Shown: positions 1 through 64,000 of the stretch, piece by piece
How the letters are laid out: each line of letters begins with the position of its first letter
How positions within the stretch are numbered: position 1 is the first letter of the stretch
From: a virus
Direction: 5' to 3' (one strand)
Length of the DNA stretch: 64,000 nucleotides
Virus record (IMG/VR): IMGVR_UViG_3300027747_000967
Span: 55,999-119,998 of that record
Made by a program: the position numbers and the translations under genes
The notes under the pieces: model-generated
Told to the model about the DNA's origin: nothing
What the model saw: only the letters and a program-made list of their open reading frames with translations
Databases searched by the model: none

Positions 1-900
1 ATGTTTTTCAACAGCAGATAATTTATACTTACGATAAGCATCAGTTCTCAATAAATCATGTGCTTGTGAAACAGCATCATCATCATTTTTAGCAGTAATT
101 AAAGCCATACTTGCCCATTTATTTGTTTTTGGGTCGTCAAAGTGTGCAGCGTGTGTAATATTTGCTTCATCCAACTCAACATCTTCTTTAGACATTCTAT
201 CCATAACTCTGTGCAACCCATTTTCACGATTATTAGCTTTCCTTGATAAAGTATTTTGATATTGTTTTTCTCTATCCTTATCATCAAGCGGAGGTCTTTT
301 AGAGAAATCATTAATCATACCTAAATCTTGCATTGATTTTGCAGCATAAGAAGCTTGAGTTTTTTTGGAAATCTCATCAATCTGTTCAACTTCTTCTTTA
401 TTCAAATTGGATTTAATTTTATCCATCATCGCTTTCATTTGTTCGCCATGAGGTTTATCTTTAATACTATCCATAAACTTTTTATGCTCTTGGCTTCTTT
501 CATATGCAGCCTTTGCAAATTTTTCTTTGGCTGTTTTTCTTGCTTCTTGTATTCTAGTTTTAGTAGATTTAACAGGAGCAGTTTTAATTTCAGTATGTGC
601 GGACGTTCTGGATTTTAAATTTTTTAATCTTTCGGGTGTAGCATTGTCATCAACGGATTCTATTTGATGACTTTGTTGCCAGGATCTATACGCTGGAGAT
701 TTAGAAATAGATATCTTAGTGTCTCTTGCAACAAACTTAGGATTCATACCTTTTGATTTAAGGTATGCATCTAAACCTGCACTTTCTTCCAATTCATTTT
801 CTGCAATATTTGCTTTTGCTGACCATGGATCCATAGGGTTTACTCCAAAAGTAGGCCTTGACGGCTGAGGATTAATCTTAACTGTTTCTTTCTTTTTCAT
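1..900 (-). CDS. Modular basic virion-protein candidate, C-terminus cut by window edge
   Basis: The frame is open from an ATG at 900 to the window edge, giving 300 codons with no stop, so the gene continues beyond position 1. Its ATG overlaps the stop of the 900-2510 gene. The protein is rich in Lys, Asp and Glu. Near residue 40 it has NELEESAG, a fit to the T4 gp21 prohead-protease consensus (I/L-x-E then a small residue). Further in lies a module running from IDEISKKTQASYA through GLHRVMDR to VELDEA, which is also present in the 900-2510 protein. After VELDEA comes a new segment that is still open at the edge. I do not recognise an enzyme domain. The late-gene context and cleavage-like sites suggest a head-packaged protein, which is inference. 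Confidence 0.75.
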   Translation of the reverse strand, partial: MKKKETVKINPQPSRPTFGVNPMDPWSAKANIAENELEESAGLDAYLKSKGMNPKFVARDTKISISKSPAYRSWQQSHQIESVDDNATPERLKNLKSRTSAHTEIKTAPVKSTKTRIQEARKTAKEKFAKAAYERSQEHKKFMDSIKDKPHGEQMKAMMDKIKSNLNKEEVEQIDEISKKTQASYAAKSMQDLGMINDFSKRPPLDDKDREKQYQNTLSRKANNRENGLHRVMDRMSKEDVELDEANITHAAHFDDPKTNKWASMALITAKNDDDAVSQAHDLLRTDAYRKYKLSAVEKH

Positions 901-2510
901 TACATAGTATCTTTTTTAATCTTCTTAAAAGATTTTTTTGCTAAGTCTTTTGCACGACTCATTGGTGTATGTGTTGCACCAGACTTATCTTTTACATTAA
1001 CAGCTACTTTTTTCCATGGAGTTTCTTCTCTCCATTTACCAGTATCTTCCTCTTTAGCTTGAACAACTTTGGAAGCAAATGTATCAATTTCTTTATTACG
1101 TTGTTTTACTTCTTTAGAACGAATATGTTTTAATTCTGGTTTAACTTCTTCGTTTTTAACTTGCTTGTCTTTAGAAAAATAAGTATGTGGAGGAGTTGTT
1201 AATTTATCATCTAACTTAATATCTACAGGACCAGGGTTTGTTGAAACTTTTTGTTTTTCTTTTGTATCTACACCTTGGTCAACTACTTCAGGTTTAACTT
1301 CTCTTTCGCTTGTTTTTAAATCTACCTTATAACTTCTAAAAGAATTTAATTTAGCAAACTTGCCATCTCTGACACGACCACGGAGCATATCTACTGTCAA
1401 TAAATCTGCATCAGGATCTTTTTCTATACCAACTGCTTCATCCATTTCAACTTCTTCTTTCATCTTACCTGAACCAAAGTATTGACGACCTTTCATTAAA
1501 TCTTTAACGGTCTTTTTACGGTCAACAACATCAGCCATCTTTTTTGTTGGTGTAGTCTTTTTGTATGTAGCATCACCTTCTTCTAAATCTACTTCTTCTT
1601 TAGCCAATCTATCCATAACTCTGTGTAAACCTTTTTGACGGTTATAGGATGCTCTTGTTAAATTGTCAATAGTTTTTTCTTTTTCGTGGTCGGGATGTAT
1701 CGTGCCGTACATTTTTTGTTGTTGTAAAGCGCTTCTTACATGAGTAGTTTTGGCTAAATCTTGCATTGAGTTGCGAGCATAAGAAGCTTGAGTTTTTTTA
1801 GAAATCTCATCAATCTGTTCAACTTCTTCTTTTTCATTTAATACAAATTCATATGAACCATTCCATGTATCAGAAGAATCTTCTTTCATCGCTTGCTTTG
1901 TAGCAGTAGCATACATGACATTCTTATAGTTTTTACCATAACGCTGTTTGAAACCTGCCAAGCCTTTTTTCATTGACATAACAATCTTCTCACGCTTCTT
2001 CATTTGAGCGTCAGTCATTTCTTCACCCATATTATTATCTGTAAATACTGGTTCAGTACCTGTCGCTTTGTTTTCTTTAATATGTGTCAATAACTTATTT
2101 GCAAAAGAATCTTCACCAATTTTCTTTAATTCTTTTTTAGTTGGTGCTTTGATACCTTTTAAATCTTTTTTACTTGGACCTTTTTCAAAAGGATTTTTAT
2201 GTTGCACTTCATGTGCCTTTTTTGAACCATATCCAGAACCACCAAGAACTTTAGTACCTGTTGCAGTAGGAAGTTTTAATGAAGCTTCACTTGCGATTTC
2301 AATTGATTCTTTGTGAGATTTAGCAGTAACAGGATATTTTTTACCTTGAAACTCGAAGTGTGATTGATTTGCTCTCTTAGCGGCATGAGCAGCCTTATGA
2401 AAACCAGTTTCATCTAATTCTGGTTCAAGTAACATTCTCTTTTTTTCTTCTTCTAATACTTGATTAACTGCATCAATCATAGACTGGCTTATTTTATCTT
2501 TTGCAAACAT
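900..2510 (-). CDS. Modular lysine-rich protein with prohead-protease-like sites
   Basis: This is a 536-residue, highly charged protein. It is built from short segments separated by acidic linkers of the type KEEVE followed by I/L/M-x-E: IDE/I at 235, LEE/G at 311 and MDE/A at 358. Residues 236-311 form a module shared with the 1-900 protein (ISKKTQASYA...GLHRVMDR). Residues about 161-210 (EEMTDAQMKKREKIV...RYGKNYKNVMYATATKQAM) match a segment I recall in many marine T4-like phage proteins. There is no catalytic motif or membrane segment. It sits in a tight late operon with the flanking genes. A polyprotein cut inside the prohead, like T4 internal proteins, is the working idea; a structural scaffold or linker protein is the alternative. 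Confidence 0.75.
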   Translation of the reverse strand: MFAKDKISQSMIDAVNQVLEEEKKRMLLEPELDETGFHKAAHAAKRANQSHFEFQGKKYPVTAKSHKESIEIASEASLKLPTATGTKVLGGSGYGSKKAHEVQHKNPFEKGPSKKDLKGIKAPTKKELKKIGEDSFANKLLTHIKENKATGTEPVFTDNNMGEEMTDAQMKKREKIVMSMKKGLAGFKQRYGKNYKNVMYATATKQAMKEDSSDTWNGSYEFVLNEKEEVEQIDEISKKTQASYARNSMQDLAKTTHVRSALQQQKMYGTIHPDHEKEKTIDNLTRASYNRQKGLHRVMDRLAKEEVDLEEGDATYKKTTPTKKMADVVDRKKTVKDLMKGRQYFGSGKMKEEVEMDEAVGIEKDPDADLLTVDMLRGRVRDGKFAKLNSFRSYKVDLKTSEREVKPEVVDQGVDTKEKQKVSTNPGPVDIKLDDKLTTPPHTYFSKDKQVKNEEVKPELKHIRSKEVKQRNKEIDTFASKVVQAKEEDTGKWREETPWKKVAVNVKDKSGATHTPMSRAKDLAKKSFKKIKKDTM

Positions 2511-2524
2511 TTTATTCTCCTATT

Positions 2525-3535
2525 TTATCTGCATTTCCACTTGCGTAATGCGAGTGCTTTTCTTGTTGGTTCACCATTTGGTTTCTTCATTGCACCAGGC
2601 ATACCACCCATCCTAGCACAAAATGACTTTCTACGCTTAGCTGCTTTACTTCCTGGTTTTACTTTACCTGTAACTGCTTTCTTTAATGTAGAACCTGGAT
2701 TTTCTCTACGATATGATGCAATACCTTTTGCATTTAGTCCGCCTGTAGGATTCTTACCTTCTTTTCTACGCCAAGCGGCAGTCTCGTATAATTCTTCGTC
2801 TGAAACATCTTCAAGGTTTTCCCAAAGAATTTCAGGATCAATATTACTTTCTTCTGCAATACCGTTAACAACTTCTTCTAAAATGTCAAACAATTCTTCA
2901 ACATCATATTCTTCAACTTCTTCATCAATATCTTCAGCCGTCCATTTATAATAACTGTGTTTATTTAAATGAGCAAGGGCTTCTTTATGTTTGCCAGCAG
3001 CTACTAGATTTCCCACAGCTCTAGCATGGCTCACAGGAACATTATCACCTCCATGACCCCGTGGAAATATATTAGCTGGATGAAGTGCAGAGCGTTCACC
3101 ATGCACTTCATGATATAGTTTACCATTGTTTTTACCGACATTAAAGTGATAATGGTTTTTTGATTGGTCCTGCGCATGAAAAGATGCCAGTCTTGTTTCA
3201 ACCAATTTTTCAACTTCTTCTTTCATTTGCACAACAGAATGTAATTTATCTTGTTTACCATCTTTACGTTCTAATCTATTACCTTGAGCGTGTTTCTTTG
3301 CAGCATCTAAATTTCTATGAGTGAAATCCATATAATGCGTTACTTCATTGGTATCAGGATCGTGATAAGTTGCACGAAATTTATATGGATAGTGTTTTGC
3401 TTCTTCTAATTCAACTTCTTCTTCTTTTACACAAGAACCTTTTGAAAATGCTTTTTTACCAGGAACAGGTTTGTATCCTGACCAGCATCTACCTTTTTCT
3501 TCTAAGTATTCTTTAAATTCTTTAAATGTTCTCAT
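2525..3535 (-). CDS. DUF6321-like Cys-rich modular protein with CTS-like N-terminus
   Basis: A 336-residue protein whose N-terminus, MRTFKEFKEYLEE, resembles the short capsid-targeting leader of T4 internal proteins. It is followed by a Cys-containing patch (CWSGYKPVPGKK...KGSC, residues 18-35). Likely gp21-type sites are LEE/A at 45, LVE/T at 113 and LYE/T at 251. Each precedes a new basic segment. The C-terminal segment from 252 (AAWRRKEGKNPTGG...RRKSFCARM...LRKWKC) is the widespread phage domain I know as DUF6321, of unknown function. A very acidic stretch at 201-250 sits between segments. Its start overlaps the stop of the upstream gene by a few bases. The function is unknown; packaging in the head is inferred. 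Confidence 0.75.
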   Translation of the reverse strand: MRTFKEFKEYLEEKGRCWSGYKPVPGKKAFSKGSCVKEEEVELEEAKHYPYKFRATYHDPDTNEVTHYMDFTHRNLDAAKKHAQGNRLERKDGKQDKLHSVVQMKEEVEKLVETRLASFHAQDQSKNHYHFNVGKNNGKLYHEVHGERSALHPANIFPRGHGGDNVPVSHARAVGNLVAAGKHKEALAHLNKHSYYKWTAEDIDEEVEEYDVEELFDILEEVVNGIAEESNIDPEILWENLEDVSDEELYETAAWRRKEGKNPTGGLNAKGIASYRRENPGSTLKKAVTGKVKPGSKAAKRRKSFCARMGGMPGAMKKPNGEPTRKALALRKWKCR

Positions 3536-5376
3536 TTTTTTCCTTTAATCCAATCGTCAGGTATCTTACCATGTTTCTTTTTAAAATCGTTATGTAAATC
3601 TTTGCCGGTAATTCCATGTTTAACAGCAATTTTTTTCATTAAACTATCAATTGAATCATAACTATGACTATCTAACTTCTGTAAACCTTTTTCTAATTCT
3701 ACTACACAGTCCTCATTAAATTTCTTCTTACCTTTTTTCTTAATGATGACACCAACATTTCTATTTAAATCTTTATAGGTATCCATACCTTCTTTGTTGC
3801 TAGCACCACCTAAAACACCACCTAAACCAGATTCAACATCATTTTGAAAACCATTATATTCTTTAAATGTTCTCAACTTCTTCTTTTTAGGTACATCATA
3901 ATCACTACTTAAAGGATTTACAGAACCACCACCTGGCATTGCGTTACTAGCAGGACTTGCATTACTATATTCTACTGTCTCTCCCATGCCACCTAATCCA
4001 GCACCACCAGTTAATCCCGAACCATTAGTTCTCGTATTCCATTCTCCACCTAAACCAGTTGGTCTTACAGATTTAGGTTCTTTACCTGAAGTATCGCCAC
4101 CTTTTAATCTTTTCTTTTTATCATTATCATAATTAAAATTGGGTTCTTTAGGTAAAGGCAATGCTCTTAAAATAGGTTTACTTTCTGTCAATACACCCCT
4201 ATTCCTTTTCAACCATCCTTCTGCTACATCGGTAAATCTGTTGGAATCTAAAAAGAGGTTTGTATTTTCATATACTGTATGAATATCCTCTTCCTTGGTA
4301 TCTAGGTTTCCTGTGTTGTCAAAGCCTATAAATGTCTCAAAAATTTCATAAAAACTATTAATATTTTTTTGCGATTTATTCCATTTGTGATATCGAGCAG
4401 ATTCATTCATCATTTTAGACAATGATTCATTTCTTTGTTTACTAATTTCATTGGTTGTTCCAACAAAAATCATCATGGTTTCGTAACCAAGTTCTTCAAG
4501 TTCTTCTTTAATATAAGAAACTTTTTCATAATCGTCCGCAGGTCCATTAATGATTAGTGGGCTTCTTCTGCGAATTGACTCTCTACGATAATCGTTGGTT
4601 TTTTCGGATAGTTTTTGTTTATCACCAAGAAAATCAATAGCTTGCGTAAAATTAATTTCAGTCATTTTACTCTCAGCAATGGCTTCACGGATAATAATGT
4701 CTTTACCTGAACCTGGACCACCAGTTAGAAAGATTGCCTTGAATGAACCACGATATATTTGTTCATTTAATCCCATGCCTTTACGGACATCATGCATCAA
4801 TTCTTTTGTGTGTTCGTCAGAAACATGAGATGGAACACCTTCACGAAAGCCAGCGAAATTATTATTTTTTGCGTGTTCTCTCATTTTTGTAGCAGACATA
4901 CCTTCTGCACCTTCAGCGTCAGGGTCACGATGACCAGCAGACACAACACTTATCTTTTTGAACTTATAAAAACCGTGTTTACCTTTTACGTCATTGTATT
5001 TGTCCAATGTTGTTTGGAATTCTTTAACACGGTCAGAACCAGCAACTACGATTAGATGGTCATGTCCTTTATTATAAAGTCTGGTAGCATGATGAAAAAT
5101 AGAAGGTTCTTCGGAACTAGAAGATTCAAAATTTGTACCAGGAGAATATCTTCTTAAATGTTTAATTTTTTGTTTGGCAGACAAAGGATTCTTTTTTGTA
5201 TCTTGTGAATGTGATACAATAATATGATGTGGTGCATGATTTTTTTCTGCAACTTCTCTTATTTTATGAATTAACTTTAAATGACCAGTAGTAGGAGGAT
5301 TCATACGACCAAACGCCATCACCACAGGATTATGTGTTTTTTCTATTTCTTCATATAATTCTAAAAATGATTTCAT
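3532..5376 (-). CDS. Cytidylyltransferase-like domain fused to P-loop kinase-like domain
   Basis: A 614-residue fusion. Residues about 16-200 are a nucleotidyltransferase of the HxGH superfamily, with FGRMNPPTTGHLKL near residue 22 and the closing motif MSATKMREHA near 160. Residues about 213-360 form a P-loop domain with Walker A GGPGSGKD, resembling a small-molecule or nucleic-acid kinase. The last 200 residues are Gly-rich and low complexity with no recognised fold. The N-terminus MKSFLELYEE resembles a capsid-targeting leader with an LYE/E site. The domain pair suggests NAD, CDP-sugar or nucleotide metabolism, but the substrate cannot be read from sequence. Cytidylyltransferase-like genes of this type are common in marine T4-like phages. 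Confidence 0.8.
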   Translation of the reverse strand: MKSFLELYEEIEKTHNPVVMAFGRMNPPTTGHLKLIHKIREVAEKNHAPHHIIVSHSQDTKKNPLSAKQKIKHLRRYSPGTNFESSSSEEPSIFHHATRLYNKGHDHLIVVAGSDRVKEFQTTLDKYNDVKGKHGFYKFKKISVVSAGHRDPDAEGAEGMSATKMREHAKNNNFAGFREGVPSHVSDEHTKELMHDVRKGMGLNEQIYRGSFKAIFLTGGPGSGKDIIIREAIAESKMTEINFTQAIDFLGDKQKLSEKTNDYRRESIRRRSPLIINGPADDYEKVSYIKEELEELGYETMMIFVGTTNEISKQRNESLSKMMNESARYHKWNKSQKNINSFYEIFETFIGFDNTGNLDTKEEDIHTVYENTNLFLDSNRFTDVAEGWLKRNRGVLTESKPILRALPLPKEPNFNYDNDKKKRLKGGDTSGKEPKSVRPTGLGGEWNTRTNGSGLTGGAGLGGMGETVEYSNASPASNAMPGGGSVNPLSSDYDVPKKKKLRTFKEYNGFQNDVESGLGGVLGGASNKEGMDTYKDLNRNVGVIIKKKGKKKFNEDCVVELEKGLQKLDSHSYDSIDSLMKKIAVKHGITGKDLHNDFKKKHGKIPDDWIKGKK

Positions 5377-6380
5377 TCGTCTATCGTTTTCTTAAAATTG
5401 ATACCTTTATGGCCTAATGTTTTGGCCATTGCTTGTAAGTGTTCATCTTCATCTAAATCAACATGACTTTTTTCCAAATGTTTTACTTTAAACATCACCA
5501 TTCTTTTCATAGGATCGCCAGTTTTTTGATAAACTCTGAATTGTCCTTTACCTTTTGCTTCAGGTAATCCGTGGCCAGTTGCATCTTTTTTTCCTACTTT
5601 ATAAGTACCGTGTTTACCAACTTGCAAAACATGGACATGATGGTCTTTTAAATATCCGTTTGCTGGGTCCAAATTTTCATGTTCAAATAAAACATCTTTA
5701 GCTCTTTTGACATTTTCATTGGGCATATGATGTTTATTCATATGTTCTAAGATACCTTTTGCTTCAATATGTTTTGCATAAGTAGGCCTATTCGCCTTAT
5801 TCTTTTCGGGCATATGCCAACCGCCTTTGTTTTTATCATAGGCAATCGTCAATTGACCAAATGCGGCTGTTTTACCAATTTTTGTTTCACCTTGTAACAC
5901 TTTTTTATCTCCAACTTCTCTTTCACTATGAACTCTACCTTTATGTTTCTGTCCGGTTTTTTTATTAATTAAATTAAAATCATTACCAGCAGAAAAACCA
6001 GCGGCTTCTCCGTGCATCAAACCATGTTTTTTTAATCTTTCAACAAATTGTTTTTCATAATCAAAACCTTTATTAGCTTTTTGTTCACCAGGTTTAACAA
6101 TTTTATTTGCAGGTATTAAAGTTTTCTTTTTTGTAACATTATCGGTAGCATGAACAAATAATTTACCGTCATATCTTTCTGCTTTATGTAATATTAAATC
6201 AGCGCCTGCAGGAACATCTTTATGACCTACGCCTAGTTTATGAGTAGGCGTTTTACTATTCAAATGAGGTGTAACATATTGTTTTTCGTGTCTTTCTGTG
6301 TCAAATCCAGTTGCAGCAATATATCCTCTCGATTCAAGAATTAAATCTTCATAGAGAATATATTCTTTAAAATTAAACAT
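5373..6380 (-). CDS. Unknown basic protein, possible PD-(D/E)XK nuclease
   Basis: A 335-residue Lys/His-rich protein that I do not recognise by name. Residues about 125-190 read FDYEKQFVERLKKHGL, then SAGNDFNL, then GETKIGKTAAFGQL. The spacing of E, D and ExK resembles a PD-(D/E)XK nuclease core; this is a suggestion from motif order only. The N-terminus MFNFKEYILYEDLILESRG carries two gp21-type sites (LYE/D, ILE/S), and another possible one lies near the C-terminus (LDE/D). Start and stop abut the neighbouring genes. Late expression with the rest of the set is likely from the promoter at 7602. Confidence 0.7.
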   Translation of the reverse strand: MFNFKEYILYEDLILESRGYIAATGFDTERHEKQYVTPHLNSKTPTHKLGVGHKDVPAGADLILHKAERYDGKLFVHATDNVTKKKTLIPANKIVKPGEQKANKGFDYEKQFVERLKKHGLMHGEAAGFSAGNDFNLINKKTGQKHKGRVHSEREVGDKKVLQGETKIGKTAAFGQLTIAYDKNKGGWHMPEKNKANRPTYAKHIEAKGILEHMNKHHMPNENVKRAKDVLFEHENLDPANGYLKDHHVHVLQVGKHGTYKVGKKDATGHGLPEAKGKGQFRVYQKTGDPMKRMVMFKVKHLEKSHVDLDEDEHLQAMAKTLGHKGINFKKTIDE

Positions 6381-6383
6381 TTA

Positions 6384-7559
6384 CTATCTCACCTTTAATA
6401 AATTTGCACGAGCAAATTCGGCTCGGTTGACTAATTTTGTAGGCTCGCCTGCATGATTGACTACAAAACCTTCTGGTTTACTTCTTTTACCTGCAATATG
6501 GTGGTCTAATCCACCTTCATGTTGTTCTAAATTTTTAACTAAAATATTTTTAGCTTGTTGTAAGTGGTGATGCATATTTAATAAATTTTCATAATGGTCT
6601 TTATTTTTTTCTATATGGTCAGTATGCATTTTTGCTTCTTGTTTTTTTCTTGATTGAGCCGCAGGCGTTTTTAATTTAGCAATAGCTTTATTATATTTTT
6701 CTTGTATATGGTTTGATAAACCTTCAGCGGAAGGTTTTTCACCTGTTCTTACTGTTTGATTTATATAGGTTCCTAGTTGACCAGATTCACCACGATGTGG
6801 TTCGGTTGCCTTATACATTTCACCTTTATGTTCATCATGTATTGCTTTTGCGGCATTCATATGATTATTAAATTCTTCTTGGTCTTTTTCTGAGTAGTGT
6901 ATCTGACTAGTATCGTGTTCTGCGGATTTAGTCCAAACATCCGGATGTTGTTTGAAGTTATGTAAATCTGGATGAGGATCAGCAGACATACTATCAATTG
7001 TTTTTCCGTGATATTGTTGGTGAATAACAACACCCATTTTTGCTTTACGAACTTTATCTGCTTCTTCGCCTTTTGCGGTATAACGAATTGTGTTAGGAGT
7101 AAAAGAGACACCCCCATCCGATTCTTCTTTATCACCTTCTGAAAACATCATATCGCCTTGATATACACCAGACTTGGGTGACATCTTTTTAAGATGTTTA
7201 AGTGCTGAATGTAATTTTTCTACAAGGCCAGGAGCGTGTCCGTGATTTTTAACAATATCTGCGTGAGTATAGTTGATTTTAGGATTTTTATTGAAAGCAG
7301 ATTTCGAAGCAACAAAAAATTTACCTGTTTCTGGATGATGACCAAATACAATAGATGGAGAACCATCATACTTCATAGTTAAAGCGGTACTTTTACTTCC
7401 AGATTTAATGTGTTCGTGTGTTTGACTTAAAGCGTTATATGTATGTGTAAAACCTTTTGAGCCATATAATAAAGGTCTATCTTCAGCATGGTCTATATGC
7501 TTAAGTTTTTGACCTTCTTCTTCGGCCTCTTCTTTTATGAATACTAAAAATGGTTTCAT
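6384..7559 (-). CDS. DUF6267-like protein with DNA/RNA-ligase-type motifs
   Basis: A 391-residue protein and the first gene behind the late promoter at 7602-7609. It begins MKPFLVFIKEEAEEEGQKLKHIDHAED. It carries KYDGSPSI (residues about 63-70), matching nucleotidyltransferase motif I (KxDG) of ATP-dependent ligases and capping enzymes. VYQGDMMF could be motif III, and PEGFVVNHAGEPTKLV near the C-terminus fits motifs IV and V. I recall the family as DUF6267 in cyanophages and relatives. It may be a ligase-like enzyme that acts on nucleic acid or another acceptor; the acceptor is unknown. The leader resembles a capsid-targeting sequence with an IKE/E site. Confidence 0.75.
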   Translation of the reverse strand: MKPFLVFIKEEAEEEGQKLKHIDHAEDRPLLYGSKGFTHTYNALSQTHEHIKSGSKSTALTMKYDGSPSIVFGHHPETGKFFVASKSAFNKNPKINYTHADIVKNHGHAPGLVEKLHSALKHLKKMSPKSGVYQGDMMFSEGDKEESDGGVSFTPNTIRYTAKGEEADKVRKAKMGVVIHQQYHGKTIDSMSADPHPDLHNFKQHPDVWTKSAEHDTSQIHYSEKDQEEFNNHMNAAKAIHDEHKGEMYKATEPHRGESGQLGTYINQTVRTGEKPSAEGLSNHIQEKYNKAIAKLKTPAAQSRKKQEAKMHTDHIEKNKDHYENLLNMHHHLQQAKNILVKNLEQHEGGLDHHIAGKRSKPEGFVVNHAGEPTKLVNRAEFARANLLKVR

Positions 7560-7601
7560 TAATTACCTCATGGATTGCAACACACTTTGGTTGCCATGAT
7601 G

Positions 7602-7609
7602 TATTTATA
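7602..7609 (-). promoter_or_regulatory. T4-type late promoter (TATAAATA)
   Basis: The exact T4 late promoter octamer TATAAATA reads toward the 6384-7559 gene, 43 bases ahead of its ATG. It is the only recognisable promoter for the six overlapping or abutting genes down to position 1. T4 late promoters are used by gp55-programmed RNA polymerase, and gp55 is encoded in this window. Confidence 0.75.
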
Positions 7610-7635
7610 CAACTTTTGATTTCATATAACCGAAC

Positions 7636-7660
7636 TTTACAAAAATTCGGTTAAATATAT
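7636..7660 (-). terminator. Hairpin after the sugar island
   Basis: On the minus strand AACCGAA pairs with TTCGGTT around an 11-base loop, in the gap after the 7692-8525 gene and before the late promoter. There is no clean U-tract, so it may be a weak terminator or an RNA-stability hairpin. Confidence 0.45.
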
Positions 7661-7691
7661 AGAGAGAAGTTTGAGCTTAAATTATTGGGTT

Positions 7692-8525
7692 TTATACCAG
7701 TAATTCAATCATCTTTGACATAGGATATTGAGGTTCATATCCTAATTTTTTGATTTTTTTGATGTCTAGTATCATATCTTTTGCTTGAACAATACTATGA
7801 AATCTAGGTGTTGGTATACTATTAAAAGATGAAGAAGAATTTGTCATTTCCTTAACCTTCAACATTACGTCCATCAAACGAATACCTTCACCGTTCGCTA
7901 GGTTGTAGATTTCATTCTTTTTTCCAGAATTTAGAATAAGGTTGATACCAGACACGACATCATCTACATAAATGTAATCTCTATACACTTCACCACCCTC
8001 ATATAGATTGATGGGATTACCTTGTTTAACTTCATTAATCATATATTGTAAAGCATTCTTCTTAGCAGACGCCTTGCCATCTGATTTACCTACCACATTA
8101 CCTAAACGAATAATACGATAAGGTATTTCAAATGTTTTACAATAAGAAATGAGTAATTGTTCAGCTGCTCGTTTGGTAATTGAATAGAACCCTCTAGGGT
8201 CACAACCATAGGTTTCTTTAGCAGGTAGTTTAACGTCACCATAGACAAACCAAGAACTAATAAAGTTAAATGTAATATCTTTACCTTTACAAGACTCTAG
8301 TACTTTAATTAAAGTCGTAAGATTGGTTTCAATGTCAAGATAAGGGTTAGTGTGAACATTATAATTATCAATAGTAGATATAAAGTATAAAACATCCGTA
8401 ACTCCTTCCTTTGCTTTCACTTCATAGTCATTTCTTTCATTAACCCAAAGATATCCATCTGTCAATTCTACATAACGAGAACCTATAAAACCTTTACCTC
8501 CAAAAACATTGATTAATCGTTCCAT
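7692..8525 (-). CDS. NAD-dependent sugar epimerase/dehydratase (SDR family)
   Basis: A 277-residue extended short-chain dehydrogenase. The nucleotide-binding motif GGKGFIG is at residues 9-15 and the catalytic YSITK is near residue 133, with the downstream RDYIYVDDVVSG signature of sugar-nucleotide epimerases and reductases. It overlaps the 3' side of the RfbH-like gene by a few bases. That pairing suggests it reduces or epimerises the product of the 3-dehydrase step of a deoxysugar pathway, as in CDP-3,6-dideoxyhexose synthesis. The exact substrate is not readable; a UDP-sugar epimerase role is possible. Confidence 0.88.
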   Translation of the reverse strand: MERLINVFGGKGFIGSRYVELTDGYLWVNERNDYEVKAKEGVTDVLYFISTIDNYNVHTNPYLDIETNLTTLIKVLESCKGKDITFNFISSWFVYGDVKLPAKETYGCDPRGFYSITKRAAEQLLISYCKTFEIPYRIIRLGNVVGKSDGKASAKKNALQYMINEVKQGNPINLYEGGEVYRDYIYVDDVVSGINLILNSGKKNEIYNLANGEGIRLMDVMLKVKEMTNSSSSFNSIPTPRFHSIVQAKDMILDIKKIKKLGYEPQYPMSKMIELLV

Positions 8526-9796
8526 TTTTTACAAACCTTTTCAATGTAAGCCAAAATCTTTTCATTATAAAGAGGTGAACAACCAATAAAGAATACATTA
8601 CTGAGAGCAAGATTTGAATTAGGATACTTTTTATAGTCATCTAGATGTTTGTATCCTGGATGTAATAAAATGTTACCACTAAAATAATTTCTTGTCTGAA
8701 TCTTGTTTTCTTCAAAGTGAGCAACTAACATTTCTTTTGCTTCTTGTGATTCACAATAGATAGGAACACCAAACCACGAAGTTTCGGCAACAGAAGATTC
8801 GTTAATGACACGAGCCTCTTTGATGTTATTCTCAATAAACTTTTGTATTCTTTCTTTATACTCACGGCGCTTAGAGTGAATAAAATCAAATTTCTTTAAT
8901 TGTTCAATACCAATTGCACCTTGTAAATCTAATGGTTTTAAATTATAACCCATTGTCGTAAACAGATACTTGTGGTCAATCACACCGTCATAGTTTGGTA
9001 ACCAGTTATCAAATCTTTTACCACAACTACCACATTGTAATAGATTGTTTGCACCAACACAATAACAATCACGACCCCACCAGGAAATGCTTCTTGCTAA
9101 CTTAATATATTCTTCATCATTAGAACTGACCATTCCACCTTCACCGGTTGAGATATGATGTGCAGGATAGAATGAAGTAGACCAGCAATAATAGTATTCT
9201 GTTATTAATTCATTCTTGTATTTTGTACCAAGACTATCACAATTATCACCAATCAATAAAATATTGTTACGATAACAAATGTCATGTAATACATCCATAT
9301 CAGGAGGATTACCAAGAACAGGAGATACAAAAATTGCTCTAGTCTTTGATGTAATCTTTTCTTCGATTCTTGTAACATCAAAATTTAGTGTTTTTAACTC
9401 AATATCAATGAAAACAGGTTTCAAACCATTCTGTGAGATTGGTGCAATCGTTGTGGGGAATCCAACAGGAGATACAATAATCTCATCTTCAGGTTCCCAT
9501 TTAAATTTATTCTTTAGTGCCGTAATCATTACAAGGTTCGCTGATGAACCTGAGTTTACCATGTGTGAGTATTTGACATTAAACTTATCACAAAACTCTT
9601 GTTGAAATTGAGACACTTTTTCACCAGAAACAATCCATTTACCATTGACTAATGTATCAATTGCAGCATACATTTCTTTTTCGTCCCACAGTTGGCCTGA
9701 ATACTGAACGAATTGTCCTTCTTCGTAATTGTCATAATTCTTTGCGTAAGCTGGACGCTCTCTCGATAATGCTTCAATCATTTGATGTATAATCAT
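8513..9796 (-). CDS. rfbH: RfbH-like 3-dehydrase of the DegT/AHBA aminotransferase fold
   Basis: A 427-residue member of the DegT/DnrJ/EryC1 family. In ordinary family members a Lys binds PLP. Here that position reads YPAHHISTGEGG (residues 210-221), with His instead of Lys, the hallmark of PMP-dependent CDP-4-keto-6-deoxyglucose 3-dehydrases (RfbH, also called E1). GDNCD at 183-187 supplies the Asp that contacts the pyridine ring. A Cys cluster (CYC at 244-246, CGSC at 255-258) matches the [2Fe-2S] region of that enzyme. An AGAGG ribosome site precedes the ATG, one base past the stop of the upstream gene. It probably removes the C3 hydroxyl of a nucleotide sugar during 3,6-dideoxyhexose synthesis. 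Confidence 0.9.
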   Translation of the reverse strand: MIIHQMIEALSRERPAYAKNYDNYEEGQFVQYSGQLWDEKEMYAAIDTLVNGKWIVSGEKVSQFQQEFCDKFNVKYSHMVNSGSSANLVMITALKNKFKWEPEDEIIVSPVGFPTTIAPISQNGLKPVFIDIELKTLNFDVTRIEEKITSKTRAIFVSPVLGNPPDMDVLHDICYRNNILLIGDNCDSLGTKYKNELITEYYYCWSTSFYPAHHISTGEGGMVSSNDEEYIKLARSISWWGRDCYCVGANNLLQCGSCGKRFDNWLPNYDGVIDHKYLFTTMGYNLKPLDLQGAIGIEQLKKFDFIHSKRREYKERIQKFIENNIKEARVINESSVAETSWFGVPIYCESQEAKEMLVAHFEENKIQTRNYFSGNILLHPGYKHLDDYKKYPNSNLALSNVFFIGCSPLYNEKILAYIEKVCKKWND

Positions 9797-9797
9797 A

Positions 9798-10508
9798 TTA
9801 TGCCTCTGTATTAAATGTAATTACTTCTTTTATGTCACTACGATATGTATTTGGTGGATAATACCATCTATTTGTTTCACCTGGATGCATATCATAAGCC
9901 TTTGGATTTCCGCTACCGTGCCAACATTCTAAATCATAACGATGGTGCGGTTGACCAGAAAACTGTGGTTGATAATTATTTTCTGGTGGTGGAATTAATT
10001 TTTTACATCTTCTCAAATAAGATGCTTTGGCCCAATAGAAGTTACCAGCATAAAAAGGATGTGGAGGTTCACCTAAAAATGCAGCACCACAAGTATCATA
10101 ACCTTCATCTAATTTAGCTACACATTCTTGCCATTTTTCAATGTTCCAATACTGCATATACTTACGCCAGTTTTGATGGCCGCCATCAGGATGAGAAACA
10201 CCTTTATGTGTCATATGACATACATAAAATTCTTCATCGGAAGAATGTACCATGTTTTGGATGTATTGTGATGTTGTTGCTTCGTACCATTCTTTATATG
10301 ATTCATCAAAGTCATGATAAAAAACATTCGTTCTATTTTCCCAACGTTGTTCTAACCAACGGAAGTTTTCTTCACCAAAATGCAACATCATATGAACTTC
10401 ATCAGCGGCATCAAGTAAACCAGTTTTTTCTAGTAACTCGGTTTGTTCTAAGGTGATTTCTCTACCTCTCATCATGTGCATTGCATGACTAAAAACTTTT
10501 ATTTTCAT
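9798..10508 (-). CDS. Putative glycosyltransferase of the sugar island
   Basis: A 236-residue protein with no named motif I can assign firmly. HPFYAGNFYWAKASYLRRC resembles the GNFWWA-type signature of a group of bacterial and viral glycosyltransferase-like proteins. It is rich in Trp, His and Tyr. The ATG at 10508 is preceded by AAGGA and is preferred over the in-frame TTG at 10514. It sits inside an uninterrupted sugar operon between a methyltransferase and the RfbH-like gene. The glycosyltransferase assignment rests on the motif and context. Confidence 0.65.
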   Translation of the reverse strand: MKIKVFSHAMHMMRGREITLEQTELLEKTGLLDAADEVHMMLHFGEENFRWLEQRWENRTNVFYHDFDESYKEWYEATTSQYIQNMVHSSDEEFYVCHMTHKGVSHPDGGHQNWRKYMQYWNIEKWQECVAKLDEGYDTCGAAFLGEPPHPFYAGNFYWAKASYLRRCKKLIPPPENNYQPQFSGQPHHRYDLECWHGSGNPKAYDMHPGETNRWYYPPNTYRSDIKEVITFNTEA

Positions 10509-10510
10509 TA

Positions 10511-11161
10511 TCAATTCCTTTTTGCTATAATGGTCAATATATTTGGTAAGTATGAAACAGATTTACGAATCTCATCTTCGTGATTACAAATATGAATTGG
10601 AGTAAATCCTGCTTTATGAACTAATGTAATTAAACCATGTGAATCAAAATGATGGAAATGTTCATTTTCTTTACGGTGTTTCCATGTTCTAAACCATTCA
10701 GCACCCATACGCTCGTGCATCCACGGTAATGATATCATAATATATTTTGTTTTAATTGAACCAAGTAGTTCATGTATATTAGGTTCAGGAATATGTTCAA
10801 TTGAATCAAAGAATGTAGTTACATCAACATCGATATCTTTGATATCTTTGATAAAAGTAATGCCTTCTGGTAACGGATAATCAGAGATATCATGACCATA
10901 CAATTTTATATCAGGTAAAAATTCTTCATTTTGTTTTTTTACACATTTCAAGAAATTGCCATCGCCATAACCAAAATCACAAATACTATTAAACTCACCT
11001 AAAGGTAAATAACTATCCAATAAATTAAATCTCAACTTTGACATTTCATCGGACATTTTTGTATAATACTCCATATAACGAGTATCATACTTCATAATTT
11101 CACCGGTAGGTTTACTTTGAAACCAATGACCTGGTTCTATCATTTCATAATTATCAATCAT
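10511..11161 (-). CDS. Class I SAM-dependent methyltransferase
   Basis: A 216-residue Rossmann-fold methyltransferase. Motif I is CDFGYGDGNF near residue 65, followed by an acidic loop (HDIS) and VTTFFDSIEHI as the motif IV/V region. The ATG at 11161, with GGAG upstream, is used rather than the in-frame TTG at 11179. Its neighbours are glycosyltransferases, so methylation of a sugar or a glycan end is the likely role. Methylation of another small molecule cannot be excluded. Confidence 0.78.
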   Translation of the reverse strand: MIDNYEMIEPGHWFQSKPTGEIMKYDTRYMEYYTKMSDEMSKLRFNLLDSYLPLGEFNSICDFGYGDGNFLKCVKKQNEEFLPDIKLYGHDISDYPLPEGITFIKDIKDIDVDVTTFFDSIEHIPEPNIHELLGSIKTKYIMISLPWMHERMGAEWFRTWKHRKENEHFHHFDSHGLITLVHKAGFTPIHICNHEDEIRKSVSYLPNILTIIAKRN

Positions 11162-11868
11162 AATAAATCTGTTCTCCAATTGTTATTCCAAAACATATTA
11201 ATATTACCCCGACCTTGCAAAGCATAGAACGGTGTAGTATGTAGTAGCCCTACGGAACCATAATAATAATTAATATGCTTATCATCATCTAAAACAGAAG
11301 CAAAGTGTGATGTACCTGTATCACCACCAACAAAATGACTACAGTCAATAATGTTTTCAATATTTCTTATATAATCAGTATCACAAATAAAACCTTTTTG
11401 TTCTATACCACCAGGATTTGTCATACATAAAACTTTTTCGTAACCATCATATTCAGGTTGCATATAATGTTCAATCATACTGTTAACCATTTCAATTGAC
11501 CAATTTCTATAATGATTATATGGAGCATCCAACAAAGGAAAAATACAAATCTTTTTCTTTAGTGGTTTATTAAATTTTAATTTCAATTTATCACCAGTAA
11601 GTGACCTTAAATCCCAAAGATTTACATTCTGTAAATTTAATGAATTATTACTTGATTCGGAGGTAAGATAAGGAGTATTTTCTACCAACCAATCACGAAA
11701 CTGTAAACAATGTGGTGCTGGATTAACCGAACGGTCAGGAAGATGAAACTTTAAATCTTTGTATAGAGGAGGTTGTTCTTGTAAAAAGGCAAGATAGTTC
11801 AGAACTGCTATTATATCACCTGCTCTTAATCCTCCGCCAAAATTGTACGGCTCAATGTTTACAATCAT
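11158..11868 (-). CDS. GT9/heptosyltransferase-like GT-B protein
   Basis: A 236-residue protein. The segment IIDCSHFVGGDTGTSHFASVL near residue 175 is the characteristic C-terminal donor-site motif (GxDTGxxHxA) of GT-B glycosyltransferases of the heptosyltransferase type. At 236 residues it is shorter than bacterial GT9 enzymes (about 320-350), and much of the N-terminal acceptor domain is reduced. The next gene upstream is a second reduced GT-B-like protein. The two might form one functional unit, which is inference. Confidence 0.65.
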   Translation of the reverse strand: MIVNIEPYNFGGGLRAGDIIAVLNYLAFLQEQPPLYKDLKFHLPDRSVNPAPHCLQFRDWLVENTPYLTSESSNNSLNLQNVNLWDLRSLTGDKLKLKFNKPLKKKICIFPLLDAPYNHYRNWSIEMVNSMIEHYMQPEYDGYEKVLCMTNPGGIEQKGFICDTDYIRNIENIIDCSHFVGGDTGTSHFASVLDDDKHINYYYGSVGLLHTTPFYALQGRGNINMFWNNNWRTDLL

Positions 11869-12599
11869 AATGTATTTGTGTCAAATTTTCTAATGTGTTG
11901 TATTGATGTTTTTCTGTTTGAATAAAAGTGGTCGGTAAAAATTTCTTCTATGGTTTTATTATTCCAATTAGTCATATCATCATCATATAAAATAATAGTT
12001 TCTTTTTTTATTAAATCGGACAATACAGCAATACCTGTTACGGTAGTTATGAACTTATTACTTTTCTTTATCAAATTACAATTATACACTAAATCTTTAG
12101 TATAGTCAAGATAGCTAACATCAAAATCTTTTAATATACCAGAGCCTTCAATGACATTAGATAATCTTCTATCATCCACATCAATAGCGTCTTTTGGTGC
12201 CCATCTGTCACCAACCAAAATACCTGTAATATTTTCTGTTTCCACAAATGGCACTTGTAATTCAAACTCATCATCAATATTAAATTGAATGCCATAATTT
12301 TGTTTAATGAAATTAGCATACCTATGAGCAATGGCTGAATTTAAACCGTGGTTTCCTTTGTCTCCTGTATCATCAATTAAAATAGCTTGTAATGGTTCTT
12401 GTATTTCGTGGACAAAAGATATTTTTTCAAACATTTCTTGTCCTAAAAGTAATTCTTTAATACCTTTAAATCTCTGTAATCTATGACAAATAATAAAGTG
12501 TATTTTTTCATTAGTGTGTTTATATAAACCGGATAATGCAGGTAAACAATGTGAGAAATCGCCTAAATTATGAATACGAGGAGAAGCAATATTAATCAT
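11865..12599 (-). CDS. Second GT9-like glycosyltransferase-related protein
   Basis: A 244-residue protein starting MINIASPRIHNLGDFSHCLPAL, similar in style to the N-terminal face of GT9 enzymes (GDxxxxLPAL). The end of the protein has KFITTVTGIAVLSDLIKKETIILYDD, a weak counterpart of the donor site. It overlaps the 11158-11868 gene by a few bases and the 12596-13420 gene. The reaction is unknown. Confidence 0.55.
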   Translation of the reverse strand: MINIASPRIHNLGDFSHCLPALSGLYKHTNEKIHFIICHRLQRFKGIKELLLGQEMFEKISFVHEIQEPLQAILIDDTGDKGNHGLNSAIAHRYANFIKQNYGIQFNIDDEFELQVPFVETENITGILVGDRWAPKDAIDVDDRRLSNVIEGSGILKDFDVSYLDYTKDLVYNCNLIKKSNKFITTVTGIAVLSDLIKKETIILYDDDMTNWNNKTIEEIFTDHFYSNRKTSIQHIRKFDTNTL

Positions 12600-13420
12600 T
12601 TTGAATTATTGTATTGGTTGAAGATAATAAACCAGTCGGAAGGATCCACATAATGCATTGAGAACATTTCTGGTTTTGTTAAGTAAGACATTAAGTATAA
12701 TGTTTGGTCGTAATGCACAAGGTTATGTTTTAATAATGCCAACATATTATTATAAACTAAATGCTGATAATCTTTCCACATATGCGTACCTGCTACCATA
12801 TGACAACCCATGACATACACATCGCCACGATAGATGATATCATCAATAGGTCTTTGTGGTTCAATAGGACGCAAACTGAATAGATGAATTTTATCTTTGT
12901 CAAAGTCATATGACCATTCATTAGAAGAAGGTAAGGTCGTATCATTCCTACAATAACCAAAATCAATCCATGCTGTCAAATCTGTTTTTACTAAACCAGA
13001 ATCAATTGCATTATTGATATAAAACACTTTCATTAGTTGAATCATGATGTATTCTGGCCACCAGTATTCAATAAAATGTGGTTTATCTACCTTTTCATAA
13101 AATGATGGAGAATCAAGAACCGTTTTAACTCTTGTTTTCAATTCTTCAAATTCTTTTGGCAAAAAAGATTCTAAAATGACGATAGATGTTTTTTCTTCTA
13201 AACCATTTTCTTTTCTTATATCACGAATTCTCTCGGCAAATTCTTCCGTTGTATAAATCACCATTGGATTTTTAATCTTGGCCAATTTTTCAAAGTATGA
13301 AAAATAAACATCAGTAGAACGATGTTGAAAATGAGGTAATGTTAAACCACGAATTTGTGTTGGTAAATTACCACGTCCAATATCAAAGAAATTGGTGATG
13401 ATTGTTATATTATTATCCAT
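12596..13420 (-). CDS. HtrL/YibB (WlaTC)-family putative glycosyltransferase
   Basis: A 274-residue protein starting MDNNITIITNFFDIGRGN. The FDIGRGN start, followed by a region with YFSYFEKLAKIKNPMVIYT, matches the bacterial HtrL/YibB family found in surface-polysaccharide loci. The ATG at 13420, with GAGAG ahead, is preferred over the TTG at 13432. TAWIDFGYCR may be the metal-binding region of a GT-A fold. The family function is only predicted. Confidence 0.75.
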   Translation of the reverse strand: MDNNITIITNFFDIGRGNLPTQIRGLTLPHFQHRSTDVYFSYFEKLAKIKNPMVIYTTEEFAERIRDIRKENGLEEKTSIVILESFLPKEFEELKTRVKTVLDSPSFYEKVDKPHFIEYWWPEYIMIQLMKVFYINNAIDSGLVKTDLTAWIDFGYCRNDTTLPSSNEWSYDFDKDKIHLFSLRPIEPQRPIDDIIYRGDVYVMGCHMVAGTHMWKDYQHLVYNNMLALLKHNLVHYDQTLYLMSYLTKPEMFSMHYVDPSDWFIIFNQYNNSK

Positions 13421-14264
13421 ATTTTCTCTCAATCTTTTCTTTCCAATCAGGCGCCCTATTATATTGATGCACCATTACATATTTTTCACCTTTGCTTGTG
13501 TAAACATATTCACCGTCAAAATTAGGTTCAGGACTTAATAAATTTGGCCTAAATGAGGCCATTTTATTTGGGTCTACTGTTGTACCACATTCACAAGCCC
13601 AATTTGTATCATGGTCATTAAATTTAGTAATTGATTTATAAGGTTCTAATGATAACATGAGATTTACCCCAGCTTGGTCAGGCATAGGTTCTTGTAAATG
13701 TTGTATAGTAAGAAATACATTTAATGAAAAATCAATAAATGTTTTATATTCCCCTGCCATTGAACCGGCATTATAAATTGGTCGGTCTTTCATATGTTGT
13801 TGCATTACAGGACCAAAAGAGGTTAACATATTATTGTAACCCCACGGTTCGTCTTTATACTTTAAACTTTCACAACCATAATTTAATTTTTTGTTACCTA
13901 AATTCTTTTCTAACCATTCGGATGGATTACTTTGAAATACTACATCAGAACAATCAGTAGAAATAACATAACGAATGTCTTTCATTTCTTTTAAAAACAT
14001 CCAATGAAAATAATGTCGTGTTGCAGGAACTTGATAACCAAAGTTATCAGCAAAATGATAACCATCATTATTTTTATTACGATTATTTGATGTCAACCAA
14101 ACCTCAATACCGTTATCTTTTAATTGTTTAACTGTATCATCGGAAACATTGTGAACAATCATTGCTTTTCTTCCTGTGAAACCACAAGAATTTAATGAGT
14201 TAACCCAACATTTTAATTTGCTGTAATCATAATTTGACACAGCACTAATAACTAAATCTTGCAT
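13413..14264 (-). CDS. GT-A-like glycosyltransferase
   Basis: A 283-residue protein. Its N-terminal half has the alternating strand pattern of GT-A enzymes (KAMIVHNVSDDTVKQL, then RYVISTDCSDVVFQSNP, where TDCSD could be the DxD metal site). It lies in the sugar operon and overlaps both neighbours. The specific donor and acceptor are unknown. Confidence 0.65.
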   Translation of the reverse strand: MQDLVISAVSNYDYSKLKCWVNSLNSCGFTGRKAMIVHNVSDDTVKQLKDNGIEVWLTSNNRNKNNDGYHFADNFGYQVPATRHYFHWMFLKEMKDIRYVISTDCSDVVFQSNPSEWLEKNLGNKKLNYGCESLKYKDEPWGYNNMLTSFGPVMQQHMKDRPIYNAGSMAGEYKTFIDFSLNVFLTIQHLQEPMPDQAGVNLMLSLEPYKSITKFNDHDTNWACECGTTVDPNKMASFRPNLLSPEPNFDGEYVYTSKGEKYVMVHQYNRAPDWKEKIERKYG

Positions 14265-15040
14265 AATCTTTTTCCCAAATAGTAAAAAATTGTTTCGTAA
14301 TCAATTGGACCTATTTTAATATCTAATGCTTTTTCCAACTTACTTTTATCTAAAATGAATTGTCTTTCAAATACACTTGTAGTATTAATAATACTTGCTT
14401 TATACTTATAACCATCTATTAACCATTGAATTAGTTGTCCAATGCGTAAACCTTCACCCGAACTTAAATTATAAACGCCTAATGGTTTCTTTTTACAAAT
14501 CTTTTCAATAAGATTGGCAGCATAATCAACAGGTAAAAAATCTCTTTGTGTTGCCCAATCAGTAGTTAATTTAATTGAATTATTGTTTACTAATTGCGAC
14601 ATACAGTAACCCATAAATGAATTTCTACCATATTCAAAACCAAATATGTTTGAACCTCTTAATATTGTTGTTTGTTGTGGGAAATTAGATAATAATTTTA
14701 TTTCGGCAATCAATTTATTTTCACTATGACGGTCATAAGGAATGCAAGTTGAAAACTCGTTAAATGTTTTTAACTCTGAAAAATCACCATAGACTTTACT
14801 CGTTGATAACATGATGTAATGTAAACCGGATTCACAAGTACGTTTACCCACAGATAAATCTACATCAATAAATTCACTATAAGGATTTGTTTTAAACAAA
14901 GGATTTAATGCACAATTAATAACAGTATCATATTTACTTAAATCTACATCATTAAAATTATAATATGATACCTTATCAAATGTCAATAGGTGTTTAGCAA
15001 TAAAACTATTCTCACCTACTACGAGGACTTTTTTCTCCAT
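14252..15040 (-). CDS. SDR-family NAD-dependent sugar reductase/epimerase with altered catalytic motif
   Basis: A 262-residue extended SDR protein related to dTDP-4-dehydrorhamnose reductases and epimerases. The N-terminal motif is VVGENSFIA. YIMLSTSKVYG supplies the Ser strand, RDFLPVDYAAN the substrate-loop signature and GVYNLSSGEG the C-terminal part. The usual YxxxK is DRHSENKLIAE, where His stands four residues before the Lys in place of Tyr, although a Tyr lies three residues earlier. It may be a reductase with a shifted Tyr or a weakened enzyme. It overlaps both flanking genes. Confidence 0.78.
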   Translation of the reverse strand: MEKKVLVVGENSFIAKHLLTFDKVSYYNFNDVDLSKYDTVINCALNPLFKTNPYSEFIDVDLSVGKRTCESGLHYIMLSTSKVYGDFSELKTFNEFSTCIPYDRHSENKLIAEIKLLSNFPQQTTILRGSNIFGFEYGRNSFMGYCMSQLVNNNSIKLTTDWATQRDFLPVDYAANLIEKICKKKPLGVYNLSSGEGLRIGQLIQWLIDGYKYKASIINTTSVFERQFILDKSKLEKALDIKIGPIDYETIFYYLGKRLCKI

Positions 15041-15747
15041 GGGAAGATTCCATTATATTTTTCATTCATTACTTTATTGCCATTTTCAAAAAATTCTGCA
15101 TTAACAGAACCTTTACCGCCATCTACACGGTAACTTACTGTATATTCGTTTGTGCAGTCCCATTTAGGAAAGTGTTGTGATATAGCCGATAAAAATACTC
15201 TATCTTGCCCCCAACCACCGTGCCATACGCTTGCAATCTTAGTTGCTACCGATGTTTTAATACAGTAACTATTTGTATCAACGTGATTTATGCCATGATA
15301 TGTTTGCCATTTACCTAAAGATTCACAATCATCAAAGCAAATAAAATCACCTTTTTTATCATGTATTTTTCTTAATGAATAACACCAATCCAAATCTCTT
15401 GCTTCAATTGTTTCTACACATTGTTGAACGTGCCTGTCGTATAACCAATTGTCTTGGTCAAGATACATAACATAATCTGTATTAATAAGATGAGTAAAGG
15501 CAGCATATACTCTATGACCATAAAAACCTTTTGCTCCAACATTTTCTGGTAAGGTGCAGATGACTAAATTTTTTGTATCAACACCTTTATTTTTCATATT
15601 TGTTATATGATTTTTTACACCCCAATAATGGTCTTGGCCATCAACAACAAGATAACATTGTGTAGGATAAGTTTGTGTTAATACACTTTTTACTGCATCT
15701 ACAAATTCAGGATTACCTGTAGTAGGTATAATAACGGTAGCACTCAT
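15019..15747 (-). CDS. Family 2 glycosyltransferase
   Basis: A 242-residue GT-A fold enzyme. It begins MSATVIIPTTGNPEFVDAV, with SVLTQTYP typical of GT2, and DYVMYLDQDNWL near residue 95 contains the DxD metal-binding motif. There is no membrane segment, so it is probably soluble. In the sugar island it likely adds one residue to a glycan built by the flanking enzymes. Confidence 0.85.
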   Translation of the reverse strand: MSATVIIPTTGNPEFVDAVKSVLTQTYPTQCYLVVDGQDHYWGVKNHITNMKNKGVDTKNLVICTLPENVGAKGFYGHRVYAAFTHLINTDYVMYLDQDNWLYDRHVQQCVETIEARDLDWCYSLRKIHDKKGDFICFDDCESLGKWQTYHGINHVDTNSYCIKTSVATKIASVWHGGWGQDRVFLSAISQHFPKWDCTNEYTVSYRVDGGKGSVNAEFFENGNKVMNEKYNGIFPWRKKSS

Positions 15748-16338
15748 TTAATATTTCCATAAAAATTGATAACCAGCATGACAAGGTTGTTTATTGACTT
15801 TTAACATATAGTCAGTAACAAATCTTCCTTTACCAGATACTTGATTATTTTCAAACCAACAATCATCAACACCAATTAAAGCACCATCTTTTAAAGAAGG
15901 TAATATTGTTGTTAACTCATAGAGATGATGTAAAGCACTTTGATAAACAACTTCAGGATGTTCTCTAGGAGCATCAAAACTATCTAGATAAAGAAAATCA
16001 ATCTTCTTACCTTTTTCTAATAATTTAAGATTTAATTCTTTAAGAAAAGTAATACTGTCTTTTTGAACAACAGAAGAAAAATTACTTGTTAATTTACTTC
16101 TACAATAATTAACACTTTCTTCAGATATATCTACTGTGATAAAATTACCACCGTATTCATCTATATATTTGTCAAATAATAGACTACTTTGACCATCACC
16201 GGTATAATTATCTTCTTGTCTTGCACAACCTGTTTCAACAATAAAGGGCTCTTCAATTGATTGTAGATAATTAAAGATGTAATCAAATCCACCAATTCGT
16301 TCACCTAATCTATGTCTTACTTCATTATAAAATTGCAT
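15748..16338 (-). CDS. Class I methyltransferase of sugar/cephalosporin-hydroxylase type
   Basis: A 196-residue protein with FIVETGCARQEDNYTGDGQSS as the SAM-binding region, then GGNFITVDISEESV and DFLYLDSFDAP. This order is typical of Methyltransf_24-like enzymes found beside glycosyltransferases. Its stop abuts the start of the GT2 gene. The expected job is O-methylation of a sugar; not proven. Confidence 0.7.
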   Translation of the reverse strand: MQFYNEVRHRLGERIGGFDYIFNYLQSIEEPFIVETGCARQEDNYTGDGQSSLLFDKYIDEYGGNFITVDISEESVNYCRSKLTSNFSSVVQKDSITFLKELNLKLLEKGKKIDFLYLDSFDAPREHPEVVYQSALHHLYELTTILPSLKDGALIGVDDCWFENNQVSGKGRFVTDYMLKVNKQPCHAGYQFLWKY

Positions 16339-16349
16339 ATTATTCCTTA

Positions 16350-17495
16350 TTAATATAATTTTCCAAAAGGACCAAATCCATCACCTCGTTTTTCTGCTAA
16401 GAAAAATAAATCTGTTATAAACTTTTCAGTTTTCTTTTCTGACAACTTTGTCATTTCATATAAAAATTTTAATTGCATTAATTTGGAATTGGCTGTACCA
16501 TAATTTTCCTCATCAGTAATTTGTTTTAATATATTTTTTGAAAAGGTTTTACTGTCTGTAATATTTGTTACAACTTTTTGTTTGATACCGTCAAACATTT
16601 TTTTATATACTTGTTCTTCATTTACAAATTCTGGTGCACTAGAAGGATAATTTTGCCATTTGTTCTCAAAATCCATTTTATTTCTTTTGCAGGCTTCATA
16701 TACCAATTCAACAGGAGCTTTACCAATTTGGGCTGAACCTCCGGGTTCTTGAAATTCAAATATTAAATTACCAGGTCTATATGTTCTACCTGAAGTTCTA
16801 ATTGTTAAAGTGTATTTAATCAATTCTTTTGTATATTTTACTGTAAAAGCAACAGTAGCATTTGCTGCCTTAAATGTATTGTCATTTCTTAATAAAAAAT
16901 CACACTTTATATCTGTAATTGTAAATGTTGGATGTTTTCCGCTAGTGAATAAAATACCTTCTTGAACATTAACTTCTTGGTATCTGGCTTTATCTACTCT
17001 TTTATCTACGAGTTTTAATGAAATACCTACAACTTTTCTTTCTTTGAAAAGTGTTCTTAATATAGCATTTAATATTTCAATATCGTCAGTATTTTGTACA
17101 GCGTCTTTAATTTGTTTAACAACTTGTTGTTCATTTTGAATACACCACACATCAGCAGGATCCCAAGCATCTTTTTTAGAAATACCATATTTTTGATTTA
17201 CTAATTTAGAAACAAAATCCATAAATCCACCTTTAACACTAAACTCTTTAAACTTATCTTGTGAAAATTCTTTTAGAAATCCTTGTTGTTGTTTATAAAA
17301 ACTAACAATCCATTCTTTGGTAACATATGGGTAAATTCCTTTTTTTGAAGGTGTTCCTATAATTTCTTTTTTAAATTTTTCATCTTCAAAAATTTCATCT
17401 GCACTTTTATATTTTACATTGTGATTTAACGCTTGGTCAAAAATCCATGCGGATGTTTTTTCTTGCATTTCAGTTAATTCGGTTGAACTAGGCAT
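16350..17495 (-). CDS. Conserved phage protein of unknown function
   Basis: A 381-residue protein that I cannot assign. KKDAWDPADVWCIQNEQQ near residue 110 resembles a WNPADIW signature seen in several phage proteins of unknown role. The middle part (TFTITDIKCDFLL...TLTIRTSGRTYRPGN) looks like beta-rich structure. It has no signal peptide or membrane segment. It lies between the sugar island and the DruA-like/gp41 block, one base from its upstream neighbour. Confidence 0.7.
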   Translation of the reverse strand: MPSSTELTEMQEKTSAWIFDQALNHNVKYKSADEIFEDEKFKKEIIGTPSKKGIYPYVTKEWIVSFYKQQQGFLKEFSQDKFKEFSVKGGFMDFVSKLVNQKYGISKKDAWDPADVWCIQNEQQVVKQIKDAVQNTDDIEILNAILRTLFKERKVVGISLKLVDKRVDKARYQEVNVQEGILFTSGKHPTFTITDIKCDFLLRNDNTFKAANATVAFTVKYTKELIKYTLTIRTSGRTYRPGNLIFEFQEPGGSAQIGKAPVELVYEACKRNKMDFENKWQNYPSSAPEFVNEEQVYKKMFDGIKQKVVTNITDSKTFSKNILKQITDEENYGTANSKLMQLKFLYEMTKLSEKKTEKFITDLFFLAEKRGDGFGPFGKLY

Positions 17496-17496
17496 T

Positions 17497-18612
17497 TTAT
17501 CTTATAATCTGTATATCTTTACCTGAAGTCCATACTTCAAGTTCGGTTCTTAATCGTCCTTCTTTTTGAAGGGTCTCATATCTATTTATAGCTTTATTCC
17601 GCCACCATTCTACAATATTACCAAGTTCATGTTTATCATAGTTATCGCCTTTTACCAATTGCTCGGCCTTACCATTCATGTAGTCAATCATATTAGAAAA
17701 ACCATAATCTGACACATAATATCTTTTGTGTTCTGTCAACTTCTTAGCGTTCTCAATCGTTAAACTGAATGCCTCCCCTTCAGAACTACCTTTAAGTGCT
17801 GCTTTAGTCATAGATATAATCTTAGTAAATGTTCTTAATTTCCTACTTGTAGTAGATTCATCTTCTTCTAAAATATCTCCACCAACTCTTGCTTCAACAT
17901 ATTCTTTTAAATCTGTATATCTTTTACCATTCATCATAGGTACAAAATCAGATACAGTTAAACCTTTATACCGAATGAATGGTTTCATACCATCATATTG
18001 AGATACTTGTTTTGTTGAACCATAAAGACTTGTTGTTTCAAACAAACAAAGATTCATATTATACTTTTTGTTTACCATTTCTCTTACGGTATGTGATGTG
18101 CAGATGGCGGCCAATAGTTTACCACCAAGATAATTAAATCCAAATGGCTGTGCTGGTACAATTGCAAATCCCATAATTGTTGATTCATTAAATCGTTTTG
18201 TTGATACAGGATTCTGTATCCAAACTTGTCCAAGCATATCATTACGAGGTTTCATATAGATAACAGGTGATGCTAAACGAATTAAACCTAGAATCTTTCC
18301 TGAGTTTTTTTCCTTGACAGCAAATGGTATATTTCTGCCGACAGGTGCTCTATTTACATGAGAAGAAGTAATCGCTAATAATGTATCCCATTGTTGTATT
18401 GGTATTTCACCAATTTCAATATCCATATCTTTTGGGTGCATTGTAAAGTCTGAGAACAAATCATCTTCGGGAGGCCATAAAGCAGAAGTTTGAAAGTTAG
18501 AAACATGGTTAATCTTTTCTTCTCTCATATATTCTTCAATACTACCATAATTACTAAAGTAATCGTGAAATACTTTTGATACATGAATTGCCGCATCTCT
18601 CTCTAATTTCAT
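17497..18612 (-). CDS. DruA-like (DUF4338) protein, copy 1
   Basis: A 371-residue protein of the DruA/DUF4338 type. Signature segments are VGRNIPFAV, ILGLIRLASP, FAIVPAQPFGFNYLGGKLLA and FETTSLYGSTKQVSQYDGM. The same block order appears in the 33062-34327 protein, so the two are paralogues. DruA is a component of the Druantia defence system in bacteria, but no other Druantia gene is near. It overlaps the gp41 stop by a few bases and may be co-transcribed with replication genes. Its role in a phage is unknown; a nucleic-acid role or a defence-related decoy are guesses. Confidence 0.72.
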   Translation of the reverse strand: MKLERDAAIHVSKVFHDYFSNYGSIEEYMREEKINHVSNFQTSALWPPEDDLFSDFTMHPKDMDIEIGEIPIQQWDTLLAITSSHVNRAPVGRNIPFAVKEKNSGKILGLIRLASPVIYMKPRNDMLGQVWIQNPVSTKRFNESTIMGFAIVPAQPFGFNYLGGKLLAAICTSHTVREMVNKKYNMNLCLFETTSLYGSTKQVSQYDGMKPFIRYKGLTVSDFVPMMNGKRYTDLKEYVEARVGGDILEEDESTTSRKLRTFTKIISMTKAALKGSSEGEAFSLTIENAKKLTEHKRYYVSDYGFSNMIDYMNGKAEQLVKGDNYDKHELGNIVEWWRNKAINRYETLQKEGRLRTELEVWTSGKDIQIIR

Positions 18613-19976
18613 ACTTTAAAACCTTCAAATGATTTCTTTGCTAATTTATCATGGTTAGTGCCAGCGTCAGCAATACCTTCTTGTGCAGATTGTTCTACAT
18701 CATATAATTTCATTTTTGCTCTATCTACACCGATTGTAAATCTCTTGTAGTGTGTTGGGTCATTATAACGATTCTTTAATTGTTTGACCATCAGTTGACC
18801 AAGTTCTTCTAATTCTTCAGAAGAAATTAATGCAAACATCAAATCTGCTGTTGCTGGTAATCCAAAGGATTCGGAGGTATCTTCAAGGCCAGGATCGCTT
18901 GATGTAAATCCTGACCGAGTGGTCTGTGTGGCAGAAACAATAGGTACATTATACTCAACAGCAAGACCTCGCAGTTCTTCTGCAATGGATTTGACGTATG
19001 TGTAAGAGTTAATATTTGCGCCTGCTTTAATACGAGAAGAACAACAGATATTAAGATAATCAATAAAGATAATATCAGGTATAAAAGACTTTTTAAGATT
19101 AAGTTCATTGAGTAATGTTCTAAAGTGAGTTGTTGATGCAGATGCGGTTGGATATTCTTTAATGATTAGTTTACCTGTAGTATTTTTTCTTACACGGTCT
19201 ACTTTTTTATCATAAATATCTTTTGGTAATTCCATTAAATCGTCAAGTGTAACATTTAAAAGATTTGCATCTATTCTTTCAGCAATCTTTTCTTCAGCCA
19301 TTTCCATAGTGATATACAATACATTTTTACCTTGTGACATTGCTCCTGCAGCCACATGACACATAAAGAGAGATTTACCAACTCCCGTGCCAGCAAGAGC
19401 AATATTAAGCGTTTTCGCTGGGAGTCCACCTTTTGTGATTTTGTTAAAATACTCCAAATCAAAGGGAATTCTTTCTTCTTTACGGTGATAAAATTCGTAT
19501 CGTTCATCTGAGTCCTGTAAGTAATCGTGTCCAACTGAATTATCAAAGCTTACGGCCAAAGCGTCCGATAATATCTTGGGAATCTGACCTTTGTCGTGTG
19601 TTTTAGAACTGCCGTCCAGTATGGAAATAGACCCCAATACTGCATTGTATATTGCTTTTTCCTGGCAAAATTTTTCTGTTTTGTCAACAAGCCATTGTAT
19701 CTCAGCTTTTGCTTCCTTACTACTTTCAATTTCTTGAAGATAATTTTGCAACTTCTGAACTTCGTCATCTGTAAGAGAATTCTTTTCCTTGACGGCAATT
19801 GACAACGCTTCAATCTGCGGTGTAGTATTGTAAGATTCCGTGAATGATGTAATTTCATTAAATAATGTTCTCTCAGCTTTATCTGAGAAATATTCTGGTT
19901 TGATAAATGGTAATGTTTTTCTTAAATAATCTTCATTGTAAATCAGGTGTTTCAGTATCGCTTGTTCTATTCTCAT
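18609..19976 (-). CDS. 41: gp41 replicative DNA helicase (DnaB-like)
   Basis: A 455-residue RecA-fold hexameric helicase that unwinds DNA ahead of the phage polymerase on the lagging-strand template. Walker A is GTGVGKS at about 195-201. DIIFIDYLNIC is Walker B, and VSATQTTRSG the sensor-like loop. Length is close to T4 gp41 (475). The ATG at 19976 is used; the frame extends one codon to a TTG. It overlaps the gene upstream and lies two genes after uvsX, as in many T4-like phages. Confidence 0.95.
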   Translation of the reverse strand: MRIEQAILKHLIYNEDYLRKTLPFIKPEYFSDKAERTLFNEITSFTESYNTTPQIEALSIAVKEKNSLTDDEVQKLQNYLQEIESSKEAKAEIQWLVDKTEKFCQEKAIYNAVLGSISILDGSSKTHDKGQIPKILSDALAVSFDNSVGHDYLQDSDERYEFYHRKEERIPFDLEYFNKITKGGLPAKTLNIALAGTGVGKSLFMCHVAAGAMSQGKNVLYITMEMAEEKIAERIDANLLNVTLDDLMELPKDIYDKKVDRVRKNTTGKLIIKEYPTASASTTHFRTLLNELNLKKSFIPDIIFIDYLNICCSSRIKAGANINSYTYVKSIAEELRGLAVEYNVPIVSATQTTRSGFTSSDPGLEDTSESFGLPATADLMFALISSEELEELGQLMVKQLKNRYNDPTHYKRFTIGVDRAKMKLYDVEQSAQEGIADAGTNHDKLAKKSFEGFKV

Positions 19977-20256
19977 CAATAAATTCCTCGTTCATGTTAC
20001 CACTCATTATTTCCACTAATAAATCACCAATATAATTTTTAAACGATTCATCTTTTTCTAATTTTTTTGGCTTGTCTACTTTAGATTCTAACACATCATA
20101 AGCGAAAAGTAAATAGACCTGGTCATTTTTTTCTTCAAACTTTACCTTACCATATTTAAATACGGTATCTTTATATGGACCGGATAAAAACCGAATATGT
20201 ACTGAAGTAGTATCATCTTTTGGGTAAATAAAACAGTAATCAATTCCTTCTACCAT
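19933..20256 (-). CDS. Small conserved protein between uvsX and gp41
   Basis: An acidic 107-residue protein with MVEGIDYCFIYP at the N-terminus and KNYIGDLLVEIM near the C-terminus. It is not recognised. Two ATGs (20259, 20256) follow a strong GGAGG; the second has the better spacing. Overlap with uvsX at one end and gp41 at the other implies translational coupling and a role near replication. Confidence 0.75.
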   Translation of the reverse strand: MVEGIDYCFIYPKDDTTSVHIRFLSGPYKDTVFKYGKVKFEEKNDQVYLLFAYDVLESKVDKPKKLEKDESFKNYIGDLLVEIMSGNMNEEFIDENRTSDTETPDLQ

Positions 20257-21299
20257 CATTCCTCCGAATAATTTTCTGTATTCATAATTTCTGTTGTTGC
20301 CACTTTATAAGTCTTTTCAATGTATTCTTGGAAAGATTTCATCTTTAAAATTGGTAACCAAAATTCTTTAGTATTAGTATCTGCCATACGATATTTCTTA
20401 TCTTCTATAACTCCATCAGCATCAACTTTTGTATACCATCCGTTGGTTGGTTTGACTACATGGCCGCTATCTAAAGCAATATCAAGTAGACCAGACCATT
20501 TACTAATACCGCCATCAAAATTAACTGTAACAGGAATCTTAGACTTTTCTTTAACATATCTACTCTTTTCTACATTGATGATGAAATTATAACCAACAAT
20601 TTCTCCGCCTTCTTTTTCTTGTTGGCGCCCAATAATAAAAATATTATCCGCTGAATAATATGAACCTGTTCCACCACCAACAATATCTTTAGGGAACATA
20701 CCAATTTCTTTGTAGGTGTGGTTTACAACCACCATCGGAATATCTTTTAATGATAAATGTGGTGTCACCATTCTAAACAAGGACTTTGTTTGCTTTGCTC
20801 TTGACATATCAGCAACAGATTTTTGGTCCATTGCGTCCTCAACTTCTTTCTTTGATGCCAGGTTACCGATTGAATCTAATATAATGATTAGTTTATCACC
20901 ACGTTTGATTTCACTTAACTGCTTCATAATATCAAACTTTAATTCTTCAATATCAGTCAAAGGAGTATGTAACACTCTATCAGGATCAATTCCAAAAGAA
21001 GTAAAGTAAGCTTGAGGAGTACCAAACTCAGAATCATAAAATAAAAGTGCCGCATCAGGATACTGGTCAAGATATGATTTTGCCATTAACAATGAGAAAG
21101 CAGTCTTAAAGTGTTTTGAAGGACCTGCCCACATCGTAAGGCCTGGCGTTAAACCACCATCTAATTTACCGCTTAGTGCTACGTTAATCATTGGTACAGG
21201 AGTAGGAATCATATCTTTCTCCGTAAAAAACTTTGATTTTGAAAGAATGGCAGATTCGCCAATGGTTGTATTCTTTTTCAGTCTGTCTAATATGCTCAT
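20256..21299 (-). CDS. uvsX: UvsX RecA-like recombinase
   Basis: A 347-residue strand-exchange protein that forms filaments on ssDNA and starts recombination-dependent replication with UvsY and UvsW, all encoded here. Walker A is GPSKHFKT at 59-66, LIIILDSIGNLASKK is Walker B, and VVVNHTYKEIG the following motif. The length fits T4 UvsX (391) minus part of the C-terminus. Confidence 0.94.
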   Translation of the reverse strand: MSILDRLKKNTTIGESAILSKSKFFTEKDMIPTPVPMINVALSGKLDGGLTPGLTMWAGPSKHFKTAFSLLMAKSYLDQYPDAALLFYDSEFGTPQAYFTSFGIDPDRVLHTPLTDIEELKFDIMKQLSEIKRGDKLIIILDSIGNLASKKEVEDAMDQKSVADMSRAKQTKSLFRMVTPHLSLKDIPMVVVNHTYKEIGMFPKDIVGGGTGSYYSADNIFIIGRQQEKEGGEIVGYNFIINVEKSRYVKEKSKIPVTVNFDGGISKWSGLLDIALDSGHVVKPTNGWYTKVDADGVIEDKKYRMADTNTKEFWLPILKMKSFQEYIEKTYKVATTEIMNTENYSEE

Positions 21300-21308
21300 A
21301 ATATTCCT

Positions 21309-22412
21309 TTAATTAAAAAAATCTTCTAACGAATTTACTTCTTCAGTTGTCCACTTCATACAATCTAAAATAACTTTAATTGGTTCAATAAATGCTTTGT
21401 CAAATTGTTTATCATAGTCAATATACTCCTGTAAATCAAATTCTTTTGGTAATCTTGATGGATAGGATATCACATCTGTTTTATAGTTATTAGGTAATTT
21501 GAGATATGTAAATTTGATTTTTTCTCCTTCTTGAATCAAAGGATATTTCTTTGTCAAACCTTTTTCTTTTAGATAATGATTATAAACAATGGCGCCTCTC
21601 ACATGAATTGGTGTGCCTGATTTGTAAGCACCATTTGCTTCTGAGTATTTATTCAAACCGTTTAGGCCTCTAGGAAAAGAAATATCTTCAGGTGGTAACT
21701 CACGAAATTCTTTTCTAAAGTTTTCAATAAAATCATGTATATCTTTTTGAGTACCATTCAACATTAACTTAATGGACTCTTTCATCTTTTCACGAATAGC
21801 GGATGGTGTAGAAGATTTAACCATCTCTAAACCCATCACTTTCATTTGAGGTTCTTTATACTCAACACCTTCGTTATTATAGATGTTCATAATGTATCGT
21901 TTCTTAGCAGTCCAGATTCCTTTGTTTGCCAACGCTTCACGTTTCATTTCCATCTTCTGCTGATAAGCTCTAGTATAGTCTGCCAACTCATGATAAGATT
22001 TATCAATAAATGGTTGAATCTTAGTCTCACAGACTTTATCCATGAACGAGATAATCTTTTTATCATCTTCTGTCTTTTCAGCAAAGACTTTTTTGACCAA
22101 CTCTCCAAGACGGAGATAAATTGAGTCAGTATCACTTGCAATAACATAATCTACTTCCTCCGTTTCTAATAGTTTGTTCATGTATTGATTTAATTTTGCT
22201 TCTATCCAACGAATGCTTAGTTGGCCTGCTGTCGTAACACCAAGAGCCATCCGTAAATCATAAAACCGAAAGTATTGAGAGCCGCATGCTCCGTAAAGAG
22301 AATTTAATCCGACTTTTTTAGCTAACTGTATATTATTATTTTTTGATATAGATTTCTTTAGATTATAGTACATTTCAATTAATTCGGTATCAGATAAATT
22401 TTTATAATCCAT
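21309..22412 (-). CDS. 43: DNA polymerase gp43, C-terminal fragment
   Basis: A 367-residue family B polymerase fragment. Motif B is KKVGLNSLYGACGS near residue 30 and motif C is YVIASDTDSIYLRLG near residue 90, followed by the thumb. Motif A and the exonuclease lie in the 23144-24649 gene. The two pieces total 868 residues against 898 in T4 gp43, so little is missing. An in-frame TAA just ahead of the ATG shows it is translated separately. Its start overlaps the last codons of the HNH gene, so re-initiation is likely. Presumably the two chains assemble into one enzyme. Confidence 0.93.
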   Translation of the reverse strand: MDYKNLSDTELIEMYYNLKKSISKNNNIQLAKKVGLNSLYGACGSQYFRFYDLRMALGVTTAGQLSIRWIEAKLNQYMNKLLETEEVDYVIASDTDSIYLRLGELVKKVFAEKTEDDKKIISFMDKVCETKIQPFIDKSYHELADYTRAYQQKMEMKREALANKGIWTAKKRYIMNIYNNEGVEYKEPQMKVMGLEMVKSSTPSAIREKMKESIKLMLNGTQKDIHDFIENFRKEFRELPPEDISFPRGLNGLNKYSEANGAYKSGTPIHVRGAIVYNHYLKEKGLTKKYPLIQEGEKIKFTYLKLPNNYKTDVISYPSRLPKEFDLQEYIDYDKQFDKAFIEPIKVILDCMKWTTEEVNSLEDFFN

Positions 22413-23097
22413 TATTTAATTTTCCATAATATAATTCTACATCATTGTTTCTATATACTAAAGCTCTTGTAAGATTAGGATTCCTTTTACCATCTTTTCT
22501 GAACGGTTTCTGTTTTTTTAACCATTCGTTAAATTCTACATCACTCATATTAATATACTTTTCTTTTGTTTTCAACCTAGATTCACTAATTTTTTTGGTT
22601 TTTTCAGTTGAACAAGGAGATGATTTTCTATTTTTAGGATAATTTATTATTTTCATTCCTGTTTTTTTAACTCGCATTTTTTCAATACCATTTTTTATTG
22701 ACTCCTCAGAAGCTCCAAAATATTTTTTTCCAAACATATCATTTCTTATTTTTCCTTTTTTAGCTTCATACATTGCTAGTTTAGCTGAAGCAAATTGTTT
22801 AGATGTATAACTAACTTTTCTGTGGTTATCGCCACCAGTACCTAATACCATCATATGATATGCTTGTGCCATTTTTCTTGTTTTGTGATTATTGGTTCCA
22901 TATCTTTTTTTAAAAAGTTTCCATAAAAGGTGGTGTGCAATATAGTGTTCCCGTAAAGTTAACTTAACAATATTTTTATTTTTTCCGTAAATGGACTCTG
23001 GAAAAATATGATGGTTTTCATAATTTTTTCTTTCAAATATTACTGTTCTAGTTTTTGCTTTTCTACAAAGTTTTATATAATGTTTTATATAATTCAT
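22402..23097 (-). CDS. HNH homing endonuclease inserted in gp43
   Basis: A 231-residue free-standing endonuclease. The HNH core is ENHHIFPESIYG then NIVKLTLREHYIAHHLL (residues about 27-60). The same family is present at 37705-38373. An AAGGA ribosome site precedes its ATG, and a late promoter (TATAAATA) lies 31 bases upstream. Only 46 bases separate it from gp43-N, and its 3' end overlaps gp43-C. There is no room for a complete group I intron outside the reading frame, so this looks like an endonuclease gene that splits its target gene. Confidence 0.88.
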   Translation of the reverse strand: MNYIKHYIKLCRKAKTRTVIFERKNYENHHIFPESIYGKNKNIVKLTLREHYIAHHLLWKLFKKRYGTNNHKTRKMAQAYHMMVLGTGGDNHRKVSYTSKQFASAKLAMYEAKKGKIRNDMFGKKYFGASEESIKNGIEKMRVKKTGMKIINYPKNRKSSPCSTEKTKKISESRLKTKEKYINMSDVEFNEWLKKQKPFRKDGKRNPNLTRALVYRNNDVELYYGKLNNGL

Positions 23098-23127
23098 TTT
23101 TTTGTCCTTAGATTTGAATACCTTTAG

Positions 23128-23135
23128 TATTTATA
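23128..23135 (-). promoter_or_regulatory. T4-type late promoter ahead of HNH gene
   Basis: TATAAATA on the minus strand lies just after the gp43-N stop and 31 bases ahead of the HNH ATG. It would give the mobile endonuclease, and through it gp43-C, late expression separate from gp43-N. Confidence 0.65.
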
Positions 23136-23143
23136 AATAAAGA

Positions 23144-24649
23144 CTATTCAACTCTAAGATTTCTTCTTTCTAATTCAGTTAAAATTAACTCCAATTGTTG
23201 TTTTTCCTTTAACATTATTTTTTTTGCATCTTGCCTTTCTTTAAACATTTTTTCAATTAAACTTGGCATAAATCCTTTAATATCGGTTCTGAAGAATTGT
23301 CCATTTGGCGTTAATGTTGCATTAACCAATCTAGAAGTCTCTACCTGTTTCATTAATAAACCGTCAAGTGATATACCATCAGATAAAATCTTACGCATTT
23401 CATCAGTATAGTTTTCAGGTTCAATTAAAGTTTCGGGACTTATATTGTATTGCATCATTAAACTTGGATATAGTGATGTTAAATCAAACGAAACAATCCA
23501 ATCATGTTTGCCTACTTGAACTTCTTTGACATATGCACCCTCAAACATACCGTCTTTTTCTTTATGTTCTTTTGGTGGAACAATGATTTTCTTATCCAAC
23601 AAATACGAATATGTGAGAGCGTCCCACATTCTTGTTTGTGCAAAGACATCTTCAAAGTTTGATTTTGTGTCGTATGCTAGTGTTACTGCTAATTCTAATA
23701 ATTTTAATTTTTCTTCAAGTTTTAGAATCAACATTACGTCTTTAATGTTATACTCAATAAATTTTTGGAAGTTTAGACGATATAACGCATGAAGATTGTC
23801 ATACTCATCATAAGATATTTTACCTTCACCCAACTCAACTTGAGCGATAGCATCCAAACGATAAGATTCTTGTGACTTACCGCCAGGAGCATACCATTTA
23901 TACAACTCAATATAATCTAATGATGCAAGACCCATCAAACTATATTCAATTAATGTTTTACCATTTACAAGTGTTTTTTTGTCACGAATATAATTCCATG
24001 GTGATAGTTTTTTTGCTTCATCTTCACCGAGAATCTTACGAAAACGATTTACAAGATAAGGTATATCGAAGAACTTTGTATTCCATCCTGTGATAATGTC
24101 TGGACACTTTTTAGACCACATTGTAAGAAACTTTTTACATAAAGTATATTCATCTTTACATTGTAAATAAATTTCATCACCTTGTGCATAGTATTCACCA
24201 CATCCAAACACTACGGTTTCGCCATTAAGATACTTTACACAAATAGCAGTAATAGGTTCATTGGCTTCGTATGGGTCAGGAAATCCATTCTCTGAACCTA
24301 CCTCAATATCTATTACGCCTATGAGAACTCTATCAAAATCATAATCAACTAATTTAGGATGCTGGTCAGCAATAAAGGCATACTCATAACGAGTTTGGCC
24401 ATACATTACAGGTGCACCAGGAAGTCCATCAAATTGTTTAATGTAATCTCTTGCTTCACGAATGTCTTGAAATTGTTTTCTATCTAATGGAAGGCCAGTG
24501 AGTGACTTATAAATTCCTTGTGGATTTTTTCTAGAAGGCAAAAAAAGAGAAGGCGCATAAGCAATCTTCTCTTTTACTCTCTTACCATTTTCTATTCCTC
24601 GGTAAAGAATATTATTACCGAGGACTTCTACGCTTGTATAAAAATTCAA
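23144..24649 (-). CDS. 43: DNA polymerase gp43, N-terminal fragment
   Basis: A 501-residue fragment with the 3'-5' exonuclease domain and the start of the palm. The exonuclease motifs are GVIDIEVGSENGF (Exo I) and ITGWNTKFFDIPYL (Exo II). Polymerase motif A is FDLTSLYPSLMMQYN near residue 390. It ends at TELERRNLRVE, between motifs A and B. Alignment from memory with the T4 N-terminus puts the start here, where the codon is TTG. No in-frame ATG is near and CAGG lies upstream, so it seems to use a TTG start. Confidence 0.93.
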   Translation of the reverse strand: MNFYTSVEVLGNNILYRGIENGKRVKEKIAYAPSLFLPSRKNPQGIYKSLTGLPLDRKQFQDIREARDYIKQFDGLPGAPVMYGQTRYEYAFIADQHPKLVDYDFDRVLIGVIDIEVGSENGFPDPYEANEPITAICVKYLNGETVVFGCGEYYAQGDEIYLQCKDEYTLCKKFLTMWSKKCPDIITGWNTKFFDIPYLVNRFRKILGEDEAKKLSPWNYIRDKKTLVNGKTLIEYSLMGLASLDYIELYKWYAPGGKSQESYRLDAIAQVELGEGKISYDEYDNLHALYRLNFQKFIEYNIKDVMLILKLEEKLKLLELAVTLAYDTKSNFEDVFAQTRMWDALTYSYLLDKKIIVPPKEHKEKDGMFEGAYVKEVQVGKHDWIVSFDLTSLYPSLMMQYNISPETLIEPENYTDEMRKILSDGISLDGLLMKQVETSRLVNATLTPNGQFFRTDIKGFMPSLIEKMFKERQDAKKIMLKEKQQLELILTELERRNLRVE

Positions 24650-24651
24650 AA

Positions 24652-24960
24652 TTAACCTGTGATTAATTGTTTTGATGGAAGAACGATACCTGAACCAAAG
24701 ATTTGATTATAGTTATTTACAAAATCTTCTGCTGGTTCATAAGAGTATACTACATTCTTCTTAGCGATGGCAATAGTGGCACCTTTCTTTTGTGGTGCAT
24801 GAAGTGGAAATGGAGCAAAGCCAATGTTGGGTTGTCCGTCTTTACCACGAACTACAGCAATACCTACAGGGTTTGATAACACATATTCAGTTTCAGATTG
24901 TGATTCAATCTCACCTAAAACTTCTTCACCGTTAATTAATTTTAAGACTTGAATATTCAT
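24652..24960 (-). CDS. Small Sm-like conserved phage protein A
   Basis: A 102-residue protein starting MNIQVLKLINGEEVLGEIES. The pattern of short beta strands (VLKLINGEEVLGEI...EYVLSNPVGIAV) resembles an Sm-like barrel. A related protein (KILRLQSGEDIIGLVDIS) is encoded at 39041-39433. Both families are common small genes in marine T4-like phages. RNA or protein binding is a guess. It directly precedes gp43-N, three bases apart. Confidence 0.7.
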   Translation of the reverse strand: MNIQVLKLINGEEVLGEIESQSETEYVLSNPVGIAVVRGKDGQPNIGFAPFPLHAPQKKGATIAIAKKNVVYSYEPAEDFVNNYNQIFGSGIVLPSKQLITG

Positions 24961-24977
24961 AATTTTCCTTTGTTGAA

Positions 24978-25052
24978 TGGAGCGGATAGTCAGATTTGAA
25001 CTGACGACATTTTCGTTGGCAACGAAACATTCTACCCCTGAATTATACCCGC
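24978..25052 (-). tRNA. tRNA-Gly(GCC)
   Basis: A full cloverleaf on the minus strand: acceptor GCGGGTA with TATCCGC (one G-U), anticodon arm TTTCG-TTGCCAA-CGAAA with anticodon GCC, T-loop TTCAAAT, discriminator T and an encoded CCA. Length 75 with CCA. The tRNA lies just after an AT stem that closes the spacer upstream. Confidence 0.93.
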
Positions 25053-25055
25053 ATG

Positions 25056-25107
25056 ATACTATTATATAATACTTATGAACGATTGTAAAGCACTATATAA
25101 TAATATA
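25056..25107 (-). repeat. AT-rich stem closing the spacer at tRNA-Gly(GCC)
   Basis: Arms near 25058-25069 and 25094-25107 pair over about 12 bases. The one exception is a G-U on the minus-strand RNA and a C-A mismatch on the plus strand, which favours minus-strand transcription. The arm nearest the tRNA ends a few bases from its 5' end. The plus-strand version includes TATAAT (25096-25101), a possible -10 for the 25130 gene. Confidence 0.45.
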
Positions 25108-25129
25108 CCACATTAAAAAAGAGAACAAA

Positions 25130-25411
25130 ATGAAAAAAACTATACTCAGTTTGTTATTTGTACCTATATTATCTTTTTCTCAAATCTCAGCACAAAAACC
25201 AGTCGCTTGTTTTCCAATGGATTATTTACAAAAAGAATTAAAAAAAGGCGAAGAAACACCTTTATTAATTTCAAAAAATAAAATGACCAACGAATCTACA
25301 ATCATTGTATTCAAAAATGAAAAAAATGGAACATGGACTATTATTGAATTCAAAGATGATTTTGGATGTGTTTTAGGTTTTGGTGTTGATAAAACAGGAA
25401 AATCTATTTAA
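25130..25411 (+). CDS. Small exported protein, only plus-strand gene
   Basis: A 93-residue protein with a classic signal peptide: a KK start, hydrophobic TILSLLFVPILSFS and a likely cut after ISA (residue 21). The mature part has two Cys (CFP, FGCVLGFG) that could form a disulphide. I recall similar short secreted proteins (Cys-Phe/Tyr-Pro near the start, GCxLGxG near the end) in marine phages; none has a known role. AAAGAG lies upstream of the ATG. It sits inside the minus-strand tRNA island, so it needs its own promoter. A periplasmic function such as superinfection exclusion is only a guess. Confidence 0.8.
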   Translation: MKKTILSLLFVPILSFSQISAQKPVACFPMDYLQKELKKGEETPLLISKNKMTNESTIIVFKNEKNGTWTIIEFKDDFGCVLGFGVDKTGKSI

Positions 25412-25412
25412 T

Positions 25413-25486
25413 TGGTAGCGGGACCTGGATTTGCACCAAGAACTAAGGCTTATGAGGCCATTGTGATACTCTTTCACTATCCCGCA
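25413..25486 (-). tRNA. Unusual tRNA with CAT anticodon (Met or Ile2)
   Basis: A 74-base cloverleaf: acceptor TGCGGGA/TCCCGCT with positions 1 and 72 unpaired (T-T), D arm GTG/CAC, anticodon stem ATGGC/GCCTT with one T-T mismatch, loop CTCATAA (anticodon CAT), T-arm CTTGG-TGCAAAT-CCAGG, then A and an encoded CCA. The unpaired 1-72 and three G-C pairs next to the anticodon loop recall initiator tRNA, but a modified Ile(AUA) reader is also possible. The T-loop has G at 55 instead of T. Confidence 0.75.
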
Positions 25487-25496
25487 ATAGAAATTG

Positions 25497-25565
25497 TGGA
25501 GCGGTGTCTTTGAGTTGCACAAAGATAATTAAGAGGGAATCTCAATTTGTTCTCCAACCCACCGC
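25497..25565 (-). tRNA. Reduced tRNA-like gene, anticodon TCC (Gly)
   Basis: A 69-base element with acceptor GCGGTG/CACCGC and an encoded TCCA end, anticodon arm TTGAG-ATTCCCT-CTTAA (anticodon TCC) and T-arm CTTTG-TGCAACT-CAAAG. Only about 13 bases lie between acceptor and anticodon stem, enough for a mini D arm GTT-GGAG-AAC. The T-loop carries G at 55, as in the tRNA 10 bases away. It may be a working reduced tRNA or a decaying copy. Confidence 0.5.
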
Positions 25566-25573
25566 ATATTCTT

Positions 25574-25713
25574 AATTTAATGTTATCTGCTCGATTTAGG
25601 GGTCTGGTGCTTCCATCCCATAGCGAATAAGCAGTTATCTCAGGACCTATTCCTCGCCAGTTAGACCCGAATAGTTAATACGTCTATTAACGATACCTTG
25701 ATAACACTAAATT
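25574..25713 (-). ncRNA. Structured RNA closed by a 14-bp stem
   Basis: Minus-strand AATTTAGTGTTATC (5') and GATAACATTAAATT (3') pair over all 14 bases with one G-U. On the plus strand that pair would be A-C, so the RNA is read from the minus strand. Inside are GTTAATA-GACG-TATTAAC, GGGTCT with AGACCC, and GAATAGG with CTTATTC nested inside. It follows directly after the terminator of the small RNA at 25714-25797 and precedes the TCC tRNA-like gene by 8 bases. The family is unknown; T4 also has two small RNAs of unknown role in its tRNA cluster. Confidence 0.6.
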
Positions 25714-25738
25714 AAAAATCCCGCTTACCGTTTGCGGG
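25714..25738 (-). terminator. Intrinsic terminator of the small RNA
   Basis: Minus-strand stem CCCGC/GCGGG around a 9-base loop is followed by A and five T. This is a standard Rho-independent form and ends the RNA started at about 25797. Confidence 0.75.
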
Positions 25739-25797
25739 GTCATCATACCAGATTACTCGGTTCTATGACGGTCACAACTTGCTGTTTCTCAACAGTA
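25714..25797 (-). ncRNA. Small RNA with own sigma70 promoter and terminator
   Basis: A promoter at 25804-25832 predicts a start near 25797. The RNA opens with hairpin CTGTT-GAGA-AACAG (25782-25795, a GNRA loop), has a middle region with GTCAT/ATGAC pairing, and ends in CCCGC-loop-GCGGG followed by ATTTTT. Its length would be about 80 bases. There is no open frame of note. It is in the position of T4 RNA C and RNA D (tRNA cluster) but no sequence link is claimed. Confidence 0.65.
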
Positions 25798-25803
25798 GAT
25801 ACT

Positions 25804-25832
25804 AGTATAACATTATATATATCAAAAGTCAA
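25804..25832 (-). promoter_or_regulatory. Sigma70 promoter of the small RNA
   Basis: TTGACT, a 17-base spacer and TATACT are on the minus strand, each one base from consensus. The -35 overlaps the hairpin at 25824-25841, so an upstream terminator and this promoter share DNA. Confidence 0.75.
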
Positions 25833-25841
25833 GCGACTTTT
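25824..25841 (-). terminator. Hairpin after tRNA-Cys, overlapping a promoter
   Basis: AAAAGTC and GACTTTT pair around GCTT on the minus strand, 10 bases past the CCA of tRNA-Cys. The arms are A/T-ended and would work as a weak terminator in both directions. Confidence 0.5.
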
Positions 25842-25851
25842 TGGTATACTT

Positions 25852-25929
25852 TGGAGCAACGGGTCAGATTTGAACTGACGGCTTTACGGCTTTGCAGGCC
25901 GTTGCATTTGACCACTCTGCCACCGTTGC
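25852..25929 (-). tRNA. tRNA-Cys(GCA)
   Basis: Acceptor GCAACGG/CCGTTGC is perfect. The anticodon arm is ACGGC-CTGCAAA-GCCGT (anticodon GCA) and the T-loop TTCAAAT. Discriminator T and CCA are encoded. Length 78 with CCA. Confidence 0.92.
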
Positions 25930-25937
25930 ATAATGAA

Positions 25938-26045
25938 TTTGTAGTAGGCATGAACACAATCATATTAGTTTGCGCTTCGATATTTAACGCCACTTGCGTG
26001 GTTCCGCAACACCTTTTACATATCATCACGATAGTTACTACAAAA
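25938..26045 (-). ncRNA. Structured spacer between tRNA-Thr and tRNA-Cys
   Basis: TTTGTAGTA and TACTACAAA close the whole spacer with 9 perfect pairs, one base from the tRNA-Thr 3' end. Inside on the minus strand is CCAC-GCAA-GTGG, a GNRA hairpin, flanked by TTGCG and CGCAA. No supported reading frame lies here. It may guide tRNA processing or be an independent RNA. Confidence 0.45.
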
Positions 26046-26046
26046 C

Positions 26047-26122
26047 TGGTGCCCCATGTCCGACTCGAACAGACCACCTACTGATTACAAATCAGTTACT
26101 CTACCAGATGAGCTAATGGGGC
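26047..26122 (-). tRNA. tRNA-Thr(TGT)
   Basis: Perfect acceptor GCCCCAT/ATGGGGC, anticodon arm ACTGA-TTTGTAA-TCAGT (anticodon TGT), T-loop TTCGAGT, discriminator A and an encoded CCA. Length 76. Its first base directly follows the 16-bp inverted repeat at 26123-26178. Confidence 0.95.
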
Positions 26123-26178
26123 AATTGTATCCTATTATATACAATAACTCAAATTAATGCACATAATAGGATACAATT
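26123..26178 (-). repeat. Perfect 16-bp inverted repeat abutting tRNA-Thr
   Basis: AATTGTATCCTATTAT at 26123-26138 pairs perfectly with ATAATAGGATACAATT at 26163-26178, with 24 bases between. On the minus strand the 3' arm touches base 1 of tRNA-Thr. It overlaps the last 15 codons of the 54-residue gene. There is no U-tract on the minus strand, so an RNA-processing hairpin is more likely than a terminator. Confidence 0.65.
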
Positions 26179-26299
26179 TTTTAGATTTCTCTTTACGTCT
26201 TAAAGCTTTGTTACTTTTTTTATGACTACCCGCTTTACGAAACAATGCCAATTTGACAAGATAGTTTCGTTCTTTGGGAGTAGAATCTTTCTTTTTCAT
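26135..26299 (-). CDS. 54-residue basic phage protein
   Basis: A short frame with a near-perfect AAGGAG ribosome site 7 bases ahead of ATG 26299. The protein begins MKKKDSTPKERNYLVKLALF and continues with RKAGSHKKSNKALRRKEK. The KAG-x-H-x-KSNKALRRKEK pattern recurs in small proteins of T4-like phages as I recall them. The very high Lys/Arg content suggests binding to nucleic acid. The C-terminal 15 codons overlap the 16-bp inverted repeat. Lying in the tRNA island, it would be expressed with the tRNAs from the promoter at 26863. Confidence 0.75.
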   Translation of the reverse strand: MKKKDSTPKERNYLVKLALFRKAGSHKKSNKALRRKEKSKKLYPIMCINLSYCI

Positions 26300-26557
26300 C
26301 TTACTCTCCTTAAAATTAGGACGGGCTACTTCCTGTCATAGAAGCCCCCGATTGGAATTCATCGTTAGCCATATTCCCGATATGTAATGGCAAACATTGT
26401 CAATTAATAAGGGTAATGTGACAACCCACTTGCGTAAGCAGAGCAAGATAACCCCCGATTTAAAGCTCGGCAACTTATGACAACTGATTGGCCGGCCCCA
26501 CTCATGGGATACCATTTAATCTAGGCTTTCTTCGTGCTATATCCTAGAACCAAAACT
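26300..26557 (-). ncRNA. Multi-hairpin leader between tRNA-Asp and the 54-residue gene
   Basis: There are 258 bases without a frame, and at least six short stems can be drawn on the minus strand: TCTAGG/CCTAGA, CCCA-TGAG-TGGG, CCGA/TCGG, CTTGC/GCAAG, TTGTCA/TGACAA and GCCAT/ATGGC, then GGGCT/AGCCC just ahead of the ribosome site. It may be a long structured leader or a separate RNA. It has no similarity to a riboswitch class I know. Confidence 0.4.
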
Positions 26558-26634
26558 TGGCGGTCTGTATCGGACTTGAACCGATGGTCTCCTCCGTGAC
26601 AGGGAGGCGATTTAACCAACTAATCTAACAAACC
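26558..26634 (-). tRNA. tRNA-Asp(GTC)
   Basis: Acceptor GGTTTGT/ACAGACC (one G-U), anticodon arm CCTCC-CTGTCAC-GGAGG (anticodon GTC), T-loop TTCAAGT, discriminator G with encoded CCA. Length 77. Confidence 0.95.
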
Positions 26635-26729
26635 ATATTGAAGCACACTATTGAGATTCCACTTTTCAAGTCAGGGTCCGGATGACCAAGCGCCGCTTCT
26701 CGCAGGTAGGGAATAATGTGCTTCAATAT
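26635..26729 (-). ncRNA. Cloverleaf-like RNA filling the Asp-Glu spacer
   Basis: The whole spacer is closed by an 18-bp stem (26635-26652 with 26712-26729). Its one irregular pair is G-U on the minus strand. Inside are three small hairpins in a row on the minus strand: AAGC-GGC-GCTT, GGTC-ATCCG-GACC and ACTT-GAA-AAGT, giving a four-way shape. The ends touch both tRNAs. There is no anticodon-like loop or CCA. Function unknown. Confidence 0.5.
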
Positions 26730-26803
26730 GGCGCTCGGTACCAGATTCGAACTGGTGTGACCGCCGTGAAAGGGCGATATCCTAACCGCTAGATGAACCG
26801 AGC
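26729..26803 (-). tRNA. tRNA-Glu(TTC)
   Basis: Acceptor GCTCGGT/ACCGAGC, anticodon arm TCGCC-CTTTCAC-GGCGG (anticodon TTC), T-loop TTCGAAT, discriminator G with encoded CCA. Length 75. It is the first tRNA behind the promoter at 26863-26890. Confidence 0.95.
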
Positions 26804-26862
26804 ATATTTACAACATTTACAACATGAATTTTTAAAGAACAGTTATTACTTAATATACAACC

Positions 26863-26890
26863 ATTATACATGAACCACCGAATAAGTCAA
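26863..26890 (-). promoter_or_regulatory. Sigma70 promoter of the tRNA island
   Basis: TTGACT, a 16-base spacer and a perfect TATAAT lie about 60 bases before tRNA-Glu on the minus strand. It is the likely start of the tRNA transcript using unmodified host polymerase. Confidence 0.8.
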
Positions 26891-26926
26891 TCATTATTTT
26901 ACTACTGTTGTTTTTTTACTACAGAT

Positions 26927-26946
26927 GTGTTGTATTTCTACAACAC
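26927..26946 (-). terminator. GNRA hairpin right after the protease gene
   Basis: GTGTTGTA-GAAA-TACAACAC is a perfect 8-bp hairpin directly following the TAA of the 26947 gene. There is no U-tract. A shortened relative of the surrounding sequence follows the SpeD-like gene at 27578-27602. Confidence 0.5.
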
Positions 26947-27459
26947 TTATTGATATTGTTTCCAACCAATAGGTTCTTCCTCTATTGGGTCATCTGGATT
27001 ACAAATGCCTTCAAATACTTCCCATAATTTTTCTTGAACTACAAATTTACGAAATAAACCACCTTCCATTCCGTATGCTTCTATTTCCCAAGGTTGACTC
27101 CAATAATCCAAATCTTCTGCTACATGAGCACCTTTCCAACGAGTTAGGTTATCATTGGTTTCACTATAAGCGTATTGTTTAATGTGAACCATCTCATGGC
27201 CTAAAGATTTAAGAATATTTCTTCCACCAATCTTTGGATTCATTTCAATCAAAAAGTTTCTGGCTTTACCTAAATCTGTTCTTTCTTCAACGGAAGCATA
27301 TCCATAAACATCATCAATCTTTTTATTAAAGATAACTTTGATACAGATATTTTCCAACATTTTTGCGGTAAGTAATTCTTGCGCATAGAATAAAATAGCC
27401 CTTTTGACATAAGGACGGAATCGCTCTTTATCGGGACAACCAACTATACTTAACTTCAT
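26947..27459 (-). CDS. SprT-like putative zinc metalloprotease
   Basis: A 170-residue protein with LGHEMVHIKQY near residue 87 (the HExxH zinc site) and a downstream Glu in WEIEAYGME as the probable third ligand. The size and layout resemble SprT-like domains. The gene has an AAGGAGAG ribosome site and a consensus promoter (27537-27565), so expression is probably early. Its target is unknown; cleaving a host protein or DNA-protein crosslinks are options. Confidence 0.75.
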   Translation of the reverse strand: MKLSIVGCPDKERFRPYVKRAILFYAQELLTAKMLENICIKVIFNKKIDDVYGYASVEERTDLGKARNFLIEMNPKIGGRNILKSLGHEMVHIKQYAYSETNDNLTRWKGAHVAEDLDYWSQPWEIEAYGMEGGLFRKFVVQEKLWEVFEGICNPDDPIEEEPIGWKQYQ

Positions 27460-27536
27460 TTAGGTCTCTCCTTAGAAAATTGACCCAATAATTGGCATGA
27501 TACCGTTCTTACTCACACATGACTATTTATTGTATT

Positions 27537-27565
27537 ATTATACTCTGGTTTAAGAGTTTTGTCAA
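27537..27565 (-). promoter_or_regulatory. Perfect-consensus sigma70 promoter
   Basis: TTGACA, exactly 17 bases and TATAAT on the minus strand lie about 70 bases upstream of the metalloprotease gene. Full match to the bacterial housekeeping consensus, as expected for an early phage gene. Confidence 0.85.
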
Positions 27566-27599
27566 GAAGATTTTGTAAACTGTTGTTTTTTTACAACAC

Positions 27600-27953
27600 T
27601 TATGCTTGACGCCTGAAAAATCTTTGTTTGATATTTTTTGGTTTGAAATGTTCTTCAATTGATTTGACCACTTTTGTTTCATCAAAATCTTTGCAACTAA
27701 AGATATCCATATAAAGGTCACCATTAATATCTAAAAAGTGACCCATAATATTAGAAGTTTCAATAAGTTGTGATACTGTCCATCCTGCTTTATCTGTTCC
27801 ATCAGCAAAATGAACAAGTTGTGGTTCACCATAAGGAACCATTTCAATTAAACGAACTAAATCTTTAGTGAAGTGTGTAATGTATTCTGGATCCGTTGCT
27901 CTTTGAATTTCGCAACCCTTTATATCTAACATTAAATGGTAACCCCAATACAT
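27600..27953 (-). CDS. SpeD-like (S-adenosylmethionine decarboxylase family) protein
   Basis: A 117-residue protein of about the length of bacterial SpeD. It begins MYWGYHLMLDIKGCE, and ends with GHFLDINGDLYMDIFSCKDFD, parallel to the VDxFTCGD end of SpeD. The self-cleaving ESH site of true SpeD is not present; the aligned stretch reads IETSNIMGHF. So pyruvoyl-dependent decarboxylation is doubtful. AAGGAG lies upstream of the ATG. I recall the same variant in other marine T4-like phages. A role in polyamine or SAM metabolism is inferred from family only. Confidence 0.65.
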   Translation of the reverse strand: MYWGYHLMLDIKGCEIQRATDPEYITHFTKDLVRLIEMVPYGEPQLVHFADGTDKAGWTVSQLIETSNIMGHFLDINGDLYMDIFSCKDFDETKVVKSIEEHFKPKNIKQRFFRRQA

Positions 27954-27962
27954 AACTACTCC

Positions 27963-28166
27963 TTAATAGATATTAAGATAATATTTAGTTAGTTTATCCT
28001 TAAGCATATCAGGAATTGTTAGATAAGGCCATTCAAGGTAAAATGGACATCCTTTATTACCCCATTGTTTTTTAACAAGAAAACTTTTTGTTATTTCAAT
28101 ATCTTCCTTGGAACCTTCAAATTGTCTTTTTTGAGGTGTGAACATCATTTCAAGTTTATTACTCAT
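27963..28166 (-). CDS. Small unknown protein
   Basis: A 67-residue basic protein starting MSNKLEMMFTP. The longer open frame (from 28226) begins inside the -35 box of the promoter at 28198-28226, so the ATG at 28166 is used. It has no motif I recognise. It is co-transcribed with the SpeD-like gene, ten bases away. Confidence 0.6.
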   Translation of the reverse strand: MSNKLEMMFTPQKRQFEGSKEDIEITKSFLVKKQWGNKGCPFYLEWPYLTIPDMLKDKLTKYYLNIY

Positions 28167-28197
28167 AATATTATCACTTTCATCATTATAAAGTACC

Positions 28198-28226
28198 ATT
28201 ATAACATAAAAAAAGAGGACTGTCAA
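28198..28226 (-). promoter_or_regulatory. Perfect-consensus sigma70 promoter inside a terminator
   Basis: TTGACA, 17 bases, TATAAT on the minus strand. The -35 box lies in the loop of the terminator hairpin 28211-28236, so the end of the Hsp20 transcript and the start of the next one share the same bases. Confidence 0.85.
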
Positions 28227-28236
28227 GCCCTCTTTT
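28207..28236 (-). terminator. Intrinsic terminator of the Hsp20 gene
   Basis: AAAAGAGG and CCTCTTTT form 8 pairs around a 10-base loop, followed by more T on the minus strand, 29 bases past the Hsp20 stop. Confidence 0.75.
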
Positions 28237-28264
28237 CGGTTATTTACCAGATACAGGTCACCAA

Positions 28265-28726
28265 CTATTCATCTTTGGCTTTTACGGTAATCTTTTTTAC
28301 CATATCCTGTGCTTTAATCATGTTTTCCAACCAAACTCTTAACATACCATTCATTAATTCAGCATCTTTAATTTCTACCGAATCAGCCAATGTAAATGTA
28401 CGTTCAAAGTTACGGCCAGCAATACCTTTGAAAATGTATGAACCGTCTGTTTCATTATCTTTTGATACTCCTTTGATAACCAATTTGTCGCCTTGTAAAG
28501 TAACTTCAATATCAGACTTAGCAAAACCAGCAACTGCCATTTCAATAACATACTTGTTTTCTTTTACTTGTTTGATATTGTATGGAGGATAACCAGGTGT
28601 TGCTTTGGCCATTTCGGTGTGCATAGATTGAAGTTTATCAATCACTTCATCAAAACCGATGGTGAAAGGGTCAAAAGATTTGTGGATTTTATCCCATTGT
28701 GGGAATAGAGTGAGGGTGCTTGTCAT
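28265..28726 (-). CDS. hsp20: Small heat-shock protein Hsp20/IbpA-like
   Basis: A 153-residue alpha-crystallin-domain chaperone. PPYNIKQVKENKYVIEMAVAG starts the domain near residue 47, KLVIKG and a closing GMLRVWLEN follow, and the N-terminus FDPFTIGFDEVID matches IbpA. Hsp20 genes are a standard part of marine T4-like phages, where they may support virion assembly or host proteostasis. The leader contains a terminator between a promoter and the gene, so read-through may control it. Confidence 0.93.
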   Translation of the reverse strand: MTSTLTLFPQWDKIHKSFDPFTIGFDEVIDKLQSMHTEMAKATPGYPPYNIKQVKENKYVIEMAVAGFAKSDIEVTLQGDKLVIKGVSKDNETDGSYIFKGIAGRNFERTFTLADSVEIKDAELMNGMLRVWLENMIKAQDMVKKITVKAKDE

Positions 28727-28754
28727 AGATTTTCTCCTTGTTAAGCGAGTTAAT

Positions 28755-28785
28755 AAAAAAGTGTAGACCCCGAAGGCATCTACAC
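28755..28785 (-). terminator. Terminator in the Hsp20 leader
   Basis: GTGTAGA and TCTACAC pair with an inner CC-TTCG-GG and are followed by six T, between the promoter at 28791-28819 and the Hsp20 start. It ends the regA transcript and could attenuate the Hsp20 transcript. Confidence 0.75.
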
Positions 28786-28790
28786 TTATA

Positions 28791-28819
28791 TTTATACACT
28801 AAATTACAATATTTGTCAA
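28791..28819 (-). promoter_or_regulatory. Sigma70 promoter with overlapping late box, ahead of Hsp20
   Basis: TTGACA, 17 bases and TATAAA on the minus strand. The regA stop codon TGA lies inside the -35 box. The -10 is part of TATAAATA (28789-28796), the T4 late sequence, so the same site could serve early and late polymerase. Confidence 0.7.
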
Positions 28820-29235
28820 TAACTACCTGGTTTTTTACCAATTGAATACTTGGTAACAAGTTCCCATTCGTCTTTTTCTTTGTGAGAAAGAATCTTAATT
28901 TGTGATAGGAAAATTGGAGGTGGTGTCTGTGCTTTGGCTTTATTGACGATTTCAACCAAACCCCAATCAGACAAAAGTACCGCAATAGCATTCCTACGAG
29001 ATAAATCGTTTTCTGAAATGTCTGTTGGTTTACCATCTAATGCAAACAGTTCTTTAAAGTGAACGATTGCATAATGGCCTCTTTTGTGTAATATATGGCA
29101 AGACTGGTATAAAATTCTGTCTTTTTTAGAAGCAACACCGATACGGGTTAATGTTTCACGAACCTTCAAAAAATCATCTTTTTCTTTTAATTTTATCTCA
29201 ATACCATGTCCTAAAAATATATCCACTTCACTCAT
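28816..29235 (-). CDS. regA: RegA translational repressor
   Basis: A 139-residue RNA-binding protein that blocks ribosome loading on early phage mRNAs in T4. The core KVRETLTRIGVA, then ILYQSCHILHKRGHYAIVHFKELFALDG and SDWGLVEIV is nearly the T4 sequence as I remember it. It lies after gp62 as in T4, with a 4-base overlap. Confidence 0.95.
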   Translation of the reverse strand: MSEVDIFLGHGIEIKLKEKDDFLKVRETLTRIGVASKKDRILYQSCHILHKRGHYAIVHFKELFALDGKPTDISENDLSRRNAIAVLLSDWGLVEIVNKAKAQTPPPIFLSQIKILSHKEKDEWELVTKYSIGKKPGSY

Positions 29236-29621
29236 TTTTTAACTCCGCCTTTATTTGTTTTATCTTTTATTATGGCGACTTGTTCTGGAGTCAATATCTT
29301 TAAAGCGTCTCTGGCTTTTTCGTTTGAATAACCAAAATATTCTTTAATAGAATCAATGTCTTTATTAACTTCAGCTTTTTGCCAAGGTTGAAACTTTCGT
29401 TTCATGCCTCGGATAATATTTAGATAAAACAAATATTGCATATCTTTATCAAGTTCTGGATAAAGATTCATTTCATTGGCATACAATATACAATCTACAT
29501 GATACGAGAGAGCTCTGTTTACGACAAAAGGCGTGTAATCTTTATAGTCATAATCATCTTTAAATGGATTTTTTTTCGTTTGAAGTATGGATGGTACGAT
29601 TTCTTTGAATAAATCTGGCAT
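29232..29621 (-). CDS. 62: gp62 clamp-loader small subunit
   Basis: A 129-residue protein, shorter than T4 gp62 (187). The position between gp44 and regA and the segment DYTPFVVNRALSYH fit gp62. It forms the clamp loader with gp44 and opens the gp45 ring. The stop and start codons overlap both neighbours, suggesting coupled translation. Confidence 0.9.
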   Translation of the reverse strand: MPDLFKEIVPSILQTKKNPFKDDYDYKDYTPFVVNRALSYHVDCILYANEMNLYPELDKDMQYLFYLNIIRGMKRKFQPWQKAEVNKDIDSIKEYFGYSNEKARDALKILTPEQVAIIKDKTNKGGVKK

Positions 29622-30562
29622 TATTTGAACTCCACATCAACCATTATCTCCGTTAAGCAAGCCATTAAATTAATCTCGGCATCAGCAACAAAAGCGGCTT
29701 GGTACTGATACTTCGCCAGAATTAAAACAAGTTGTGGTACAGATTGTGGTTTGAGTAGTTCATATAGACCATCATACAATTTACGATAAATCTTTGTAGG
29801 GTCATTGTCAAGGTTTGATGTTACCCATTTACGAGCAGAACCAAAATCCTTATCTTTTAATGCTACATTAAGAGTATCAAGTTGTATATCAGCAACGTTA
29901 CCGAGAATACCTTTATCAATAACACCAGATACGGAGTAACGTTGAAGTTCATTCAAAATCCTTCTGTTATCGGGAAAGTGTTTGGTAATAACTGCCGCAA
30001 CTACTTGTTTATCATATTGAACATTTTCTTGTTCTAGAATCCACTCAACTCTTTTGAAGAATTGAGATGCCATCTTTGCTTTAGAACCATTGAGTTTGAA
30101 GTCAATCACAGAACATCTGGAATGAATCGGGTCAATAATACGATTCTTAAAGTTACAAGTAAAAATGAATGAACAGTTTGAGGAGAACTCCTCGATTGCA
30201 CCACGCAATGCAGGTTGCGTTGAATTTGGATTTAGATAGTCCGCTTCATCTATGATGATGACTTTTCGACCACCCGTAAAAGATACCGAAGAAGCATAAT
30301 TTTTAATTTTATTACGCAAGACATCAATGCCTGACTCATCAGAACCATTAATAACAATATAGTCACAGCCCACATCTTCACAGAGGGCTTTTGCGATTGT
30401 AGTTTTTCCGACACCTGCCGTACCAGAAAGAAGTAAGTTCGGTATTTCTTTTCTATTGACATACTCTAAGAAAGTGGATTTGATTGCATCAGGTAAGATA
30501 CAATCTTCCACGGTTGATGGCCTGTATCGTTCCACCCAGAGCGCATGATTTAAATCTTTCAT
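29621..30562 (-). CDS. 44: gp44 clamp-loader ATPase
   Basis: A 313-residue AAA+ ATPase. It opens with WVERYRPSTVEDCILP. Walker A GTAGVGKT is at 47-54, Walker B VIIIDEADYL near 103, and the arginine-finger SRC (IHSRCSV) near 150. Length is close to T4 gp44 (319). It loads the gp45 clamp with gp62. Confidence 0.96.
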   Translation of the reverse strand: MKDLNHALWVERYRPSTVEDCILPDAIKSTFLEYVNRKEIPNLLLSGTAGVGKTTIAKALCEDVGCDYIVINGSDESGIDVLRNKIKNYASSVSFTGGRKVIIIDEADYLNPNSTQPALRGAIEEFSSNCSFIFTCNFKNRIIDPIHSRCSVIDFKLNGSKAKMASQFFKRVEWILEQENVQYDKQVVAAVITKHFPDNRRILNELQRYSVSGVIDKGILGNVADIQLDTLNVALKDKDFGSARKWVTSNLDNDPTKIYRKLYDGLYELLKPQSVPQLVLILAKYQYQAAFVADAEINLMACLTEIMVDVEFK

Positions 30563-30598
30563 TCAATACTCCCATAATATAATATTTACAACTCAAAA

Positions 30599-30808
30599 TT
30601 ACTTCAATTCGCCTTGTATGCGTCCAACAACTTCACTATATGCTTCCGTTAATACAATTGTTCCACCTGGTAAACCAATAACAGTTTTTTCTACTGTTTC
30701 TTCTGATCCTTCTGAAAGAGGAATTTCGGCAATAAACACACAAATAACTTGTGATGGATTTATTGACACAGGAAAACCTGTTTGGTCATTTACAAAATTT
30801 ACTAACAT
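30599..30808 (-). CDS. Small FlbD-like conserved protein
   Basis: A 69-residue protein between gp45 and gp44. The layout (INPSQVICVFIA, then GTIVLTEAYSEVVGRIQ) resembles the short FlbD-type beta fold found in phages and flagellar loci. There is no evidence for a role beyond its replication context. Confidence 0.6.
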   Translation of the reverse strand: MLVNFVNDQTGFPVSINPSQVICVFIAEIPLSEGSEETVEKTVIGLPGGTIVLTEAYSEVVGRIQGELK

Positions 30809-30810
30809 AC

Positions 30811-31491
30811 TTATTCTCCAATTTTAGTGTGTTTCTTTTCAAAAGCAACCCAATATTGAATATCGGCATCTTTACTCTTAAAGTGAGCATAACCTTTAAA
30901 AGAAACAGAAACAACATAAGAACCTTGAATGAACTTAAAATTGTCGGTTCTAAAAACAATCTTATATACTTTACCATTACCTTCAGCAACTTCCATTGAG
31001 TTTGTATGAGATACTGGATTACTTTTCTCATCAAAACTAATATTAGTCATTAAGACTTTTTCACCATCAGATTCTAACAAAACGTGTTCCGTTTGAAGAA
31101 CTTTAGCGGTAGTAATAAATGAACTATAATCTTCCGCTGACATTTCAAATGAAACATCTTCAGCATCAGGTAAAGTTTTATCACCAGCAACAACAATACT
31201 TTTCTTGTCTGCTTTGCGATATGTTACTTTGTTCTTACCATTTTTGATGGTAACATTTTGTTCATCAAAAACTAATTCTGCTTTATCTTTAAATAAACTA
31301 CACACAGATAAAAATTGATTTAAATCAAAAATACAAAAATCTTCAGGAAAACTGTCTTTGGTTGTTGCTTCTGCCATAACAGTTTTGTCATTAGATACTG
31401 TTCTTAATTTGGTACCTTGTTTAAACTCAATACCAGAATTGATTGAAGAAAAATTCTTCAACACATTAATTGTTTCACTTGAAAGTTTCAT
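30811..31491 (-). CDS. 45: gp45 sliding clamp
   Basis: A 226-residue processivity clamp (T4 gp45 is 228). KLSSETINVLKNFSSIN begins the first domain. In T4 this trimeric ring also activates late transcription with gp55 and gp33. It overlaps the 31475 gene by a few codons and is two genes before gp44. Confidence 0.95.
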   Translation of the reverse strand: MKLSSETINVLKNFSSINSGIEFKQGTKLRTVSNDKTVMAEATTKDSFPEDFCIFDLNQFLSVCSLFKDKAELVFDEQNVTIKNGKNKVTYRKADKKSIVVAGDKTLPDAEDVSFEMSAEDYSSFITTAKVLQTEHVLLESDGEKVLMTNISFDEKSNPVSHTNSMEVAEGNGKVYKIVFRTDNFKFIQGSYVVSVSFKGYAHFKSKDADIQYWVAFEKKHTKIGE

Positions 31492-31855
31492 TTACTTCTC
31501 CATTATTTAAAAAATCTATTGTATCATGTTCATACAAAAACATCAAGCAGCACAGTGCGTGTGCTAAGTGATTCTTACCAGTTTCTTGGTCATTTTGTTC
31601 TCCAGATTTCCAAGCCCATAGATGTCGTTGTGCGGCATCAAAGTATCTACGCTTAGAGTCTGGTACTTTTTTCCAGTTATCTGGTTCATACTTCTCTGCA
31701 CCAAAAGTCAGTATCTCTACTGTTGCCATCAATGCGTTTGGTGGTACTAAACCATATTGCAATTTACCACCATCAAACTTACGTCCACCTTTTTTTGCGG
31801 TTTGTGATTCTTTAACAATATCCGAAAAACTAGGTTTGTCAATAGAACCTAACAT
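31475..31855 (-). CDS. dATP/dGTP diphosphohydrolase-like (MazG-related, DUF5664 type)
   Basis: A 126-residue protein. RKFDGGKLQYGLVPPNAL, then EILTFGAEKYEPDNWKK, RYFDAAQRHLWAW and ETGKNHLAHALCCLMFL form the helical metal-binding core (ExxE...ExxD type) of the family I know as dATP/dGTP diphosphohydrolase. It would hydrolyse purine dNTPs. Related enzymes help phages with modified adenine, but no purA-like gene is in the window. It overlaps the gp45 start. Confidence 0.75.
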   Translation of the reverse strand: MLGSIDKPSFSDIVKESQTAKKGGRKFDGGKLQYGLVPPNALMATVEILTFGAEKYEPDNWKKVPDSKRRYFDAAQRHLWAWKSGEQNDQETGKNHLAHALCCLMFLYEHDTIDFLNNGEVNETFK

Positions 31856-32649
31856 TACATTTCACCAACATAATTAGCAACAGCAGGCATATCACCTTGG
31901 AAGTGATAAGTACCGATATGTGATGTTTTCATCCAAGGACATAAGTAGATTGAACCACCGATGTTTCTCCACCATTGACAGAACATATAATCTTCTGACA
32001 GATAACGCTCTGATTGTTTGTCAATTACAGTATCAAAGTAAGCATGAATGTAACGTGAACCATCAAAGTTTGCTTGACCCACATGGTCAGGTTTGTATTT
32101 GAGTTCAGGATAAGCAGCTTCAAACTTAGGAAATACTTCACGTTTTACCATCATGAAACCTGTACCAATTTCTAACACTTCTAAAGGTTCTGTCACAGAG
32201 AACTGAGCAGTACCTTTAACGGGATTAAACACATAATCACCAGTTACTTTTTCAAGTAGATGAGCTTCCATATCAGGATTTTTTATAATTGCCTTCTTAA
32301 CTGATGACCACTTAATGGCTTTCTTGGGATAAGGGGCGCCGATAACATCTTTATCCAAAGCAAGCAGAGCAATCACATCTTGTGGATTAAAGTGAATATC
32401 GGAATCAATGAACAACAAATGGGTACAATCGGAACGTAAGAATTCATCAACGAGATAATTTCTAGCACGGGTAATCAACGACTCATTAAACAAAAATGAG
32501 AATTTTACCTGCACGCCATACTGCATACATAAACCTTGTAAGTCAAGGCAAGCCTTCATATACAAACCACAATTCATACCACCATACATTGGCGTTGCTA
32601 CGAAAAGTTTTTTCGTTTGTAATACTTCTTTTGTTATTGAAATTTCCAT
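31855..32649 (-). CDS. GT-A glycosyltransferase of the replication block
   Basis: A 264-residue protein. LFVATPMYGGMNCGLYMKAC starts the fold and HLLFIDSDIHFNP near residue 80 carries the DxD-type metal site. LEIGTGFMMVKREVF follows. This family is frequent next to gp45 in aquatic T4-like phages. It may glycosylate DNA bases, a protein or a glycan; the sequence does not tell. Confidence 0.78.
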   Translation of the reverse strand: MEISITKEVLQTKKLFVATPMYGGMNCGLYMKACLDLQGLCMQYGVQVKFSFLFNESLITRARNYLVDEFLRSDCTHLLFIDSDIHFNPQDVIALLALDKDVIGAPYPKKAIKWSSVKKAIIKNPDMEAHLLEKVTGDYVFNPVKGTAQFSVTEPLEVLEIGTGFMMVKREVFPKFEAAYPELKYKPDHVGQANFDGSRYIHAYFDTVIDKQSERYLSEDYMFCQWWRNIGGSIYLCPWMKTSHIGTYHFQGDMPAVANYVGEM

Positions 32650-32668
32650 TTGTTCTCCGAAAATAGGA

Positions 32669-32690
32669 AAAAGGGGATTTCTCCCCTTTT
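32669..32690 (-). terminator. Strong intrinsic terminator
   Basis: AAAAGGGGA-GAAA-TCCCCTTTT is a perfect 9-bp stem with a GNRA loop, followed by T, after the winged-helix gene. Confidence 0.85.
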
Positions 32691-32705
32691 ATTATTGCCT
32701 ATAAA

Positions 32706-32975
32706 TTAGGCTGTGAAGCGATAACCAGCAGATAAGGCTGCTTGTACCATTGCTTTAGTTGGTGTACCTAAACGGTAGTAATTAATCTTACGACCATCAG
32801 ATAACTTACGAGTGTTTGTATAGATACAATGACCTTCTTTACGAAGTTCTTCAATGCGAGCAGATACGTTGGTAACTCCAAAACGCTTCTGTGCTTGTTT
32901 AACGGTGAAAGTGTTGTAACCTTCTGTCTTTTTGAGAGCAACTAACATACGCTCTTTAGCTGATAACTTAGCCAT
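32706..32975 (-). CDS. Winged helix-turn-helix protein
   Basis: An 89-residue DNA-binding candidate. FTVKQAQKRFGVTNVSARIEELRKEGH is a clear helix-turn-helix with a following wing (CIYTNTRKLSDGRKINYYRL). The ATG at 32975, 8 bases after AAAGGAG, is preferred over 32993. It has its own consensus-like promoter and terminator and so is a single-gene unit, fitting a regulator. Confidence 0.8.
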   Translation of the reverse strand: MAKLSAKERMLVALKKTEGYNTFTVKQAQKRFGVTNVSARIEELRKEGHCIYTNTRKLSDGRKINYYRLGTPTKAMVQAALSAGYRFTA

Positions 32976-33027
32976 AATAAAACTCCTTTTCATAATTTAA
33001 AATTACTCAATTTGCTTGAGTAGACAC

Positions 33028-33057
33028 ATCATAACATTATTTATGCTAGTTTGTCAA
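33028..33057 (-). promoter_or_regulatory. Sigma70 promoter of the winged-helix gene
   Basis: TTGACA, 18 bases, TATGAT on the minus strand. CATAAATA, a variant of the late box, lies inside the spacer. Confidence 0.75.
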
Positions 33058-33061
33058 GCGT

Positions 33062-34327
33062 TTAACGCCCAACTTGTGGTAAATATTTCGCCTTGGTTTC
33101 TTCCCAAGTTAGGTAAATAAGGTCATCATAAAATAATGATTCGTATGATACCGTATTCTTTTTCTTTAACATGGAAATACGGCCTTTGGCATATTTTGTT
33201 TTCCACAAATTGGATAATGTTTGTTCGCTGGTATCAAACATTTTTAATAATTTTTCTTCTGGTATTTGTTTACAAAGATATTCATTAGTATTATAATACA
33301 AAGGCGAAAAATAAATTCCACGCTGGTGTTCGCTACGAATCAGTTCTTTAGGTATACCAAGTTTAGGATAGGCAAAGTTTAATGAACGATTTTTATGGTC
33401 ACGCTTGAGTGGTAGACCTTGAGTGTTCTTTGCGTCCCACCATTCAAAATATTTTCTAGGATAATTTTCTTTAATCCATTCGTAAACCATTTTAGATGTA
33501 GTTCTTTTAGGTTCAAATACAACTGAACCTGATGAGAATCCCATCTTGTTCCAATGTTCTAGTCCATCATACTGAGAAAGACCATTAGACTTAGTGTTGC
33601 CATAAAGAGAAGTTGTTGTAACTCCGACAAGGACATCTTCATATCTTTCTTTCCAATCTTTTTGAACTGTATCAGATAAACATAATAATGCAAGTAACTT
33701 ACCGCCCATATAATTATAACCGAGAGGTTGCATAGGAACGATTGTAGAACCAATGGCCGTATGATTAATCATGCCCTGTTGTGTTTTTACATCTCTTGGC
33801 CAGCCAATTGCTTTATCTCTTGGCGTTAAATCAAGAAAGTCGGAAGAAATACAAATGACACCAAGATACTTGCCTGTTACTTCATCAATGATTGTATAAA
33901 ATAGATTACGACCAATGTTTGAATTATTTTTCATTGTAGAAGAAAAGGTACGAATGGCATTCCATGTTTCTGCTAAAGGACCATTCGATAAAACAAGTTT
34001 TGGTTTTAATAAAATATAATCATCAGGATTTTTTGGCATCCAAAAATTAGATTTAACTTGTTCAATAAGTTTTTCTTGTTCAGCATTTACCATTTGCATT
34101 TCTGTACCAAACAATGTATCTACTTCTTGAACAGGATATCTTTCTTTAACTTCACACCACTTTTGGTACAAAGTATATTCTTTGACATCCATTTTAGAAG
34201 CGTAAGTTAAATCTTCAATTAACTGATTTTTAAGTTGTTCAGTATCAATGTGTTTAAAGGAAGAAACAGGATTCTTTTCTTGCCATTCTACCCATTGTTT
34301 TTCAACAAATTCAATTGGAGTTGCCAT
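33062..34327 (-). CDS. DruA-like (DUF4338) protein, copy 2
   Basis: A 421-residue paralogue of the 17497-18612 protein. It has PRDKAIGW, the RD-x-x-IGW signature typical of DruA, then TIVPMQPLGYNYMGGKLLALL, VTTTSLYGNTKSNGLSQYDGL and the GFSSGSV region. About 130 residues precede the shared core. The C-terminus YLTWEETKAKYLPQ is separate. It lies next to a peptide deformylase gene. No Druantia partners are present. The function in phages is unknown. Confidence 0.75.
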   Translation of the reverse strand: MATPIEFVEKQWVEWQEKNPVSSFKHIDTEQLKNQLIEDLTYASKMDVKEYTLYQKWCEVKERYPVQEVDTLFGTEMQMVNAEQEKLIEQVKSNFWMPKNPDDYILLKPKLVLSNGPLAETWNAIRTFSSTMKNNSNIGRNLFYTIIDEVTGKYLGVICISSDFLDLTPRDKAIGWPRDVKTQQGMINHTAIGSTIVPMQPLGYNYMGGKLLALLCLSDTVQKDWKERYEDVLVGVTTTSLYGNTKSNGLSQYDGLEHWNKMGFSSGSVVFEPKRTTSKMVYEWIKENYPRKYFEWWDAKNTQGLPLKRDHKNRSLNFAYPKLGIPKELIRSEHQRGIYFSPLYYNTNEYLCKQIPEEKLLKMFDTSEQTLSNLWKTKYAKGRISMLKKKNTVSYESLFYDDLIYLTWEETKAKYLPQVGR

Positions 34328-34899
34328 TATTTTATTCTTAGACCTTTTAACATTTTATTTCGCTTCTTCATACCAGACTGTAAAGCCATTGGTTTAGCTC
34401 TTTCAGTATAACACACTCCATTCAAATGGTCGAGCTCATGCAAGAAAACTCTTGCAGATATACCAACCAATTTTGTTTGTTTCTTTAATCCGTTGAAGTC
34501 GGTATATTCCACTTCAATCTCTTTAGGTCTGGTAATTGATAGTCCTAATAATGGAAAAGATAAACAACCTTCTACCATGTGGCATTCACCTTCAAACGAT
34601 AATACTTTTGGATTAAAAAATGCCACATACTCATCTTCAGCACCCATTACAAAAACACGATATGGTAATCCACATTGATTAGCAGATAAACCATAACCTT
34701 TGTTTTCTTTACAGGTTTCCACTAGACCAGAAGCAAGTTCATTTGGATTAATTGGTGGATTTGTAAAGTCAAACTCAGGTAGTACCTGTTTTAATAACGG
34801 ATGTTTTTCATGAACTAGTTGATATATTTTTTTTATTTCTGGTTGTGAAATATTTTTAAAAGCAGATTCTTCTGTATTAAAGGTTATAATTTCGCTCAT
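34327..34899 (-). CDS. def: Peptide deformylase
   Basis: A 190-residue enzyme that removes the N-formyl group from new proteins. All three motifs are present: GYGLSANQ, EGCLSFP (metal Cys) and HELDHLNG (HExDH). Phage deformylases are known in marine viruses and are thought to support fast protein synthesis. It overlaps both neighbours, at gp46 and at the DruA-like gene. Confidence 0.93.
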   Translation of the reverse strand: MSEIITFNTEESAFKNISQPEIKKIYQLVHEKHPLLKQVLPEFDFTNPPINPNELASGLVETCKENKGYGLSANQCGLPYRVFVMGAEDEYVAFFNPKVLSFEGECHMVEGCLSFPLLGLSITRPKEIEVEYTDFNGLKKQTKLVGISARVFLHELDHLNGVCYTERAKPMALQSGMKKRNKMLKGLRIK

Positions 34900-36611
34900 T
34901 TTTCCACCTGACTAAAATTGTTTACTTTTTTAAATTTGATTACGCTTAGGAATTTCTCAAACAACATATCACCTTTATGTGAGATAACAAAGATGTTTGT
35001 GTCTTTATCCATTGCGCGGATTAACTTCATAAACTCATCTGTACCAACAGCATCTAATGATGAATCAAATACTTCATCTAAAATAAGAAGATTGGTATTG
35101 GTTGAGTTTTTCATCTTAGCAATCTGACGCCATGTAAAAAGTAATGCCAAATCAATACGCATCTTTTCACCCTCAGAAAAGTTGGCATAACTAAACTCAT
35201 CACGGTGCCTACTCTTAATTGTTTCTTCAAAGTTTTCATTGATATTGAAGTTTACAAAGAAGTCCATTGCTGTCAAATACTTATTAATAAGTTTATTCAT
35301 TACAGGTAGATATTGTTTAATAATTTTTGTTTTAATACCTGTATCTTTTAACAAAGAACTAGCAAACTCTAAGTATTGTTTTTCGATTGCCAATTCTTCT
35401 TGTTTCTTTGTTGCCAATTGTAACTCTTGTTTTAAGTCTTTTAACTTTTGGTTTTCTTCTTCTACATTATTTTTATTTTTTTCTATTTCATTTATTTCAT
35501 TGTTTATTTTTTCGTTATAATTATGAATAGCAACAATCGTTGAATTTTTTCTGACAATTTCGTTGTTGTGTTCTTGTATTTGTTTTACTATCTTTTGGAT
35601 TTCTTCAATGCGTTCGTTTGCCTTTTGGATTTTATTCTCGACATCTTTAATTCCAATTCCAACTTCTCCTTTTGTCTGATTGATTCCACTAAGTTGGTTA
35701 TGTCTGAAGGTGTCAGCGATACTTTGCTTGCAGGTTGGACAGTCGTGGTTTTCTTCATAAAATTTCTCCTCTTTTTCTAATTTTTTTAAACGAGATTCAA
35801 GTTTAGCTTCTATCTGTAATAGCTTAGAGCTTTTTCTTTCAACATCTACTTTGTCAGAAATTTTATTATTTAATACATCAATGTGCTTTTGTATTAAAGA
35901 TATGTCATTGGTGAATTGAGTTGTCTGTATTACATTGTTTGACACCTCTTTTCTTTTTTTGTCTATTTCTACTTCAGAACGACTTTTATGTTCTTCAATA
36001 TTTTGTTTTTGTAATATAATCTTTTCTGCTGTAATGTCCATAGCATACTTGTTTTTGGTATAATCATCTTTGAGAACAGTCATTTTTTCTTTGACTACAT
36101 TATTCATTGACGAGAAGATACCAATGTCTAATAAATCTTCAATGACGGTTCTTCTGTCACCAGGAGATAATTGCATAAACGGAACAAATGAAGCAGAACC
36201 TAATATGACTACTTGTGTAAATGTTTTATAGTTTAGTTTAAGAATAAACTTTTCTAAGTGTTCCTGATAATCTTTAATAGCGGCATCTTGATTTAACATT
36301 GTACCGTTACACCAGATTTCAAATACATTTGGTTTAATGCCACGAACTACTTTATATTTTTTCTTACCAATAGAAAACTCAATCTCTACAACACATTGTT
36401 GTTGATTGATAGAATTAATTAAATTGGGTTTGTTAATCTTACGAAAAGGTTTATTAAACAAACCAAAACAAATAGCATCAAGTATCGTTGATTTACCTGC
36501 ACCATTATTACCAATAATCAATGTATTGGCAGATTTGTCTAATTGTATTTCAGTAAAGGCATTACCTGTGCTTAGCAGATTACGCCAGCGTATCACTTCA
36601 AATTTAATCAT
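34896..36611 (-). CDS. 46: gp46 recombination nuclease subunit (Rad50-like)
   Basis: A 571-residue SMC-type ATPase. Walker A GNNGAGKST is near residue 34, a long coiled coil has a central zinc hook (CPTCKQ), and FSEGEKMRIDLALLF and LLILDEVFDSSLD form the signature and Walker B. It works with gp47 to resect DNA ends. Length matches T4 gp46 (560). Confidence 0.95.
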   Translation of the reverse strand: MIKFEVIRWRNLLSTGNAFTEIQLDKSANTLIIGNNGAGKSTILDAICFGLFNKPFRKINKPNLINSINQQQCVVEIEFSIGKKKYKVVRGIKPNVFEIWCNGTMLNQDAAIKDYQEHLEKFILKLNYKTFTQVVILGSASFVPFMQLSPGDRRTVIEDLLDIGIFSSMNNVVKEKMTVLKDDYTKNKYAMDITAEKIILQKQNIEEHKSRSEVEIDKKRKEVSNNVIQTTQFTNDISLIQKHIDVLNNKISDKVDVERKSSKLLQIEAKLESRLKKLEKEEKFYEENHDCPTCKQSIADTFRHNQLSGINQTKGEVGIGIKDVENKIQKANERIEEIQKIVKQIQEHNNEIVRKNSTIVAIHNYNEKINNEINEIEKNKNNVEEENQKLKDLKQELQLATKKQEELAIEKQYLEFASSLLKDTGIKTKIIKQYLPVMNKLINKYLTAMDFFVNFNINENFEETIKSRHRDEFSYANFSEGEKMRIDLALLFTWRQIAKMKNSTNTNLLILDEVFDSSLDAVGTDEFMKLIRAMDKDTNIFVISHKGDMLFEKFLSVIKFKKVNNFSQVEK

Positions 36612-37690
36612 AAATGAGATTCGTTTAATGCCTCAACGTAGAGTTCACGCATGAGTGTTTTTAGTCTGTCGTTTTCAATATTTGCTTCAGTAATACTGTC
36701 TACGAAACGATTAATAATTGTTACAGTATCTTCAGTTTCATCTATTGTATCATCTTCTATGCCTTCTGTCAAGTCAGCAAAATCTTCAACAATGGTAATA
36801 TCAATAGGATTAACATCATAAAGACTATTCATAAATCTATCAAAAAGATATGGATTTGTTTTATTTACAACAACCACTTTGACATAAGTATTTTTATAAA
36901 TGCTTACATCTCTTTCCATAACTTCGGTAATAGTTTCTTTTTTATCATCATAAAGAATACGATAAAACATGGTATTTGGATTAGGTACGAATTTTAATTC
37001 ATAAGTGTCTGTGTCAAAGATATTAAAGCCTTTTTGGTCGTTATAATCGTTCCATGTTATTTCCATTGGTGTGCCGACATAATATATGTTACCACTATGA
37101 GAACGATGATGATAATGACCTGAAAAAATTCTATCAAATTTACCAAAAGGTTTAGGGTCAATACCTTCTTCGTTGACATGACCACGGTGCATTTGAAATC
37201 CAGCAAACTCAAAATGGCCAAAACAAATCTTAGCCGTTGTTGATTCAACTTCTTTTAAGCATTGTTCATAATTGTCTGTACATATCCATGGTATAAAACA
37301 CATATCCGAATCCGGTTCGTGTGTTATATAAGGAATTGTCATTGGCCTATCTACTACTGTAACATTCTTATATTCTTTAAAGAGTAAATCAGGAGAATTA
37401 ATTTGATTGGTATTTTTGTGATATGTATCGTGATTGCCAGCAAGAACTATCATACGCATATTATACTCAACCAACTTGTCAAGGAACATTTCTCTTGTTC
37501 TACTTAAAGTCAAAAAGTTAATATACTTTCTACGGTCAAAGAAGTCTCCTACCTGTATGATAGTATCAATGTTATTTTCAATAAGGTATGGAAAGAATGT
37601 TTGTGAATAAAACTTTTCGGCAAAGTCCATAAAAGCAAGAGCGTCTCCTCGCATGCCGAAATGACAATCACCCAATATTGCAATCTTCAT
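36608..37690 (-). CDS. 47: gp47 recombination nuclease subunit (Mre11-like)
   Basis: A 360-residue phosphoesterase with GDCHFG, GDFFDRR, LAGNHDTY and FSGHYHHR metal motifs. It partners gp46, whose ATG overlaps its stop. The length is near T4 gp47 (339). Confidence 0.95.
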   Translation of the reverse strand: MKIAILGDCHFGMRGDALAFMDFAEKFYSQTFFPYLIENNIDTIIQVGDFFDRRKYINFLTLSRTREMFLDKLVEYNMRMIVLAGNHDTYHKNTNQINSPDLLFKEYKNVTVVDRPMTIPYITHEPDSDMCFIPWICTDNYEQCLKEVESTTAKICFGHFEFAGFQMHRGHVNEEGIDPKPFGKFDRIFSGHYHHRSHSGNIYYVGTPMEITWNDYNDQKGFNIFDTDTYELKFVPNPNTMFYRILYDDKKETITEVMERDVSIYKNTYVKVVVVNKTNPYLFDRFMNSLYDVNPIDITIVEDFADLTEGIEDDTIDETEDTVTIINRFVDSITEANIENDRLKTLMRELYVEALNESHL

Positions 37691-37704
37691 AATATAACCT
37701 TAAT

Positions 37705-38373
37705 TTATAAATTAGGAACAGGTCCATCACAACCAATTCTAGGTTCTGGATCCAGACCATTCAAATAATATTTTTTATACAAGTGTTTTGTAACTTTTGT
37801 ATTTTCTTCTAATTCACGCCAACCATAGTATACCACACCTTTATACTCCAAGGCAATAGAGTTATGTGCTTTATTTCCTTTTAATCCGTGTTTTCCATTT
37901 TTTCTAGAAATTTCGGTATTAAGTAATCCGGATTTCCATTTTTGTTTCATTTGCTCAGCATGATGTTTTTTTCTTTCATCATCATTCCGCCATTGTTTTT
38001 TTACTCTAACACTTATTTTTTTGCCATAATTTATATCTTTTTTTGAAGGATGATTAATTTTTAATGATTCTAAAAATTCAATTCTCCACTTTTCATATAA
38101 TCGGGAAGCTTGTCCATATTTACCAGAAAAACACATCCTATGTAAAGCATATAACATTTTGTGTTTATTTTCTCCAGTTAACATTTTAACTAATAATAAA
38201 TGTGCAATATAATGTTCTCGTAAAGAGAGATTGACAATATTTTCGGATTTATTTGAACCACCTAAACTCTGAGGTATGATGTGATGTTTTTCAAAAATTT
38301 TATATTTTTTTGTTTTAGCATTTTTAATTAATTGTAAATACCATTTTGTATATTTGTTGTCTATAAAAATCAT
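37705..38373 (-). CDS. HNH homing endonuclease between gp55 and gp47
   Basis: A 222-residue protein of the same family as the gp43-splitting HNH. The core is KHHIIPQSLGGSNK then NIVNLSLREHYIAHLLLVKM. The C-terminal half (SRKNGKHGLKGNKAHN...YYGWRELEENTK) looks like a DNA-recognition tail with NUMOD-like helices. The ATG at 38373 after GGAA is used; the frame extends to a TTG. It does not disrupt a gene: gp47 and gp55 both look complete. Confidence 0.85.
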   Translation of the reverse strand: MIFIDNKYTKWYLQLIKNAKTKKYKIFEKHHIIPQSLGGSNKSENIVNLSLREHYIAHLLLVKMLTGENKHKMLYALHRMCFSGKYGQASRLYEKWRIEFLESLKINHPSKKDINYGKKISVRVKKQWRNDDERKKHHAEQMKQKWKSGLLNTEISRKNGKHGLKGNKAHNSIALEYKGVVYYGWRELEENTKVTKHLYKKYYLNGLDPEPRIGCDGPVPNL

Positions 38374-38435
38374 TTTGTGTTCCAAACAGTTATACTACTA
38401 TTTAGTGTTCTTTGGTATTCAAAATGATTAGTATA

Positions 38436-38972
38436 TCACTCATCTAACAAATCTTCAAGCCCTTTTGACTTCTTTACCACCTTTTTATTCTTTTTGGCTT
38501 CTTCGTAATTACCAATGAATTCAGATATATTGTCATAGAGTTCAAATTGTTTGGTTGTACCATCATCAAATTCTAACATTTCAAATTCGTCTAAAATACC
38601 CATTTGTTCGGTGGCTTTGTATTTGGTATACAGTTGTTTCTTTTCTTTTTGTATTCTTCGTAAAAAGGCAAAGTAAATAATCTGTGTAAAATAAGCAAAT
38701 GGGTTCTTAGATTTCTCAGGATCAAAATTGCTAAAATACATTAGACAGTTTTCAATACCATCAGATATCATTTCATCACGATAACTGTAATTGATAAAAT
38801 TAGGTTTATGTGACAAACCTTCTGCTATTTTCATAAAGCATTCGCCAATGTAGTTAGGAATTGCAGGAGGTGGTAATTTCTTCTTCTTGTTCTCAATGTC
38901 TTTAGCTTTATAATCAGCCAAGGCTTTAAGAAAATCAGCGTTATTTACATATTGTTTTTGCTTAGTCGCCAT
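38436..38972 (-). CDS. 55: gp55 late sigma factor
   Basis: A 178-residue protein (T4 gp55 is 185). NPFAYFTQIIYFAFLRRIQKEKKQ is the region 2-like core that reads the late promoter TATAAATA. That box occurs many times in this window ahead of late genes. The ATG at 38972 follows AGGTGG and is preferred over the GTG at 38981. Confidence 0.92.
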   Translation of the reverse strand: MATKQKQYVNNADFLKALADYKAKDIENKKKKLPPPAIPNYIGECFMKIAEGLSHKPNFINYSYRDEMISDGIENCLMYFSNFDPEKSKNPFAYFTQIIYFAFLRRIQKEKKQLYTKYKATEQMGILDEFEMLEFDDGTTKQFELYDNISEFIGNYEEAKKNKKVVKKSKGLEDLLDE

Positions 38973-39040
38973 GTTTACCACCTAAATGCTTGACAAACGC
39001 TTGACAAGTCTGTAATATTGAGTATGTCCCGGTTTCAAGA

Positions 39041-39433
39041 TTAATGTAATATATTTCCATTTTGTTCCATTTCTATAAATGCTTCCATCAGTTCAGTAAG
39101 TTCTTCATCAGTTGTTTCAATAATATCATTCATTTCAATTTCTTGTTGTTTCTTTAACACCCTGTTAATCTTTTCCACGGTAGTGTTATAGTATTCAGTA
39201 AACTCATCAGTTGGTTCCATAGCAAACATAACATCACATTTTGATATGACAATAGTTTTATTCTTTACAAGTTGAACAGGTAACCAATGATGCATGACCA
39301 ATCCGTTATACTTTCCACGAGGTTCTATTCCAACAGACATAGGTTCAGTTACTTTATAATTCTCATCAGAAATATCCACTAGACCTATGATATCTTCACC
39401 ACTCTGTAAACGTAAGATTTTGATGTTATTCAT
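39041..39433 (-). CDS. Small Sm-like conserved phage protein B
   Basis: A 130-residue protein related to the 24652-24960 protein: IKILRLQSGEDIIGLVDIS at the start and MFAMEPTDEFTEYYNTTVEKI near residue 75. It adds a Glu-rich C-terminal tail (EIMNDIIETTDEE-like). It lies in the UvsW-gp55 gap, and its start overlaps the UvsW stop by 8 bases. An RNA- or protein-binding barrel is possible. Confidence 0.68.
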   Translation of the reverse strand: MNNIKILRLQSGEDIIGLVDISDENYKVTEPMSVGIEPRGKYNGLVMHHWLPVQLVKNKTIVISKCDVMFAMEPTDEFTEYYNTTVEKINRVLKKQQEIEMNDIIETTDEELTELMEAFIEMEQNGNILH

Positions 39434-40925
39434 TTTTTAATCCTATCTTATATATTTTGAATGGGAACTGCTCTTCCATATATATCTTACTGCGTTCCAC
39501 AAAATGTTTTAATGTGTAATTCATATGTTTTTTATATCTCATGTCATCTGCTATATCGTAAAGAACTGCTTTATCTTTGCCTTCAGCTTGTCGTAACCCA
39601 CGGCCAATTGATTGTAAATTCCTGATTCTGCTTTTAGAAGGACTTGCAAATATAATATTGTGTAAGTTACGAATATTAATTCCGGTACTAAAAGTACCAA
39701 AAGAAGCCACAATGATTGCATCATTTTCTATCTCCATTATTCTTCGTATTTCTTCTCTGTCATCGGTTTCTGTATTACCATGCACAAAGAAAACTTTTCT
39801 GTTGCCAATTTTCTCTGTATCCTTTATCATATTATACAGGATTTCTCCGTGCTTTTCAACCATTTGATAAAGAATTAATGTATTATTGCCTAAGCTAACC
39901 GCCAGATTTTTAATGAATTTATTTCTTGCCGTGTTAGAAATGAGATACTGAATTTCATCTTGGTAAGATTTATCTTTATACTCTAAACATTTATCATCTG
40001 GATGTTTTAATACAAGACATTTAATTTCAAAGTCTGATACCTGTTTCTTATCAATCAGTTCTTTTGTTGTAATCACTTGATTAACTTTACCAAATAATCC
40101 TTCTAACACAAGTTTATGTGTTTTAGTTCCGTCCAAAGTTCCTGTTAATCCAATACGATATTTGGCATTGACACAAGCAGTCAATATAGTTGTTAATGAT
40201 TGTGCTTTGAAGTTGTGTGCTTCATCACCTATAACATAATCAAACTGTTCAAAATATTCTTTAGGCATTTTATACAAAGATTGCCATGTGGAAATTGTTA
40301 AAGGTTTGCTTGACACCTTGTCTTTTCCCTGATATATTTTGTGTATACTTTCTTCCATTGAATTATTATTGTAATCAGCAAAGTCTGATGCTAATTGTTC
40401 CACCAAAGATGTGGTTGGAACAATAATAAGTCCTTTAAGATTTTGATAACGATATAACTGTTGAAAGATTAAGTAAATGATAAGTGATTTACCAGAAGCA
40501 GTAGGAGATAATAATAATGTTCTACGCTTACGCATTGCATGAACAAATGCTTCAATTTGATGTTCACGAACTTGTATAGTATTACCGTTAGAATGTATAT
40601 TTAATTCTTCAATAAATTTTGTGGCATGATAAACAGGATAATCATCATGAATATCTAAATTGTTTTCATACTCAAATGTGTATTCACGTTCTTCACAAAA
40701 CGATTCAATATAAGGCAATAATCCTGTATAAATTTGTGATGTTTGTAAATTTAAAAGTCTTATTTTTCCATCCCACACTTTGTTTTTAAAAGCAGGAACA
40801 AATGTATAACCAGGAACAAAAAAAGTAAAATATTCTGATAACTCTTTTAATGTATGTTTTTCACAAGTTATCTTGACATATACTTCATTTACTTTAGAGA
40901 TTAAAATATCTTTAGTTTCCACCAA
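39426..40925 (-). CDS. uvsW: UvsW-like recombination helicase
   Basis: A 499-residue SF2 helicase. Motif I is LSPTASGKSLIIYL, motif II YVIGDEAHNF, motif III LTGTL and motif VI QSIGRGLRQ. It unwinds R-loops and branched DNA in T4 and is needed for the switch to recombination-dependent replication. Its start is TTG (40925) or GTG (40922), overlapping the uvsY stop; no ATG is near. Confidence 0.93.
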   Translation of the reverse strand: MVETKDILISKVNEVYVKITCEKHTLKELSEYFTFFVPGYTFVPAFKNKVWDGKIRLLNLQTSQIYTGLLPYIESFCEEREYTFEYENNLDIHDDYPVYHATKFIEELNIHSNGNTIQVREHQIEAFVHAMRKRRTLLLSPTASGKSLIIYLIFQQLYRYQNLKGLIIVPTTSLVEQLASDFADYNNNSMEESIHKIYQGKDKVSSKPLTISTWQSLYKMPKEYFEQFDYVIGDEAHNFKAQSLTTILTACVNAKYRIGLTGTLDGTKTHKLVLEGLFGKVNQVITTKELIDKKQVSDFEIKCLVLKHPDDKCLEYKDKSYQDEIQYLISNTARNKFIKNLAVSLGNNTLILYQMVEKHGEILYNMIKDTEKIGNRKVFFVHGNTETDDREEIRRIMEIENDAIIVASFGTFSTGINIRNLHNIIFASPSKSRIRNLQSIGRGLRQAEGKDKAVLYDIADDMRYKKHMNYTLKHFVERSKIYMEEQFPFKIYKIGLKNE

Positions 40926-41346
40926 TAAATTTTTCCCAGCTAATAAAATCTTTTAATTGATAGGTTCTAGAATTTAATTCTTTCATAATGGCTTCAATCA
41001 CAATAACTGTTTCATCGTGATACATTTTCTTTTCAAGTAAACGAATTAAGTCGTTATCAGATTCTAAGTATAAATTAATATCCGATTTTAAAGTAAACTG
41101 AAATGGTTGCCATCCTTGTTCGTCTAATTCTTCTTTAGACATTTTACCCGTATAGTATTCCCATTTGATTTTACGCATACGCAGATAATCAAAATGAGCC
41201 TTTTTAACTGCCATCTTATGATTGATTAAAACATTGAGATACTTACTGTGTAACTTAGGTATTTTTAATAATTCTCTACCTGGTTCCGTTTGGTCAATAT
41301 CTGCGTCTGTTTCCCACGTTTTTAATATTTCTTCAAGATTTTTCAT
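40912..41346 (-). CDS. uvsY: UvsY recombination mediator
   Basis: A 144-residue protein (T4 UvsY is 137). The gene order uvsY-uvsW and the segment RMRKIKWEYYTGKMS fit the T4 family. It loads UvsX on ssDNA covered by gp32. The ATG at 41346 is used because the longer frame starts within the promoter. The -10 box lies only 6 bases from the ATG, so the transcript may be leaderless. Confidence 0.85.
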   Translation of the reverse strand: MKNLEEILKTWETDADIDQTEPGRELLKIPKLHSKYLNVLINHKMAVKKAHFDYLRMRKIKWEYYTGKMSKEELDEQGWQPFQFTLKSDINLYLESDNDLIRLLEKKMYHDETVIVIEAIMKELNSRTYQLKDFISWEKFIGGN

Positions 41347-41352
41347 CACTAT

Positions 41353-41381
41353 AGTATAACACAAATATTGTTATTTGTCAA
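41353..41381 (-). promoter_or_regulatory. Sigma70 promoter of uvsY-uvsW
   Basis: TTGACA, 17 bases, TATACT on the minus strand. The expected start of the RNA is at or next to the A of the uvsY ATG. Confidence 0.8.
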
Positions 41382-41389
41382 TAACTTAT

Positions 41390-41926
41390 TTAAATAAATT
41401 CAAAATAATCGTAAGCGAATGTTGCGGTACCTGTGATAACATCATCAACAGATTGTTTCACATCAAAATTGATATCAGATAAACTGGTAGGAAATAAATC
41501 ATAAAATTGAATTTTTAATACCGGATTGTTTAATCCTGATAATACTGTCAAAATACCATCTGAAAAAGGATTAATTGGATGTGTTTGATTTAATGGTTTG
41601 TATGCATTTTGTTTTTGTGACAGACGATTTCTTTCACCATAACCTTTTGGTGAAGCAATAGAATACATCCACAAGTATATTTGTTTCCATGAATCTAACG
41701 AACCGTCTACTATCCAAGAAATGGATAATGTGTTATAATTTAATTTGGTACCGGGAGAGCTCATATCTAAGAAAGGAGTTGCAATTTTAATTTCAGGTAA
41801 AGACATTCCTGGTATATTAATCTCTTGACAAAAATACTTTACAGAACCAATTCTATCTAAAGACAATAGGTATTTGGTTGGTTGTAATGGATTGGTATTT
41901 TGTGGTGTATTTTTAAGTGCGCTCAT
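41390..41926 (-). CDS. Tail-tube-like structural protein
   Basis: A 178-residue protein after gp23 with the plan of the gp19/gp54 tube family: YLLSLDRIGSVKYFCQEINIPG near the start, SWIVDGSLDSWKQIYLWM in the middle and TATFAYDYFEFI at the end, like the VTFAYQYW end of gp19 here. It may be a tube initiator (gp54-like) or a second tube-fold protein in the baseplate. It is in its own unit after the gp23 terminator. Confidence 0.72.
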   Translation of the reverse strand: MSALKNTPQNTNPLQPTKYLLSLDRIGSVKYFCQEINIPGMSLPEIKIATPFLDMSSPGTKLNYNTLSISWIVDGSLDSWKQIYLWMYSIASPKGYGERNRLSQKQNAYKPLNQTHPINPFSDGILTVLSGLNNPVLKIQFYDLFPTSLSDINFDVKQSVDDVITGTATFAYDYFEFI

Positions 41927-41943
41927 ATAGGTATTTAGGTGAT

Positions 41944-41971
41944 AAAAAAAAGACCTCCGAAGAGGTCTTTT
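41944..41971 (-). terminator. Terminator of gp23
   Basis: AAAAGACCTC-TTCG-GAGGTCTTTT, a perfect 10-bp stem with a UUCG-type loop and a long T run, 40 bases past gp23. It separates the capsid operon from 41390-41926. Confidence 0.9.
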
Positions 41972-42010
41972 AAATAATAAAGTATTGCTTTACGCTGAAG
42001 CAAACATCAA

Positions 42011-43348
42011 TTACATTAAGTTACGAACACCAAAAATACGGTAGTAAACGTTAGTACGAGCAGTCAACTGACCTAAATTGGAAGTACCTAAGCCTTGTGC
42101 GAATGGATTTGCAACCATGCCGTAACGAGTCTTGAAACCAATTTTTGGTTGGAAAGTGAACTGGTCTACTGCACGAACCATTTGTAATGGAACGTATGGG
42201 CAATAGAACAAACCAGCATCGTATGGTGAAGAACCTTTGTAACCAATTGTTACTAACTCTTGGTTAGAAGTATAACCACCAAAATATGGGTCAATGTAAA
42301 CCTTGATACGACCATGTAACATACCAGCAAATGTATTACCTGTATCATCTACTTGCAAGTCAGTTTGTAAAGCAGGAGTATAAGATAATACACCAGCCAT
42401 TGCCATAGCAGAAGCAACGTCAGAAGAAACGATAAGAACATTACCTTTACCTCTACGAGTCTGTTTAGCAATAACGTTTGCATCACGTTCAATTTGGAAA
42501 ATCAAACCTTTGAAACGCTCAACTGACCAACGACCGTTTGAGTCTGTATCTAAGTCAAAATAACCAGAAGTTGTTGTACCATACTGAGCACCAGCAACAG
42601 CACAAGTATAGATTGTACGAATAACTTCACGGTTAATTTCAGCAAGAATTTCTGTAGAAAGAATGTTTGACAATTCTGTTTCAGCGTCAAGACCATGAAT
42701 TGCTTTTAAGTCTTGTGCTAATTCTAAAGAATACTCTGCCTTTAAAGCACGGGACTGAGCAGTTACAGTAACTTTTTCAATTGAGAATGCCATCTGTGGG
42801 AAAGCATTAGCACCTGAAGTATCTGTAGAACCTAACTGTTCAGCAGCTGAGGTTGTCATGCCGATACCAGAAGTGGTAGCACCTGAAGTAACGTTAGCAA
42901 AGTTATTTGCTGTATCTGTTGTAGTTGTACCTTGGAAACCGTATGGGTTACCAGCAGAACCAACACCAGAGAACATTGTGTTTGCTTCGTTGTAGAAAGC
43001 TTCAGTACCTGTTTGTGTAGCATAACGAGCACGCATTGCGAAAATTAATCCTGTAGGACCTGTCATTGGTTGAACACCAGCAACGTCATAAGCGATTAAG
43101 TTAGGTAATGCACGGCGAACTAAAGAAATCAAGATTGGGTCAAAGTTAGAAATGTTAGCGCCAGTTACGTTTGTTGGAACAACTGTGTTAACTTCGTTCA
43201 ATGACTGACGGTCTTGAGACATAGCTTGCTGTTGATTTTCCAAAACAAGTGCAGTAACTGCTTTCTTGTATGGGTCTTTGATGGACTCTAGTTCTGGATG
43301 ATCCAGAACTGGCTGCCATTTTTGTTGTAGTTCTTCTGTTAAATACAT
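42011..43348 (-). CDS. 23: gp23 major capsid protein
   Basis: A 445-residue HK97-fold capsid protein with typical T4-like regions (ISNFDPILISLVRRALPNLIAYD, QPMTGPTGLIFAMRARY). SLNE/V (residues 49-53) fits the prohead-protease site I/L-x-E. It also ends with a typical YYRIFGVRNLM. Shorter than T4 gp23 (521), as in marine T4-like phages. Confidence 0.97.
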   Translation of the reverse strand: MYLTEELQQKWQPVLDHPELESIKDPYKKAVTALVLENQQQAMSQDRQSLNEVNTVVPTNVTGANISNFDPILISLVRRALPNLIAYDVAGVQPMTGPTGLIFAMRARYATQTGTEAFYNEANTMFSGVGSAGNPYGFQGTTTTDTANNFANVTSGATTSGIGMTTSAAEQLGSTDTSGANAFPQMAFSIEKVTVTAQSRALKAEYSLELAQDLKAIHGLDAETELSNILSTEILAEINREVIRTIYTCAVAGAQYGTTTSGYFDLDTDSNGRWSVERFKGLIFQIERDANVIAKQTRRGKGNVLIVSSDVASAMAMAGVLSYTPALQTDLQVDDTGNTFAGMLHGRIKVYIDPYFGGYTSNQELVTIGYKGSSPYDAGLFYCPYVPLQMVRAVDQFTFQPKIGFKTRYGMVANPFAQGLGTSNLGQLTARTNVYYRIFGVRNLM

Positions 43349-43390
43349 TTAAATCTCCTTGTTTTTTGTATTTTTATTTTGGTAATTTAT

Positions 43391-44686
43391 TTATTTTACC
43401 AAAGTTTTAGAAATTGCTTGTGAATATGCTTCCATTAAATTATCAGAAGATTTATATTTTACTTTTTCTTCTTCAATTTCAACTTCATCATCCAGTGCAG
43501 AATTATCAGCAGATTTTACGTTAGAAGAAAAATAAGATTCTCTTATTACTTCCAACTTTTCTACAAATTCTTCTTCAGTAGTAAATTCTACGTTCTCTGC
43601 GAGCGATTTTAATTTTTCTACTTGGGTTTGCGACAGGCCTTCACACGCTGTGTAGATAGCCTCAATTTTTTTCTGTTCGTTTAATTCTTTAGATAATTGG
43701 ATACCACGATGAATTTGTTCATTTAATGCATCCTCAAGTTCTTCAACTTTAGCACTTAAACCTTCAACGACATCAACCTTATCTTCAGGAATGTCAATAT
43801 AGTGTTCAACAAATAAATCACGCAGACCATTAATAAAATCTTCAGTTACTTCAGAACGCAAACCAGATTCAACTGCTAATTGGTTTTCTTGCATCCATTC
43901 TTCTACCATATAGTTAAGATAGTCATCAACTTTAGATGCTAATTCTTCTTTAATTTGCTCTACGGCAATTTCAAATTCTTCTACTAATTCTTGTTCTGCT
44001 TCGGCAATAACTTCTTCTGCACGAGCAATAACAGCTGCTTCGAAAATTGTAGTGGCTTTATTAACAAATTCTTCAGAAAGATTTTCGCCAGATAAAAGAG
44101 CATCAATATCTTCTTTCATTTTTTCTTTCATCTTATCTTGCATCATTTTCTTTTTTTCCATTTTCATTCCTTCTTCAGAAATTGTTTCTTCGTCATCAAA
44201 TTCAGTTTCTTCACTTTGACCACCATAAGATTGAAAATTAGCATTTGCATTTTTTTGCCATGTGTTTGTTGGTAATTTGTGAACTGCACGGTCACGAATT
44301 TTTTCATAAGGGGTTTCTACATTTTGATATGAACCCATCTCGCCTGGTTTATCAACGTCACCTGCTTTTTCTTGACCTGGTTGACGTGGCAATGTTTTCA
44401 TTGGTTCACAACCTACAGGAGGTGTTGCACCTGGAGGAGTTGCTGTTTTAGTACCTTTGAAATAATCTGGTAACGGATCGTTAACATCATTTGGTGAATC
44501 GCCAATTTTACCAGCATCGTTTGTACCATATGCAGTTTTAGAATCTATACGACTAACACCAACTTTATCGGGATTAGTTAATTCACGTTGACCTTTTTTT
44601 GAAGCGATATTACTATCAAAGGTTTCTTTTGAACCTTCGCTTAAAATTTCTTTGGCAGCGTCAGATAAATTAAATTTTGATGACAT
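43391..44686 (-). CDS. 22: gp22 prohead scaffold core
   Basis: A 431-residue acidic protein. The N-terminal third is low complexity; residues about 170-400 form long Glu-rich helices and coiled coil (EEFEIAVEQIKEELASKVDDYL). Position between gp21 and gp23 and composition fit gp22, which is cut to peptides by gp21. A late promoter lies ahead. It is longer than T4 gp22 (269). Confidence 0.9.
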   Translation of the reverse strand: MSSKFNLSDAAKEILSEGSKETFDSNIASKKGQRELTNPDKVGVSRIDSKTAYGTNDAGKIGDSPNDVNDPLPDYFKGTKTATPPGATPPVGCEPMKTLPRQPGQEKAGDVDKPGEMGSYQNVETPYEKIRDRAVHKLPTNTWQKNANANFQSYGGQSEETEFDDEETISEEGMKMEKKKMMQDKMKEKMKEDIDALLSGENLSEEFVNKATTIFEAAVIARAEEVIAEAEQELVEEFEIAVEQIKEELASKVDDYLNYMVEEWMQENQLAVESGLRSEVTEDFINGLRDLFVEHYIDIPEDKVDVVEGLSAKVEELEDALNEQIHRGIQLSKELNEQKKIEAIYTACEGLSQTQVEKLKSLAENVEFTTEEEFVEKLEVIRESYFSSNVKSADNSALDDEVEIEEEKVKYKSSDNLMEAYSQAISKTLVK

Positions 44687-44714
44687 TTTGAAAATCTCCT
44701 TGATTTATATTGGA

Positions 44715-44722
44715 TATTTATA
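44715..44722 (-). promoter_or_regulatory. T4-type late promoter ahead of gp22
   Basis: TATAAATA on the minus strand is in the short gap between gp21 and gp22, 29 bases before the ATG. It gives the scaffold and capsid genes their own late start. Confidence 0.75.
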
Positions 44723-44733
44723 ATTAAAGTTTT

Positions 44734-45381
44734 TTATAACCGTTTGATGAAGTTTTCAAAAATGCGTAAACTTACCGCTTCAATATCTTTTCTGGAAGCT
44801 TGTTTAATTTCTTTTTTAGCTTCTTCAACATATTGTTCAGTCCATACGCCATTGACTAACATCCACTCTTTGCCTTCCATAATGCCTTGAACAAATGCTC
44901 CAGGCGCAGAAGGGTCTGCTACAATATCTGCCGCTGTGGCTAGATAAAAATCGTTCTGAACAACATTAACACCGTTAATGTTTTTCAATGAACCCATGCC
45001 TCTTGATGATACGCCTAACTGAGCACCGCCTTCAATTAATTGTTTTGCGATTGTTCCCATTGGTGTATCTAAAATTTTTGCTTTACCAATCCATTGATTA
45101 CCATCTTCACTTAAAGATACAATCATATGAGACACACGGTCAAGATTGATAGTAGGAGTTTCAGGATGACCTAATTCTCCAAAAGCACGATTTTTGTTTA
45201 TATATTCTTCTGAATAACGAGCAACTTCTTTTTTCATAGTGTCGTATTCGTACAAACGACCATTTTTATTCTTTTTTTCGGAAACTAAAAAAGGACCTTC
45301 AATGAATAAAGATTTTTTGCCACTAGATTCCTCAATCATTTCATAATGAACTGTTTCTTGGATTTCTTTAATAAGTTTCAT
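44734..45381 (-). CDS. 21: gp21 prohead protease
   Basis: A 215-residue protease (T4 gp21 is 212). The start MKLIKEIQETV follows GGAA; the longer frame overlaps the upstream gene. FGELGHPETPTIN has the catalytic His and GVSSRGMGSL the catalytic Ser of the herpes/T4 prohead-protease fold. It would cut gp22, gp23 and internal proteins at I/L-x-E sites. Confidence 0.95.
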   Translation of the reverse strand: MKLIKEIQETVHYEMIEESSGKKSLFIEGPFLVSEKKNKNGRLYEYDTMKKEVARYSEEYINKNRAFGELGHPETPTINLDRVSHMIVSLSEDGNQWIGKAKILDTPMGTIAKQLIEGGAQLGVSSRGMGSLKNINGVNVVQNDFYLATAADIVADPSAPGAFVQGIMEGKEWMLVNGVWTEQYVEEAKKEIKQASRKDIEAVSLRIFENFIKRL

Positions 45382-45394
45382 TATTGTTCCGTTA

Positions 45395-45934
45395 TTATGG
45401 TTTGCCTGAATATAGGCCGTAATTAAATGCGGCAGGGTCATTAAACTGACCACGTTGGTAGTATGCGTTATCTTTACGGAGAGAAATCATAATTGTGTAT
45501 GCTGTATTTGCAGTCGCACCGTAAGTAATAATACCTATATTACCATTTGATTTTGGTGAGTTGTTTAGAATAGCAGGATTTTGTTGACTACCAAATTCGC
45601 CATTACCATTTAGATAGAAAATGGTAGCATTGTTTGCGGCAACATCGCCAGCCCAAAAAACTTCAACGGCACCAGGAGGATTTCCAGTTCCCATGTTTAC
45701 GAAATATTGACAAGCAGTTAATTGAATGTTGTAATATGGTAAAGTAGTATTTGCTATGAAACCTGCTGTGTTTACTACAGGGAAACCATTGGTTGCCAAA
45801 GCACCATATAAAGAATTTGCAACGATGCGAACATTGTTTGATTCTTGGCCGGAACCATCAAACTGGCCTGTTATCTTAATAACCGCATCGGTTGTTGTAT
45901 CTCTCAATACTTGATATGTAAATTTATTTGGCAT
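45395..45934 (-). CDS. Putative virion protein next to gp21
   Basis: A 179-residue beta-rich protein, starting MPNKFTYQVLRDTTTDAVIK, with no recognised fold. Similar sequences occur in the head operon of marine T4-like phages as I remember. A decoration or accessory capsid role is inferred from position between gp68-like and gp21. Confidence 0.65.
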   Translation of the reverse strand: MPNKFTYQVLRDTTTDAVIKITGQFDGSGQESNNVRIVANSLYGALATNGFPVVNTAGFIANTTLPYYNIQLTACQYFVNMGTGNPPGAVEVFWAGDVAANNATIFYLNGNGEFGSQQNPAILNNSPKSNGNIGIITYGATANTAYTIMISLRKDNAYYQRGQFNDPAAFNYGLYSGKP

Positions 45935-45937
45935 TCT

Positions 45938-46168
45938 TTATCCTAAATTGTTTTCTTCTGTTACGCCTAATATTTCATCCATATTATATGGAATGGTAAC
46001 ATATTTATCTATTGCACTAATATAATATAAAGCAATCGTTTTGTTACCTGGATACTGTCTCATTGACTGTCTTTTCATCACTAATACTGCCGGTAAAGAT
46101 GAAGTTTTGGAATTTTTTTTACCTTTAGCCTCATCTAATTGCTGACGAAAATTGGAAAATAATTTCAT
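45938..46168 (-). CDS. 68: gp68-like prohead core protein
   Basis: A 76-residue protein with FRQQLDEAKGKK near the start: LDE/A is a clean gp21 site and the first 13 residues, MKLFSNFRQQLDE, look like the capsid-targeting leader of T4 internal proteins. Position between gp67-like and gp21 fits gp68. Confidence 0.65.
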   Translation of the reverse strand: MKLFSNFRQQLDEAKGKKNSKTSSLPAVLVMKRQSMRQYPGNKTIALYYISAIDKYVTIPYNMDEILGVTEENNLG

Positions 46169-46180
46169 CTGTTTTAGTTC

Positions 46181-46573
46181 TTACTTCATTTTACTAAATG
46201 ATTTAGAGAGATTACCTAAGGTTTCTTTAGCGGACGGCATTTTTAAATCTTTTGAATGTTTCTCAGACTTTTTTTTCATCTTCATTTTTAATAATTCTTT
46301 GCCCTCTTTACTATCTGGATGTGGATAACTATCCATCTCGTCCAATTCTTCAACTTCTTCTTCCATTGTAACTTCTTCTTGTTCTTCTTCGCCATCAAAT
46401 TCTTCTTCTTCATTATCATTCAGACCAAGTAAATTTTCAGCAACTTCTTGTTTCTTTGCTTCAATTGCTGCTGCAACTTTGTCATGAATTGATGCGTATA
46501 ATGCTTTGCGGAATTCTACGCCTTCGTCATCATATGCGTAATCAATAATTTGTTTTGTTGAATAATCTGCCAT
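46181..46573 (-). CDS. 67: gp67-like prohead core protein
   Basis: A 130-residue protein with a strongly acidic centre (EEEEFDGEEEQEEVTMEEEVEELDEMD) and a basic C-terminus. Length is larger than T4 gp67 (80). The ATG 46573 follows GGAG. It sits after gp20, as gp67 does in T4. Sites such as LDE/M suit processing by gp21. Confidence 0.7.
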   Translation of the reverse strand: MADYSTKQIIDYAYDDEGVEFRKALYASIHDKVAAAIEAKKQEVAENLLGLNDNEEEEFDGEEEQEEVTMEEEVEELDEMDSYPHPDSKEGKELLKMKMKKKSEKHSKDLKMPSAKETLGNLSKSFSKMK

Positions 46574-46603
46574 TTTTTTCTCCAATTAAGGTGTGTTATA
46601 TGA

Positions 46604-46611
46604 TATTTATA
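46604..46611 (-). promoter_or_regulatory. T4-type late promoter ahead of gp67-like gene
   Basis: TATAAATA on the minus strand, 31 bases before the ATG at 46573 and just past the gp20 stop. Confidence 0.7.
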
Positions 46612-46619
46612 ATACAAAT

Positions 46620-48212
46620 TTATTCGTCTGCCTGTTCGCTTTCATCTGGCGGCGTAGGAAGTTGATTCATCATAGATTGTTGTGCCACGTTGTTCATGAC
46701 TTGATTAGGCATTCCTAATCCATTTTCTTTTTCTTCATCAATCTCTGATTGCATTTCTTTAATTTGGTCATCAGTTAAACGTAATACTTGTCTTTGTATC
46801 CACGCTTGTGAGAAGTAACGACCGGTATACGGGTCAACTTGTTCTAACAATGCCAATCTTTCTTTCATTAATTCAGCATCTTTGAGTTCTGTGAAGTTAT
46901 TGTCTTTGATGAAATCATAATAAACGTGTTCACGGATATCTAACCACTCATCATCGGTACAAATACCTTTTAGTACACATTGAACACGAAGCGCTTGGTC
47001 AAATATATCAGCAAATTTATTTCTAAGTCTATCAACAAACTTAGCAAACTTTAATTCATCACGGGTAATCTCATTGGTACGACCTAATGAAAAACCAGAA
47101 CTTTCTGGATTTAAACGAGAAACAGGAACACATAACGCTTTATATAATTTCTTTTCAAAGTATTTGACATCTTCTAATTCACCTAAGTTTTGTGCACCAG
47201 GTAATGTTGTAATCTCTGTACCTTTGCCACCTTCTCTACGAGGTAACCAAAAGTCTTCCATCATAGACATAAATTTACGGTCATCACGAACTTCACCTGT
47301 GTTGGCATCATATACTAATTTGTTCTTATACTTCACCATAATATCACGAAGATATTGTTCTGCTTTTAATTTAGGCAAATTACCTACGTCAATATAAAAG
47401 ATTCTACGCTCGGGTGCTCTAGAAATACGATAGATAACCGTTGCATCTTCAATCATACGCAACTGGTTGAGTGGTTTGATTGCTTTGTGTAGATATGATA
47501 GAACTACAGCACGGCGTGAATCCATGAGTCCTGATACAACGGAGATGATAGAATCTGTTGTAATACGAACACCTACAGGACCAAAGTTAGAAGAACCACC
47601 AGTTACCACTTTATCATTATAGATATAGTATTCATTAATAATGTTCATTACCTCAACGCCGGTACGTTCATCTTTTTTCTTTTTGATTTCACGAACTTTT
47701 TTCAACTTGCGTGGGTCAATGTAACGTAACTCACGGATACCTTGAACTGGATTTTCACGGTCAATAATAATGTGGTAATACATCCTACCGTCTACATACC
47801 ATCTACGAAAAATGTCTTGTGCTAGGTTACTATAATTGAGTAATTTTAGAATGTTATTAAATTCTGTCTTGATTGCTTTTTTGATTTTGTCTGGTTGTTG
47901 TAAATCATCTAAAACAATTTGAATATTTTTACCATCATCATCGGTACAAATTGCTTCATTGATAATATCATCAATAGCAGATTCAATTTCAGGTTGCATG
48001 GCCATTTCACGATAACGAGAAATTAGTTCAACCTCATTCTTAGCGGTACCATCTAAATCAACATATGTTCCATAATAAGCCGCAGAGGTAATGGTTAAGG
48101 CGCCATCATCATTGTTTGGAGGAGAAAATGATTGTTGAACCTTTTGGTCATCTTCCGCTTTTTCACGGGAGATGCTAAAACCAAAGAGTGAAAATTTATT
48201 GTTATTTGCCAT
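46620..48212 (-). CDS. 20: gp20 portal vertex protein
   Basis: A 530-residue portal (T4 gp20 is 524). LRYIDPRKLKKVREIKKKKD and FWLPRREGGKGTEITTLPG are signature stretches of T4-like portals. Twelve copies form the DNA entry channel on which gp17 packages. Confidence 0.97.
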   Translation of the reverse strand: MANNNKFSLFGFSISREKAEDDQKVQQSFSPPNNDDGALTITSAAYYGTYVDLDGTAKNEVELISRYREMAMQPEIESAIDDIINEAICTDDDGKNIQIVLDDLQQPDKIKKAIKTEFNNILKLLNYSNLAQDIFRRWYVDGRMYYHIIIDRENPVQGIRELRYIDPRKLKKVREIKKKKDERTGVEVMNIINEYYIYNDKVVTGGSSNFGPVGVRITTDSIISVVSGLMDSRRAVVLSYLHKAIKPLNQLRMIEDATVIYRISRAPERRIFYIDVGNLPKLKAEQYLRDIMVKYKNKLVYDANTGEVRDDRKFMSMMEDFWLPRREGGKGTEITTLPGAQNLGELEDVKYFEKKLYKALCVPVSRLNPESSGFSLGRTNEITRDELKFAKFVDRLRNKFADIFDQALRVQCVLKGICTDDEWLDIREHVYYDFIKDNNFTELKDAELMKERLALLEQVDPYTGRYFSQAWIQRQVLRLTDDQIKEMQSEIDEEKENGLGMPNQVMNNVAQQSMMNQLPTPPDESEQADE

Positions 48213-48246
48213 ATTATCTATTCCATTTCAATTCAAAAAAACATAA

Positions 48247-48266
48247 GAGAGGGCCGAGACCCTCTC
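48247..48266 (-). terminator. Terminator of gp19
   Basis: GAGAGGG-TCTCGG-CCCTCTC on the minus strand, followed a few bases later by a T run, 15 bases past the gp19 stop. Confidence 0.8.
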
Positions 48267-48281
48267 ATAAAAAAATACAAA

Positions 48282-48827
48282 TTAGGAATCTGTAACGTCT
48301 GAAGTCCAGTATTGGTATGCAAATGTTACTTGATATTCTTCAATAGCATCATTTTGGTCCCAACCTAAATCGATTGGTGAAATATCTATTGGAAACATAC
48401 CAACCATATTAATTTGTTTTAATATGGAACCATCTTTACCATATTGAACTACGGAAGAATCGGCTGTGTAACCTAAAGGTGTATTTGTAGTAGCCGCACG
48501 AATATTACCTGCGTGACTATTAATTTTACCTAACCAAACTTCTAAAGAATTACGAATTGCAAAATCTTCATCGTTAATAATCGTTACTGTCCAATCAGTA
48601 AATGTTCTATTACCTGCCATCTTTAATTCACGACCAAAATAATACATTGGCACAGTACCTATTGAAGAACCAGGTAATTGTGCTGCTTTGGCCATGAATA
48701 AGGCTTTTTGTCCTGATGTTGTACCATCAGTTACTACTGACGGAAAACCTAAATTAACTTCAAAAAGGTTTGGACGAGCGCCGTCAAATAATAAATTTGA
48801 CCTAAATTGAGATACATTAAATGCCAT
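48282..48827 (-). CDS. 19: gp19 tail tube protein
   Basis: A 181-residue tube protein (T4 163). RPNLFEVNLGFPSVV near the start and EYQVTFAYQYWTSD at the end are typical. It polymerises inside the gp18 sheath. Confidence 0.95.
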   Translation of the reverse strand: MAFNVSQFRSNLLFDGARPNLFEVNLGFPSVVTDGTTSGQKALFMAKAAQLPGSSIGTVPMYYFGRELKMAGNRTFTDWTVTIINDEDFAIRNSLEVWLGKINSHAGNIRAATTNTPLGYTADSSVVQYGKDGSILKQINMVGMFPIDISPIDLGWDQNDAIEEYQVTFAYQYWTSDVTDS

Positions 48828-48852
48828 TTTTTTCTCCTGTTATTTTTATTTA

Positions 48853-50565
48853 TCAAGCATTCTGAACAATAGTCTGGAAGTCTACGCCAGTTCTTACAGC
48901 AACAAAATTCAACTGAATAAAGTTAACAGAACGAGCAGGCTGAATGTAAATATCACCAACAAATTGATTAGAATCAACAACTTGTTGTGGATTATTTGTA
49001 CCATCACAAACAACACGGAAATTATAGATACCACGGCGTGCCTGAACTTGTCTCAAGAAAGGTGTAACAAGAGCAATAAATTGATTTCTTGTTGTCACAT
49101 CATTAAATTCAAATAAAGAAAATTTAGATGCAGCTGCAATTGACTTTTCTAAAGTTAAGAATAATCTGCGAACATTAATACGGTCAAAGGCTGATGGTTG
49201 ACTTAACAATGTCTTATCGCCAAATAATACGGTACCTTGTCCTGGGAATGTTACAACAGGATTAACACCTTGGCCATAAAGGACATCACGATAAGTTTTA
49301 TTTGGATTCCATGCCAATTTAACGACATTTCTTAAATTACCACGATTGTAACCAGCTGGTGAATACCATGGGTCACGAACGGCATCGGTATACGCACATA
49401 GACCTGCTATGTCACCATTTAAAGGTATCCAACGATATACATTATTAAATTTATCAAACATATATTTCCAACCAGAATCAGCAACAGCGTAAGATGTTGA
49501 ACGAGCTAGTTGATTCAACCAAGTTGTAATATTAGCACTTTCATTACCTGGTTGATTAACAACAGAGGATGAAGGCGGTGAAACAAACGCTAAACAATCT
49601 TGACGTTGATTTGCAATATTATCAATAATATACTGTTGAGTTGCAACAGAAGCATCGCCAGAAATAACCAAATTAATATTTGTTTCGTCTGCGTTAGTAA
49701 AATAACTATATGCAGTTTGTGTATTTGCGTCTAAAATATTAGAATCAGCACCACCACCTAAAGTAATTGTCTGTACGCTTGTTAAATTAGCAAAATTTAT
49801 ATTTGTTGCATTTAATCCCCAAGTTGTGGATGTGTTTGCATAATTTGGTGGATCCATAGCGTAAATATATTTTGAATTTCTGAAAATATAATTTTTGTAA
49901 TAATTTGAGTTTCCTAAAGAATCATCAACATCCGCTCCTTTAGATAAAAACGGAAACACTTCTAAAATAGTATTTTTTGCGCCTGTAAATAAACCACCAG
50001 TATCCACAACTACAACGTGAACTTGGTCGTATAAAGCACCAGCACCAGCTGCTTGAATAGAAGTATTAGGAGCAACAGGAATTCTTGTAGCAAGACCTAC
50101 ACCATTTACATTCCATGTATTTGAGTATGTATTTGCATCAACTATTGAAACTGTTAATGAATTACCTAAAGCGCCAGGATAACGAGCTATAAAAGGACCA
50201 GCAATGTTTGCATTAGTTGTGGTATTTAAATAACTATATTCAAACGTATCTTCATTTGCAATTGCAATAGAAGCATTAGCGTTAGCGGAAGAATTTTTAT
50301 GATTAGGACCAATTGGTCTAACGATTGTTAAATTATTACCATATGCTAAGAAAGATGCAGCAGTAAAAAAAGAAACTGCTGTATTTGTATCTGGACTAAA
50401 AAAAGTACTTACCATTTGTGTTTCATTGGTAATTAAAACTCTTTTATTTGCTGGACCCCATCTAAAAGCTCCTGCAAAAGCACCTGCTGTTGTCAGTACG
50501 GCCGGAACTACAGTCGTTAAATCAACTTCCGATACTGAAACACCTGGAGAGATTGAATATGCCAT
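48853..50565 (-). CDS. 18: gp18 tail sheath protein
   Basis: A 570-residue sheath protein (T4 659). It starts with SPGVSVSEVDLTTVVPAV and ends with PARSVNFIQLNFVAVRTGVDF, both conserved handle regions. A late-box variant CATAAATA (50624-50631) is ahead. Confidence 0.96.
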   Translation of the reverse strand: MAYSISPGVSVSEVDLTTVVPAVLTTAGAFAGAFRWGPANKRVLITNETQMVSTFFSPDTNTAVSFFTAASFLAYGNNLTIVRPIGPNHKNSSANANASIAIANEDTFEYSYLNTTTNANIAGPFIARYPGALGNSLTVSIVDANTYSNTWNVNGVGLATRIPVAPNTSIQAAGAGALYDQVHVVVVDTGGLFTGAKNTILEVFPFLSKGADVDDSLGNSNYYKNYIFRNSKYIYAMDPPNYANTSTTWGLNATNINFANLTSVQTITLGGGADSNILDANTQTAYSYFTNADETNINLVISGDASVATQQYIIDNIANQRQDCLAFVSPPSSSVVNQPGNESANITTWLNQLARSTSYAVADSGWKYMFDKFNNVYRWIPLNGDIAGLCAYTDAVRDPWYSPAGYNRGNLRNVVKLAWNPNKTYRDVLYGQGVNPVVTFPGQGTVLFGDKTLLSQPSAFDRINVRRLFLTLEKSIAAASKFSLFEFNDVTTRNQFIALVTPFLRQVQARRGIYNFRVVCDGTNNPQQVVDSNQFVGDIYIQPARSVNFIQLNFVAVRTGVDFQTIVQNA

Positions 50566-50623
50566 TTGTGTTCTCCTTAAATTATTATGTTATGAATGTT
50601 TGGCAACTAGATTACTATGAATA

Positions 50624-50631
50624 TATTTATG
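50624..50631 (-). promoter_or_regulatory. Late-promoter variant CATAAATA ahead of gp18
   Basis: CATAAATA on the minus strand, 58 bases before gp18. One base from the T4 late octamer, similar to the NATAAATA form reported for cyanophages. Confidence 0.4.
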
Positions 50632-50650
50632 AAAGCGGTTATTTAGAGTT

Positions 50651-52441
50651 TTATCTTTTCATTTCTCTAAAATAATTAGCATAAACTTCACCACTACCTG
50701 CTTTTTCCCATAAATCACCATCAATCAAGTCAAAAGGTACATCTAAACCATTATCTATGACTGGTGCAGGCAATACTTCTTCAAATTCCTGATTCATATT
50801 TTCTAATTGAATCTGCTTACGAATATCGTGATTGACAATTTTTTTGAAATAATCTTGTGATGTTACCCATGAAAACATGACCAAACTCATCACCAAATCA
50901 TCATTGGCATCAGATTCGGCAGAGAAAGAATTTTTCTGTGAAACAAAAGTAGTTAATTCTGAATAGGTATCAAAGTCATTTACAAGTAATTTGTTACCTT
51001 CAATCAAAGTTTTTAAATTGGCACAACCAATTCGTTTGACTTGAGGTGACATTTTGAGACCCATTTGTGTGCCTCTTTGAAAACCTTCTGATAATTTTTG
51101 TGGTTTTTTATTACCCGTATACACTTTCCAAAGATTTTCATACTCAAAGTCTTGGTGTAAAATGTCAGCAACTTGTGGATTGTTATTAATCTCAACGAGA
51201 ATATATGCGTCATTATAATACTTTGCCGCATTATATACATGAGTTGGTAATAACATAGGTGACACAGTAGAACTTTTGTATCTTGCTACCTGTTTATAAG
51301 GAGTAGTGGAAATATTAATCACATTAAAAGCAGAACAGTCTAGATTACGACCTTCTGAAACGTCTACGGTAATACAATATAAATTGTCTTTTGTGGGCTC
51401 ATCTTCAATTTCTTTGATTGGATGTTCAAATATCATTAACTCATCATGTTCAGCAATAGCATCCACATAACTTATTTCTTGTAATTTTTTACCAGATATT
51501 AAAGTATTTGAAGAACCTAAGAACGTGGTATTAAATTCTTGGTCAAACTGCCTTTCTGAAGTATTACGAATTGTTTCTTCTTTCCAAGCCTCATCACGAC
51601 CAGGAACTTGCGACCAATGAATTTCAAATGGTACATAATTGTTCTTTTTATTCAGTGCGTCTTGCCAAATCTTGTAGAAAAGATTCATACCGTTTGGTGT
51701 AGATACAATTAAAATCTTTGTTTTTGTACCAGCAGTAATCACAGGATAAACAGAAGTAAAGAATTCGTAGGCAATATTTGAAGGCACGAAAGCAAATTCG
51801 TCTAAGAACACAATGTTAAAAGAACCTGAACGAGCCGCTGATGAAGATGTTGAGTCTGCTATAATAACCGATTTATTTTCTAATTCAATACGACCTTTGT
51901 TCCATTCCACAACACCTTGTTGTAGCCACATAGGTAAATTTTCATAGGCCAACTGAAGTTTTTGTAGAATTTTACGAGCAGTATCACCACGATTGGCAAG
52001 AATAGCAATCGTCTGTGCGTCTTGGAATAATATAGTCCATAAAAGATATGCAACTGCTGTGGTTGTATTATGTGATAATATATTACCTGTATAAAATCTA
52101 TGGTCATCAGAATTTATAGTTAAATCAAACATATGAGAATATTCTTCTGTTTGAATTACTTTTGTAATTAATTGTGGACCTGATTTAGTCATGATAAACG
52201 ATTTATTTGTAATTAAATCTTTAGCAAAAATTTCATTTAAACTCTCATCAAAGAGAATATGAGTATCAGCACAAATTAAATATGAACCATCTTCCGTTTC
52301 AATATACCATTCTTGATATTCAACGGTTTTATGAATTTGAGTTACAGGTACCCAACCAGAATCGGATTCAATTTCCCATTCATCATCTAAATCAATTGAA
52401 TCTACAAATTTTCTTTCTATTGTGTCAGAAAGTTTATACAT
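50651..52441 (-). CDS. 17: Split-intein C-half fused to gp17 large terminase C-part
   Basis: A 596-residue protein. Residues 1-125 are an intein C-half: ICADTHILF near 57-65 is block B (TxxH), and the end HRFYTGNILSHN is blocks F/G, with Thr126 as the next extein residue. From 126 it is terminase: TTTAVAYLLW completes Walker A, VFLDEFAFVP is Walker B, VSTPNG the coupling motif, and nuclease acidic residues lie in CITVDVSEG, YILVEINNN and DDLVMSLVM. Splicing to the 53327-53713 product would give a 558-residue gp17 (T4: 610). Because block B is on this half, the break is near the N-end, as in the AceL-TerL type. The start overlaps the endonuclease gene. Confidence 0.93.
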   Translation of the reverse strand: MYKLSDTIERKFVDSIDLDDEWEIESDSGWVPVTQIHKTVEYQEWYIETEDGSYLICADTHILFDESLNEIFAKDLITNKSFIMTKSGPQLITKVIQTEEYSHMFDLTINSDDHRFYTGNILSHNTTTAVAYLLWTILFQDAQTIAILANRGDTARKILQKLQLAYENLPMWLQQGVVEWNKGRIELENKSVIIADSTSSSAARSGSFNIVFLDEFAFVPSNIAYEFFTSVYPVITAGTKTKILIVSTPNGMNLFYKIWQDALNKKNNYVPFEIHWSQVPGRDEAWKEETIRNTSERQFDQEFNTTFLGSSNTLISGKKLQEISYVDAIAEHDELMIFEHPIKEIEDEPTKDNLYCITVDVSEGRNLDCSAFNVINISTTPYKQVARYKSSTVSPMLLPTHVYNAAKYYNDAYILVEINNNPQVADILHQDFEYENLWKVYTGNKKPQKLSEGFQRGTQMGLKMSPQVKRIGCANLKTLIEGNKLLVNDFDTYSELTTFVSQKNSFSAESDANDDLVMSLVMFSWVTSQDYFKKIVNHDIRKQIQLENMNQEFEEVLPAPVIDNGLDVPFDLIDGDLWEKAGSGEVYANYFREMKR

Positions 52442-53373
52442 TTTTGTATTGTACCTTGCTTGTCGTTTTTATAATCATTTTCTTTTATTCTTAATAATTT
52501 ATAACCATTATTATTTAAATCAATTTCTCTATTTTTATCTTTTTCAATTATAAAAGTATAGTTTTTATTTTTAACACTATGCCAATATTCACCATCAAAT
52601 TCAATAACTTTTTTGGTTGAAACATTAATAAAATCAGGTTTTATTGACCTGTTTGACAATAATAAAGTATATTCGTAATTTTTACCAGAATCATCTTTTT
52701 GTTTATTTTTATTTAATTCAGCAAAATAAATATTATCTAAAGAAGGTAAATTATCACAAATATTCCAAAATAATTCTTGTGATATTTTACTAAAATTAGA
52801 TTTAGGAAAAGATTTCAACCATTTTTCTTGTCTTTTATTCCATCTTTTTGTACCTTCTTCAACGCCATATTTTTTTATACATTTTTCTAAAGAAAAAGTT
52901 GATTGCCTTTCTGATAATAATTTTTTGGCTTCTACTTCATTACCATTTGTTTTTTCTAACCAATATTCTAATTTTGTATTATCTTTATTTAATATTTTTT
53001 TATTTTGTTTGGCTTTTTTCTTTGTTTCTTCAATATGATTTATTCCTTTAATGAACTTATCGGAAAAAGGTGAATATTTACCGCCATGTTGAAAAGCCGG
53101 ATTATTTTCTCCTTTTAACCTATCAATTGATTTTTGTGATTTAATTGTTGTAACATTATGTTTATTTTTATAATCATTTACAGACATATTATGTTTGTTG
53201 ATTATGTGTGTTGCTAATTCTGAACTTTTAAAACCACACTCTTTGCACACAATATAATCATACCCTTCAATCAATCCTTCATATTTTGCGTTTCTAATAG
53301 CTTGATGTTGTGCTAGTATTTTATCTTTATTTTTTTGGTAATAACTTTGATTTTTTTGCAGCTTGTTGTTCAT
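52417..53373 (-). CDS. Homing endonuclease between the gp17 intein halves
   Basis: A 318-residue protein. Two Cys (CKEC near residue 43) with HIINKH form a zinc-finger-like element. The C-terminal third (IKPDFINVSTKKVIEFDGEYWH, then KNREIDLNNNGYKLLRIKENDY) has the core of the Vsr-like/EDxHD endonucleases with EFDGEYWH. A GTAGGAG site lies 7 bases before the ATG. Overlaps: 47 bases with the N-half gene, 25 bases with the C-half gene. The same arrangement (split intein halves with a free-standing endonuclease between) was reported for fractured genes in ocean metagenomes. Confidence 0.85.
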   Translation of the reverse strand: MNNKLQKNQSYYQKNKDKILAQHQAIRNAKYEGLIEGYDYIVCKECGFKSSELATHIINKHNMSVNDYKNKHNVTTIKSQKSIDRLKGENNPAFQHGGKYSPFSDKFIKGINHIEETKKKAKQNKKILNKDNTKLEYWLEKTNGNEVEAKKLLSERQSTFSLEKCIKKYGVEEGTKRWNKRQEKWLKSFPKSNFSKISQELFWNICDNLPSLDNIYFAELNKNKQKDDSGKNYEYTLLLSNRSIKPDFINVSTKKVIEFDGEYWHSVKNKNYTFIIEKDKNREIDLNNNGYKLLRIKENDYKNDKQGTIQKCINFLTQ

Positions 53374-53713
53374 AAAATTCTCCTACTGTAGTTTCAATAA
53401 TTTCTCCGGTTTTTTTGTTTTTTAACCGTATAGGAGTATTTAGTTGAAAACATTTTCCAACTTGCCTTGGACATTTTGTAATGACGAAACGATTATCATG
53501 AAACGTCTTAATCATGTCCTTTTGAAAATCATACATATCAAAAGGTACCACACCATCATCTAGTGTAATAATTTTGATATATTTGGTAAAATAGATAGGG
53601 TCTTTAGAACACTTAATGTATTCTTCAAGTTCTTCTTGTGTATAGTTAAGTGAAACCCCAACTCGTTTTAGTAGTGGGTTGTCACGGTAGCTTTGCTTAT
53701 TATTTGTTGCCAT
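53327..53713 (-). CDS. 17: gp17 large terminase N-part fused to split-intein N-half
   Basis: A 128-residue protein. Residues 1-87 are the terminase N-part, ending ITKCPRQVGK in the middle of Walker A. Cys88 starts the intein: CFQLNTPIRLKNKKTGEIIE, then TTVGEFYEQQ (block A), and the frame stops at 128, leaving a 41-residue N-half without block B. Without splicing the ATPase loop GK/T is broken. It overlaps gp16 upstream and the endonuclease downstream. Confidence 0.92.
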   Translation of the reverse strand: MATNNKQSYRDNPLLKRVGVSLNYTQEELEEYIKCSKDPIYFTKYIKIITLDDGVVPFDMYDFQKDMIKTFHDNRFVITKCPRQVGKCFQLNTPIRLKNKKTGEIIETTVGEFYEQQAAKKSKLLPKK

Positions 53714-54119
53714 TGTCTTTTAGAAATTTAGCCAGTTCATTGGTACTACCTACAAAAATTGCTTTATCTATATTGGTATTGTTGACTTCTTTTTTCTTGT
53801 CCATATCACGCATTGTTTTTTGAATACTAAGAAGTTCTTTATTGGCATCTACCATATTTTTGAGTAGGCCGCTATAAACTTCAAATGCACGAGGATGTTG
53901 ACCTGCTTTTGCTATCTCTAAAATTTCGTGCATTGCTTCTTGGCCTTGGTCAATAATGCCTTGAAGATTTTCTCTTGACTGTTGATAAGCGTCACCTAAA
54001 TCTTCTTCAATATTAGGTGCGTTATAAAGTGGTGTAGTTTTAGTCACAACAGGTAAATCTTTAGTCTCTTTTGCAGGAACATCAAAGATTTTTTCCATGT
54101 TTTTATCAAAATTATTCAT
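53700..54119 (-). CDS. 16: gp16 small terminase
   Basis: A 139-residue protein with a central helical hairpin (YQQSRENLQGIIDQGQEAMHEIL...HPRAFEVYSGLLKNM), as in T4 gp16 (164). It binds the end of viral DNA and regulates gp17, with which it overlaps by 14 bases. Confidence 0.9.
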   Translation of the reverse strand: MNNFDKNMEKIFDVPAKETKDLPVVTKTTPLYNAPNIEEDLGDAYQQSRENLQGIIDQGQEAMHEILEIAKAGQHPRAFEVYSGLLKNMVDANKELLSIQKTMRDMDKKKEVNNTNIDKAIFVGSTNELAKFLKDNGNK

Positions 54120-54128
54120 TTTATATTA

Positions 54129-55118
54129 TTATCTATATTCTTGAATTGTAGTTGTATAGGTATAATTACTGTTAGCGTTTGCTGTGGTTGGATTTGGAAC
54201 TACAGTAATTTTAGCATATTGATGTGAATTTACATAATATGAAGTAAATGTATAATTTGCATTTGTTTTTGAACCAATAATTGGTTGATTTGAAACAAAA
54301 TTACCAGATATATCTGTTAGTACTAATTCTTTTTTTGTTCCAATTGTTTTAAACTCTAATACTTTTCCTGTTGCTGTTGATGTATTTAGTGAGTATCCTT
54401 GGTAAACAATTTCACCGGTTTGATAAGTTCCAATACCTGTATTTGCCACATTAAAGATAACAGAATTTTCGCCTTGAATATTATTCAGAACATTTGTAAT
54501 AGAAGTTTTAATAAGACCCGTTGACGATGTTGGTCCGTAAATAAATCCTTTGGCTGTAAAATTTAATGTCCAAATAATGATTCTTGTATCAATACTTCTG
54601 TCACCTTCTGAAGTAATTTCTTGTGAAACATCGTTTAATAATATAGGAACTTCTTTAATGATACCCATTTCAGGTATTAAATTTAATTTTAATGTGTAAT
54701 CTGGTGTAAAATAAGCCAATATATGTTCAATGATTTGTGAAGCATCTTCAATGTTTCTTACATAAAGATATAATGAAAAATTAAAATTATAAGGCACAGG
54801 ATTGTATTGAGATTTTACTCCTGTCGGTGTTTGTGCAAAGTTTTGTATATTAGTATTTTGCTTTCTTGATGTGTCATAAGAAATACCAGTCATTTCATAA
54901 GCCATTGTTGGCAAAGTAATTCTAGTTTTCTTATCTAAATTTGGGTCATCAGATAAACGGTCAACATAATTTTCTTTACTTGCAAACCCAATAGGAACAA
55001 TAAATCTTTCTTGTTCTGAATCATCTTCATTATAACGAACCAATGTAATATTATCAAAGATGCTTCCAAAACCAACAATCATTTTTCGTATAATACGATT
55101 ATAGAAAACATTGGCCAT
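54129..55118 (-). CDS. 15: gp15 tail-completion / sheath terminator
   Basis: A 329-residue protein starting MANVFYNRIIRKMIVGFGSIFDNI. RYNEDDSEQERFIVPIGFASKENY and TLPTMAYEMTGISYD are typical of the gp15 family. It caps the tail for joining to the neck. Longer at the C-terminus than T4 gp15 (272). Confidence 0.93.
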   Translation of the reverse strand: MANVFYNRIIRKMIVGFGSIFDNITLVRYNEDDSEQERFIVPIGFASKENYVDRLSDDPNLDKKTRITLPTMAYEMTGISYDTSRKQNTNIQNFAQTPTGVKSQYNPVPYNFNFSLYLYVRNIEDASQIIEHILAYFTPDYTLKLNLIPEMGIIKEVPILLNDVSQEITSEGDRSIDTRIIIWTLNFTAKGFIYGPTSSTGLIKTSITNVLNNIQGENSVIFNVANTGIGTYQTGEIVYQGYSLNTSTATGKVLEFKTIGTKKELVLTDISGNFVSNQPIIGSKTNANYTFTSYYVNSHQYAKITVVPNPTTANANSNYTYTTTIQEYR

Positions 55119-56002
55119 TATATTTTACCTATTGGATTTATTTCTGTTGAAACCAAAACTGTATTTGCTTCACCTTTAATTGTAATATTATCATAACCTT
55201 CTTTTTTCGCTGGACTCTCCAACGGATCAAAATTACCAAGAGACCATAAAGCACCGCTGGTTGAACCTACAATATTATTATTAGCTATAAATTCACCAAA
55301 AATGTTGGTAACAGATAGTGTCTTTGAAGAAGGTATCCAACTTTGAACGGTAGCAGAAGCAAAAATATTATTTGCTGTACCATCTGATGATTGATATACA
55401 AATTCTTTAATATTGTAATTAATATTATTTCCTGAACTTATATGTAAATGTATCGTGTAAGCAGAATCAGTAACAACAGAATCAATATCTTCAATACCAG
55501 TAGAAATAACTTCTTGTGAAAATCTGTATTTCTCTAACTCTAATTCATAAAAATAAGGAACTTTTCTACCTAACATAAAGAAATCTTTTGTTTGATTGGT
55601 AAATTTAATTTCAAATAATTCACCTGTACCATTTAAAAAAGGTATGTAAATTAAATCACCTTCTCTTGGTCGTGTAAAACTATTTTGTGGAACTCTTTCT
55701 GAAAATGACCTTCTTGAAACAATTACATTGACATTATTTCTAATTTCTAAACCAAACTTAGAGAAGAATTCTTTTTCACCCAAATATTCCATTGAATTTG
55801 AAAGATACATTTCTAAAGGAAAAGCAGATTCAAATTTTTTGACAGGATCCTCACCTAATAATAAATCACGAGCTTGGTCGTTATCATTAGGTAGATAATA
55901 GGTGTCAAATCCTTGAACTTTGATAGATTCACATATTAAATCTTCAATGACTCGTTGTTCGGATAGACCGCCATAAGAATTAAAATAAAAATTTGTAGGC
56001 AT
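55118..56002 (-). CDS. 14: gp14 neck protein
   Basis: A 294-residue protein (T4 256), next to gp15 and gp13. It starts MPTNFYFNSYGGLSEQRVIEDLICESIK. EKEFFSKFGLEIRNNVNVIV and RPREGDLIYIPF are typical. It forms the neck between head and tail. Confidence 0.93.
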   Translation of the reverse strand: MPTNFYFNSYGGLSEQRVIEDLICESIKVQGFDTYYLPNDNDQARDLLLGEDPVKKFESAFPLEMYLSNSMEYLGEKEFFSKFGLEIRNNVNVIVSRRSFSERVPQNSFTRPREGDLIYIPFLNGTGELFEIKFTNQTKDFFMLGRKVPYFYELELEKYRFSQEVISTGIEDIDSVVTDSAYTIHLHISSGNNINYNIKEFVYQSSDGTANNIFASATVQSWIPSSKTLSVTNIFGEFIANNNIVGSTSGALWSLGNFDPLESPAKKEGYDNITIKGEANTVLVSTEINPIGKI

Positions 56003-56003
56003 A

Positions 56004-56774
56004 TTAATTCATCAAAAATTCCAAAGGAGCACCGTAATTGTTTTCCATTTCTTTCTCTAGTCTTTCTATTTCTTCTACCGCTTCGGTGTAAATTGTTTTA
56101 CCATCTAAGGTAACGCCACCTGGTAATTGTAGACCAGCGAATTTACTGAGGTTGTTTCCCCATGTTCTTTTAATAAGAGCGGTAGCATACTCTTTAATCC
56201 AACGGTCGTTCCAAACTCTGGTATAAACATCTGGATTAATTACCGCATACGCTTCGGCAATAACAGTATTACCGACATACACATCATTACCCCATGACCA
56301 ATCAATATATAGTCTCTGCATATGTCTTTGAAAACGAATAGGAACCTCTCCAGTAAACATCAATTCTAGTGAACGTAAGTGTTGCTGTGTTAATGTATAG
56401 TTGACGTATGATGCGGAGGTGAAGTCATACAATTCATTTAATCGTAATTGATATCTCAAATCAAACATATTTACCGAGGCTTGCGAATCGGTAATGGGAA
56501 ATATACGAGTAATGCCAACAATTTCCATAGAATTACCATCAGCATCTTTAGCATTACTTAAATCTAAGTATTTTTGTGTAATGTCTGTCTGTTGTATACC
56601 TTTGATGTAATATACTTTTTGTAAACCATCAAAATGGTAATCTTGCCAATATTGCAAAGCGTCATCAATACGGTCTGATACTTGATCCCGGTCAACATTT
56701 ATTTCTATCACAGGAAATCCTAATCTACGCAGGCAATAATCGGTGAAATCTTTCCTATTAGTTATTGTTGCCAT
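56004..56774 (-). CDS. 13: gp13 neck protein
   Basis: A 256-residue protein (T4 309) with FTDYCLRRLGFPVIEINVDRDQ near the start and DRWIKEYATALIKRTWGNNL near residue 200. The ATG at 56774 follows GGAG; the frame extends to a TTG. Partner of gp14. Confidence 0.92.
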   Translation of the reverse strand: MATITNRKDFTDYCLRRLGFPVIEINVDRDQVSDRIDDALQYWQDYHFDGLQKVYYIKGIQQTDITQKYLDLSNAKDADGNSMEIVGITRIFPITDSQASVNMFDLRYQLRLNELYDFTSASYVNYTLTQQHLRSLELMFTGEVPIRFQRHMQRLYIDWSWGNDVYVGNTVIAEAYAVINPDVYTRVWNDRWIKEYATALIKRTWGNNLSKFAGLQLPGGVTLDGKTIYTEAVEEIERLEKEMENNYGAPLEFLMN

Positions 56775-56796
56775 CAATTTCTCCTCTTAATGGAAG

Positions 56797-56804
56797 TATT
56801 TATG
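56797..56804 (-). promoter_or_regulatory. Late-promoter variant CATAAATA ahead of gp13
   Basis: CATAAATA on the minus strand, 22 bases before the gp13 ATG and right after the terminator at 56818. Confidence 0.45.
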
Positions 56805-56817
56805 TATATCGTGGAAA

Positions 56818-56842
56818 CAAAAAAACCACCCGAAGGTGGTTT
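56818..56842 (-). terminator. Terminator of the 54-residue virion-region gene
   Basis: AAACCACC-TTCG-GGTGGTTT and a T run on the minus strand. Confidence 0.85.
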
Positions 56843-56858
56843 CTTTAATCACTTCTTA

Positions 56859-57023
56859 TTAATTTAAAGACTTTAATTTCTCTAAAGTACCTTGTGTAGA
56901 CAATATCTCATTATCAATGTCAATAACGGCTTGTAGATTGCCTTGATGTGCAAGAGCAATCCTAGCTGCCTGTAATCCTGTAACTTTATTTTGTAAAATT
57001 ACAATTATTTCTTCAATTGTCAT
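56859..57023 (-). CDS. 54-residue helical protein upstream of gp13
   Basis: A short frame, MTIEEIIVILQNKVTGLQAA then RIALAHQGNLQAVIDIDNEI, ending LEKLKSLN. It has heptad-like spacing typical of a coiled coil. AAAGG is ahead of the ATG. It sits between two terminators and so is a small unit. I recall short coiled-coil proteins next to tail-fibre genes in related phages. It might be an assembly helper. Confidence 0.72.
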   Translation of the reverse strand: MTIEEIIVILQNKVTGLQAARIALAHQGNLQAVIDIDNEILSTQGTLEKLKSLN

Positions 57024-57040
57024 AGGAACCTTTGATGTAA

Positions 57041-57064
57041 AAAAACCACCCGTAGGTGGTCTTT
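57041..57064 (-). terminator. Terminator of the 57080-57715 gene
   Basis: GACCACC-TACG-GGTGGTT, followed by a T run on the minus strand. Confidence 0.85.
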
Positions 57065-57079
57065 AATAACTCAATTAAA

Positions 57080-57715
57080 TTAAACTGGAACTTCTTCCCA
57101 TGAAATTGAACCTTGAAAACCAGATGCAGCAGTAGCAACAGAAGTAATCAAGCACAAATATGCACCAGCAGGTAATATAACTGAACCCTCTAAATCATAC
57201 AATGTTGTAGCTGGTAAAGTTGTTGCAGTTGGCATAGATGCTAATTGTGCAATCGTGTTAGGAGCTGTTGGTAAAGTAGCAACAGAATAAACTAAACCAG
57301 TACCAGCCGCACCAACACCAACAAAGTTAGAACGGACAGTTAATGCTGTAGTGGCAGATGGTGCAGTTGTTGCATTGTAACCAGCAGCTAAAATAACAGT
57401 ATTAACTGTAGTATTGATTACTGGAAATGCAAAACCAATTTTGTTTACCACTAAGTTAACTAAAGAACCAATTGGATTATAAAGTATAGTTCCAGTAACA
57501 CCAGTTATAGTAGTACCTGATGTAAACGCAACAGTAGTCACACCAGTTGGGTTGGCTGCAACAAATCCGTTACGTCTGTAAGTTGTTTCATAATAACGAC
57601 CATGAAGTTCTGAAACAATCATGTCCCCTAATTGTCCTGCACGAGCAGGGGCTTGTAAGCCAGCAGAAATACTTGTTGTGGTCGCTACTGGACCTACTTG
57701 GTTTTGAATTAACAT
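57080..57715 (-). CDS. Putative virion structural protein
   Basis: A 211-residue protein rich in Thr, Ala and Val, without recognised domain. SELHGRYYETTYRRNGFVAAN near residue 35 is the only less repetitive stretch. Two late promoters are ahead. Position between fibres and neck suggests a virion part. Confidence 0.65.
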   Translation of the reverse strand: MLIQNQVGPVATTTSISAGLQAPARAGQLGDMIVSELHGRYYETTYRRNGFVAANPTGVTTVAFTSGTTITGVTGTILYNPIGSLVNLVVNKIGFAFPVINTTVNTVILAAGYNATTAPSATTALTVRSNFVGVGAAGTGLVYSVATLPTAPNTIAQLASMPTATTLPATTLYDLEGSVILPAGAYLCLITSVATAASGFQGSISWEEVPV

Positions 57716-57762
57716 TCTCTAAATCTCCTTGTTATTAATAATTTAATTACTACACGTTGATG

Positions 57763-57778
57763 TATTTATATATTTATA
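57763..57778 (-). promoter_or_regulatory. Two tandem T4-type late promoters
   Basis: TATAAATA twice in direct succession on the minus strand, 48-63 bases before the 57080-57715 gene. Confidence 0.7.
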
Positions 57779-57789
57779 TAAAATAATTT

Positions 57790-59124
57790 TTACTGCTGGT
57801 TTATGAATAATGATGCATCGTTACGCATTTGTGTTGGTTCGTCACCTAATTGAACGATTGTACCTGTAGTAGGAACTGTGGAACCTTGTAAAGCACCAGC
57901 CAATATTTTAGGTAACTCATATAACTGTTGGTTTAGTATTTTCATTTCTTGTAATATTTGTGCCAACAATTCAACCTGATTCTGTCCTTCAAACTGCGAG
58001 GTATCTTGAGTAGTCTGTGGTACTTGGTTGTTATAACCAGCCGCACCTATTGGAGTATTACCTGTAGTGGCAGAAGATAATGCAGCACTACTTGTTGGTA
58101 TTGTTCTGTTAGATGTAATTAAATCACCTAACATGGTTGTAGTTGCCCTTCTTGCCAAACCTGTAGGATCTACACCACCAACAACAAGTGGGTTATTTGC
58201 AGGAGCAACACCTACGGCACTTGTACCACCAACAGCTAATGTACCTGCAATACCGCCTGTTACAGCAGCGGTATTAGCTATGTTAACAATGTTCATACCT
58301 AACTGAGCAGTTGTAACCGAAGTTGTTGCACCAGCAATTTGTTGTAAGTTTACTTGAGTATTTGTATAAGGTTGATTTCTTAAATAATATGTAAATTGAC
58401 CCGCAACTGATGCAGTAACTTTTATGTAACGAGTTAAACATGGAAATACAAAGTTGCCTACAGCTGCTAATGCGGTAGTTGCTACAGCAGTTGATAAGTT
58501 ATACCCAGTTATATTGTTAAATGTAATTCCATCATTTGAACCTGCAACTGTTCCAACAAGACCTGTACCTGTTGTAAAAGATATAGTCTGGTAACCTTGT
58601 GTATCAATAATTGTTGGAGCATTAACACCTTGAATAACCGTTGTGGGTTGCGGTGCATCCGATAATATAAATGCACCTGATAAATCTTGTTTGATACCTG
58701 AGTTCTGTAGCTGAAGCTTGACGTTTAATGGTGAGTTATTTGTCTCATCCATGGCTAACGATAAACGGTCAACAGGATTACTTGACAAGTAATTATTACC
58801 TAAAATCAATAGTGTTGCGGCACCAGAAATATTTGTTACGTTATAACGAATATAACGACTATCAGCTTTAACTAGATAAACACCATCAACTTCAATTTGT
58901 GATTTTGATCCTAAACTGGCCAATTCTGTGACAAATGTTGGTGTCCAATACACGCCATCTAAAGAATTTTCAACTGTTATGATACCAGAAAATGTGTTAC
59001 CCGAAACTTGCCAAACACTTTGAACATAACCTGTGGTATCAATTGCTGGACCAGCACCAGTAGTTGTTAATGTTCCGGTGAATAAAGTTGCATTATCAGG
59101 ATATTGTAAACCAAAAGAACTCAT
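57790..59124 (-). CDS. Putative virion structural protein
   Basis: A 444-residue protein with two similar beta-rich halves (SLDGVYWTPTFVTE...RYIRYNVTN; SNDGITFNNITG...RYIKVTASV), which look like repeats of a jelly-roll type fold, then a Gly/Ala part and an amphipathic helix near the C-terminus (LAQILQEMKILNQQLYEL). Possibly a fibre-associated or baseplate-peripheral protein. Confidence 0.65.
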   Translation of the reverse strand: MSSFGLQYPDNATLFTGTLTTTGAGPAIDTTGYVQSVWQVSGNTFSGIITVENSLDGVYWTPTFVTELASLGSKSQIEVDGVYLVKADSRYIRYNVTNISGAATLLILGNNYLSSNPVDRLSLAMDETNNSPLNVKLQLQNSGIKQDLSGAFILSDAPQPTTVIQGVNAPTIIDTQGYQTISFTTGTGLVGTVAGSNDGITFNNITGYNLSTAVATTALAAVGNFVFPCLTRYIKVTASVAGQFTYYLRNQPYTNTQVNLQQIAGATTSVTTAQLGMNIVNIANTAAVTGGIAGTLAVGGTSAVGVAPANNPLVVGGVDPTGLARRATTTMLGDLITSNRTIPTSSAALSSATTGNTPIGAAGYNNQVPQTTQDTSQFEGQNQVELLAQILQEMKILNQQLYELPKILAGALQGSTVPTTGTIVQLGDEPTQMRNDASLFINQQ

Positions 59125-59444
59125 TAGGTCACCTCAATTGAAGAAACAATCACATCAACAGAAAATGATGATGATACGTTGACAAAATTACCTTGACCGA
59201 CAACAATTTTGTTGGAGTCAATTAAACTTAAAGAAGTTCCGCCAGGTATAATAATATTTCTTGCTATGTTTGCTGTGTATGATGTTGTATTTGCTAATGT
59301 AACATTTGCAACTGCCGTGTTTGCAGTATTGTTACAAATGAGTAATCCTACCATCGTGGCTTGTACACCTGATGTTGTTGGATTATAAACAACCGTTGAA
59401 GTTGTCACATTGTTGGCGAGATAATTATTATAATTGATTGGCAT
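59124..59444 (-). CDS. Small beta-rich virion protein
   Basis: A 106-residue protein of Thr/Val/Asn-rich strands starting MPINYNNYLANNVTTSTVVY. It overlaps the next gene at one end and has a late promoter at 59450. No domain recognised. Confidence 0.6.
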   Translation of the reverse strand: MPINYNNYLANNVTTSTVVYNPTTSGVQATMVGLLICNNTANTAVANVTLANTTSYTANIARNIIIPGGTSLSLIDSNKIVVGQGNFVNVSSSFSVDVIVSSIEVT

Positions 59445-59449
59445 AGTGT

Positions 59450-59457
59450 TATTTATA
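59450..59457 (-). promoter_or_regulatory. T4-type late promoter
   Basis: TATAAATA on the minus strand just ahead of the 59124-59444 ATG. It overlaps the stop of the fibre gene. The closeness to the ATG means a very short leader. Confidence 0.55.
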
Positions 59458-60886
59458 CAATAAAAGATTGAGCTAAAGCAATTTTAGAAATATCAACAAG
59501 ACTTTGAGATGTTCCGTATGCTACAAAAATTGTTGACTTAATATTAGCATTGGTAGTTACTAAAGTATTATTAGATGTGTAATAAGATAAATTTATTGTA
59601 TTTGAAATGTATCCTGTTGTATTAGCAAAAACAATTGAATTTACGGTATAACCAGATGAAGAGGCACGGGTATTTGCCTGATTATATGCTGATTGTGCTA
59701 GAACATTTGATGCGTTAGCTTGATTATATGCTGATTGCGTAAAAGTATTGGTACTATTTGCTTGATTGTATGATGATTGTGTAAAATTATATAATGTATT
59801 TGAATATGCTAATAAATTAATACCTTGTGAATATACATTAGATGATTGAACGTCACCTTGAATACCTACGCCACCAACAACTTGTAACGCACCAGATGTT
59901 TTGCTGGTTGTTGCAATTGAAGATTTAATCAATACAGTATTAGCAGCCGTAATTCTTAGGACTTCATTAGGCGTATCTAAACCGTTAGTAGCAAATATAA
60001 TATCATTAGTTAAATATGTTGCAATGATAACATTACCGCCACCGGTGGTTGTATTTCCAGACACATAAAAATAACCATCATTTGGTTTTATTAAACCATA
60101 ACCAGGATAATTATAGGTGCTACTACCAATACCTAAATCAACATATCCTTCAATTGCTGTTCCATTATCTGCGGTAAGAAAAATATCTGAAGAAGAATTT
60201 GCACCAGAATTAATGTTTTGATGGTTAACACCAGCATAACCATCATAGTTAGCTGTAAATTGTGTTATCATCTGAGGTTCAATTAAATAACCTGTAGGAA
60301 TACCAGTATATAAAGAATTGAATCCATTAGAAGAATAACCAAAAAATTGACCAGTATTACCTGTAACGGTGACCGAGGTTACATTACCTGTAAACGTAAT
60401 GTTACCGGTTACTGTTAGGTCATTTTGAATTGTAACGGCACCGGAAATTGTTCCACCTGATGAACTAAATTTAGTATTTGAACTTGCATATGCCGATTGT
60501 GCTAGAACATTTGATGAGTTAGCTTGATTGTATGCAGACTGCGCTAAAACATTGGCTGAATTTGCTTGAGCAAAACCGCCTTGAGCATATATGTTTGTAA
60601 CATTTGAAAAATTGTATGATGATTGTGCTAGAATTGTTGCTATATTTGCTTGATTATATGCTTGTTGAACAAAAGCACTAGAACCTGCTGAATTTGCCGC
60701 ATTATAGGCTGCTTGAGCAAAATCTAAACGTGACAAATAGATACCACCAGGAGTAACACCATCTTGTATGGTTAATGTTTTCTGGTCAGTATCAACAATC
60801 AGTTCCGCTAAAGGACCAGTATAGCTGGCCGTCTGAGCAGAAGTACCTCTTTTGATTTGAACGGTTAAAGAATTATTGGCAGCCAT
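59453..60886 (-). CDS. Tail-fibre protein with Mtd-type N-terminus and QSAYNQAN repeats
   Basis: A 477-residue protein. Residues 1-50 (LTVQIKRGTSAQTASYTG, then LTIQDGVTPGG) resemble the N-terminal domain of major tropism determinant and related fibre proteins. Then come repeats of AQSAYNQANSSNVL, followed by a Gly-rich beta region and again repeats near the C-terminus. It is probably a trimeric fibre segment. The end has no known chaperone domain. Confidence 0.78.
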   Translation of the reverse strand: MAANNSLTVQIKRGTSAQTASYTGPLAELIVDTDQKTLTIQDGVTPGGIYLSRLDFAQAAYNAANSAGSSAFVQQAYNQANIATILAQSSYNFSNVTNIYAQGGFAQANSANVLAQSAYNQANSSNVLAQSAYASSNTKFSSSGGTISGAVTIQNDLTVTGNITFTGNVTSVTVTGNTGQFFGYSSNGFNSLYTGIPTGYLIEPQMITQFTANYDGYAGVNHQNINSGANSSSDIFLTADNGTAIEGYVDLGIGSSTYNYPGYGLIKPNDGYFYVSGNTTTGGGNVIIATYLTNDIIFATNGLDTPNEVLRITAANTVLIKSSIATTSKTSGALQVVGGVGIQGDVQSSNVYSQGINLLAYSNTLYNFTQSSYNQANSTNTFTQSAYNQANASNVLAQSAYNQANTRASSSGYTVNSIVFANTTGYISNTINLSYYTSNNTLVTTNANIKSTIFVAYGTSQSLVDISKIALAQSFIV

Positions 60887-60908
60887 TTATTTTCCAAAGT
60901 AATAAGAT

Positions 60909-60916
60909 TATTTATA
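60909..60916 (-). promoter_or_regulatory. T4-type late promoter
   Basis: TATAAATA on the minus strand ahead of the fibre gene at 59453-60886, 23 bases from its ATG and overlapping the end of the 60912-62006 gene. Confidence 0.6.
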
Positions 60917-62006
60917 GAGTTCCATAATCGTAAATAATAGGAACAGGAGTATAACCTATCCAACCATAATCGGTATATGCACTACTATTTAAGCCAATAA
61001 CAAAAGTACCGCCTCCTGCACCTCCGCCTGTGTTTGCCTTATTATATGCCGATTGAGCAAAAGTATTGACGGCAATAATATTAGCATTTGCTGAATTAAG
61101 ACCGCCTTGTAAGTAAACTGTATTAGCAGCTGCCGTGTTGGCCGCATTAAAAGCAGCTTGTGTATACGCACTAGAACCAGCATTATTGGCAGCCGCATAT
61201 GCCGAATAAGCATAAGTATTTACAGCATTAGCATAAGCATATACTTGTTGTGTATAAACATTTAAAGCGGAAGCGTTAGCGTTGGCCGTTAAACCATATG
61301 CCAAAATATAAGAAATATTAGCATTGGCTGTATTCAGACCACCTTGTAAGTATATGGTATTTGCTGATGCTGAATTTGCTTGTGCATATGCTGAAGTAGA
61401 ATAAGTATTTAATGCAGAAGCATTGGCATTAGCAGATGAACTATAATTAAACAACAGACTTATATTGGCGTTTGCTGAATTTAATGCACCTTGTAAGTAT
61501 ATGGTATTGGCCGATGCTGAATTGGCCGTATTGGCTGCATTGTTAGCGGCACTAAAGGCTGCTTGTGAATAGGCACCAGAACCAGCATTATTAGCTGCAT
61601 TGTATGCCGAATATGCGTAGGTATTTACAGCATTAGCATAAGCGTATGCTGATTGGGAGTATGTATTTAATGCTGAAGCATTAGCATTGGCTGAAGCACT
61701 ATAATTAAATAATAGAGTGATATTAGCATTGGCAGAATTTAAACCACCTTGTAAAATAATAGTATTAGATGAAGCATTATTTGCCGTATTTTCTACTTTG
61801 AGAATTAAGTTAGCATCTGCCGTACCATCTCTAAACCAGTATTCAACGATTGCACCACCACTAATAATACCTACAGTTAAACCTTGAAAACGATTTGCTA
61901 AAATGACGGCAGTTAGAGCAGTAGCAACATCAACATGAGGACCATACCTTGAATCGGCCGACTTTGGCGCTTGTATACTTAGATTGTCGTTTAATAAGAT
62001 TGCCAT
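60912..62006 (-). CDS. Ala/Asn-repeat fibre protein
   Basis: A 364-residue protein that is mostly repeats: NTIYLQGGLNSANANISLL, SANANASALNTYSQSAYAYA and NTYAYSAYNAANNAGSSAY occur three or more times in modules of about 70-80 residues. The start resembles a tail-fibre attachment segment. The C-terminus YGWIGYTPVPIIYDYGTL is unique. Confidence 0.72.
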   Translation of the reverse strand: MAILLNDNLSIQAPKSADSRYGPHVDVATALTAVILANRFQGLTVGIISGGAIVEYWFRDGTADANLILKVENTANNASSNTIILQGGLNSANANITLLFNYSASANANASALNTYSQSAYAYANAVNTYAYSAYNAANNAGSGAYSQAAFSAANNAANTANSASANTIYLQGALNSANANISLLFNYSSSANANASALNTYSTSAYAQANSASANTIYLQGGLNTANANISYILAYGLTANANASALNVYTQQVYAYANAVNTYAYSAYAAANNAGSSAYTQAAFNAANTAAANTVYLQGGLNSANANIIAVNTFAQSAYNKANTGGGAGGGTFVIGLNSSAYTDYGWIGYTPVPIIYDYGTL

Positions 62007-62009
62007 GGA

Positions 62010-63734
62010 TTAACTGAACTGTATTGAACCGCTGGTTGTGGTAGCATAACCTGATATGTAAATATTAAATGTTACACCAGACCAATATGCACTAGGTGAA
62101 GTTACTGCTTGTGATACGCCAGCCAAAATAAATTGTCCCGCACCAATTAAACCATTATTTAGAGCGGTATTATACCAAGTTGTCTTTGCGGCATATCCTG
62201 TTTGAACTGCCAACCAAACATATTGTGACGAAGCATTAAAGGTAATCGTTAATGTTCCTGAACCTACTGCTAAAACTCTGTTTGTTGTACCTGCTTGTAT
62301 AGCTGTAGCGATTGAAGCGGCCGTAGGTTGTGTTGATGAAACACCCCAGAAATATGGGTAAATACCTGTAATCACAGATGTTGTAGATGCAAACGTGGTC
62401 GCATTGGCTGATTGTGGATTTGTAGTTGATAACACAGCAAACGCATTAGAATCTGTTGCACCTTTGTTATTTAACTTTGCTAGGCCTGCACTATAATTAC
62501 CTAAACCTTGCCATGTTGTTGTTCCTGATACGATTGTATTAGAATCAATATATGTGTTTGCGTAGAAATAGTTTGGATTATTTGGATCCGCAGCGCCAAA
62601 TTGTGGACCTATATTCGTAGTTGCAGTTGCTGGAGGGCTATTATTTGCATTAATCACCGTACCATTTCGTGTTATTCTTAATTGAGTAAACGGACCAGCA
62701 TCATTTTTAGTACCTGTTACAGTCAATGATTGATTAATTGATTGTCCAATTTCAAATGTTCCAGTATTGTTTGCACTTAAAGTAATAGTAGGTACCGTAT
62801 AAGATGGACCAAGTGTTGGAAATAATATTGCATCAAAAACTTGTGTCATTGTGTATGTTGACCACACTTGAGCATTTTGAACAGGGGCGCCACCTACTGC
62901 AATACTATTGACTGTAGGACTGATTGAAGTTGTGTATAAATTTGGTGAAACATTACCTGTGAGTAAGGTAATATTAGCATTAGCAGAATTTAATGCACCT
63001 TGTAAATAAACGGTATTTGAACTGGCAGTATTAGCAACAGAATATGAAGCGTAACTATAAGTATTAATTGCTGATATACTAGTATTTTGTGCAATATCAA
63101 TAGCAAATAATAATGTAATATTAGCGTTTGCTGAATTTAAACCACCTTGAAGATAAACGGTATTAGCTCCAGCAGTATTAGCTGTATTATATGCTGACTG
63201 TGCCAAAACATTGGCTGCATTTGCTTGATTAAAGGCCGCTTGAGTGTATGCACTAGAACCGGCTGCATTTGCTTGAGCATAAGCAGAAACTGCATAAGTA
63301 TTTACGGCATTTGCATAAGCGTATATCTGTTGTGAGTAAACATTTAAAGCAGAAGCATTAGCATTAGACGATAAAGAATAATTAAATAGTAATGAAATAT
63401 TAGCATTTGCTGAATTCAAACCACCTTGAAGATAGATGGTGTTTGCAGAAGCAGTATTGGCTACATTAAATGCAGCTTGAGTATATGCACTAGAACCAGC
63501 TGCATTTGCGGCATTATATGCTGACTGTGCTAATACTGTTGCTGAGTTTGCTTGATTGTATGCTGACTGTGCTATGACTTTTGTTGATGGGTCACCAATT
63601 TGTATAATACCTGTATTTGAACCAATAAAAAGTGTATTGGAAACAAAAGAATAGGCTAACTGACCATCAAGTAAACTTATTGGTGTTGTATTTGTATATG
63701 AACGGAGTATCTGTAAATTGACTGTATTGGCCAT
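62010..63734 (-). CDS. Ala/Asn-repeat fibre protein with beta-rich C-part
   Basis: A 574-residue protein. Residues about 1-60 resemble the start of a fibre (LLDGQLAYSFVSNTLFIGSN). Residues about 60-250 share the same repeat modules as the 60912-62006 protein. The rest (from about 290) is beta-rich, with TLSANNTGTFEIGQSINQSL and TTTWQGLGNYSAG, resembling a receptor-facing or carbohydrate-interacting part. It overlaps the 63734-63967 gene by one base. Confidence 0.75.
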   Translation of the reverse strand: MANTVNLQILRSYTNTTPISLLDGQLAYSFVSNTLFIGSNTGIIQIGDPSTKVIAQSAYNQANSATVLAQSAYNAANAAGSSAYTQAAFNVANTASANTIYLQGGLNSANANISLLFNYSLSSNANASALNVYSQQIYAYANAVNTYAVSAYAQANAAGSSAYTQAAFNQANAANVLAQSAYNTANTAGANTVYLQGGLNSANANITLLFAIDIAQNTSISAINTYSYASYSVANTASSNTVYLQGALNSANANITLLTGNVSPNLYTTSISPTVNSIAVGGAPVQNAQVWSTYTMTQVFDAILFPTLGPSYTVPTITLSANNTGTFEIGQSINQSLTVTGTKNDAGPFTQLRITRNGTVINANNSPPATATTNIGPQFGAADPNNPNYFYANTYIDSNTIVSGTTTWQGLGNYSAGLAKLNNKGATDSNAFAVLSTTNPQSANATTFASTTSVITGIYPYFWGVSSTQPTAASIATAIQAGTTNRVLAVGSGTLTITFNASSQYVWLAVQTGYAAKTTWYNTALNNGLIGAGQFILAGVSQAVTSPSAYWSGVTFNIYISGYATTTSGSIQFS

Positions 63735-63967
63735 TAAAAGAATCCGTTATCCGCAGTTGTAAGTGATGAAGCTACTGCATTTACGGTAAAAAGACCTGTA
63801 TTTGCATGATAGGTAATTGCCCCACCGTCAACTGCACCGACCAAACTTAAATCGGATGCAGTTTTTAATTGATTCTGACCACCATAGTTAATAGCTGCTA
63901 CCTGAGGATTTGTAGCAACTCCATTACGAACTTTAACAACTGCTGGTGGTGTGACGATAACTGGCAT
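63734..63967 (-). CDS. Small fibre-associated protein
   Basis: A 77-residue protein starting MPVIVTPPAVVKVRNGVATN. Position at the head of the fibre set suggests a fibre joint or tip protein. No domain recognised. Confidence 0.55.
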   Translation of the reverse strand: MPVIVTPPAVVKVRNGVATNPQVAAINYGGQNQLKTASDLSLVGAVDGGAITYHANTGLFTVNAVASSLTTADNGFF

Positions 63968-63969
63968 GA

Positions 63970-64000
63970 TTACCTCGTTACACTTGGTGAAACATTAACT
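63970..64000 (-). CDS. C-terminal end of a further gene
   Basis: The last nine codons of a frame (VNVSPSVTR) followed by TAA at 63970-63972 are visible; the gene continues past the window edge. The style matches virion proteins. Identity unknown. Confidence 0.4.
   Translation of the reverse strand, partial: VNVSPSVTR

Follow-up and report, generated by a model that had tools for sequence, protein, structure and literature searches.

An operon of a marine phage very probably encodes cargo of the phage head, namely enzymes that would be targeted by an N-terminal leader, be cut by gp21 and exit together with the phage DNA upon infection. The window, the whole stretch of DNA that was analysed, comprises 64,000 nt of IMG/VR record IMGVR_UViG_3300027747_000967 (record positions 55,999 to 119,998). 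Its source is a marine T4-like virus of bacteria with a genome of ~33% GC. Contig-level counts refer to the 157 ORFs of the 120-kb contig, and all window features given below are on the minus strand.

Leaders and products of the operon

Four of the six operon genes bear a T4-type capsid-targeting leader at the N-terminus, in which aromatic residues at positions 4 and 7 (Leu at 7 in one gene) are followed by (L/I)xE. The leader MKPFLVFIKE (7530..7559) has the exact T4 register (F4, F7, I8, E10), including the gp21-type cut motif, and belongs to the 6384-7559 protein, whose residues 1-19 have pLDDT <50 in the model, i.e. the leader is unstructured. The leader MFNFKEYILYEDLILE (6333..6380) of the 5373-6380 protein has F4 and Y7 with LxE/IxE displaced, and homologues of this protein begin MKSFRAYIVE, MISFKSFLLE and MIKFKSFLKE. 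The leader MKSFLELYEE (5347..5376) of the 3532-5376 protein has LYE at the cut position, and MKSFLELVEE of its relatives is exact. The leader MRTFKEFKEYLEE (3497..3535) of the 2525-3535 protein resembles T4 ipI MKTFKEF, and its cut motif is displaced. The strict register is present in only 1/6 window genes, and the others have the leader in a relaxed form or in their relatives. Coordinates and leaders in the preliminary description were reproduced for these four and for MKLFSNFRQQLDEA of the head operon. It had counted five of six genes, and the number is 4/6 because the fifth site, NELEES, is not N-terminal; it is found near residue 35 in the 1-900 protein, whose start is of another kind, and was rejected as a leader.

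A relaxed pattern, M..[FY]..[FYL] with [ILM]xE within a few residues, was found in 5 of the 157 contig ORFs: three operon genes, contig 54021-54509 and gp68 (Fisher p 3e-4). The pattern without the cut site is present in 4/6 operon genes vs 5/151 others (Fisher p 7e-5). Contig 54021-54509 belongs to the same operon and lies outside the window edge. All nine operon proteins >150 aa are basic, with pI 8.7-9.7 vs a median of 6.0 elsewhere.

The operon had been placed behind a late promoter at 7602. The T4-type late promoter motif TATAAATA is indeed present there (7602..7609), ~50 nt upstream of the ATG of the first operon gene; 10 of the 11 window copies are on the coding strand, and other copies precede gp67, gp22 and tail genes. 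Its total is at chance level, as 11 copies in the window vs 11.4 expected in shuffles is no excess for the window. The motif was dropped as strong evidence since its frequency does not exceed that of shuffles, which leaves its strand bias and its position before late genes.

The 6384..7559 product is a DUF6267 protein (Pfam 8.4e-100) that in its AF2 model (pLDDT 87.2) has an RNA-ligase fold, in agreement with its earlier naming as ligase-like; it is a candidate ligase. K63-D65-G66, E363-G364-V366 and K375 are invariant in 24-28 sequences, so that the KxDG, EG-x-V and K motifs are present (KYDG, PEGFVV and KLV here). The VIA structure matches listed were all RNA or DNA ligases, with RNA ligases at Z 9.0-7; the best was Naegleria RNA ligase (Z 9.0, rmsd 3.7 over 186 residues), and T4 Rnl2 had Z 7.7. 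A sequence search with the ligase-like profile found no relative in the PDB. The 5373..6380 product is a putative PD-(D/E)XK nuclease with an SH3-like N-terminal part. D134, E165, K167 and Q176 are invariant in the alignment, which for D134, E165 and K167 holds only 6 sequences. Residues 103-324 of its model, which has a mean pLDDT of 62.8, match HhaI endonuclease (Z 6.7); nothing significant was found in a whole-model Foldseek search, and tblastn gave no phage match.

The 3532..5376 product bears out the proposed nucleotidyltransferase-kinase fusion. It combines an NMNAT/cytidylyltransferase-like nucleotidyltransferase (PF01467, 6.4e-9) with a P-loop, zeta-toxin-like kinase domain (PF06414, 3.5e-4), and it also matches phrog_3041/395 cytidyltransferase. 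Its C-terminal part holds an internal leader-like LRTFKEY, and a sequence search found no relative of the fusion in the PDB. The 2525..3535 product is a basic DUF6321 protein (Pfam 1.8e-22) with two EEVE..E sites, at 3401-3421 and 3197-3220. A HAD phosphatase-like protein is encoded just outside the window and was counted among the operon cargo.

The two remaining products are basic and core-like. The 900..2510 protein has three EEVE..E sites (EEVEQIDE, EEVDLEE, EEVEMDE), and its start, KISQSMIDAVNxVL, differs from the leader and is conserved, also in relatives. The 1..900 protein, represented by its N-terminal 300 of 436 residues and continuing outside the window, has EEVEQIDE and EDVELDE. 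Judging from their sequences, both look like proteins of the prohead-core kind (gp67/gp22), as repeated gp21-like sites also occur in gp67 and gp22. The head genes of the same phage include the gp67-position core gene (46181..46585, EEVEELDE) and the gp68-position core gene (45938..46168), both named by position and both lacking a PHROG match; the leader MKLFSNFRQQLDEA of the latter fits the relaxed pattern with cut site, as the claim of a gp68-like leader of the same form had it. The gp22 scaffold (core) protein (43391..44686; phrog_237, 1.6e-85) has DEVEIEE. The gp21 prohead protease (44734..45453; phrog_207, 6.7e-77) is the likely cutter, and LNE in the N-terminal region of the gp23 major capsid protein (42011..43348; phrog_138, 2.2e-160) is a likely gp21 site.

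The leader in related viruses and their virions

A search for the leader in related phages, proposed earlier as a check, found it widely. The comparison set comprised 80 related viral loci with 79 homologues of the ligase-like protein and 853 ORFs. The exact T4 register is present in 64/79 of these homologues, and entropy at leader positions 4, 7, 8 and 10 is 1.1-1.5 bits vs 2.5-3.2 at the others. These are the positions that matter in the T4 IPIII leader by mutagenesis (PMC9026906), which supports the claimed likeness to T4 internal proteins. Among the ORFs of the related loci, 125/853 match the leader vs 0.5 expected from shuffles, and 124 ORFs have the motif core starting at residue 4, while no other residue is its start in more than 8. 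A blind DNA pattern scan with the leader alone as query (16 fixed bases) gave at least 120 stretches, nearly all at gene starts, with 34 homology clusters among the matches listed; a control scan with F shifted by one residue gave 10 stretches, mostly within ORFs. The leader is thus found on many unrelated kinds of proteins, including SAM hydrolase, kinase, ligase-like protein and nucleotidyltransferase, and at no other register. The literature on a leader or capsid-targeting sequence in cyanophages gave T4 reviews and phage papers without any description of one.

Leader-bearing enzymes are also reported in purified virions of related phages by published proteomics. In S-CREM2, all four strict-leader genes are represented in virions (p 0.0029 against all genes, 3.5e-4 against non-structural genes), and they are dispersed over the genome (gp6, gp14, gp136, gp154). 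The authors of that study allow for co-purification of abundant proteins. Leader-bearing nucleotidyltransferases were found in virions of S-SM1, S-SCSM1 and S-SZBM1, and the members of the syntenic block SSCSM1_89-93, 95, 97 carry the annotation virion protein. In S-SZBM1, the DUF6267 neighbour without a leader was not detected. There are contrary cases: gene 192 of S-SZBM1 (MKTFKQYITEA) was not detected in virions, the small leader-bearing gene 30 of S-SCSM1 lacks the virion-protein annotation, and the virions of that phage contain S-SCSM1_90, which does not have this leader.

Proposed route and alternatives

We propose that the leader M-x-x-F-x-x-F/Y-L/I-x-E would bind the nascent prohead core and that gp21 protease would then cut behind E10 or, with a displaced motif, behind a neighbouring L/IxE. 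The basic enzymes would remain inside the head and should exit with the DNA at infection. This cargo would comprise the RNA-ligase-fold protein, the putative PD-(D/E)XK nuclease, the NMNAT-like nucleotidyltransferase-P-loop kinase, the DUF6321 protein and the HAD phosphatase-like protein, and the two genes without a leader would supply core proteins of the gp67/gp22 kind. Packaging and cutting of the operon proteins in the window phage are very likely, and ejection into the host would follow by analogy with T4. The operon enzymes are tagged, and tagged enzymes are reported in cyanophage particles; therefore, the virus probably brings a preformed set of enzymes into its host cell together with the DNA.

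Other explanations of the leader are less probable to different degrees. The leader might bring proteins into the prohead core just as assembly or DNA-condensation factors, with no delivery to the host or with action only inside the head. The products are basic, several bear core-like cleavage repeats, and T4 internal proteins are primarily core components (PMC9026906); but the proteins that bear the leader have intact enzyme domains from a wide range of unrelated types, a better fit to delivery than to structure, and we consider this reading improbable. It is very unlikely that the leader docks its proteins onto a late cytoplasmic multi-enzyme complex unrelated to the head, virion detection being carry-over. 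Clustering of the genes in one operon, and their frequent fusion, would suit such a complex, whereas the leader matches positions on which targeting to the T4 head and cutting depend, the gp68-position gene has the same leader, and the S-CREM2 leader genes are scattered and linked to virions. A third reading takes the leaders for K/E-rich N-termini that arose by chance or low complexity in late proteins of an AT-rich genome. The low GC content and the single exact leader among the six window genes would suit it, but it is refuted by the shuffle and register controls and has almost no probability.

A further and doubtful extension of the head-cargo reading is that the head holds a nucleic-acid repair and counter-defence kit that would act before phage transcription, and that the T4-type leader is a general label in the exchange of this cargo among marine T4-like phages. 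The kit would include the RNA-ligase-fold protein, the P-loop kinase domain, the HAD phosphatase, which resembles part of phage polynucleotide kinase, the nuclease and the NMNAT-like enzyme. It might, for example, reseal tRNAs that anticodon nucleases of the host have cleaved, or restore NAD.

Comparison with known systems

Cyanophage virion studies repeatedly met unexplained enzymes, for which carriage and contamination were indistinguishable. A leader readable from sequence tells which are likely carried; it predicts head cargo from genomes alone for a virus group that is abundant in the ocean and makes uncharacterised families (DUF6267, DUF6321, DUF5661 and others) candidate injected effectors. 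Among the cyanomyoviruses S-SM1, S-CREM2, S-SCSM1, S-SZBM1 and S-CRM01, a homologous nucleotidyltransferase is reported in virions of four, and the register of their leaders is identical or almost identical to that in the window phage. In S-SM1, S-SCSM1 and S-SZBM1 this nucleotidyltransferase also has the same operon position, between gp41 and primase/nrd genes. The accessible text of the cyanomyovirus papers proposes carriage from detection alone and names no targeting signal. The window phage is nearer to pelagiphage and Methylophilales-phage relatives than to those cyanomyoviruses. The giant phages SPN3US and phiKZ also have head-internal proteins cut by prohead protease, some of which are ejected there, but several of their propeptides are >100 residues and mostly there is no short T4-type leader (PMC5694885).

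The principle of leader-based head loading is already known from T4, but the accessible literature gave no report of its use as a general address tag for enzymes of marine phages. T4 Alt is an ADP-ribosyltransferase in the head that is cut by gp21 near its N-terminus (PMC9026906), the arrangement proposed here, although Alt has a 7-residue propeptide and other enzyme activities, and no sequence relation to it was found. T4 internal proteins, which are basic (PMC9026906), begin MKTYQEFIAE (ipIII and ipII) and MKTFKEF...ITEA (ipI). The window phage shares with IPI, IPII and IPIII the leader length, aromatics at 4 and 7, L/I at 8 and E at 10, as well as a gp21 homologue, basic proteins and a gene location that is separate from the head operon and preceded by a late-type promoter motif. 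It has Phe at position 4, unlike ipII and ipIII with Tyr. T4 internal proteins are small, whereas the window cargo consists of large enzyme domains, several in one operon; what was a T4 curiosity would thereby become a general way of delivering whole enzymes.

Leaders of the putative late operon

The window covers bases 55,999-119,998 of a virus record of 119,998 bases. The virus is a marine T4-like phage; judged by its nucleotidyltransferase, pelagiphage HTVC008M and Methylophilales phage Melnitz are the named phages closest to it. On the minus strand, six genes fill the stretch between 7559 and the edge of the window, and their operon extends beyond it; completed from the contig (the whole record), the edge protein (1-900) has 436 aa. 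The preliminary description had noted short leaders or early sites like those of T4 internal proteins, which would be cut by the prohead protease gp21, in five of these six genes. Four of the six have a real leader, and NELEES in the 1-900 protein is internal. T4 ipII and ipIII, fetched for comparison, start with MKTYQEFIAEA and ipI with MKTFKEF...ITEA; MRTFKEF...LEE of the window is close to the ipI start, and MKPFLVFIKE is in the register of ipIII. A loose pattern, M..[FY]..[FYL] followed within a few residues by [ILM]xE, was found in 5 of the 157 contig ORFs (Fisher p 3e-4): three operon genes, an ORF further down the same operon (MKTFKTLRSELFES, contig 54021-54509) and, in the head operon, the gene at the gp68 position (45938-46168), in which the same form had rightly been noticed before. 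The nucleotidyltransferase (3532-5376) starts with MKSFLELYEE and escapes this pattern; its relatives have MKSFLELVEE. Leader-like stretches also lie inside 3532-5376 near residue 500 (LRTFKEYNGF) and at the C-terminus of cyanophage protein S-SCSM1_93 (RTFKEFLEYIE); they may have been left behind by gene fusion or be C-terminal tags.

Spread of the leader and its link to virions

Mutagenesis of the T4 leader showed that residues 4 and 7 serve targeting and residues 8 and 10 cutting, and ten leader residues are enough for a foreign protein to enter the head and, from there, the cell (review PMC9026906). Because these positions were mapped by mutation, we turned to an independent sample, 80 viral loci that encode the ligase-like protein. 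Its N-termini matched M..[FYW]..[FYWLIM][ILVMF].E exactly in 64 of 79 cases (one at an alternative start), and unselected entropies were 1.25, 1.53, 1.37 and 1.09 bits at positions 4, 7, 8 and 10, versus 2.5-3.2 bits at other leader positions. The leader was matched by 125 of the 853 ORFs in these loci, compared with a mean of 0.5 and a maximum of 3 in shuffled N-termini, and the motif core stood at residue 4 in 124 ORFs and at any other residue in at most 8. Matching ORFs were grouped at and beside the ligase-like gene; the leader was absent from all 151 ORFs lying four to eight positions upstream of it.

Since homologues are non-independent samples, spread over unrelated proteins weighs more. 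When the viral collection was scanned with a DNA pattern specifying just the leader, at least 120 stretches matched; a control pattern, in which the first Phe was shifted by one residue, gave 10 matches in the entire collection, most of them within longer frames. Among the matches listed, we read 79 ORFs that start at the pattern. Nearly all have a stop codon shortly upstream, and therefore these are real gene starts. With the leader cut off, they fell into 34 homology clusters (among the matches listed), including cytidylyltransferase-like, DUF6267, DUF6321, DUF5661 and DUF5662 proteins, a zeta-toxin-like kinase fused to a 5'-nucleotidase, a double-psi beta-barrel protein and many unknowns. 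The leader is present on some homologues of a single enzyme and missing from others. Several loci encode a fusion of the ligase-like protein with the nucleotidyltransferase behind it, and in these the leader stands at the start of the fusion, on the ligase-like protein. The structural model of the ligase-like protein has very low confidence at residues 1-19, and its confidently folded part begins thereafter. The leader is a tag and not part of one family. The preliminary description had proposed looking for it in related phages, and it is found there, in the ligase-like proteins as in many unrelated clusters.

Published virion proteomics of cyanophages provided an outside test of packaging. 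For S-CREM2, the virion list (PMC10665884, Table 3) includes every one of the four annotated genes that have a strict leader: a SAM hydrolase (MKDFDSFLEE), an APH-like kinase (MKRFDAFLTE), a cytidylyltransferase (MKNFSSFLTE) and gp136, an unknown protein (MQTFSMFFSE). The chance of this is 0.0029 among all 219 genes and 3.5e-4 among non-structural genes. S-CREM2 gp13 (MKDLHSFLTE) is a near match, and the Cas9-like virion protein (locus L006, 7704-10313) carries PLRFASFMAEA some 15 residues in; the true start of the protein may lie further downstream than annotated. Virions of S-SM1 contain nucleotidyltransferase T4-GC190 (PMC3037559), which starts with MKKFSAFLNE. In S-SCSM1 (PMC9602691 and the notes of its record), the nucleotidyltransferase starts with MKSFLQFLKE, and the label 'virion protein' is given to the surrounding genes 89-93, 95 and 97. 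The sole enzyme detected in S-SZBM1 virions is the nucleotidyltransferase, with a start one residue shorter (MRFRQFIIEA); its DUF6267 neighbour, which lacks the leader (MAKNTHLEH), was undetected (PMC9146016). A kinase reported from S-CRM01 virions, according to PMC10665884, starts with MISFDQFLSE.

There are exceptions: S-SCSM1 gene 30 (MKTFKQFMSE, 106 aa) and S-SZBM1 gene 192 (MKTFKQYITE) are absent from the lists, and S-SCSM1_90 is a virion protein that lacks a leader of this type. The authors of the S-CREM2 study allow for contamination (PMC10665884), and the available parts of the four virion papers (PMC10665884, PMC3037559, PMC9602691, PMC9146016) make no mention of a targeting signal. 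The earlier observation and its T4 internal-protein reading stand with one leader fewer, and the claim is extended. We consider it very probable that the operon enzymes are packaged in the head, and by analogy with T4 their injection into the host is likely.

Other genes of the window

Between gp41 and the leader operon lies a run of sugar-modifying or glycosyl-type genes (7692-16338; epimerase-like, DegT aminotransferase PF01041, HtrL_YibB and others). The gene at 16350-17495, upstream of the operon and adjoining gp41, is a possible homologue of virion protein S-SCSM1_90, with a common (S/D)PAD(I/V) stretch by eye. The terminase large subunit (50651-53713, minus strand) is apparently split: the region has an N part ending in an intein-like segment (53327-53713), an endonuclease-like ORF (DUF559/REase-like, 52417-53373) and an ORF with an intein-C-like segment followed by gp17 domains (50651-52441). 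This is possibly a split or invaded intein; the Pfam intein match is weak (0.0074). DNA polymerase gp43 (21309-24649, minus strand) is also in two ORFs (23144-24649 and 21309-22412), and the ORF between them (22402-23097) is HNH-like by eye, with no Pfam match. A DruA-like protein is phage-encoded at 33062-34327 (minus strand; PF14236, 4.7e-19); DruA belongs to the anti-phage system Druantia.

Predicted cargo and core proteins compared with T4

The ligase-like cargo proposed earlier gained support from motifs and structure. DUF6267 (6384-7559) is a ligase-superfamily protein: it has the motifs KYDG, PEGFVV and KLV with invariant key residues, and its confident model (pLDDT 87.2) matched RNA or DNA ligases only, RNA ligases first, among the matches listed (Naegleria, Z 9.0; T. 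brucei editing ligase, 7.9; T4 Rnl2, 7.7; T4 Rnl1, 7.1). The nuclease-like protein (5373-6380) has invariant D134/E165-x-K167/Q176, and its model, a weak one, modestly resembles HhaI endonuclease (Z 6.7). By profile, the nucleotidyltransferase resembles CTP_transf and, more weakly, NMNAT, and its fused P-loop domain is related to zeta-toxin kinases; a putative NMNAT-like enzyme could replenish NAD that host defence has depleted. A candidate HAD-like protein (contig 53227-54021, MKTFKQHLDD...) weakly matches a phage polynucleotide kinase profile (1.1e-5) through a HAD-like DIDDT region. Pnkp and Rnl1 are the tRNA repair pair of T4, and the predicted ligase, kinase and phosphatase cargo may evoke this pair.

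The 900-2510, 1-900 and DUF6321 (2525-3535) proteins contain a repeated acidic element with a gp21-like site at its end (EEVEQIDE, EEVELEE, EEVEMDE etc.). Ten such elements occur in the contig, where 0.5 are expected. Six of them lie in these three genes (expected 0.05), three in gp67 (46181-46585) and gp22, and one elsewhere. By profile, gp21, gp22, gp23 and portal are clear, and gp67 and gp68 are named by position alone. From sequence, the products of the two genes that lack the leader (900-2510 and 1-900) look like prohead-core proteins cut into pieces, as are T4 gp67 and gp22. Leader-bearing proteins of three other viral loci (L116:3736-4149, L132:1211-1858 and L171:897-1478) resemble small ADP-ribosyltransferases, that of L171 with a weak ART-PolyVal match (0.0026); they would parallel T4 Alt.

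Follow-up and report, generated by a model that had tools for sequence, protein, structure and literature searches.

Two families of stem-closed modules, S5 and S2, named here after two spacers of the analysed DNA, were shown by comparison of phage contigs to lie on the tRNA-coding strand of phage tRNA arrays. The modules often start at the base that follows the CCA of a tRNA, and this CCA is paired into the closing stem. The same comparisons showed that selection maintains the pairing of the closing helix in both families, in single-stranded nucleic acid of the tRNA strand. Judged by conservation and covariation, S5 and S2 are large, previously unrecognised folded-RNA families at tRNA ends, swapped between phages.

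The tRNA island and its five stems

The DNA analysed here (the window, 64,000 nucleotides) forms the final 64 kb of an uncultured virus record of 120 kb that encodes a T4-type portal protein and whose best cultured matches are cyanophages (~54%). ARAGORN located six minus-strand tRNAs at 24978-26803 (Glu, Asp, Thr, Cys, Met and Gly). A previous model-made reading of the letters (the sequence-only reading) had proposed that five spacers of this island have pairing ends, and all five stems were present. For each spacer, we compared the longest gapless minus-strand stem, with G-U pairs allowed, with the stems in dinucleotide shuffles of the same spacer. The longest stems of S1 (19 bp), S4 (21 bp, with a perfect 16-bp core) and S5 (17 bp) were each reached by 0 of 300 shuffles, and that of S2 (20 bp) by 0 of 60. 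S3 (25938-26045, minus strand) has a weak 9-bp closing stem that is not above chance; the longest stem in this spacer is another one of 11 bp, equalled by 20 of 200 shuffles and therefore within chance. A convincing homologue of S3 was looked for and none was found.

The minus-strand fold was stronger than the plus-strand fold for all five spacers, with energies (minus versus plus, in kcal/mol) of -17.0 versus -5.4 for S1, -35.5 versus -27.1 for the S2 stem, -26.1 versus -19.3 for S3, -27.6 versus -17.0 for the S4 core and -30.6 versus -26.0 for S5. A single odd pair, G-U on the minus strand, had been ascribed to three of the stems; it is found in S2 and S5, whereas S1 has several G-U pairs. 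Two terminator-like sites (G+C-rich stem followed by a T run) were found in the region 24900-27000, neither of them at S1-S5.

S1 (25056-25107, minus strand) is an AT-rich palindrome upstream of tRNA-Gly. It contains TTTACA (25084-25089) and TATAAT (25061-25066) separated by 17 nt, with 11 of 12 matches to the sigma-70-type hexamers (TTGACA/TATAAT, 16-18 nt spacing). Relatives retained TTKACA-17-TATAAT but not the stem: 60.1% of the cells were paired versus 57.6% after shuffling, and the covariation score of the stem was equalled by 23 of 500 shuffles. By its motifs S1 is a promoter, which is the conserved part of the palindrome. An above-chance stem in one genome is insufficient as proof, as the failure of the S1 stem in relatives illustrates. 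S4 (26123-26178, minus strand) is a palindrome of 16 perfect base pairs that runs up to the 5' end of tRNA-Thr; its 3' arm includes TATAAT. It is shared with a second phage (L075, at the contig start and before another tRNA) in a -10-like piece of the 3' arm only, and may contain a promoter.

Among other spacers without an S5-type arm, stems of at least 14 bp occurred in 14 of 317 versus 0 after shuffling; because their strand bias is weak (G-U 147 versus A-C 103), we make no claim for them as a class.

The five stems are different kinds of thing, not one. Covariation in relatives, on which the sequence-only reading had staked its case, was present for S5 and S2 and absent for the S1 stem. For S5 and S2, its suggestion that the spacers are independent RNAs gains support from covariation, from G-U pairs locked to one strand and from wide conservation; it falls away for the promoter S1, and S3 is at chance level. 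Its other suggestion, a shared system that would excise the tRNAs, agrees with the exact junction with the CCA.

The S5 helix and its exchangeable loops

The spacer between tRNA-Glu(ttc) (26729-26803, minus strand) and tRNA-Asp(gtc) (26558-26634, minus strand; acceptor stem by eye from G26633) is a single hairpin, S5 (26633-26731, minus strand). The 5' arm of its 17-bp core stem (arms 26712-26728 and 26636-26652) starts right after the encoded CCA of tRNA-Glu. S5 goes beyond the earlier remark that stems touch tRNA ends: the CCA of tRNA-Glu (26729-26731) can itself pair with UGG (26633-26635) at the start of tRNA-Asp.

The S5 family shares a single conserved closing helix, CCA-UAUUGAAGCACAUU / AGUGUGCUUCAAUA-UGG, and its loops are highly diverse. 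Its two-arm pattern was found in at least 119 stretches of IMG/VR, and 66 of 124 matches in the loci first examined lay within 300 nt of a tRNA. Of 357 placed units, 33 had no tRNA within 1500 nt and 91 were exact duplicates; omitting these gave 233 distinct units near tRNAs, on uncultured phage contigs and co-oriented with the tRNAs; overlapping composites had been removed (an earlier list held 252), and one loop cluster that was a composite chain was dropped. The loops of these 233 units form 161 clusters, with a median loop length of 58 nt. A narrower two-arm pattern gave 0 matches in bacterial and archaeal genome contigs of 84,980 species.

Single-arm baits were used so that the search would not select for pairing. 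With the 3'-arm bait, a 5' arm that pairs at no fewer than 15 of the 17 positions was present in 98 of 103 distinct contexts; tRNA-bearing loci accounted for 95 of these 98. An independent 5'-arm bait found the partner arm in 128 of 134 contexts over all loci examined; in the newly added loci, the partner arm was present in 72 of 78, with same-strand tRNAs for 71 of the 72.

Ninety-three of the 233 units begin directly after the CCA of a tRNA, and the outer flank pairs vary (CCA/UGG, UUA/UAA, CUA/UAG and others). Counted from the tRNAs, 85 of 1294 distinct contexts in these loci are directly followed by an S5-type unit. Such a unit directly follows 21 of 58 tRNA-Lys(UUU) and 21 of 69 tRNA-Glu(UUC), counts that may be inflated by shared descent, and 0 of 110 Met, 0 of 56 Asp and 0 of 56 Arg(UCU) tRNAs.

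On the tRNA strand, 176 of the 233 units have U.G at position 12 of the helix (numbering the 14-nt core arm from 0), and 0 have the reverse. Over the whole helix, the tRNA strand has 295 G-U versus 50 A-C pairs, or 119 versus 50 without position 12, and 32 of the 50 A-C cells are at position 4. The search did not make this bias, because a pass on either strand was enough for a place to be accepted. Part of the conservation within the arms is a product of unit selection, because the unit searches required similarity to the consensus arms. Position 14, which was outside the search criteria, was paired in 189 of 233 units versus 103.9 after re-pairing, with A-U, G-C, C-G, G-U and U-A all frequent. 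Flanks -1 to -5 and position 14 covaried, each at 0 of 1000 re-pairings. In both families the copies are related by descent, so that these counts are not independent events.

The alignments showed that S5-type modules behave as cassettes, in that loop and site are separable and near-identical phages differ in the loop. Where relatives share the Glu and Asp genes, the same arms enclose either S5 or a very different loop of another length. The loop was kept (at least 75%) with both flanks below 65% in 67 of 127 within-cluster pairs, representing 23 of 39 multi-member loop clusters, and some loops are 75-100% identical at unrelated sites. In 11 unit pairs, both 30-nt flanks were identical at 27 or more of 30 positions and the loops were below 55%. 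One locus (L171) contains three stem-closed units in succession, each with a different loop.

Because most loops are singletons (122 of 161 clusters), loop function is indicated for few S5-type units. One loop family, of seven members, carries a T-arm, with compensatory changes inside the loop. The T-arm signature GGTTCGA was found in 16 of 161 loop representatives versus 0.6 expected, and T-arm-like hairpins in 9 of 146 loops versus 0.9 after shuffling, with 1 on the opposite strand. T-arm content was rejected as the general origin of loops, being confined to about a tenth of them. A homing endonuclease was also rejected as the general mover: GIY-YIG was found in 7 and HNH_3 in 8 of 28 records, and none in the genome of the window.

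The S2 family and the Q element

S2 (25568-25719, minus strand) is a unit of a structured RNA family of ~150 nt (family B). Its 20-bp closing stem consists of a 5' arm at 25700-25719 and a 3' arm at 25568-25587, and an inner hairpin surrounds a conserved GACG loop. The covariance model of S2, R1, matched the window at 25560-25729 with 186.8 bits, and 94 places over 95 sources. At one locus (L043), an S2 homologue is found in another tRNA context; at another (L009), a different stem-closed insert occupies the place of S2.

A core bait that excludes the closing arms found at least 120 viral stretches. Among the matches listed, 102 were distinct and 99 viral; the closing stem was present in 96 of these 99 viral copies, and the other 3 lay at contig ends. 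Still among the matches listed, the stem was 17-25 bp long in 94 of the 96 untruncated viral copies and 10-11 bp in 2, 93 of the 96 copies with a stem were in tRNA-bearing loci, and the stem overlapped the end of the upstream tRNA in 40 of 96. Three S2-core matches in cellular genomes were rejected, as they lacked the stem and their number was about that estimated for chance; scans of bacterial genomes for the S2 and S5 families gave no real copy. Two S2-type copies are free-standing: they are intergenic, and the stretches examined contained no tRNA.

Two-sided changes were found at 15 of 47 pairs in six homologues and at 31 of 47 in eight. In 80 distinct rows of a covariance-model alignment, which was fitted to the structure, 39 of 47 pairs showed two-sided changes, including 19 of 19 closing pairs; cells with two-sided changes numbered 972 versus 310.5 after shuffling, and 95.7% of cells were paired versus 67.9%. 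Downstream of S2 and before tRNA-Met, there is a Q element (25501-25565, minus strand; GCGGUG...CACCGC), a conserved structured RNA with two-sided changes at 5 of 20 pairs in 9 sequences.

Known RNAs, alternative explanations and a possible role

At or above the gathering score, Rfam 15 assigned S2 and S5 in the window to no family, and a scan with E up to 5 returned tRNAs and weak chance matches only, and on 12, 7 and 8 relatives no family covered S2 or S5 among the matches listed. None of seven BLAST queries with single units had a match among 50,697 cultured phage records. A query with the whole array against cultured phages gave only short pieces, ~3% of the query and mostly at annotated tRNAs (best 40 of 96 matches). 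No earlier description of the S5 or S2 family was found in a literature search that had subscription journals and preprints outside its scope.

The role of the T4 RNAs RNAC and RNAD (species 1 and 2 RNA) is given as unknown (PMC3014915). Like S5 and S2, these are small stable RNAs beside same-strand tRNA genes; RNAD starts adjoining tRNA-Arg, a position like that of S5/S2 units, and RNAC has a GGTTCGAATCC hairpin, as do some S5-type loops. By fold, however, neither is closed by a long end-to-end helix, and R1 gave no match on the T4 region (L303). GOLLD and ROOL are described as structured RNAs of phages and prophages, of unknown function and near tRNA islands (PMC12286853). They resemble S5 and S2 as structured phage RNAs near tRNA islands but are hundreds of nucleotides long and belong to other families. 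One locus that bears S2 (L386) also has a GOLLD, apart from the S2 copy.

YrlA, a bacterial Y RNA, resembles the present RNAs in its tRNA-like parts and its long closing helix. There was no RF02553 match in the window, and a Y RNA/Ro reading was rejected, as a TROVE (Ro-type) protein was found in 1 of 28 records searched. Integron attC sites have conserved ends, a variable loop and cassette exchange, as does the S5 family, but the ends of the latter are unlike them in sequence (by eye) and its strand is locked to the tRNA. We know of no family, and found none here, that joins a fixed helix at the CCA ends of tRNAs to loops that are freely exchanged. The niche of S5 and S2, phage tRNA arrays, also holds known RNAs.

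The helix could instead be a cleavage site (for RNase III, for example) or an insulator that separates tRNAs, with the loop as a passenger. The exact junction with the tRNA 3' end in 93 of 233 units, a helix much more conserved than the loops and long double-stranded RNA with G-U pairs would all suit such processing stems. We nevertheless consider them rather unlikely in view of the loops that are 75-100% identical at unrelated sites, the T-arm covariation within one loop family and the S2 core, which is conserved in ~100 copies and also occurs without tRNAs; moreover, most tRNA neighbours need no such unit (85 of 1294 contexts). A function in DNA, with the arms acting as folded single-stranded DNA or as terminal repeats for cassette exchange by an attC-like logic, appears unlikely. 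It agrees with the conserved ends, the variable middle and the swaps at fixed boundaries, and since single-stranded DNA, too, tolerates G.T pairs, the helix could still function as a DNA hairpin. However, orientation is locked to the tRNA strand (176 versus 0), flanks beyond the arms covary, which is unnecessary for a double-stranded DNA site, and the records share no common homing-endonuclease gene.

Very unlikely is an origin from decayed tRNA genes whose acceptor stems turned into the closing helix: the excess of GGTTCGA and of T-arm-like hairpins points that way, but about nine in ten loops are without the T-arm signature, the closing helix is longer than an acceptor stem and S2 has no tRNA-like fold. 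Chance or promoter palindromes without RNA function account for S1 and perhaps for S3 and S4; for S5 and S2 they are excluded by covariation, and as an explanation of these families they are hardly credible.

We favour, with a probability of about 60%, the explanation that S5 and S2 are exchangeable hairpin RNAs made and released with the tRNAs; we infer their transcription, release and function as RNAs from comparative data. The modules would be transcribed together with the tRNAs and released during tRNA maturation, by RNase P at the 5' end of the next tRNA and by an endonuclease on the CCA side, to give small hairpin RNAs shielded by their own stem. For S5-type modules, the conserved helix may serve as a shared handle that a nuclease or protein recognises, with the diverse loops as a working part that varies; for the S2 type, the working part may be the conserved core. 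Our best guess is that both are exchangeable phage RNA effectors matured with tRNAs. Most speculatively, the loops might act on host targets as decoys or regulators, which would explain loop turnover. We put forward only tentatively, as possible though doubtful, the fuller proposal that tRNA arrays hold exchangeable stem-anchored effector RNAs (the S5 handle with hundreds of loops, plus the ~150-nt S2 type) that are freed at tRNA ends in maturation and turned on the host, for instance as decoys for defences that target tRNAs. If there is such an effector library, its strongly preferred sites, behind tRNA-Lys(UUU) and tRNA-Glu(UUC), would hint at the target.

Stable RNAs beside the T4 tRNAs have been known for decades without a role. 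S5 and S2 are two large covarying families of uncultured phages, whose contigs reach ~345 kb. Their boundaries are clear, they are linked precisely to the tRNA CCA, and they point to an as yet unrecognised role for RNA during phage infection. If the loops are effectors, phage tRNA arrays would also be arrays of RNA weapons or of counter-defence.

Protein genes and a plus-strand ORF at the tRNA array

On the minus strand, the gene for a family B DNA polymerase (profile match) looks split, because its 501-aa ORF (23144-24649) stops inside the polymerase domain, with positions 23-147 of the 453-position profile covered. A protein profile match also identified a phage-encoded S-adenosylmethionine decarboxylase (27600-27953, minus strand). 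Inside the tRNA array, whose tRNA genes are on the minus strand, the stretch separating tRNA-Met from tRNA-Gly holds a 93-aa ORF on the plus strand (25130-25411); a Pfam search with this ORF gave no match. By eye, its N-terminus is signal-peptide-like.

Further conserved spacer pieces

The Thr-Asp spacer contains a conserved minus-strand piece (26316-26368) with 92% identity to a copy in L074, another sequence stretch compared, where the copy adjoins another tRNA. Changes relative to this copy appear compensatory by eye. Upstream of S2, the stem-closed candidate RNA, element P (25780-25822, minus strand) is conserved and present also in L004, L052, L074 and L064; a promoter-like site (25804-25832) is found near it.

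RNAs accompanying S2-type and S5-type elements

Four phages with S2-type RNA (L329, L346, L353 and L396) carry tmRNA-type genes in their tRNA arrays, matched by permuted or standard models, and one tRNA array holds both S2-type RNA and GOLLD RNA (L386:8336-8801). A TROVE (Ro-type) protein is encoded in one of 28 records searched (G006:C1:74860-75837), which has an arm of the type of hairpin unit S5; a weak YrlA-like match (L270:5504-5605) belongs to a different phage. In the tRNA arrays of unit loci, S5-type units are far commoner after tRNA-Lys(UUU) and tRNA-Glu(UUC) than after other tRNAs.

Follow-up and report, generated by a model that had tools for sequence, protein, structure and literature searches.

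A candidate pseudoknotted leader module in front of phage tRNAs and protein genes

The window analysed here, a stretch of 64,000 nucleotides, comes from a virus record of 119,998 bases that has T4-like genes; the nearest match of its UvsX (64%) is that of Phage C48C1, which is annotated as Kyanoviridae. Six tRNAs lie on the minus strand of the window within positions 24978-26803. The interval from tRNA-Cys to tRNA-Met holds, on this strand, a promoter-like sequence, a GAGA hairpin and a GC-rich hairpin with ATTTTT. Is this a complete RNA gene of about 80 bases with a promoter and a terminator, as a sequence-only reading had proposed, or is it part of a longer transcript?

The TTGACT-17-TATACT promoter named in that reading is present, with TG ahead of the -10 element, and a transcription start near 25797 is plausible. 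A promoter of its own, as expected of a free-standing small RNA gene, is thus found for the window element, and the GNRA hairpin at the 5′ end is there as well (Table 1). The GC hairpin, CCCCGCAAACGGTAAGCGGG followed by ATTTTT, is located at 25739-25714 of the minus strand; it was absent from the output of our terminator scan, its loop being longer than the scan's loop limit of 8. The 3 kb around the element contain 9 promoter-like sites versus 10.2 +/- 3.3 in shuffles, so the window promoter alone is not beyond chance. In L081, a relative with the identical element, the promoter score was reached by 1 of 100 shuffles, and in relatives L007, L083, L105 and L117 by none of 100. The fold of the 84-nt window element scores z = -1.87, and 11 of 200 shuffles were equally or more stable. 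Promoter, hairpins and fold are therefore not beyond chance when taken singly; it is the comparison with relatives that makes the structure convincing.

Table 1. Features of the window locus (positions of the window; sequences are given for the minus strand).
Feature	Position	Strand	Basis
σ70-like promoter TTGACT-17-TATACT	25804-25832	-	promoter scan and shuffles
5′ hairpin CTGTT-GAGA-AACAG	25782-25795	-	sequence; pattern search
X, predicted H-type pseudoknot with in-line hairpin	25720-25771	-	descriptor fit, comparison
X strand A1, CCG	25769-25771	-	
X in-line hairpin	25740-25768	-	
X fixed C	25739	-	
X strand B1, CCCGC	25734-25738	-	
X AAA	25731-25733	-	
X strand A2, CGG	25728-25730	-	
X TAA	25725-25727	-	
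X strand B2, GCGGG	25720-25724	-	
Module Z, structured 152-nt insert	25568-25719	-	closing-stem and spacer comparison, folding
tRNA-Gly-like RNA, 69 nt, first RNA of downstream tRNA unit	25497-25565	-	
tRNA-Met (CAT), next RNA downstream	25413-25486	-	

BLAST and profile searches of fetched loci found the element, hereafter X, in L081 (identical), L060, L007 and L013. Its strands follow one another in the order A1 (3 nt), hairpin, C, B1 (5 nt), A plus 1-3 nt, A2 (3 nt), UAA and B2 (5 nt), and the helices A1:A2 and B1:B2 cross. The window copy fits this descriptor, A1-hairpin-C-B1-A(N1-3)-A2-UAA-B2, and has the two crossing helices. A search of 6.95 Mb on both strands with the full descriptor yielded 169 hits, and two letter-shuffled copies yielded no hit. 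The unpaired C, A and UAA are invariant. In alignment A2 of these elements 8 of 12 pairs are changed on both sides, the covariation score was reached by 0 of 500 shuffles, and the nine-letter apical loop has C, G and A at constant positions; the figure of 100 percent pairing is biased here, since the members of this alignment were picked by a descriptor that requires the pairs.

Fairer tests of the fold come from three sources. The first is relatives fetched by flanking homology: among Drexlerviridae both helices co-vary, C119 and Rogue1 having CCG:CGG for A1:A2 and CCCGC:GCGGG for B1:B2, and phiEB49, Opt-719, Sf12, Sd1, Phagiculus and Pantoea AAS23 having CGG:CCG and GCCGG:CCGGC. The second is a set of further compensatory changes in NBD2, LF82-11, IME347 and 26046IV. 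In the third, strand A2 was left unconstrained, while C, A and TAA were fixed and hits had to have a directly adjoining hairpin of 4 bp or more. Here A1 was complementary to A2 in 41 of 58 distinct hits (36 CGG, 4 CCG and 1 CAG), at loci that had partly been fetched by motif, as compared with 36 of 2047 hits for a control of the same geometry without fixed letters. These comparisons identify X, at the level of sequence, as a predicted compact H-type pseudoknot with an in-line hairpin.

How widely is X spread? A core pattern, CCCYGYANNCGGTAAGCRGG, matched 70 viral stretches, and CCG with a stem of at least 4 bp stood upstream of the core in 64 of 69 matches versus 82 of 1380 shuffled upstreams. 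The other five fail this rule and by eye show CCG with a shorter or interrupted stem. The same pattern matched 65 stretches in 84,980 bacterial and archaeal genomes, 9 of which meet the CCG and stem rule, which looks like chance level. With a pattern that has A:U in mid-B, 79 stretches were matched, with CCG and stem in 65 of 78; a chance-control pattern, CCNNGYANNCGGTAAGCNNGG, gave 9 of 79. The pattern of the 5′ hairpin matched 21 viral stretches, and the X core was also present in 20 of them.

A covariance model, R1, was built from 18 sequences, leaving out the A1:A2 pair and the window. It finds the window copy with E 3.4e-4 over 727 kb, aligning only 25720-25760, with the 5′ end out of register with A1 because the window copy has a 29-nt hairpin. 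The unusual length of this hairpin and the misregister both count against the reading of X as a leader module that we favour below. R1 also matches coliphage T1 (7690-7732, E 1.5e-4) and RTP (4847-4881, E 3.5e-5), and the complete fold can be read by eye in both. Among 13 records that include these two, eight matched at E <= 1.5e-4, one at 0.04 and four were unmatched; no fold is visible in the match at 0.04, from Stenotrophomonas phage DLP_6, and we take it as chance. In a set of 20 records fifteen matched at E < 0.001, usually with one X per record, although the G017 record has a second match (E 5.3e-4) without the strict core. The remaining five, T4, C48C1 and those of L019, L015 and L012, had been chosen without a known X and gave no match or E >= 0.37. 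In a sample of T4-like loci X is optional (R1 match at E < 0.001 in 8 of 80), which also counts against the leader reading.

Altogether we recorded 164 instances of X in 26 clusters of phage loci. Ten loci had been dropped before contexts were counted, nine as likely chance (L272, L159, L209, L218, L283, L394, L418, L403 and L133) and L082 as the window itself, and six instances (L098, L134, L141, L111, L128 and L075) were added by hand. Coliphages T1, RTP, Rogue1 and phiEB49 are among the carriers. The putative module is thus shown to be spread over unrelated phages. The T1 region occurs in 77 phage records, 63 of which cover at least 80% of the query. BLAST against phages with the bare 87-nt window RNA or the L104 element found no match, the L101 element gave one chance hit and the L098 element gave tRNA-Ala matches only. 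Among 5,426 complete E. coli genomes nothing matched the region around a Rogunavirus copy. On contigs L125 and L368 two copies with different stems stand about 250 bases apart.

X has apparently not been described before: a search of the openly accessible literature found no description of it. Rfam 15 at gathering score recognised only tRNAs in the window and left X unmatched in the other sources scanned, and loose-threshold scans of the window and L101 gave chance matches only on X. The sequence-only reading had likened the locus to the two small RNAs of the T4 tRNA cluster. The T4 RNAs C and D (species 1 and 2; 70908-71046 and 71053-71171 in the annotation of NC_000866) are indeed small, structured and located within a phage tRNA cluster, and the parallel ends there: the X core is missing from both, RNA D contains the 7-mer CGGTAAG but not the fold, and the whole T4 genome gives R1 only an insignificant match (E 0.47). 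Moreover, RNA C and RNA D are annotated at the 3′ end of their cluster, whereas X is at a 5′ end. Another leader RNA of T4-like phages is the manA motif (RF01745), which is sometimes located before ibpA-type chaperone genes (PMC2864571). Unlike X, it has a 192-position model; RF01745 matched none of four records (three of them X carriers), but also none of 14 controls, and further Rfam scans of X sources gave no match to it.

The nearest published phage tRNA-linked RNAs that we found are the theta ribozymes of gut phages, minimal HDV-like RNAs whose cleavage site, according to PMC10879173, lies at the 3′ end of tRNAs. X resembles them as a compact pseudoknotted RNA beside phage tRNAs; it differs in lying 5′ of the tRNAs, in having one pseudoknot and another strand order, and in also preceding protein genes. 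With this precedent (PMC10879173) it could be supposed that X is itself a small self-cleaving ribozyme that would release its payload, i.e. the tRNA or gene behind it, from the leader. A compact pseudoknot of about 40-50 nt with invariant unpaired C, A and UAA, located at the junction of leader and payload, would suit such a role. X matches no Rfam ribozyme family, however, and we identified no conserved cleavage site in it, while RNase P already generates the 5′ ends of tRNAs, so that we regard self-cleavage as improbable.

Relatives of the window reveal to which module the T-run belongs. In the window lineage, spacers between X and the tRNA-Gly-like RNA are either short (4-11 nt, 5 distinct) and devoid of a T-run or long (102-280 nt, 10 distinct) and all begin with ATTTTT. 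T-run and a structured insert, Z, thus occur together in 10 of 10 long spacers and are both absent from 5 of 5 short ones (15 of 15 concordant). In the long spacers ATTTTT opens a long stem, the other arm of which lies 3 nt before the tRNA-Gly-like RNA; the 5′ arm of this closing stem, ATTTTTAATTTAGTGTTATC, contains the T-run of the sequence-only reading. In 11 of 12 cases 17-19 of 19 letters are paired, the best of 50 shuffles reaching 16-18; an individual case like L060 (17) is therefore weak, and the argument rests on the agreement among the cases. In L137, in which the Gly-like RNA was not found, 15 of 19 are paired. Five kinds of Z insert follow the same closing rule. Exchangeable structured inserts of this type, their stem starting with AUUUUUA, are seen in the window, L083, L060, L126, L145 and L111, the last from another phage, and L094 apparently has two inserts in tandem, the other stem arm there lying before the second insert.

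This concordance shows ATTTTT in the window to be part of the putative next module, Z, and not of X. The proposed GC hairpin with ATTTTT is present as sequence, and yet comparison does not support it as the terminator of a complete RNA gene of about 80 bases. The constancy of the T-run among the five kinds of Z would also fit a U-tract or a weak terminator, for which the data leave room. What survives of the small RNA unit is a structured and probably promoter-driven RNA; in Z-less relatives X runs into the tRNA-like RNA. The tempting call of a small RNA with a terminator is thereby corrected. A trans-acting small RNA of about 85 nt, ended by the GC hairpin and T-run or freed by RNase P, is unlikely in our judgement. 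Promoter, 5′ hairpin and hairpin with T-run do form a tidy unit, there is mostly one X per record, and RNase P cleavage 4-11 nt downstream would presumably leave a similar RNA, but the T-run tracks Z and not X, many phages have X ahead of protein genes, and the conserved unpaired letters belong to the fold and form no obvious target-pairing stretch.

When the stretch 25797-25497 was folded as a whole, the 5′ hairpin, X (without its pseudoknot), Z and the tRNA-Gly-like RNA each formed a domain of its own (z = -3.03; none of 100 shuffles was equally stable). A similar promoter stands directly before the tRNA-Gly-like RNA in relatives L025, L017 and L041; in L117 and L007 it reaches this RNA via X, and in the window via X and Z. 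Given these three arrangements, X looks like a leader of the tRNA unit, and the simplest history leads from promoter-tRNA through promoter-X-tRNA to promoter-X-Z-tRNA. A candidate tRNA at 25600-25680 was dropped, as this stretch falls inside Z.

The tRNA-Gly-like RNA was not called by ARAGORN. It is conserved in the window, L025, L117, L007 and others as an RNA of 67-70 nt of the form GCGG...CCGC-UCCA; its D-like arm is short, its T loop is non-canonical, and 11 of 22 pairs are changed on both sides among 12 sequences. It retains letters that we take to be glycyl-tRNA synthetase identity elements; perhaps it would be charged and yet not used in translation. The tRNA-Met that follows has an odd T loop, TGCAAAT, and a mismatched first acceptor pair in the Rfam alignment.

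The same position ahead of an RNA unit recurs in other phages. A tRNA begins 4-10 nt 3′ of X in clusters of Rogunavirinae, L098, L090, L104 and L075 and, by eye, also in L087, about 11 nt after X in RTP and 8 nt after it in NBD2; in Z-less members of the window lineage the tRNA-Gly-like RNA takes this place at 4-11 nt. In RTP a sequence resembling the annotated tRNA-Arg of 26046IV follows X (4847-4881) and is unannotated in the RTP record. Other clusters have X shortly before the ribosome-binding sites of protein genes: an Hsp20 (PF00011) in L308, L007 and L112, gene gp57 in T1, 22 nt after X, and further small uncharacterised proteins. Within Drexlerviridae X does not move and its payload varies between tRNA-Arg, tRNA-Trp, tRNA-Ser and a protein gene; comparison thus shows that payloads are exchanged behind a fixed X.

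A function that serves both kinds of payload must act on transcription or RNA, tRNAs being untranslated; the occurrence of X ahead of both tRNAs and mRNAs thus points to a shared function at the RNA level, which X presumably exerts on its own transcript. We therefore favour, with a probability of roughly 0.55, the reading that X would be a cis-acting structured module that ends a 5′ leader, ahead of a tRNA or tRNA-like RNA or of a ribosome-binding site. Two further observations count against this reading: in the Hsp20 leaders an extra hairpin lies between X and the gene, so that X is not always adjacent to its payload, and in many other X representatives no upstream promoter-like site was better than chance. 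In the window lineage, L090, L098, L111, L345 and L363 there is a strong σ70-like promoter whose end lies 30-37 nt ahead of A1.

Such a promoter nearby, together with the untranslated tRNA units behind X and, in some hsp20 and other leaders, a hairpin and T-run immediately following X, would also suit a processive antiterminator. Transcribed X would then bind RNA polymerase and let it pass terminators and Rho, serving untranslated tRNA arrays or leaders that hold a terminator hairpin. The HK022 put RNA and the EAR/epsC element, leader RNAs that bring about antitermination in cis and as RNA, are precedents; they have no sequence relation to X in Rfam scans, and antitermination by X is hypothetical. 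A terminator after X was rejected as a general feature, since only 19 of 57 distinct protein-gene leaders had a hairpin followed by 4 or more T within 8 bases, in a scan that permits G-T pairs and is noisy. In addition, the hsp20 leader of the window itself (28727-28860, minus strand), with a promoter-like site, a hairpin and a T-run, has no X, unlike the hsp20 leaders of relatives L007, L026 and L127. We consider antitermination somewhat unlikely.

X could also control its payload as a riboswitch or protein operator, by binding a metabolite or a protein of the host or phage. Pseudoknotted leaders can do so, the leader of T4 gene 32 being a viral precedent (PMC3014915), and the conserved letters of the apical loop could be a binding site. 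The gene 32 pseudoknot is, like X, of the H type and located in a T4-type leader; it is specific to gene 32 autoregulation, whereas X has an in-line hairpin, a fixed C, A and UAA and other payloads, tRNAs included. No evident pathway is shared by tRNA-Arg, -Trp and -Ser, Hsp20 and uncharacterised small proteins, and we noticed no alternative pairing with the downstream hairpin, so control by a ligand seems a poor prospect.

For a cis-acting leader module the most likely mechanism, which we put forward tentatively and at well below even odds, is insulation or stabilisation of the payload by the rigid fold of X. The fold would keep the leader apart from the payload and hinder RNases entering from the leader side, and the tRNA or mRNA behind it would thereby fold and survive. 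The window transcript would then contain the 5′ hairpin, X, Z, the tRNA-Gly-like RNA, tRNA-Met and onward, its tRNA ends being made by the usual tRNA nucleases. As the mechanism is still hypothetical, we place X as a variant among structured phage leader RNAs, to which it adds a family shared by unrelated phages and marked by invariant letters and two-sided covariation. If X acts on polymerase or cleaves itself, it would be a new class of RNA element. We give not quite even odds to such a class, a small pseudoknot that would act on its own transcript whatever the payload, via capture of RNA polymerase or RNase or via self-cleaving release; it would then have been unrecognised until now in coliphage T1 and T4-like freshwater phages. 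Since X is present in coliphages T1, RTP and Rogue1, its function is directly testable in E. coli.

Several minor observations were made at these loci. In L075 an abiF RNA (RF03085) lies at 5937-5973, shortly after the tRNA array that also has X. In the window, a 93-aa ORF with a signal-peptide-like N-terminal stretch (25130-25411, plus strand) is antisense within the tRNA cluster, and a GC-richer inter-tRNA stretch with possible hairpins (26320-26550, minus strand) lies near a 54-aa basic ORF (26135-26299). A 102-aa protein adjoining the cluster (24652-24960, minus strand) matches phrog_527 (E 2e-20) and is weakly Sm-like (PF16243, E 0.0054, below cut-off). Finally, the DNA polymerase frame (21309-24649, minus strand) is apparently split around an ORF (22402-23097) that matches homing endonucleases (phrog_655).
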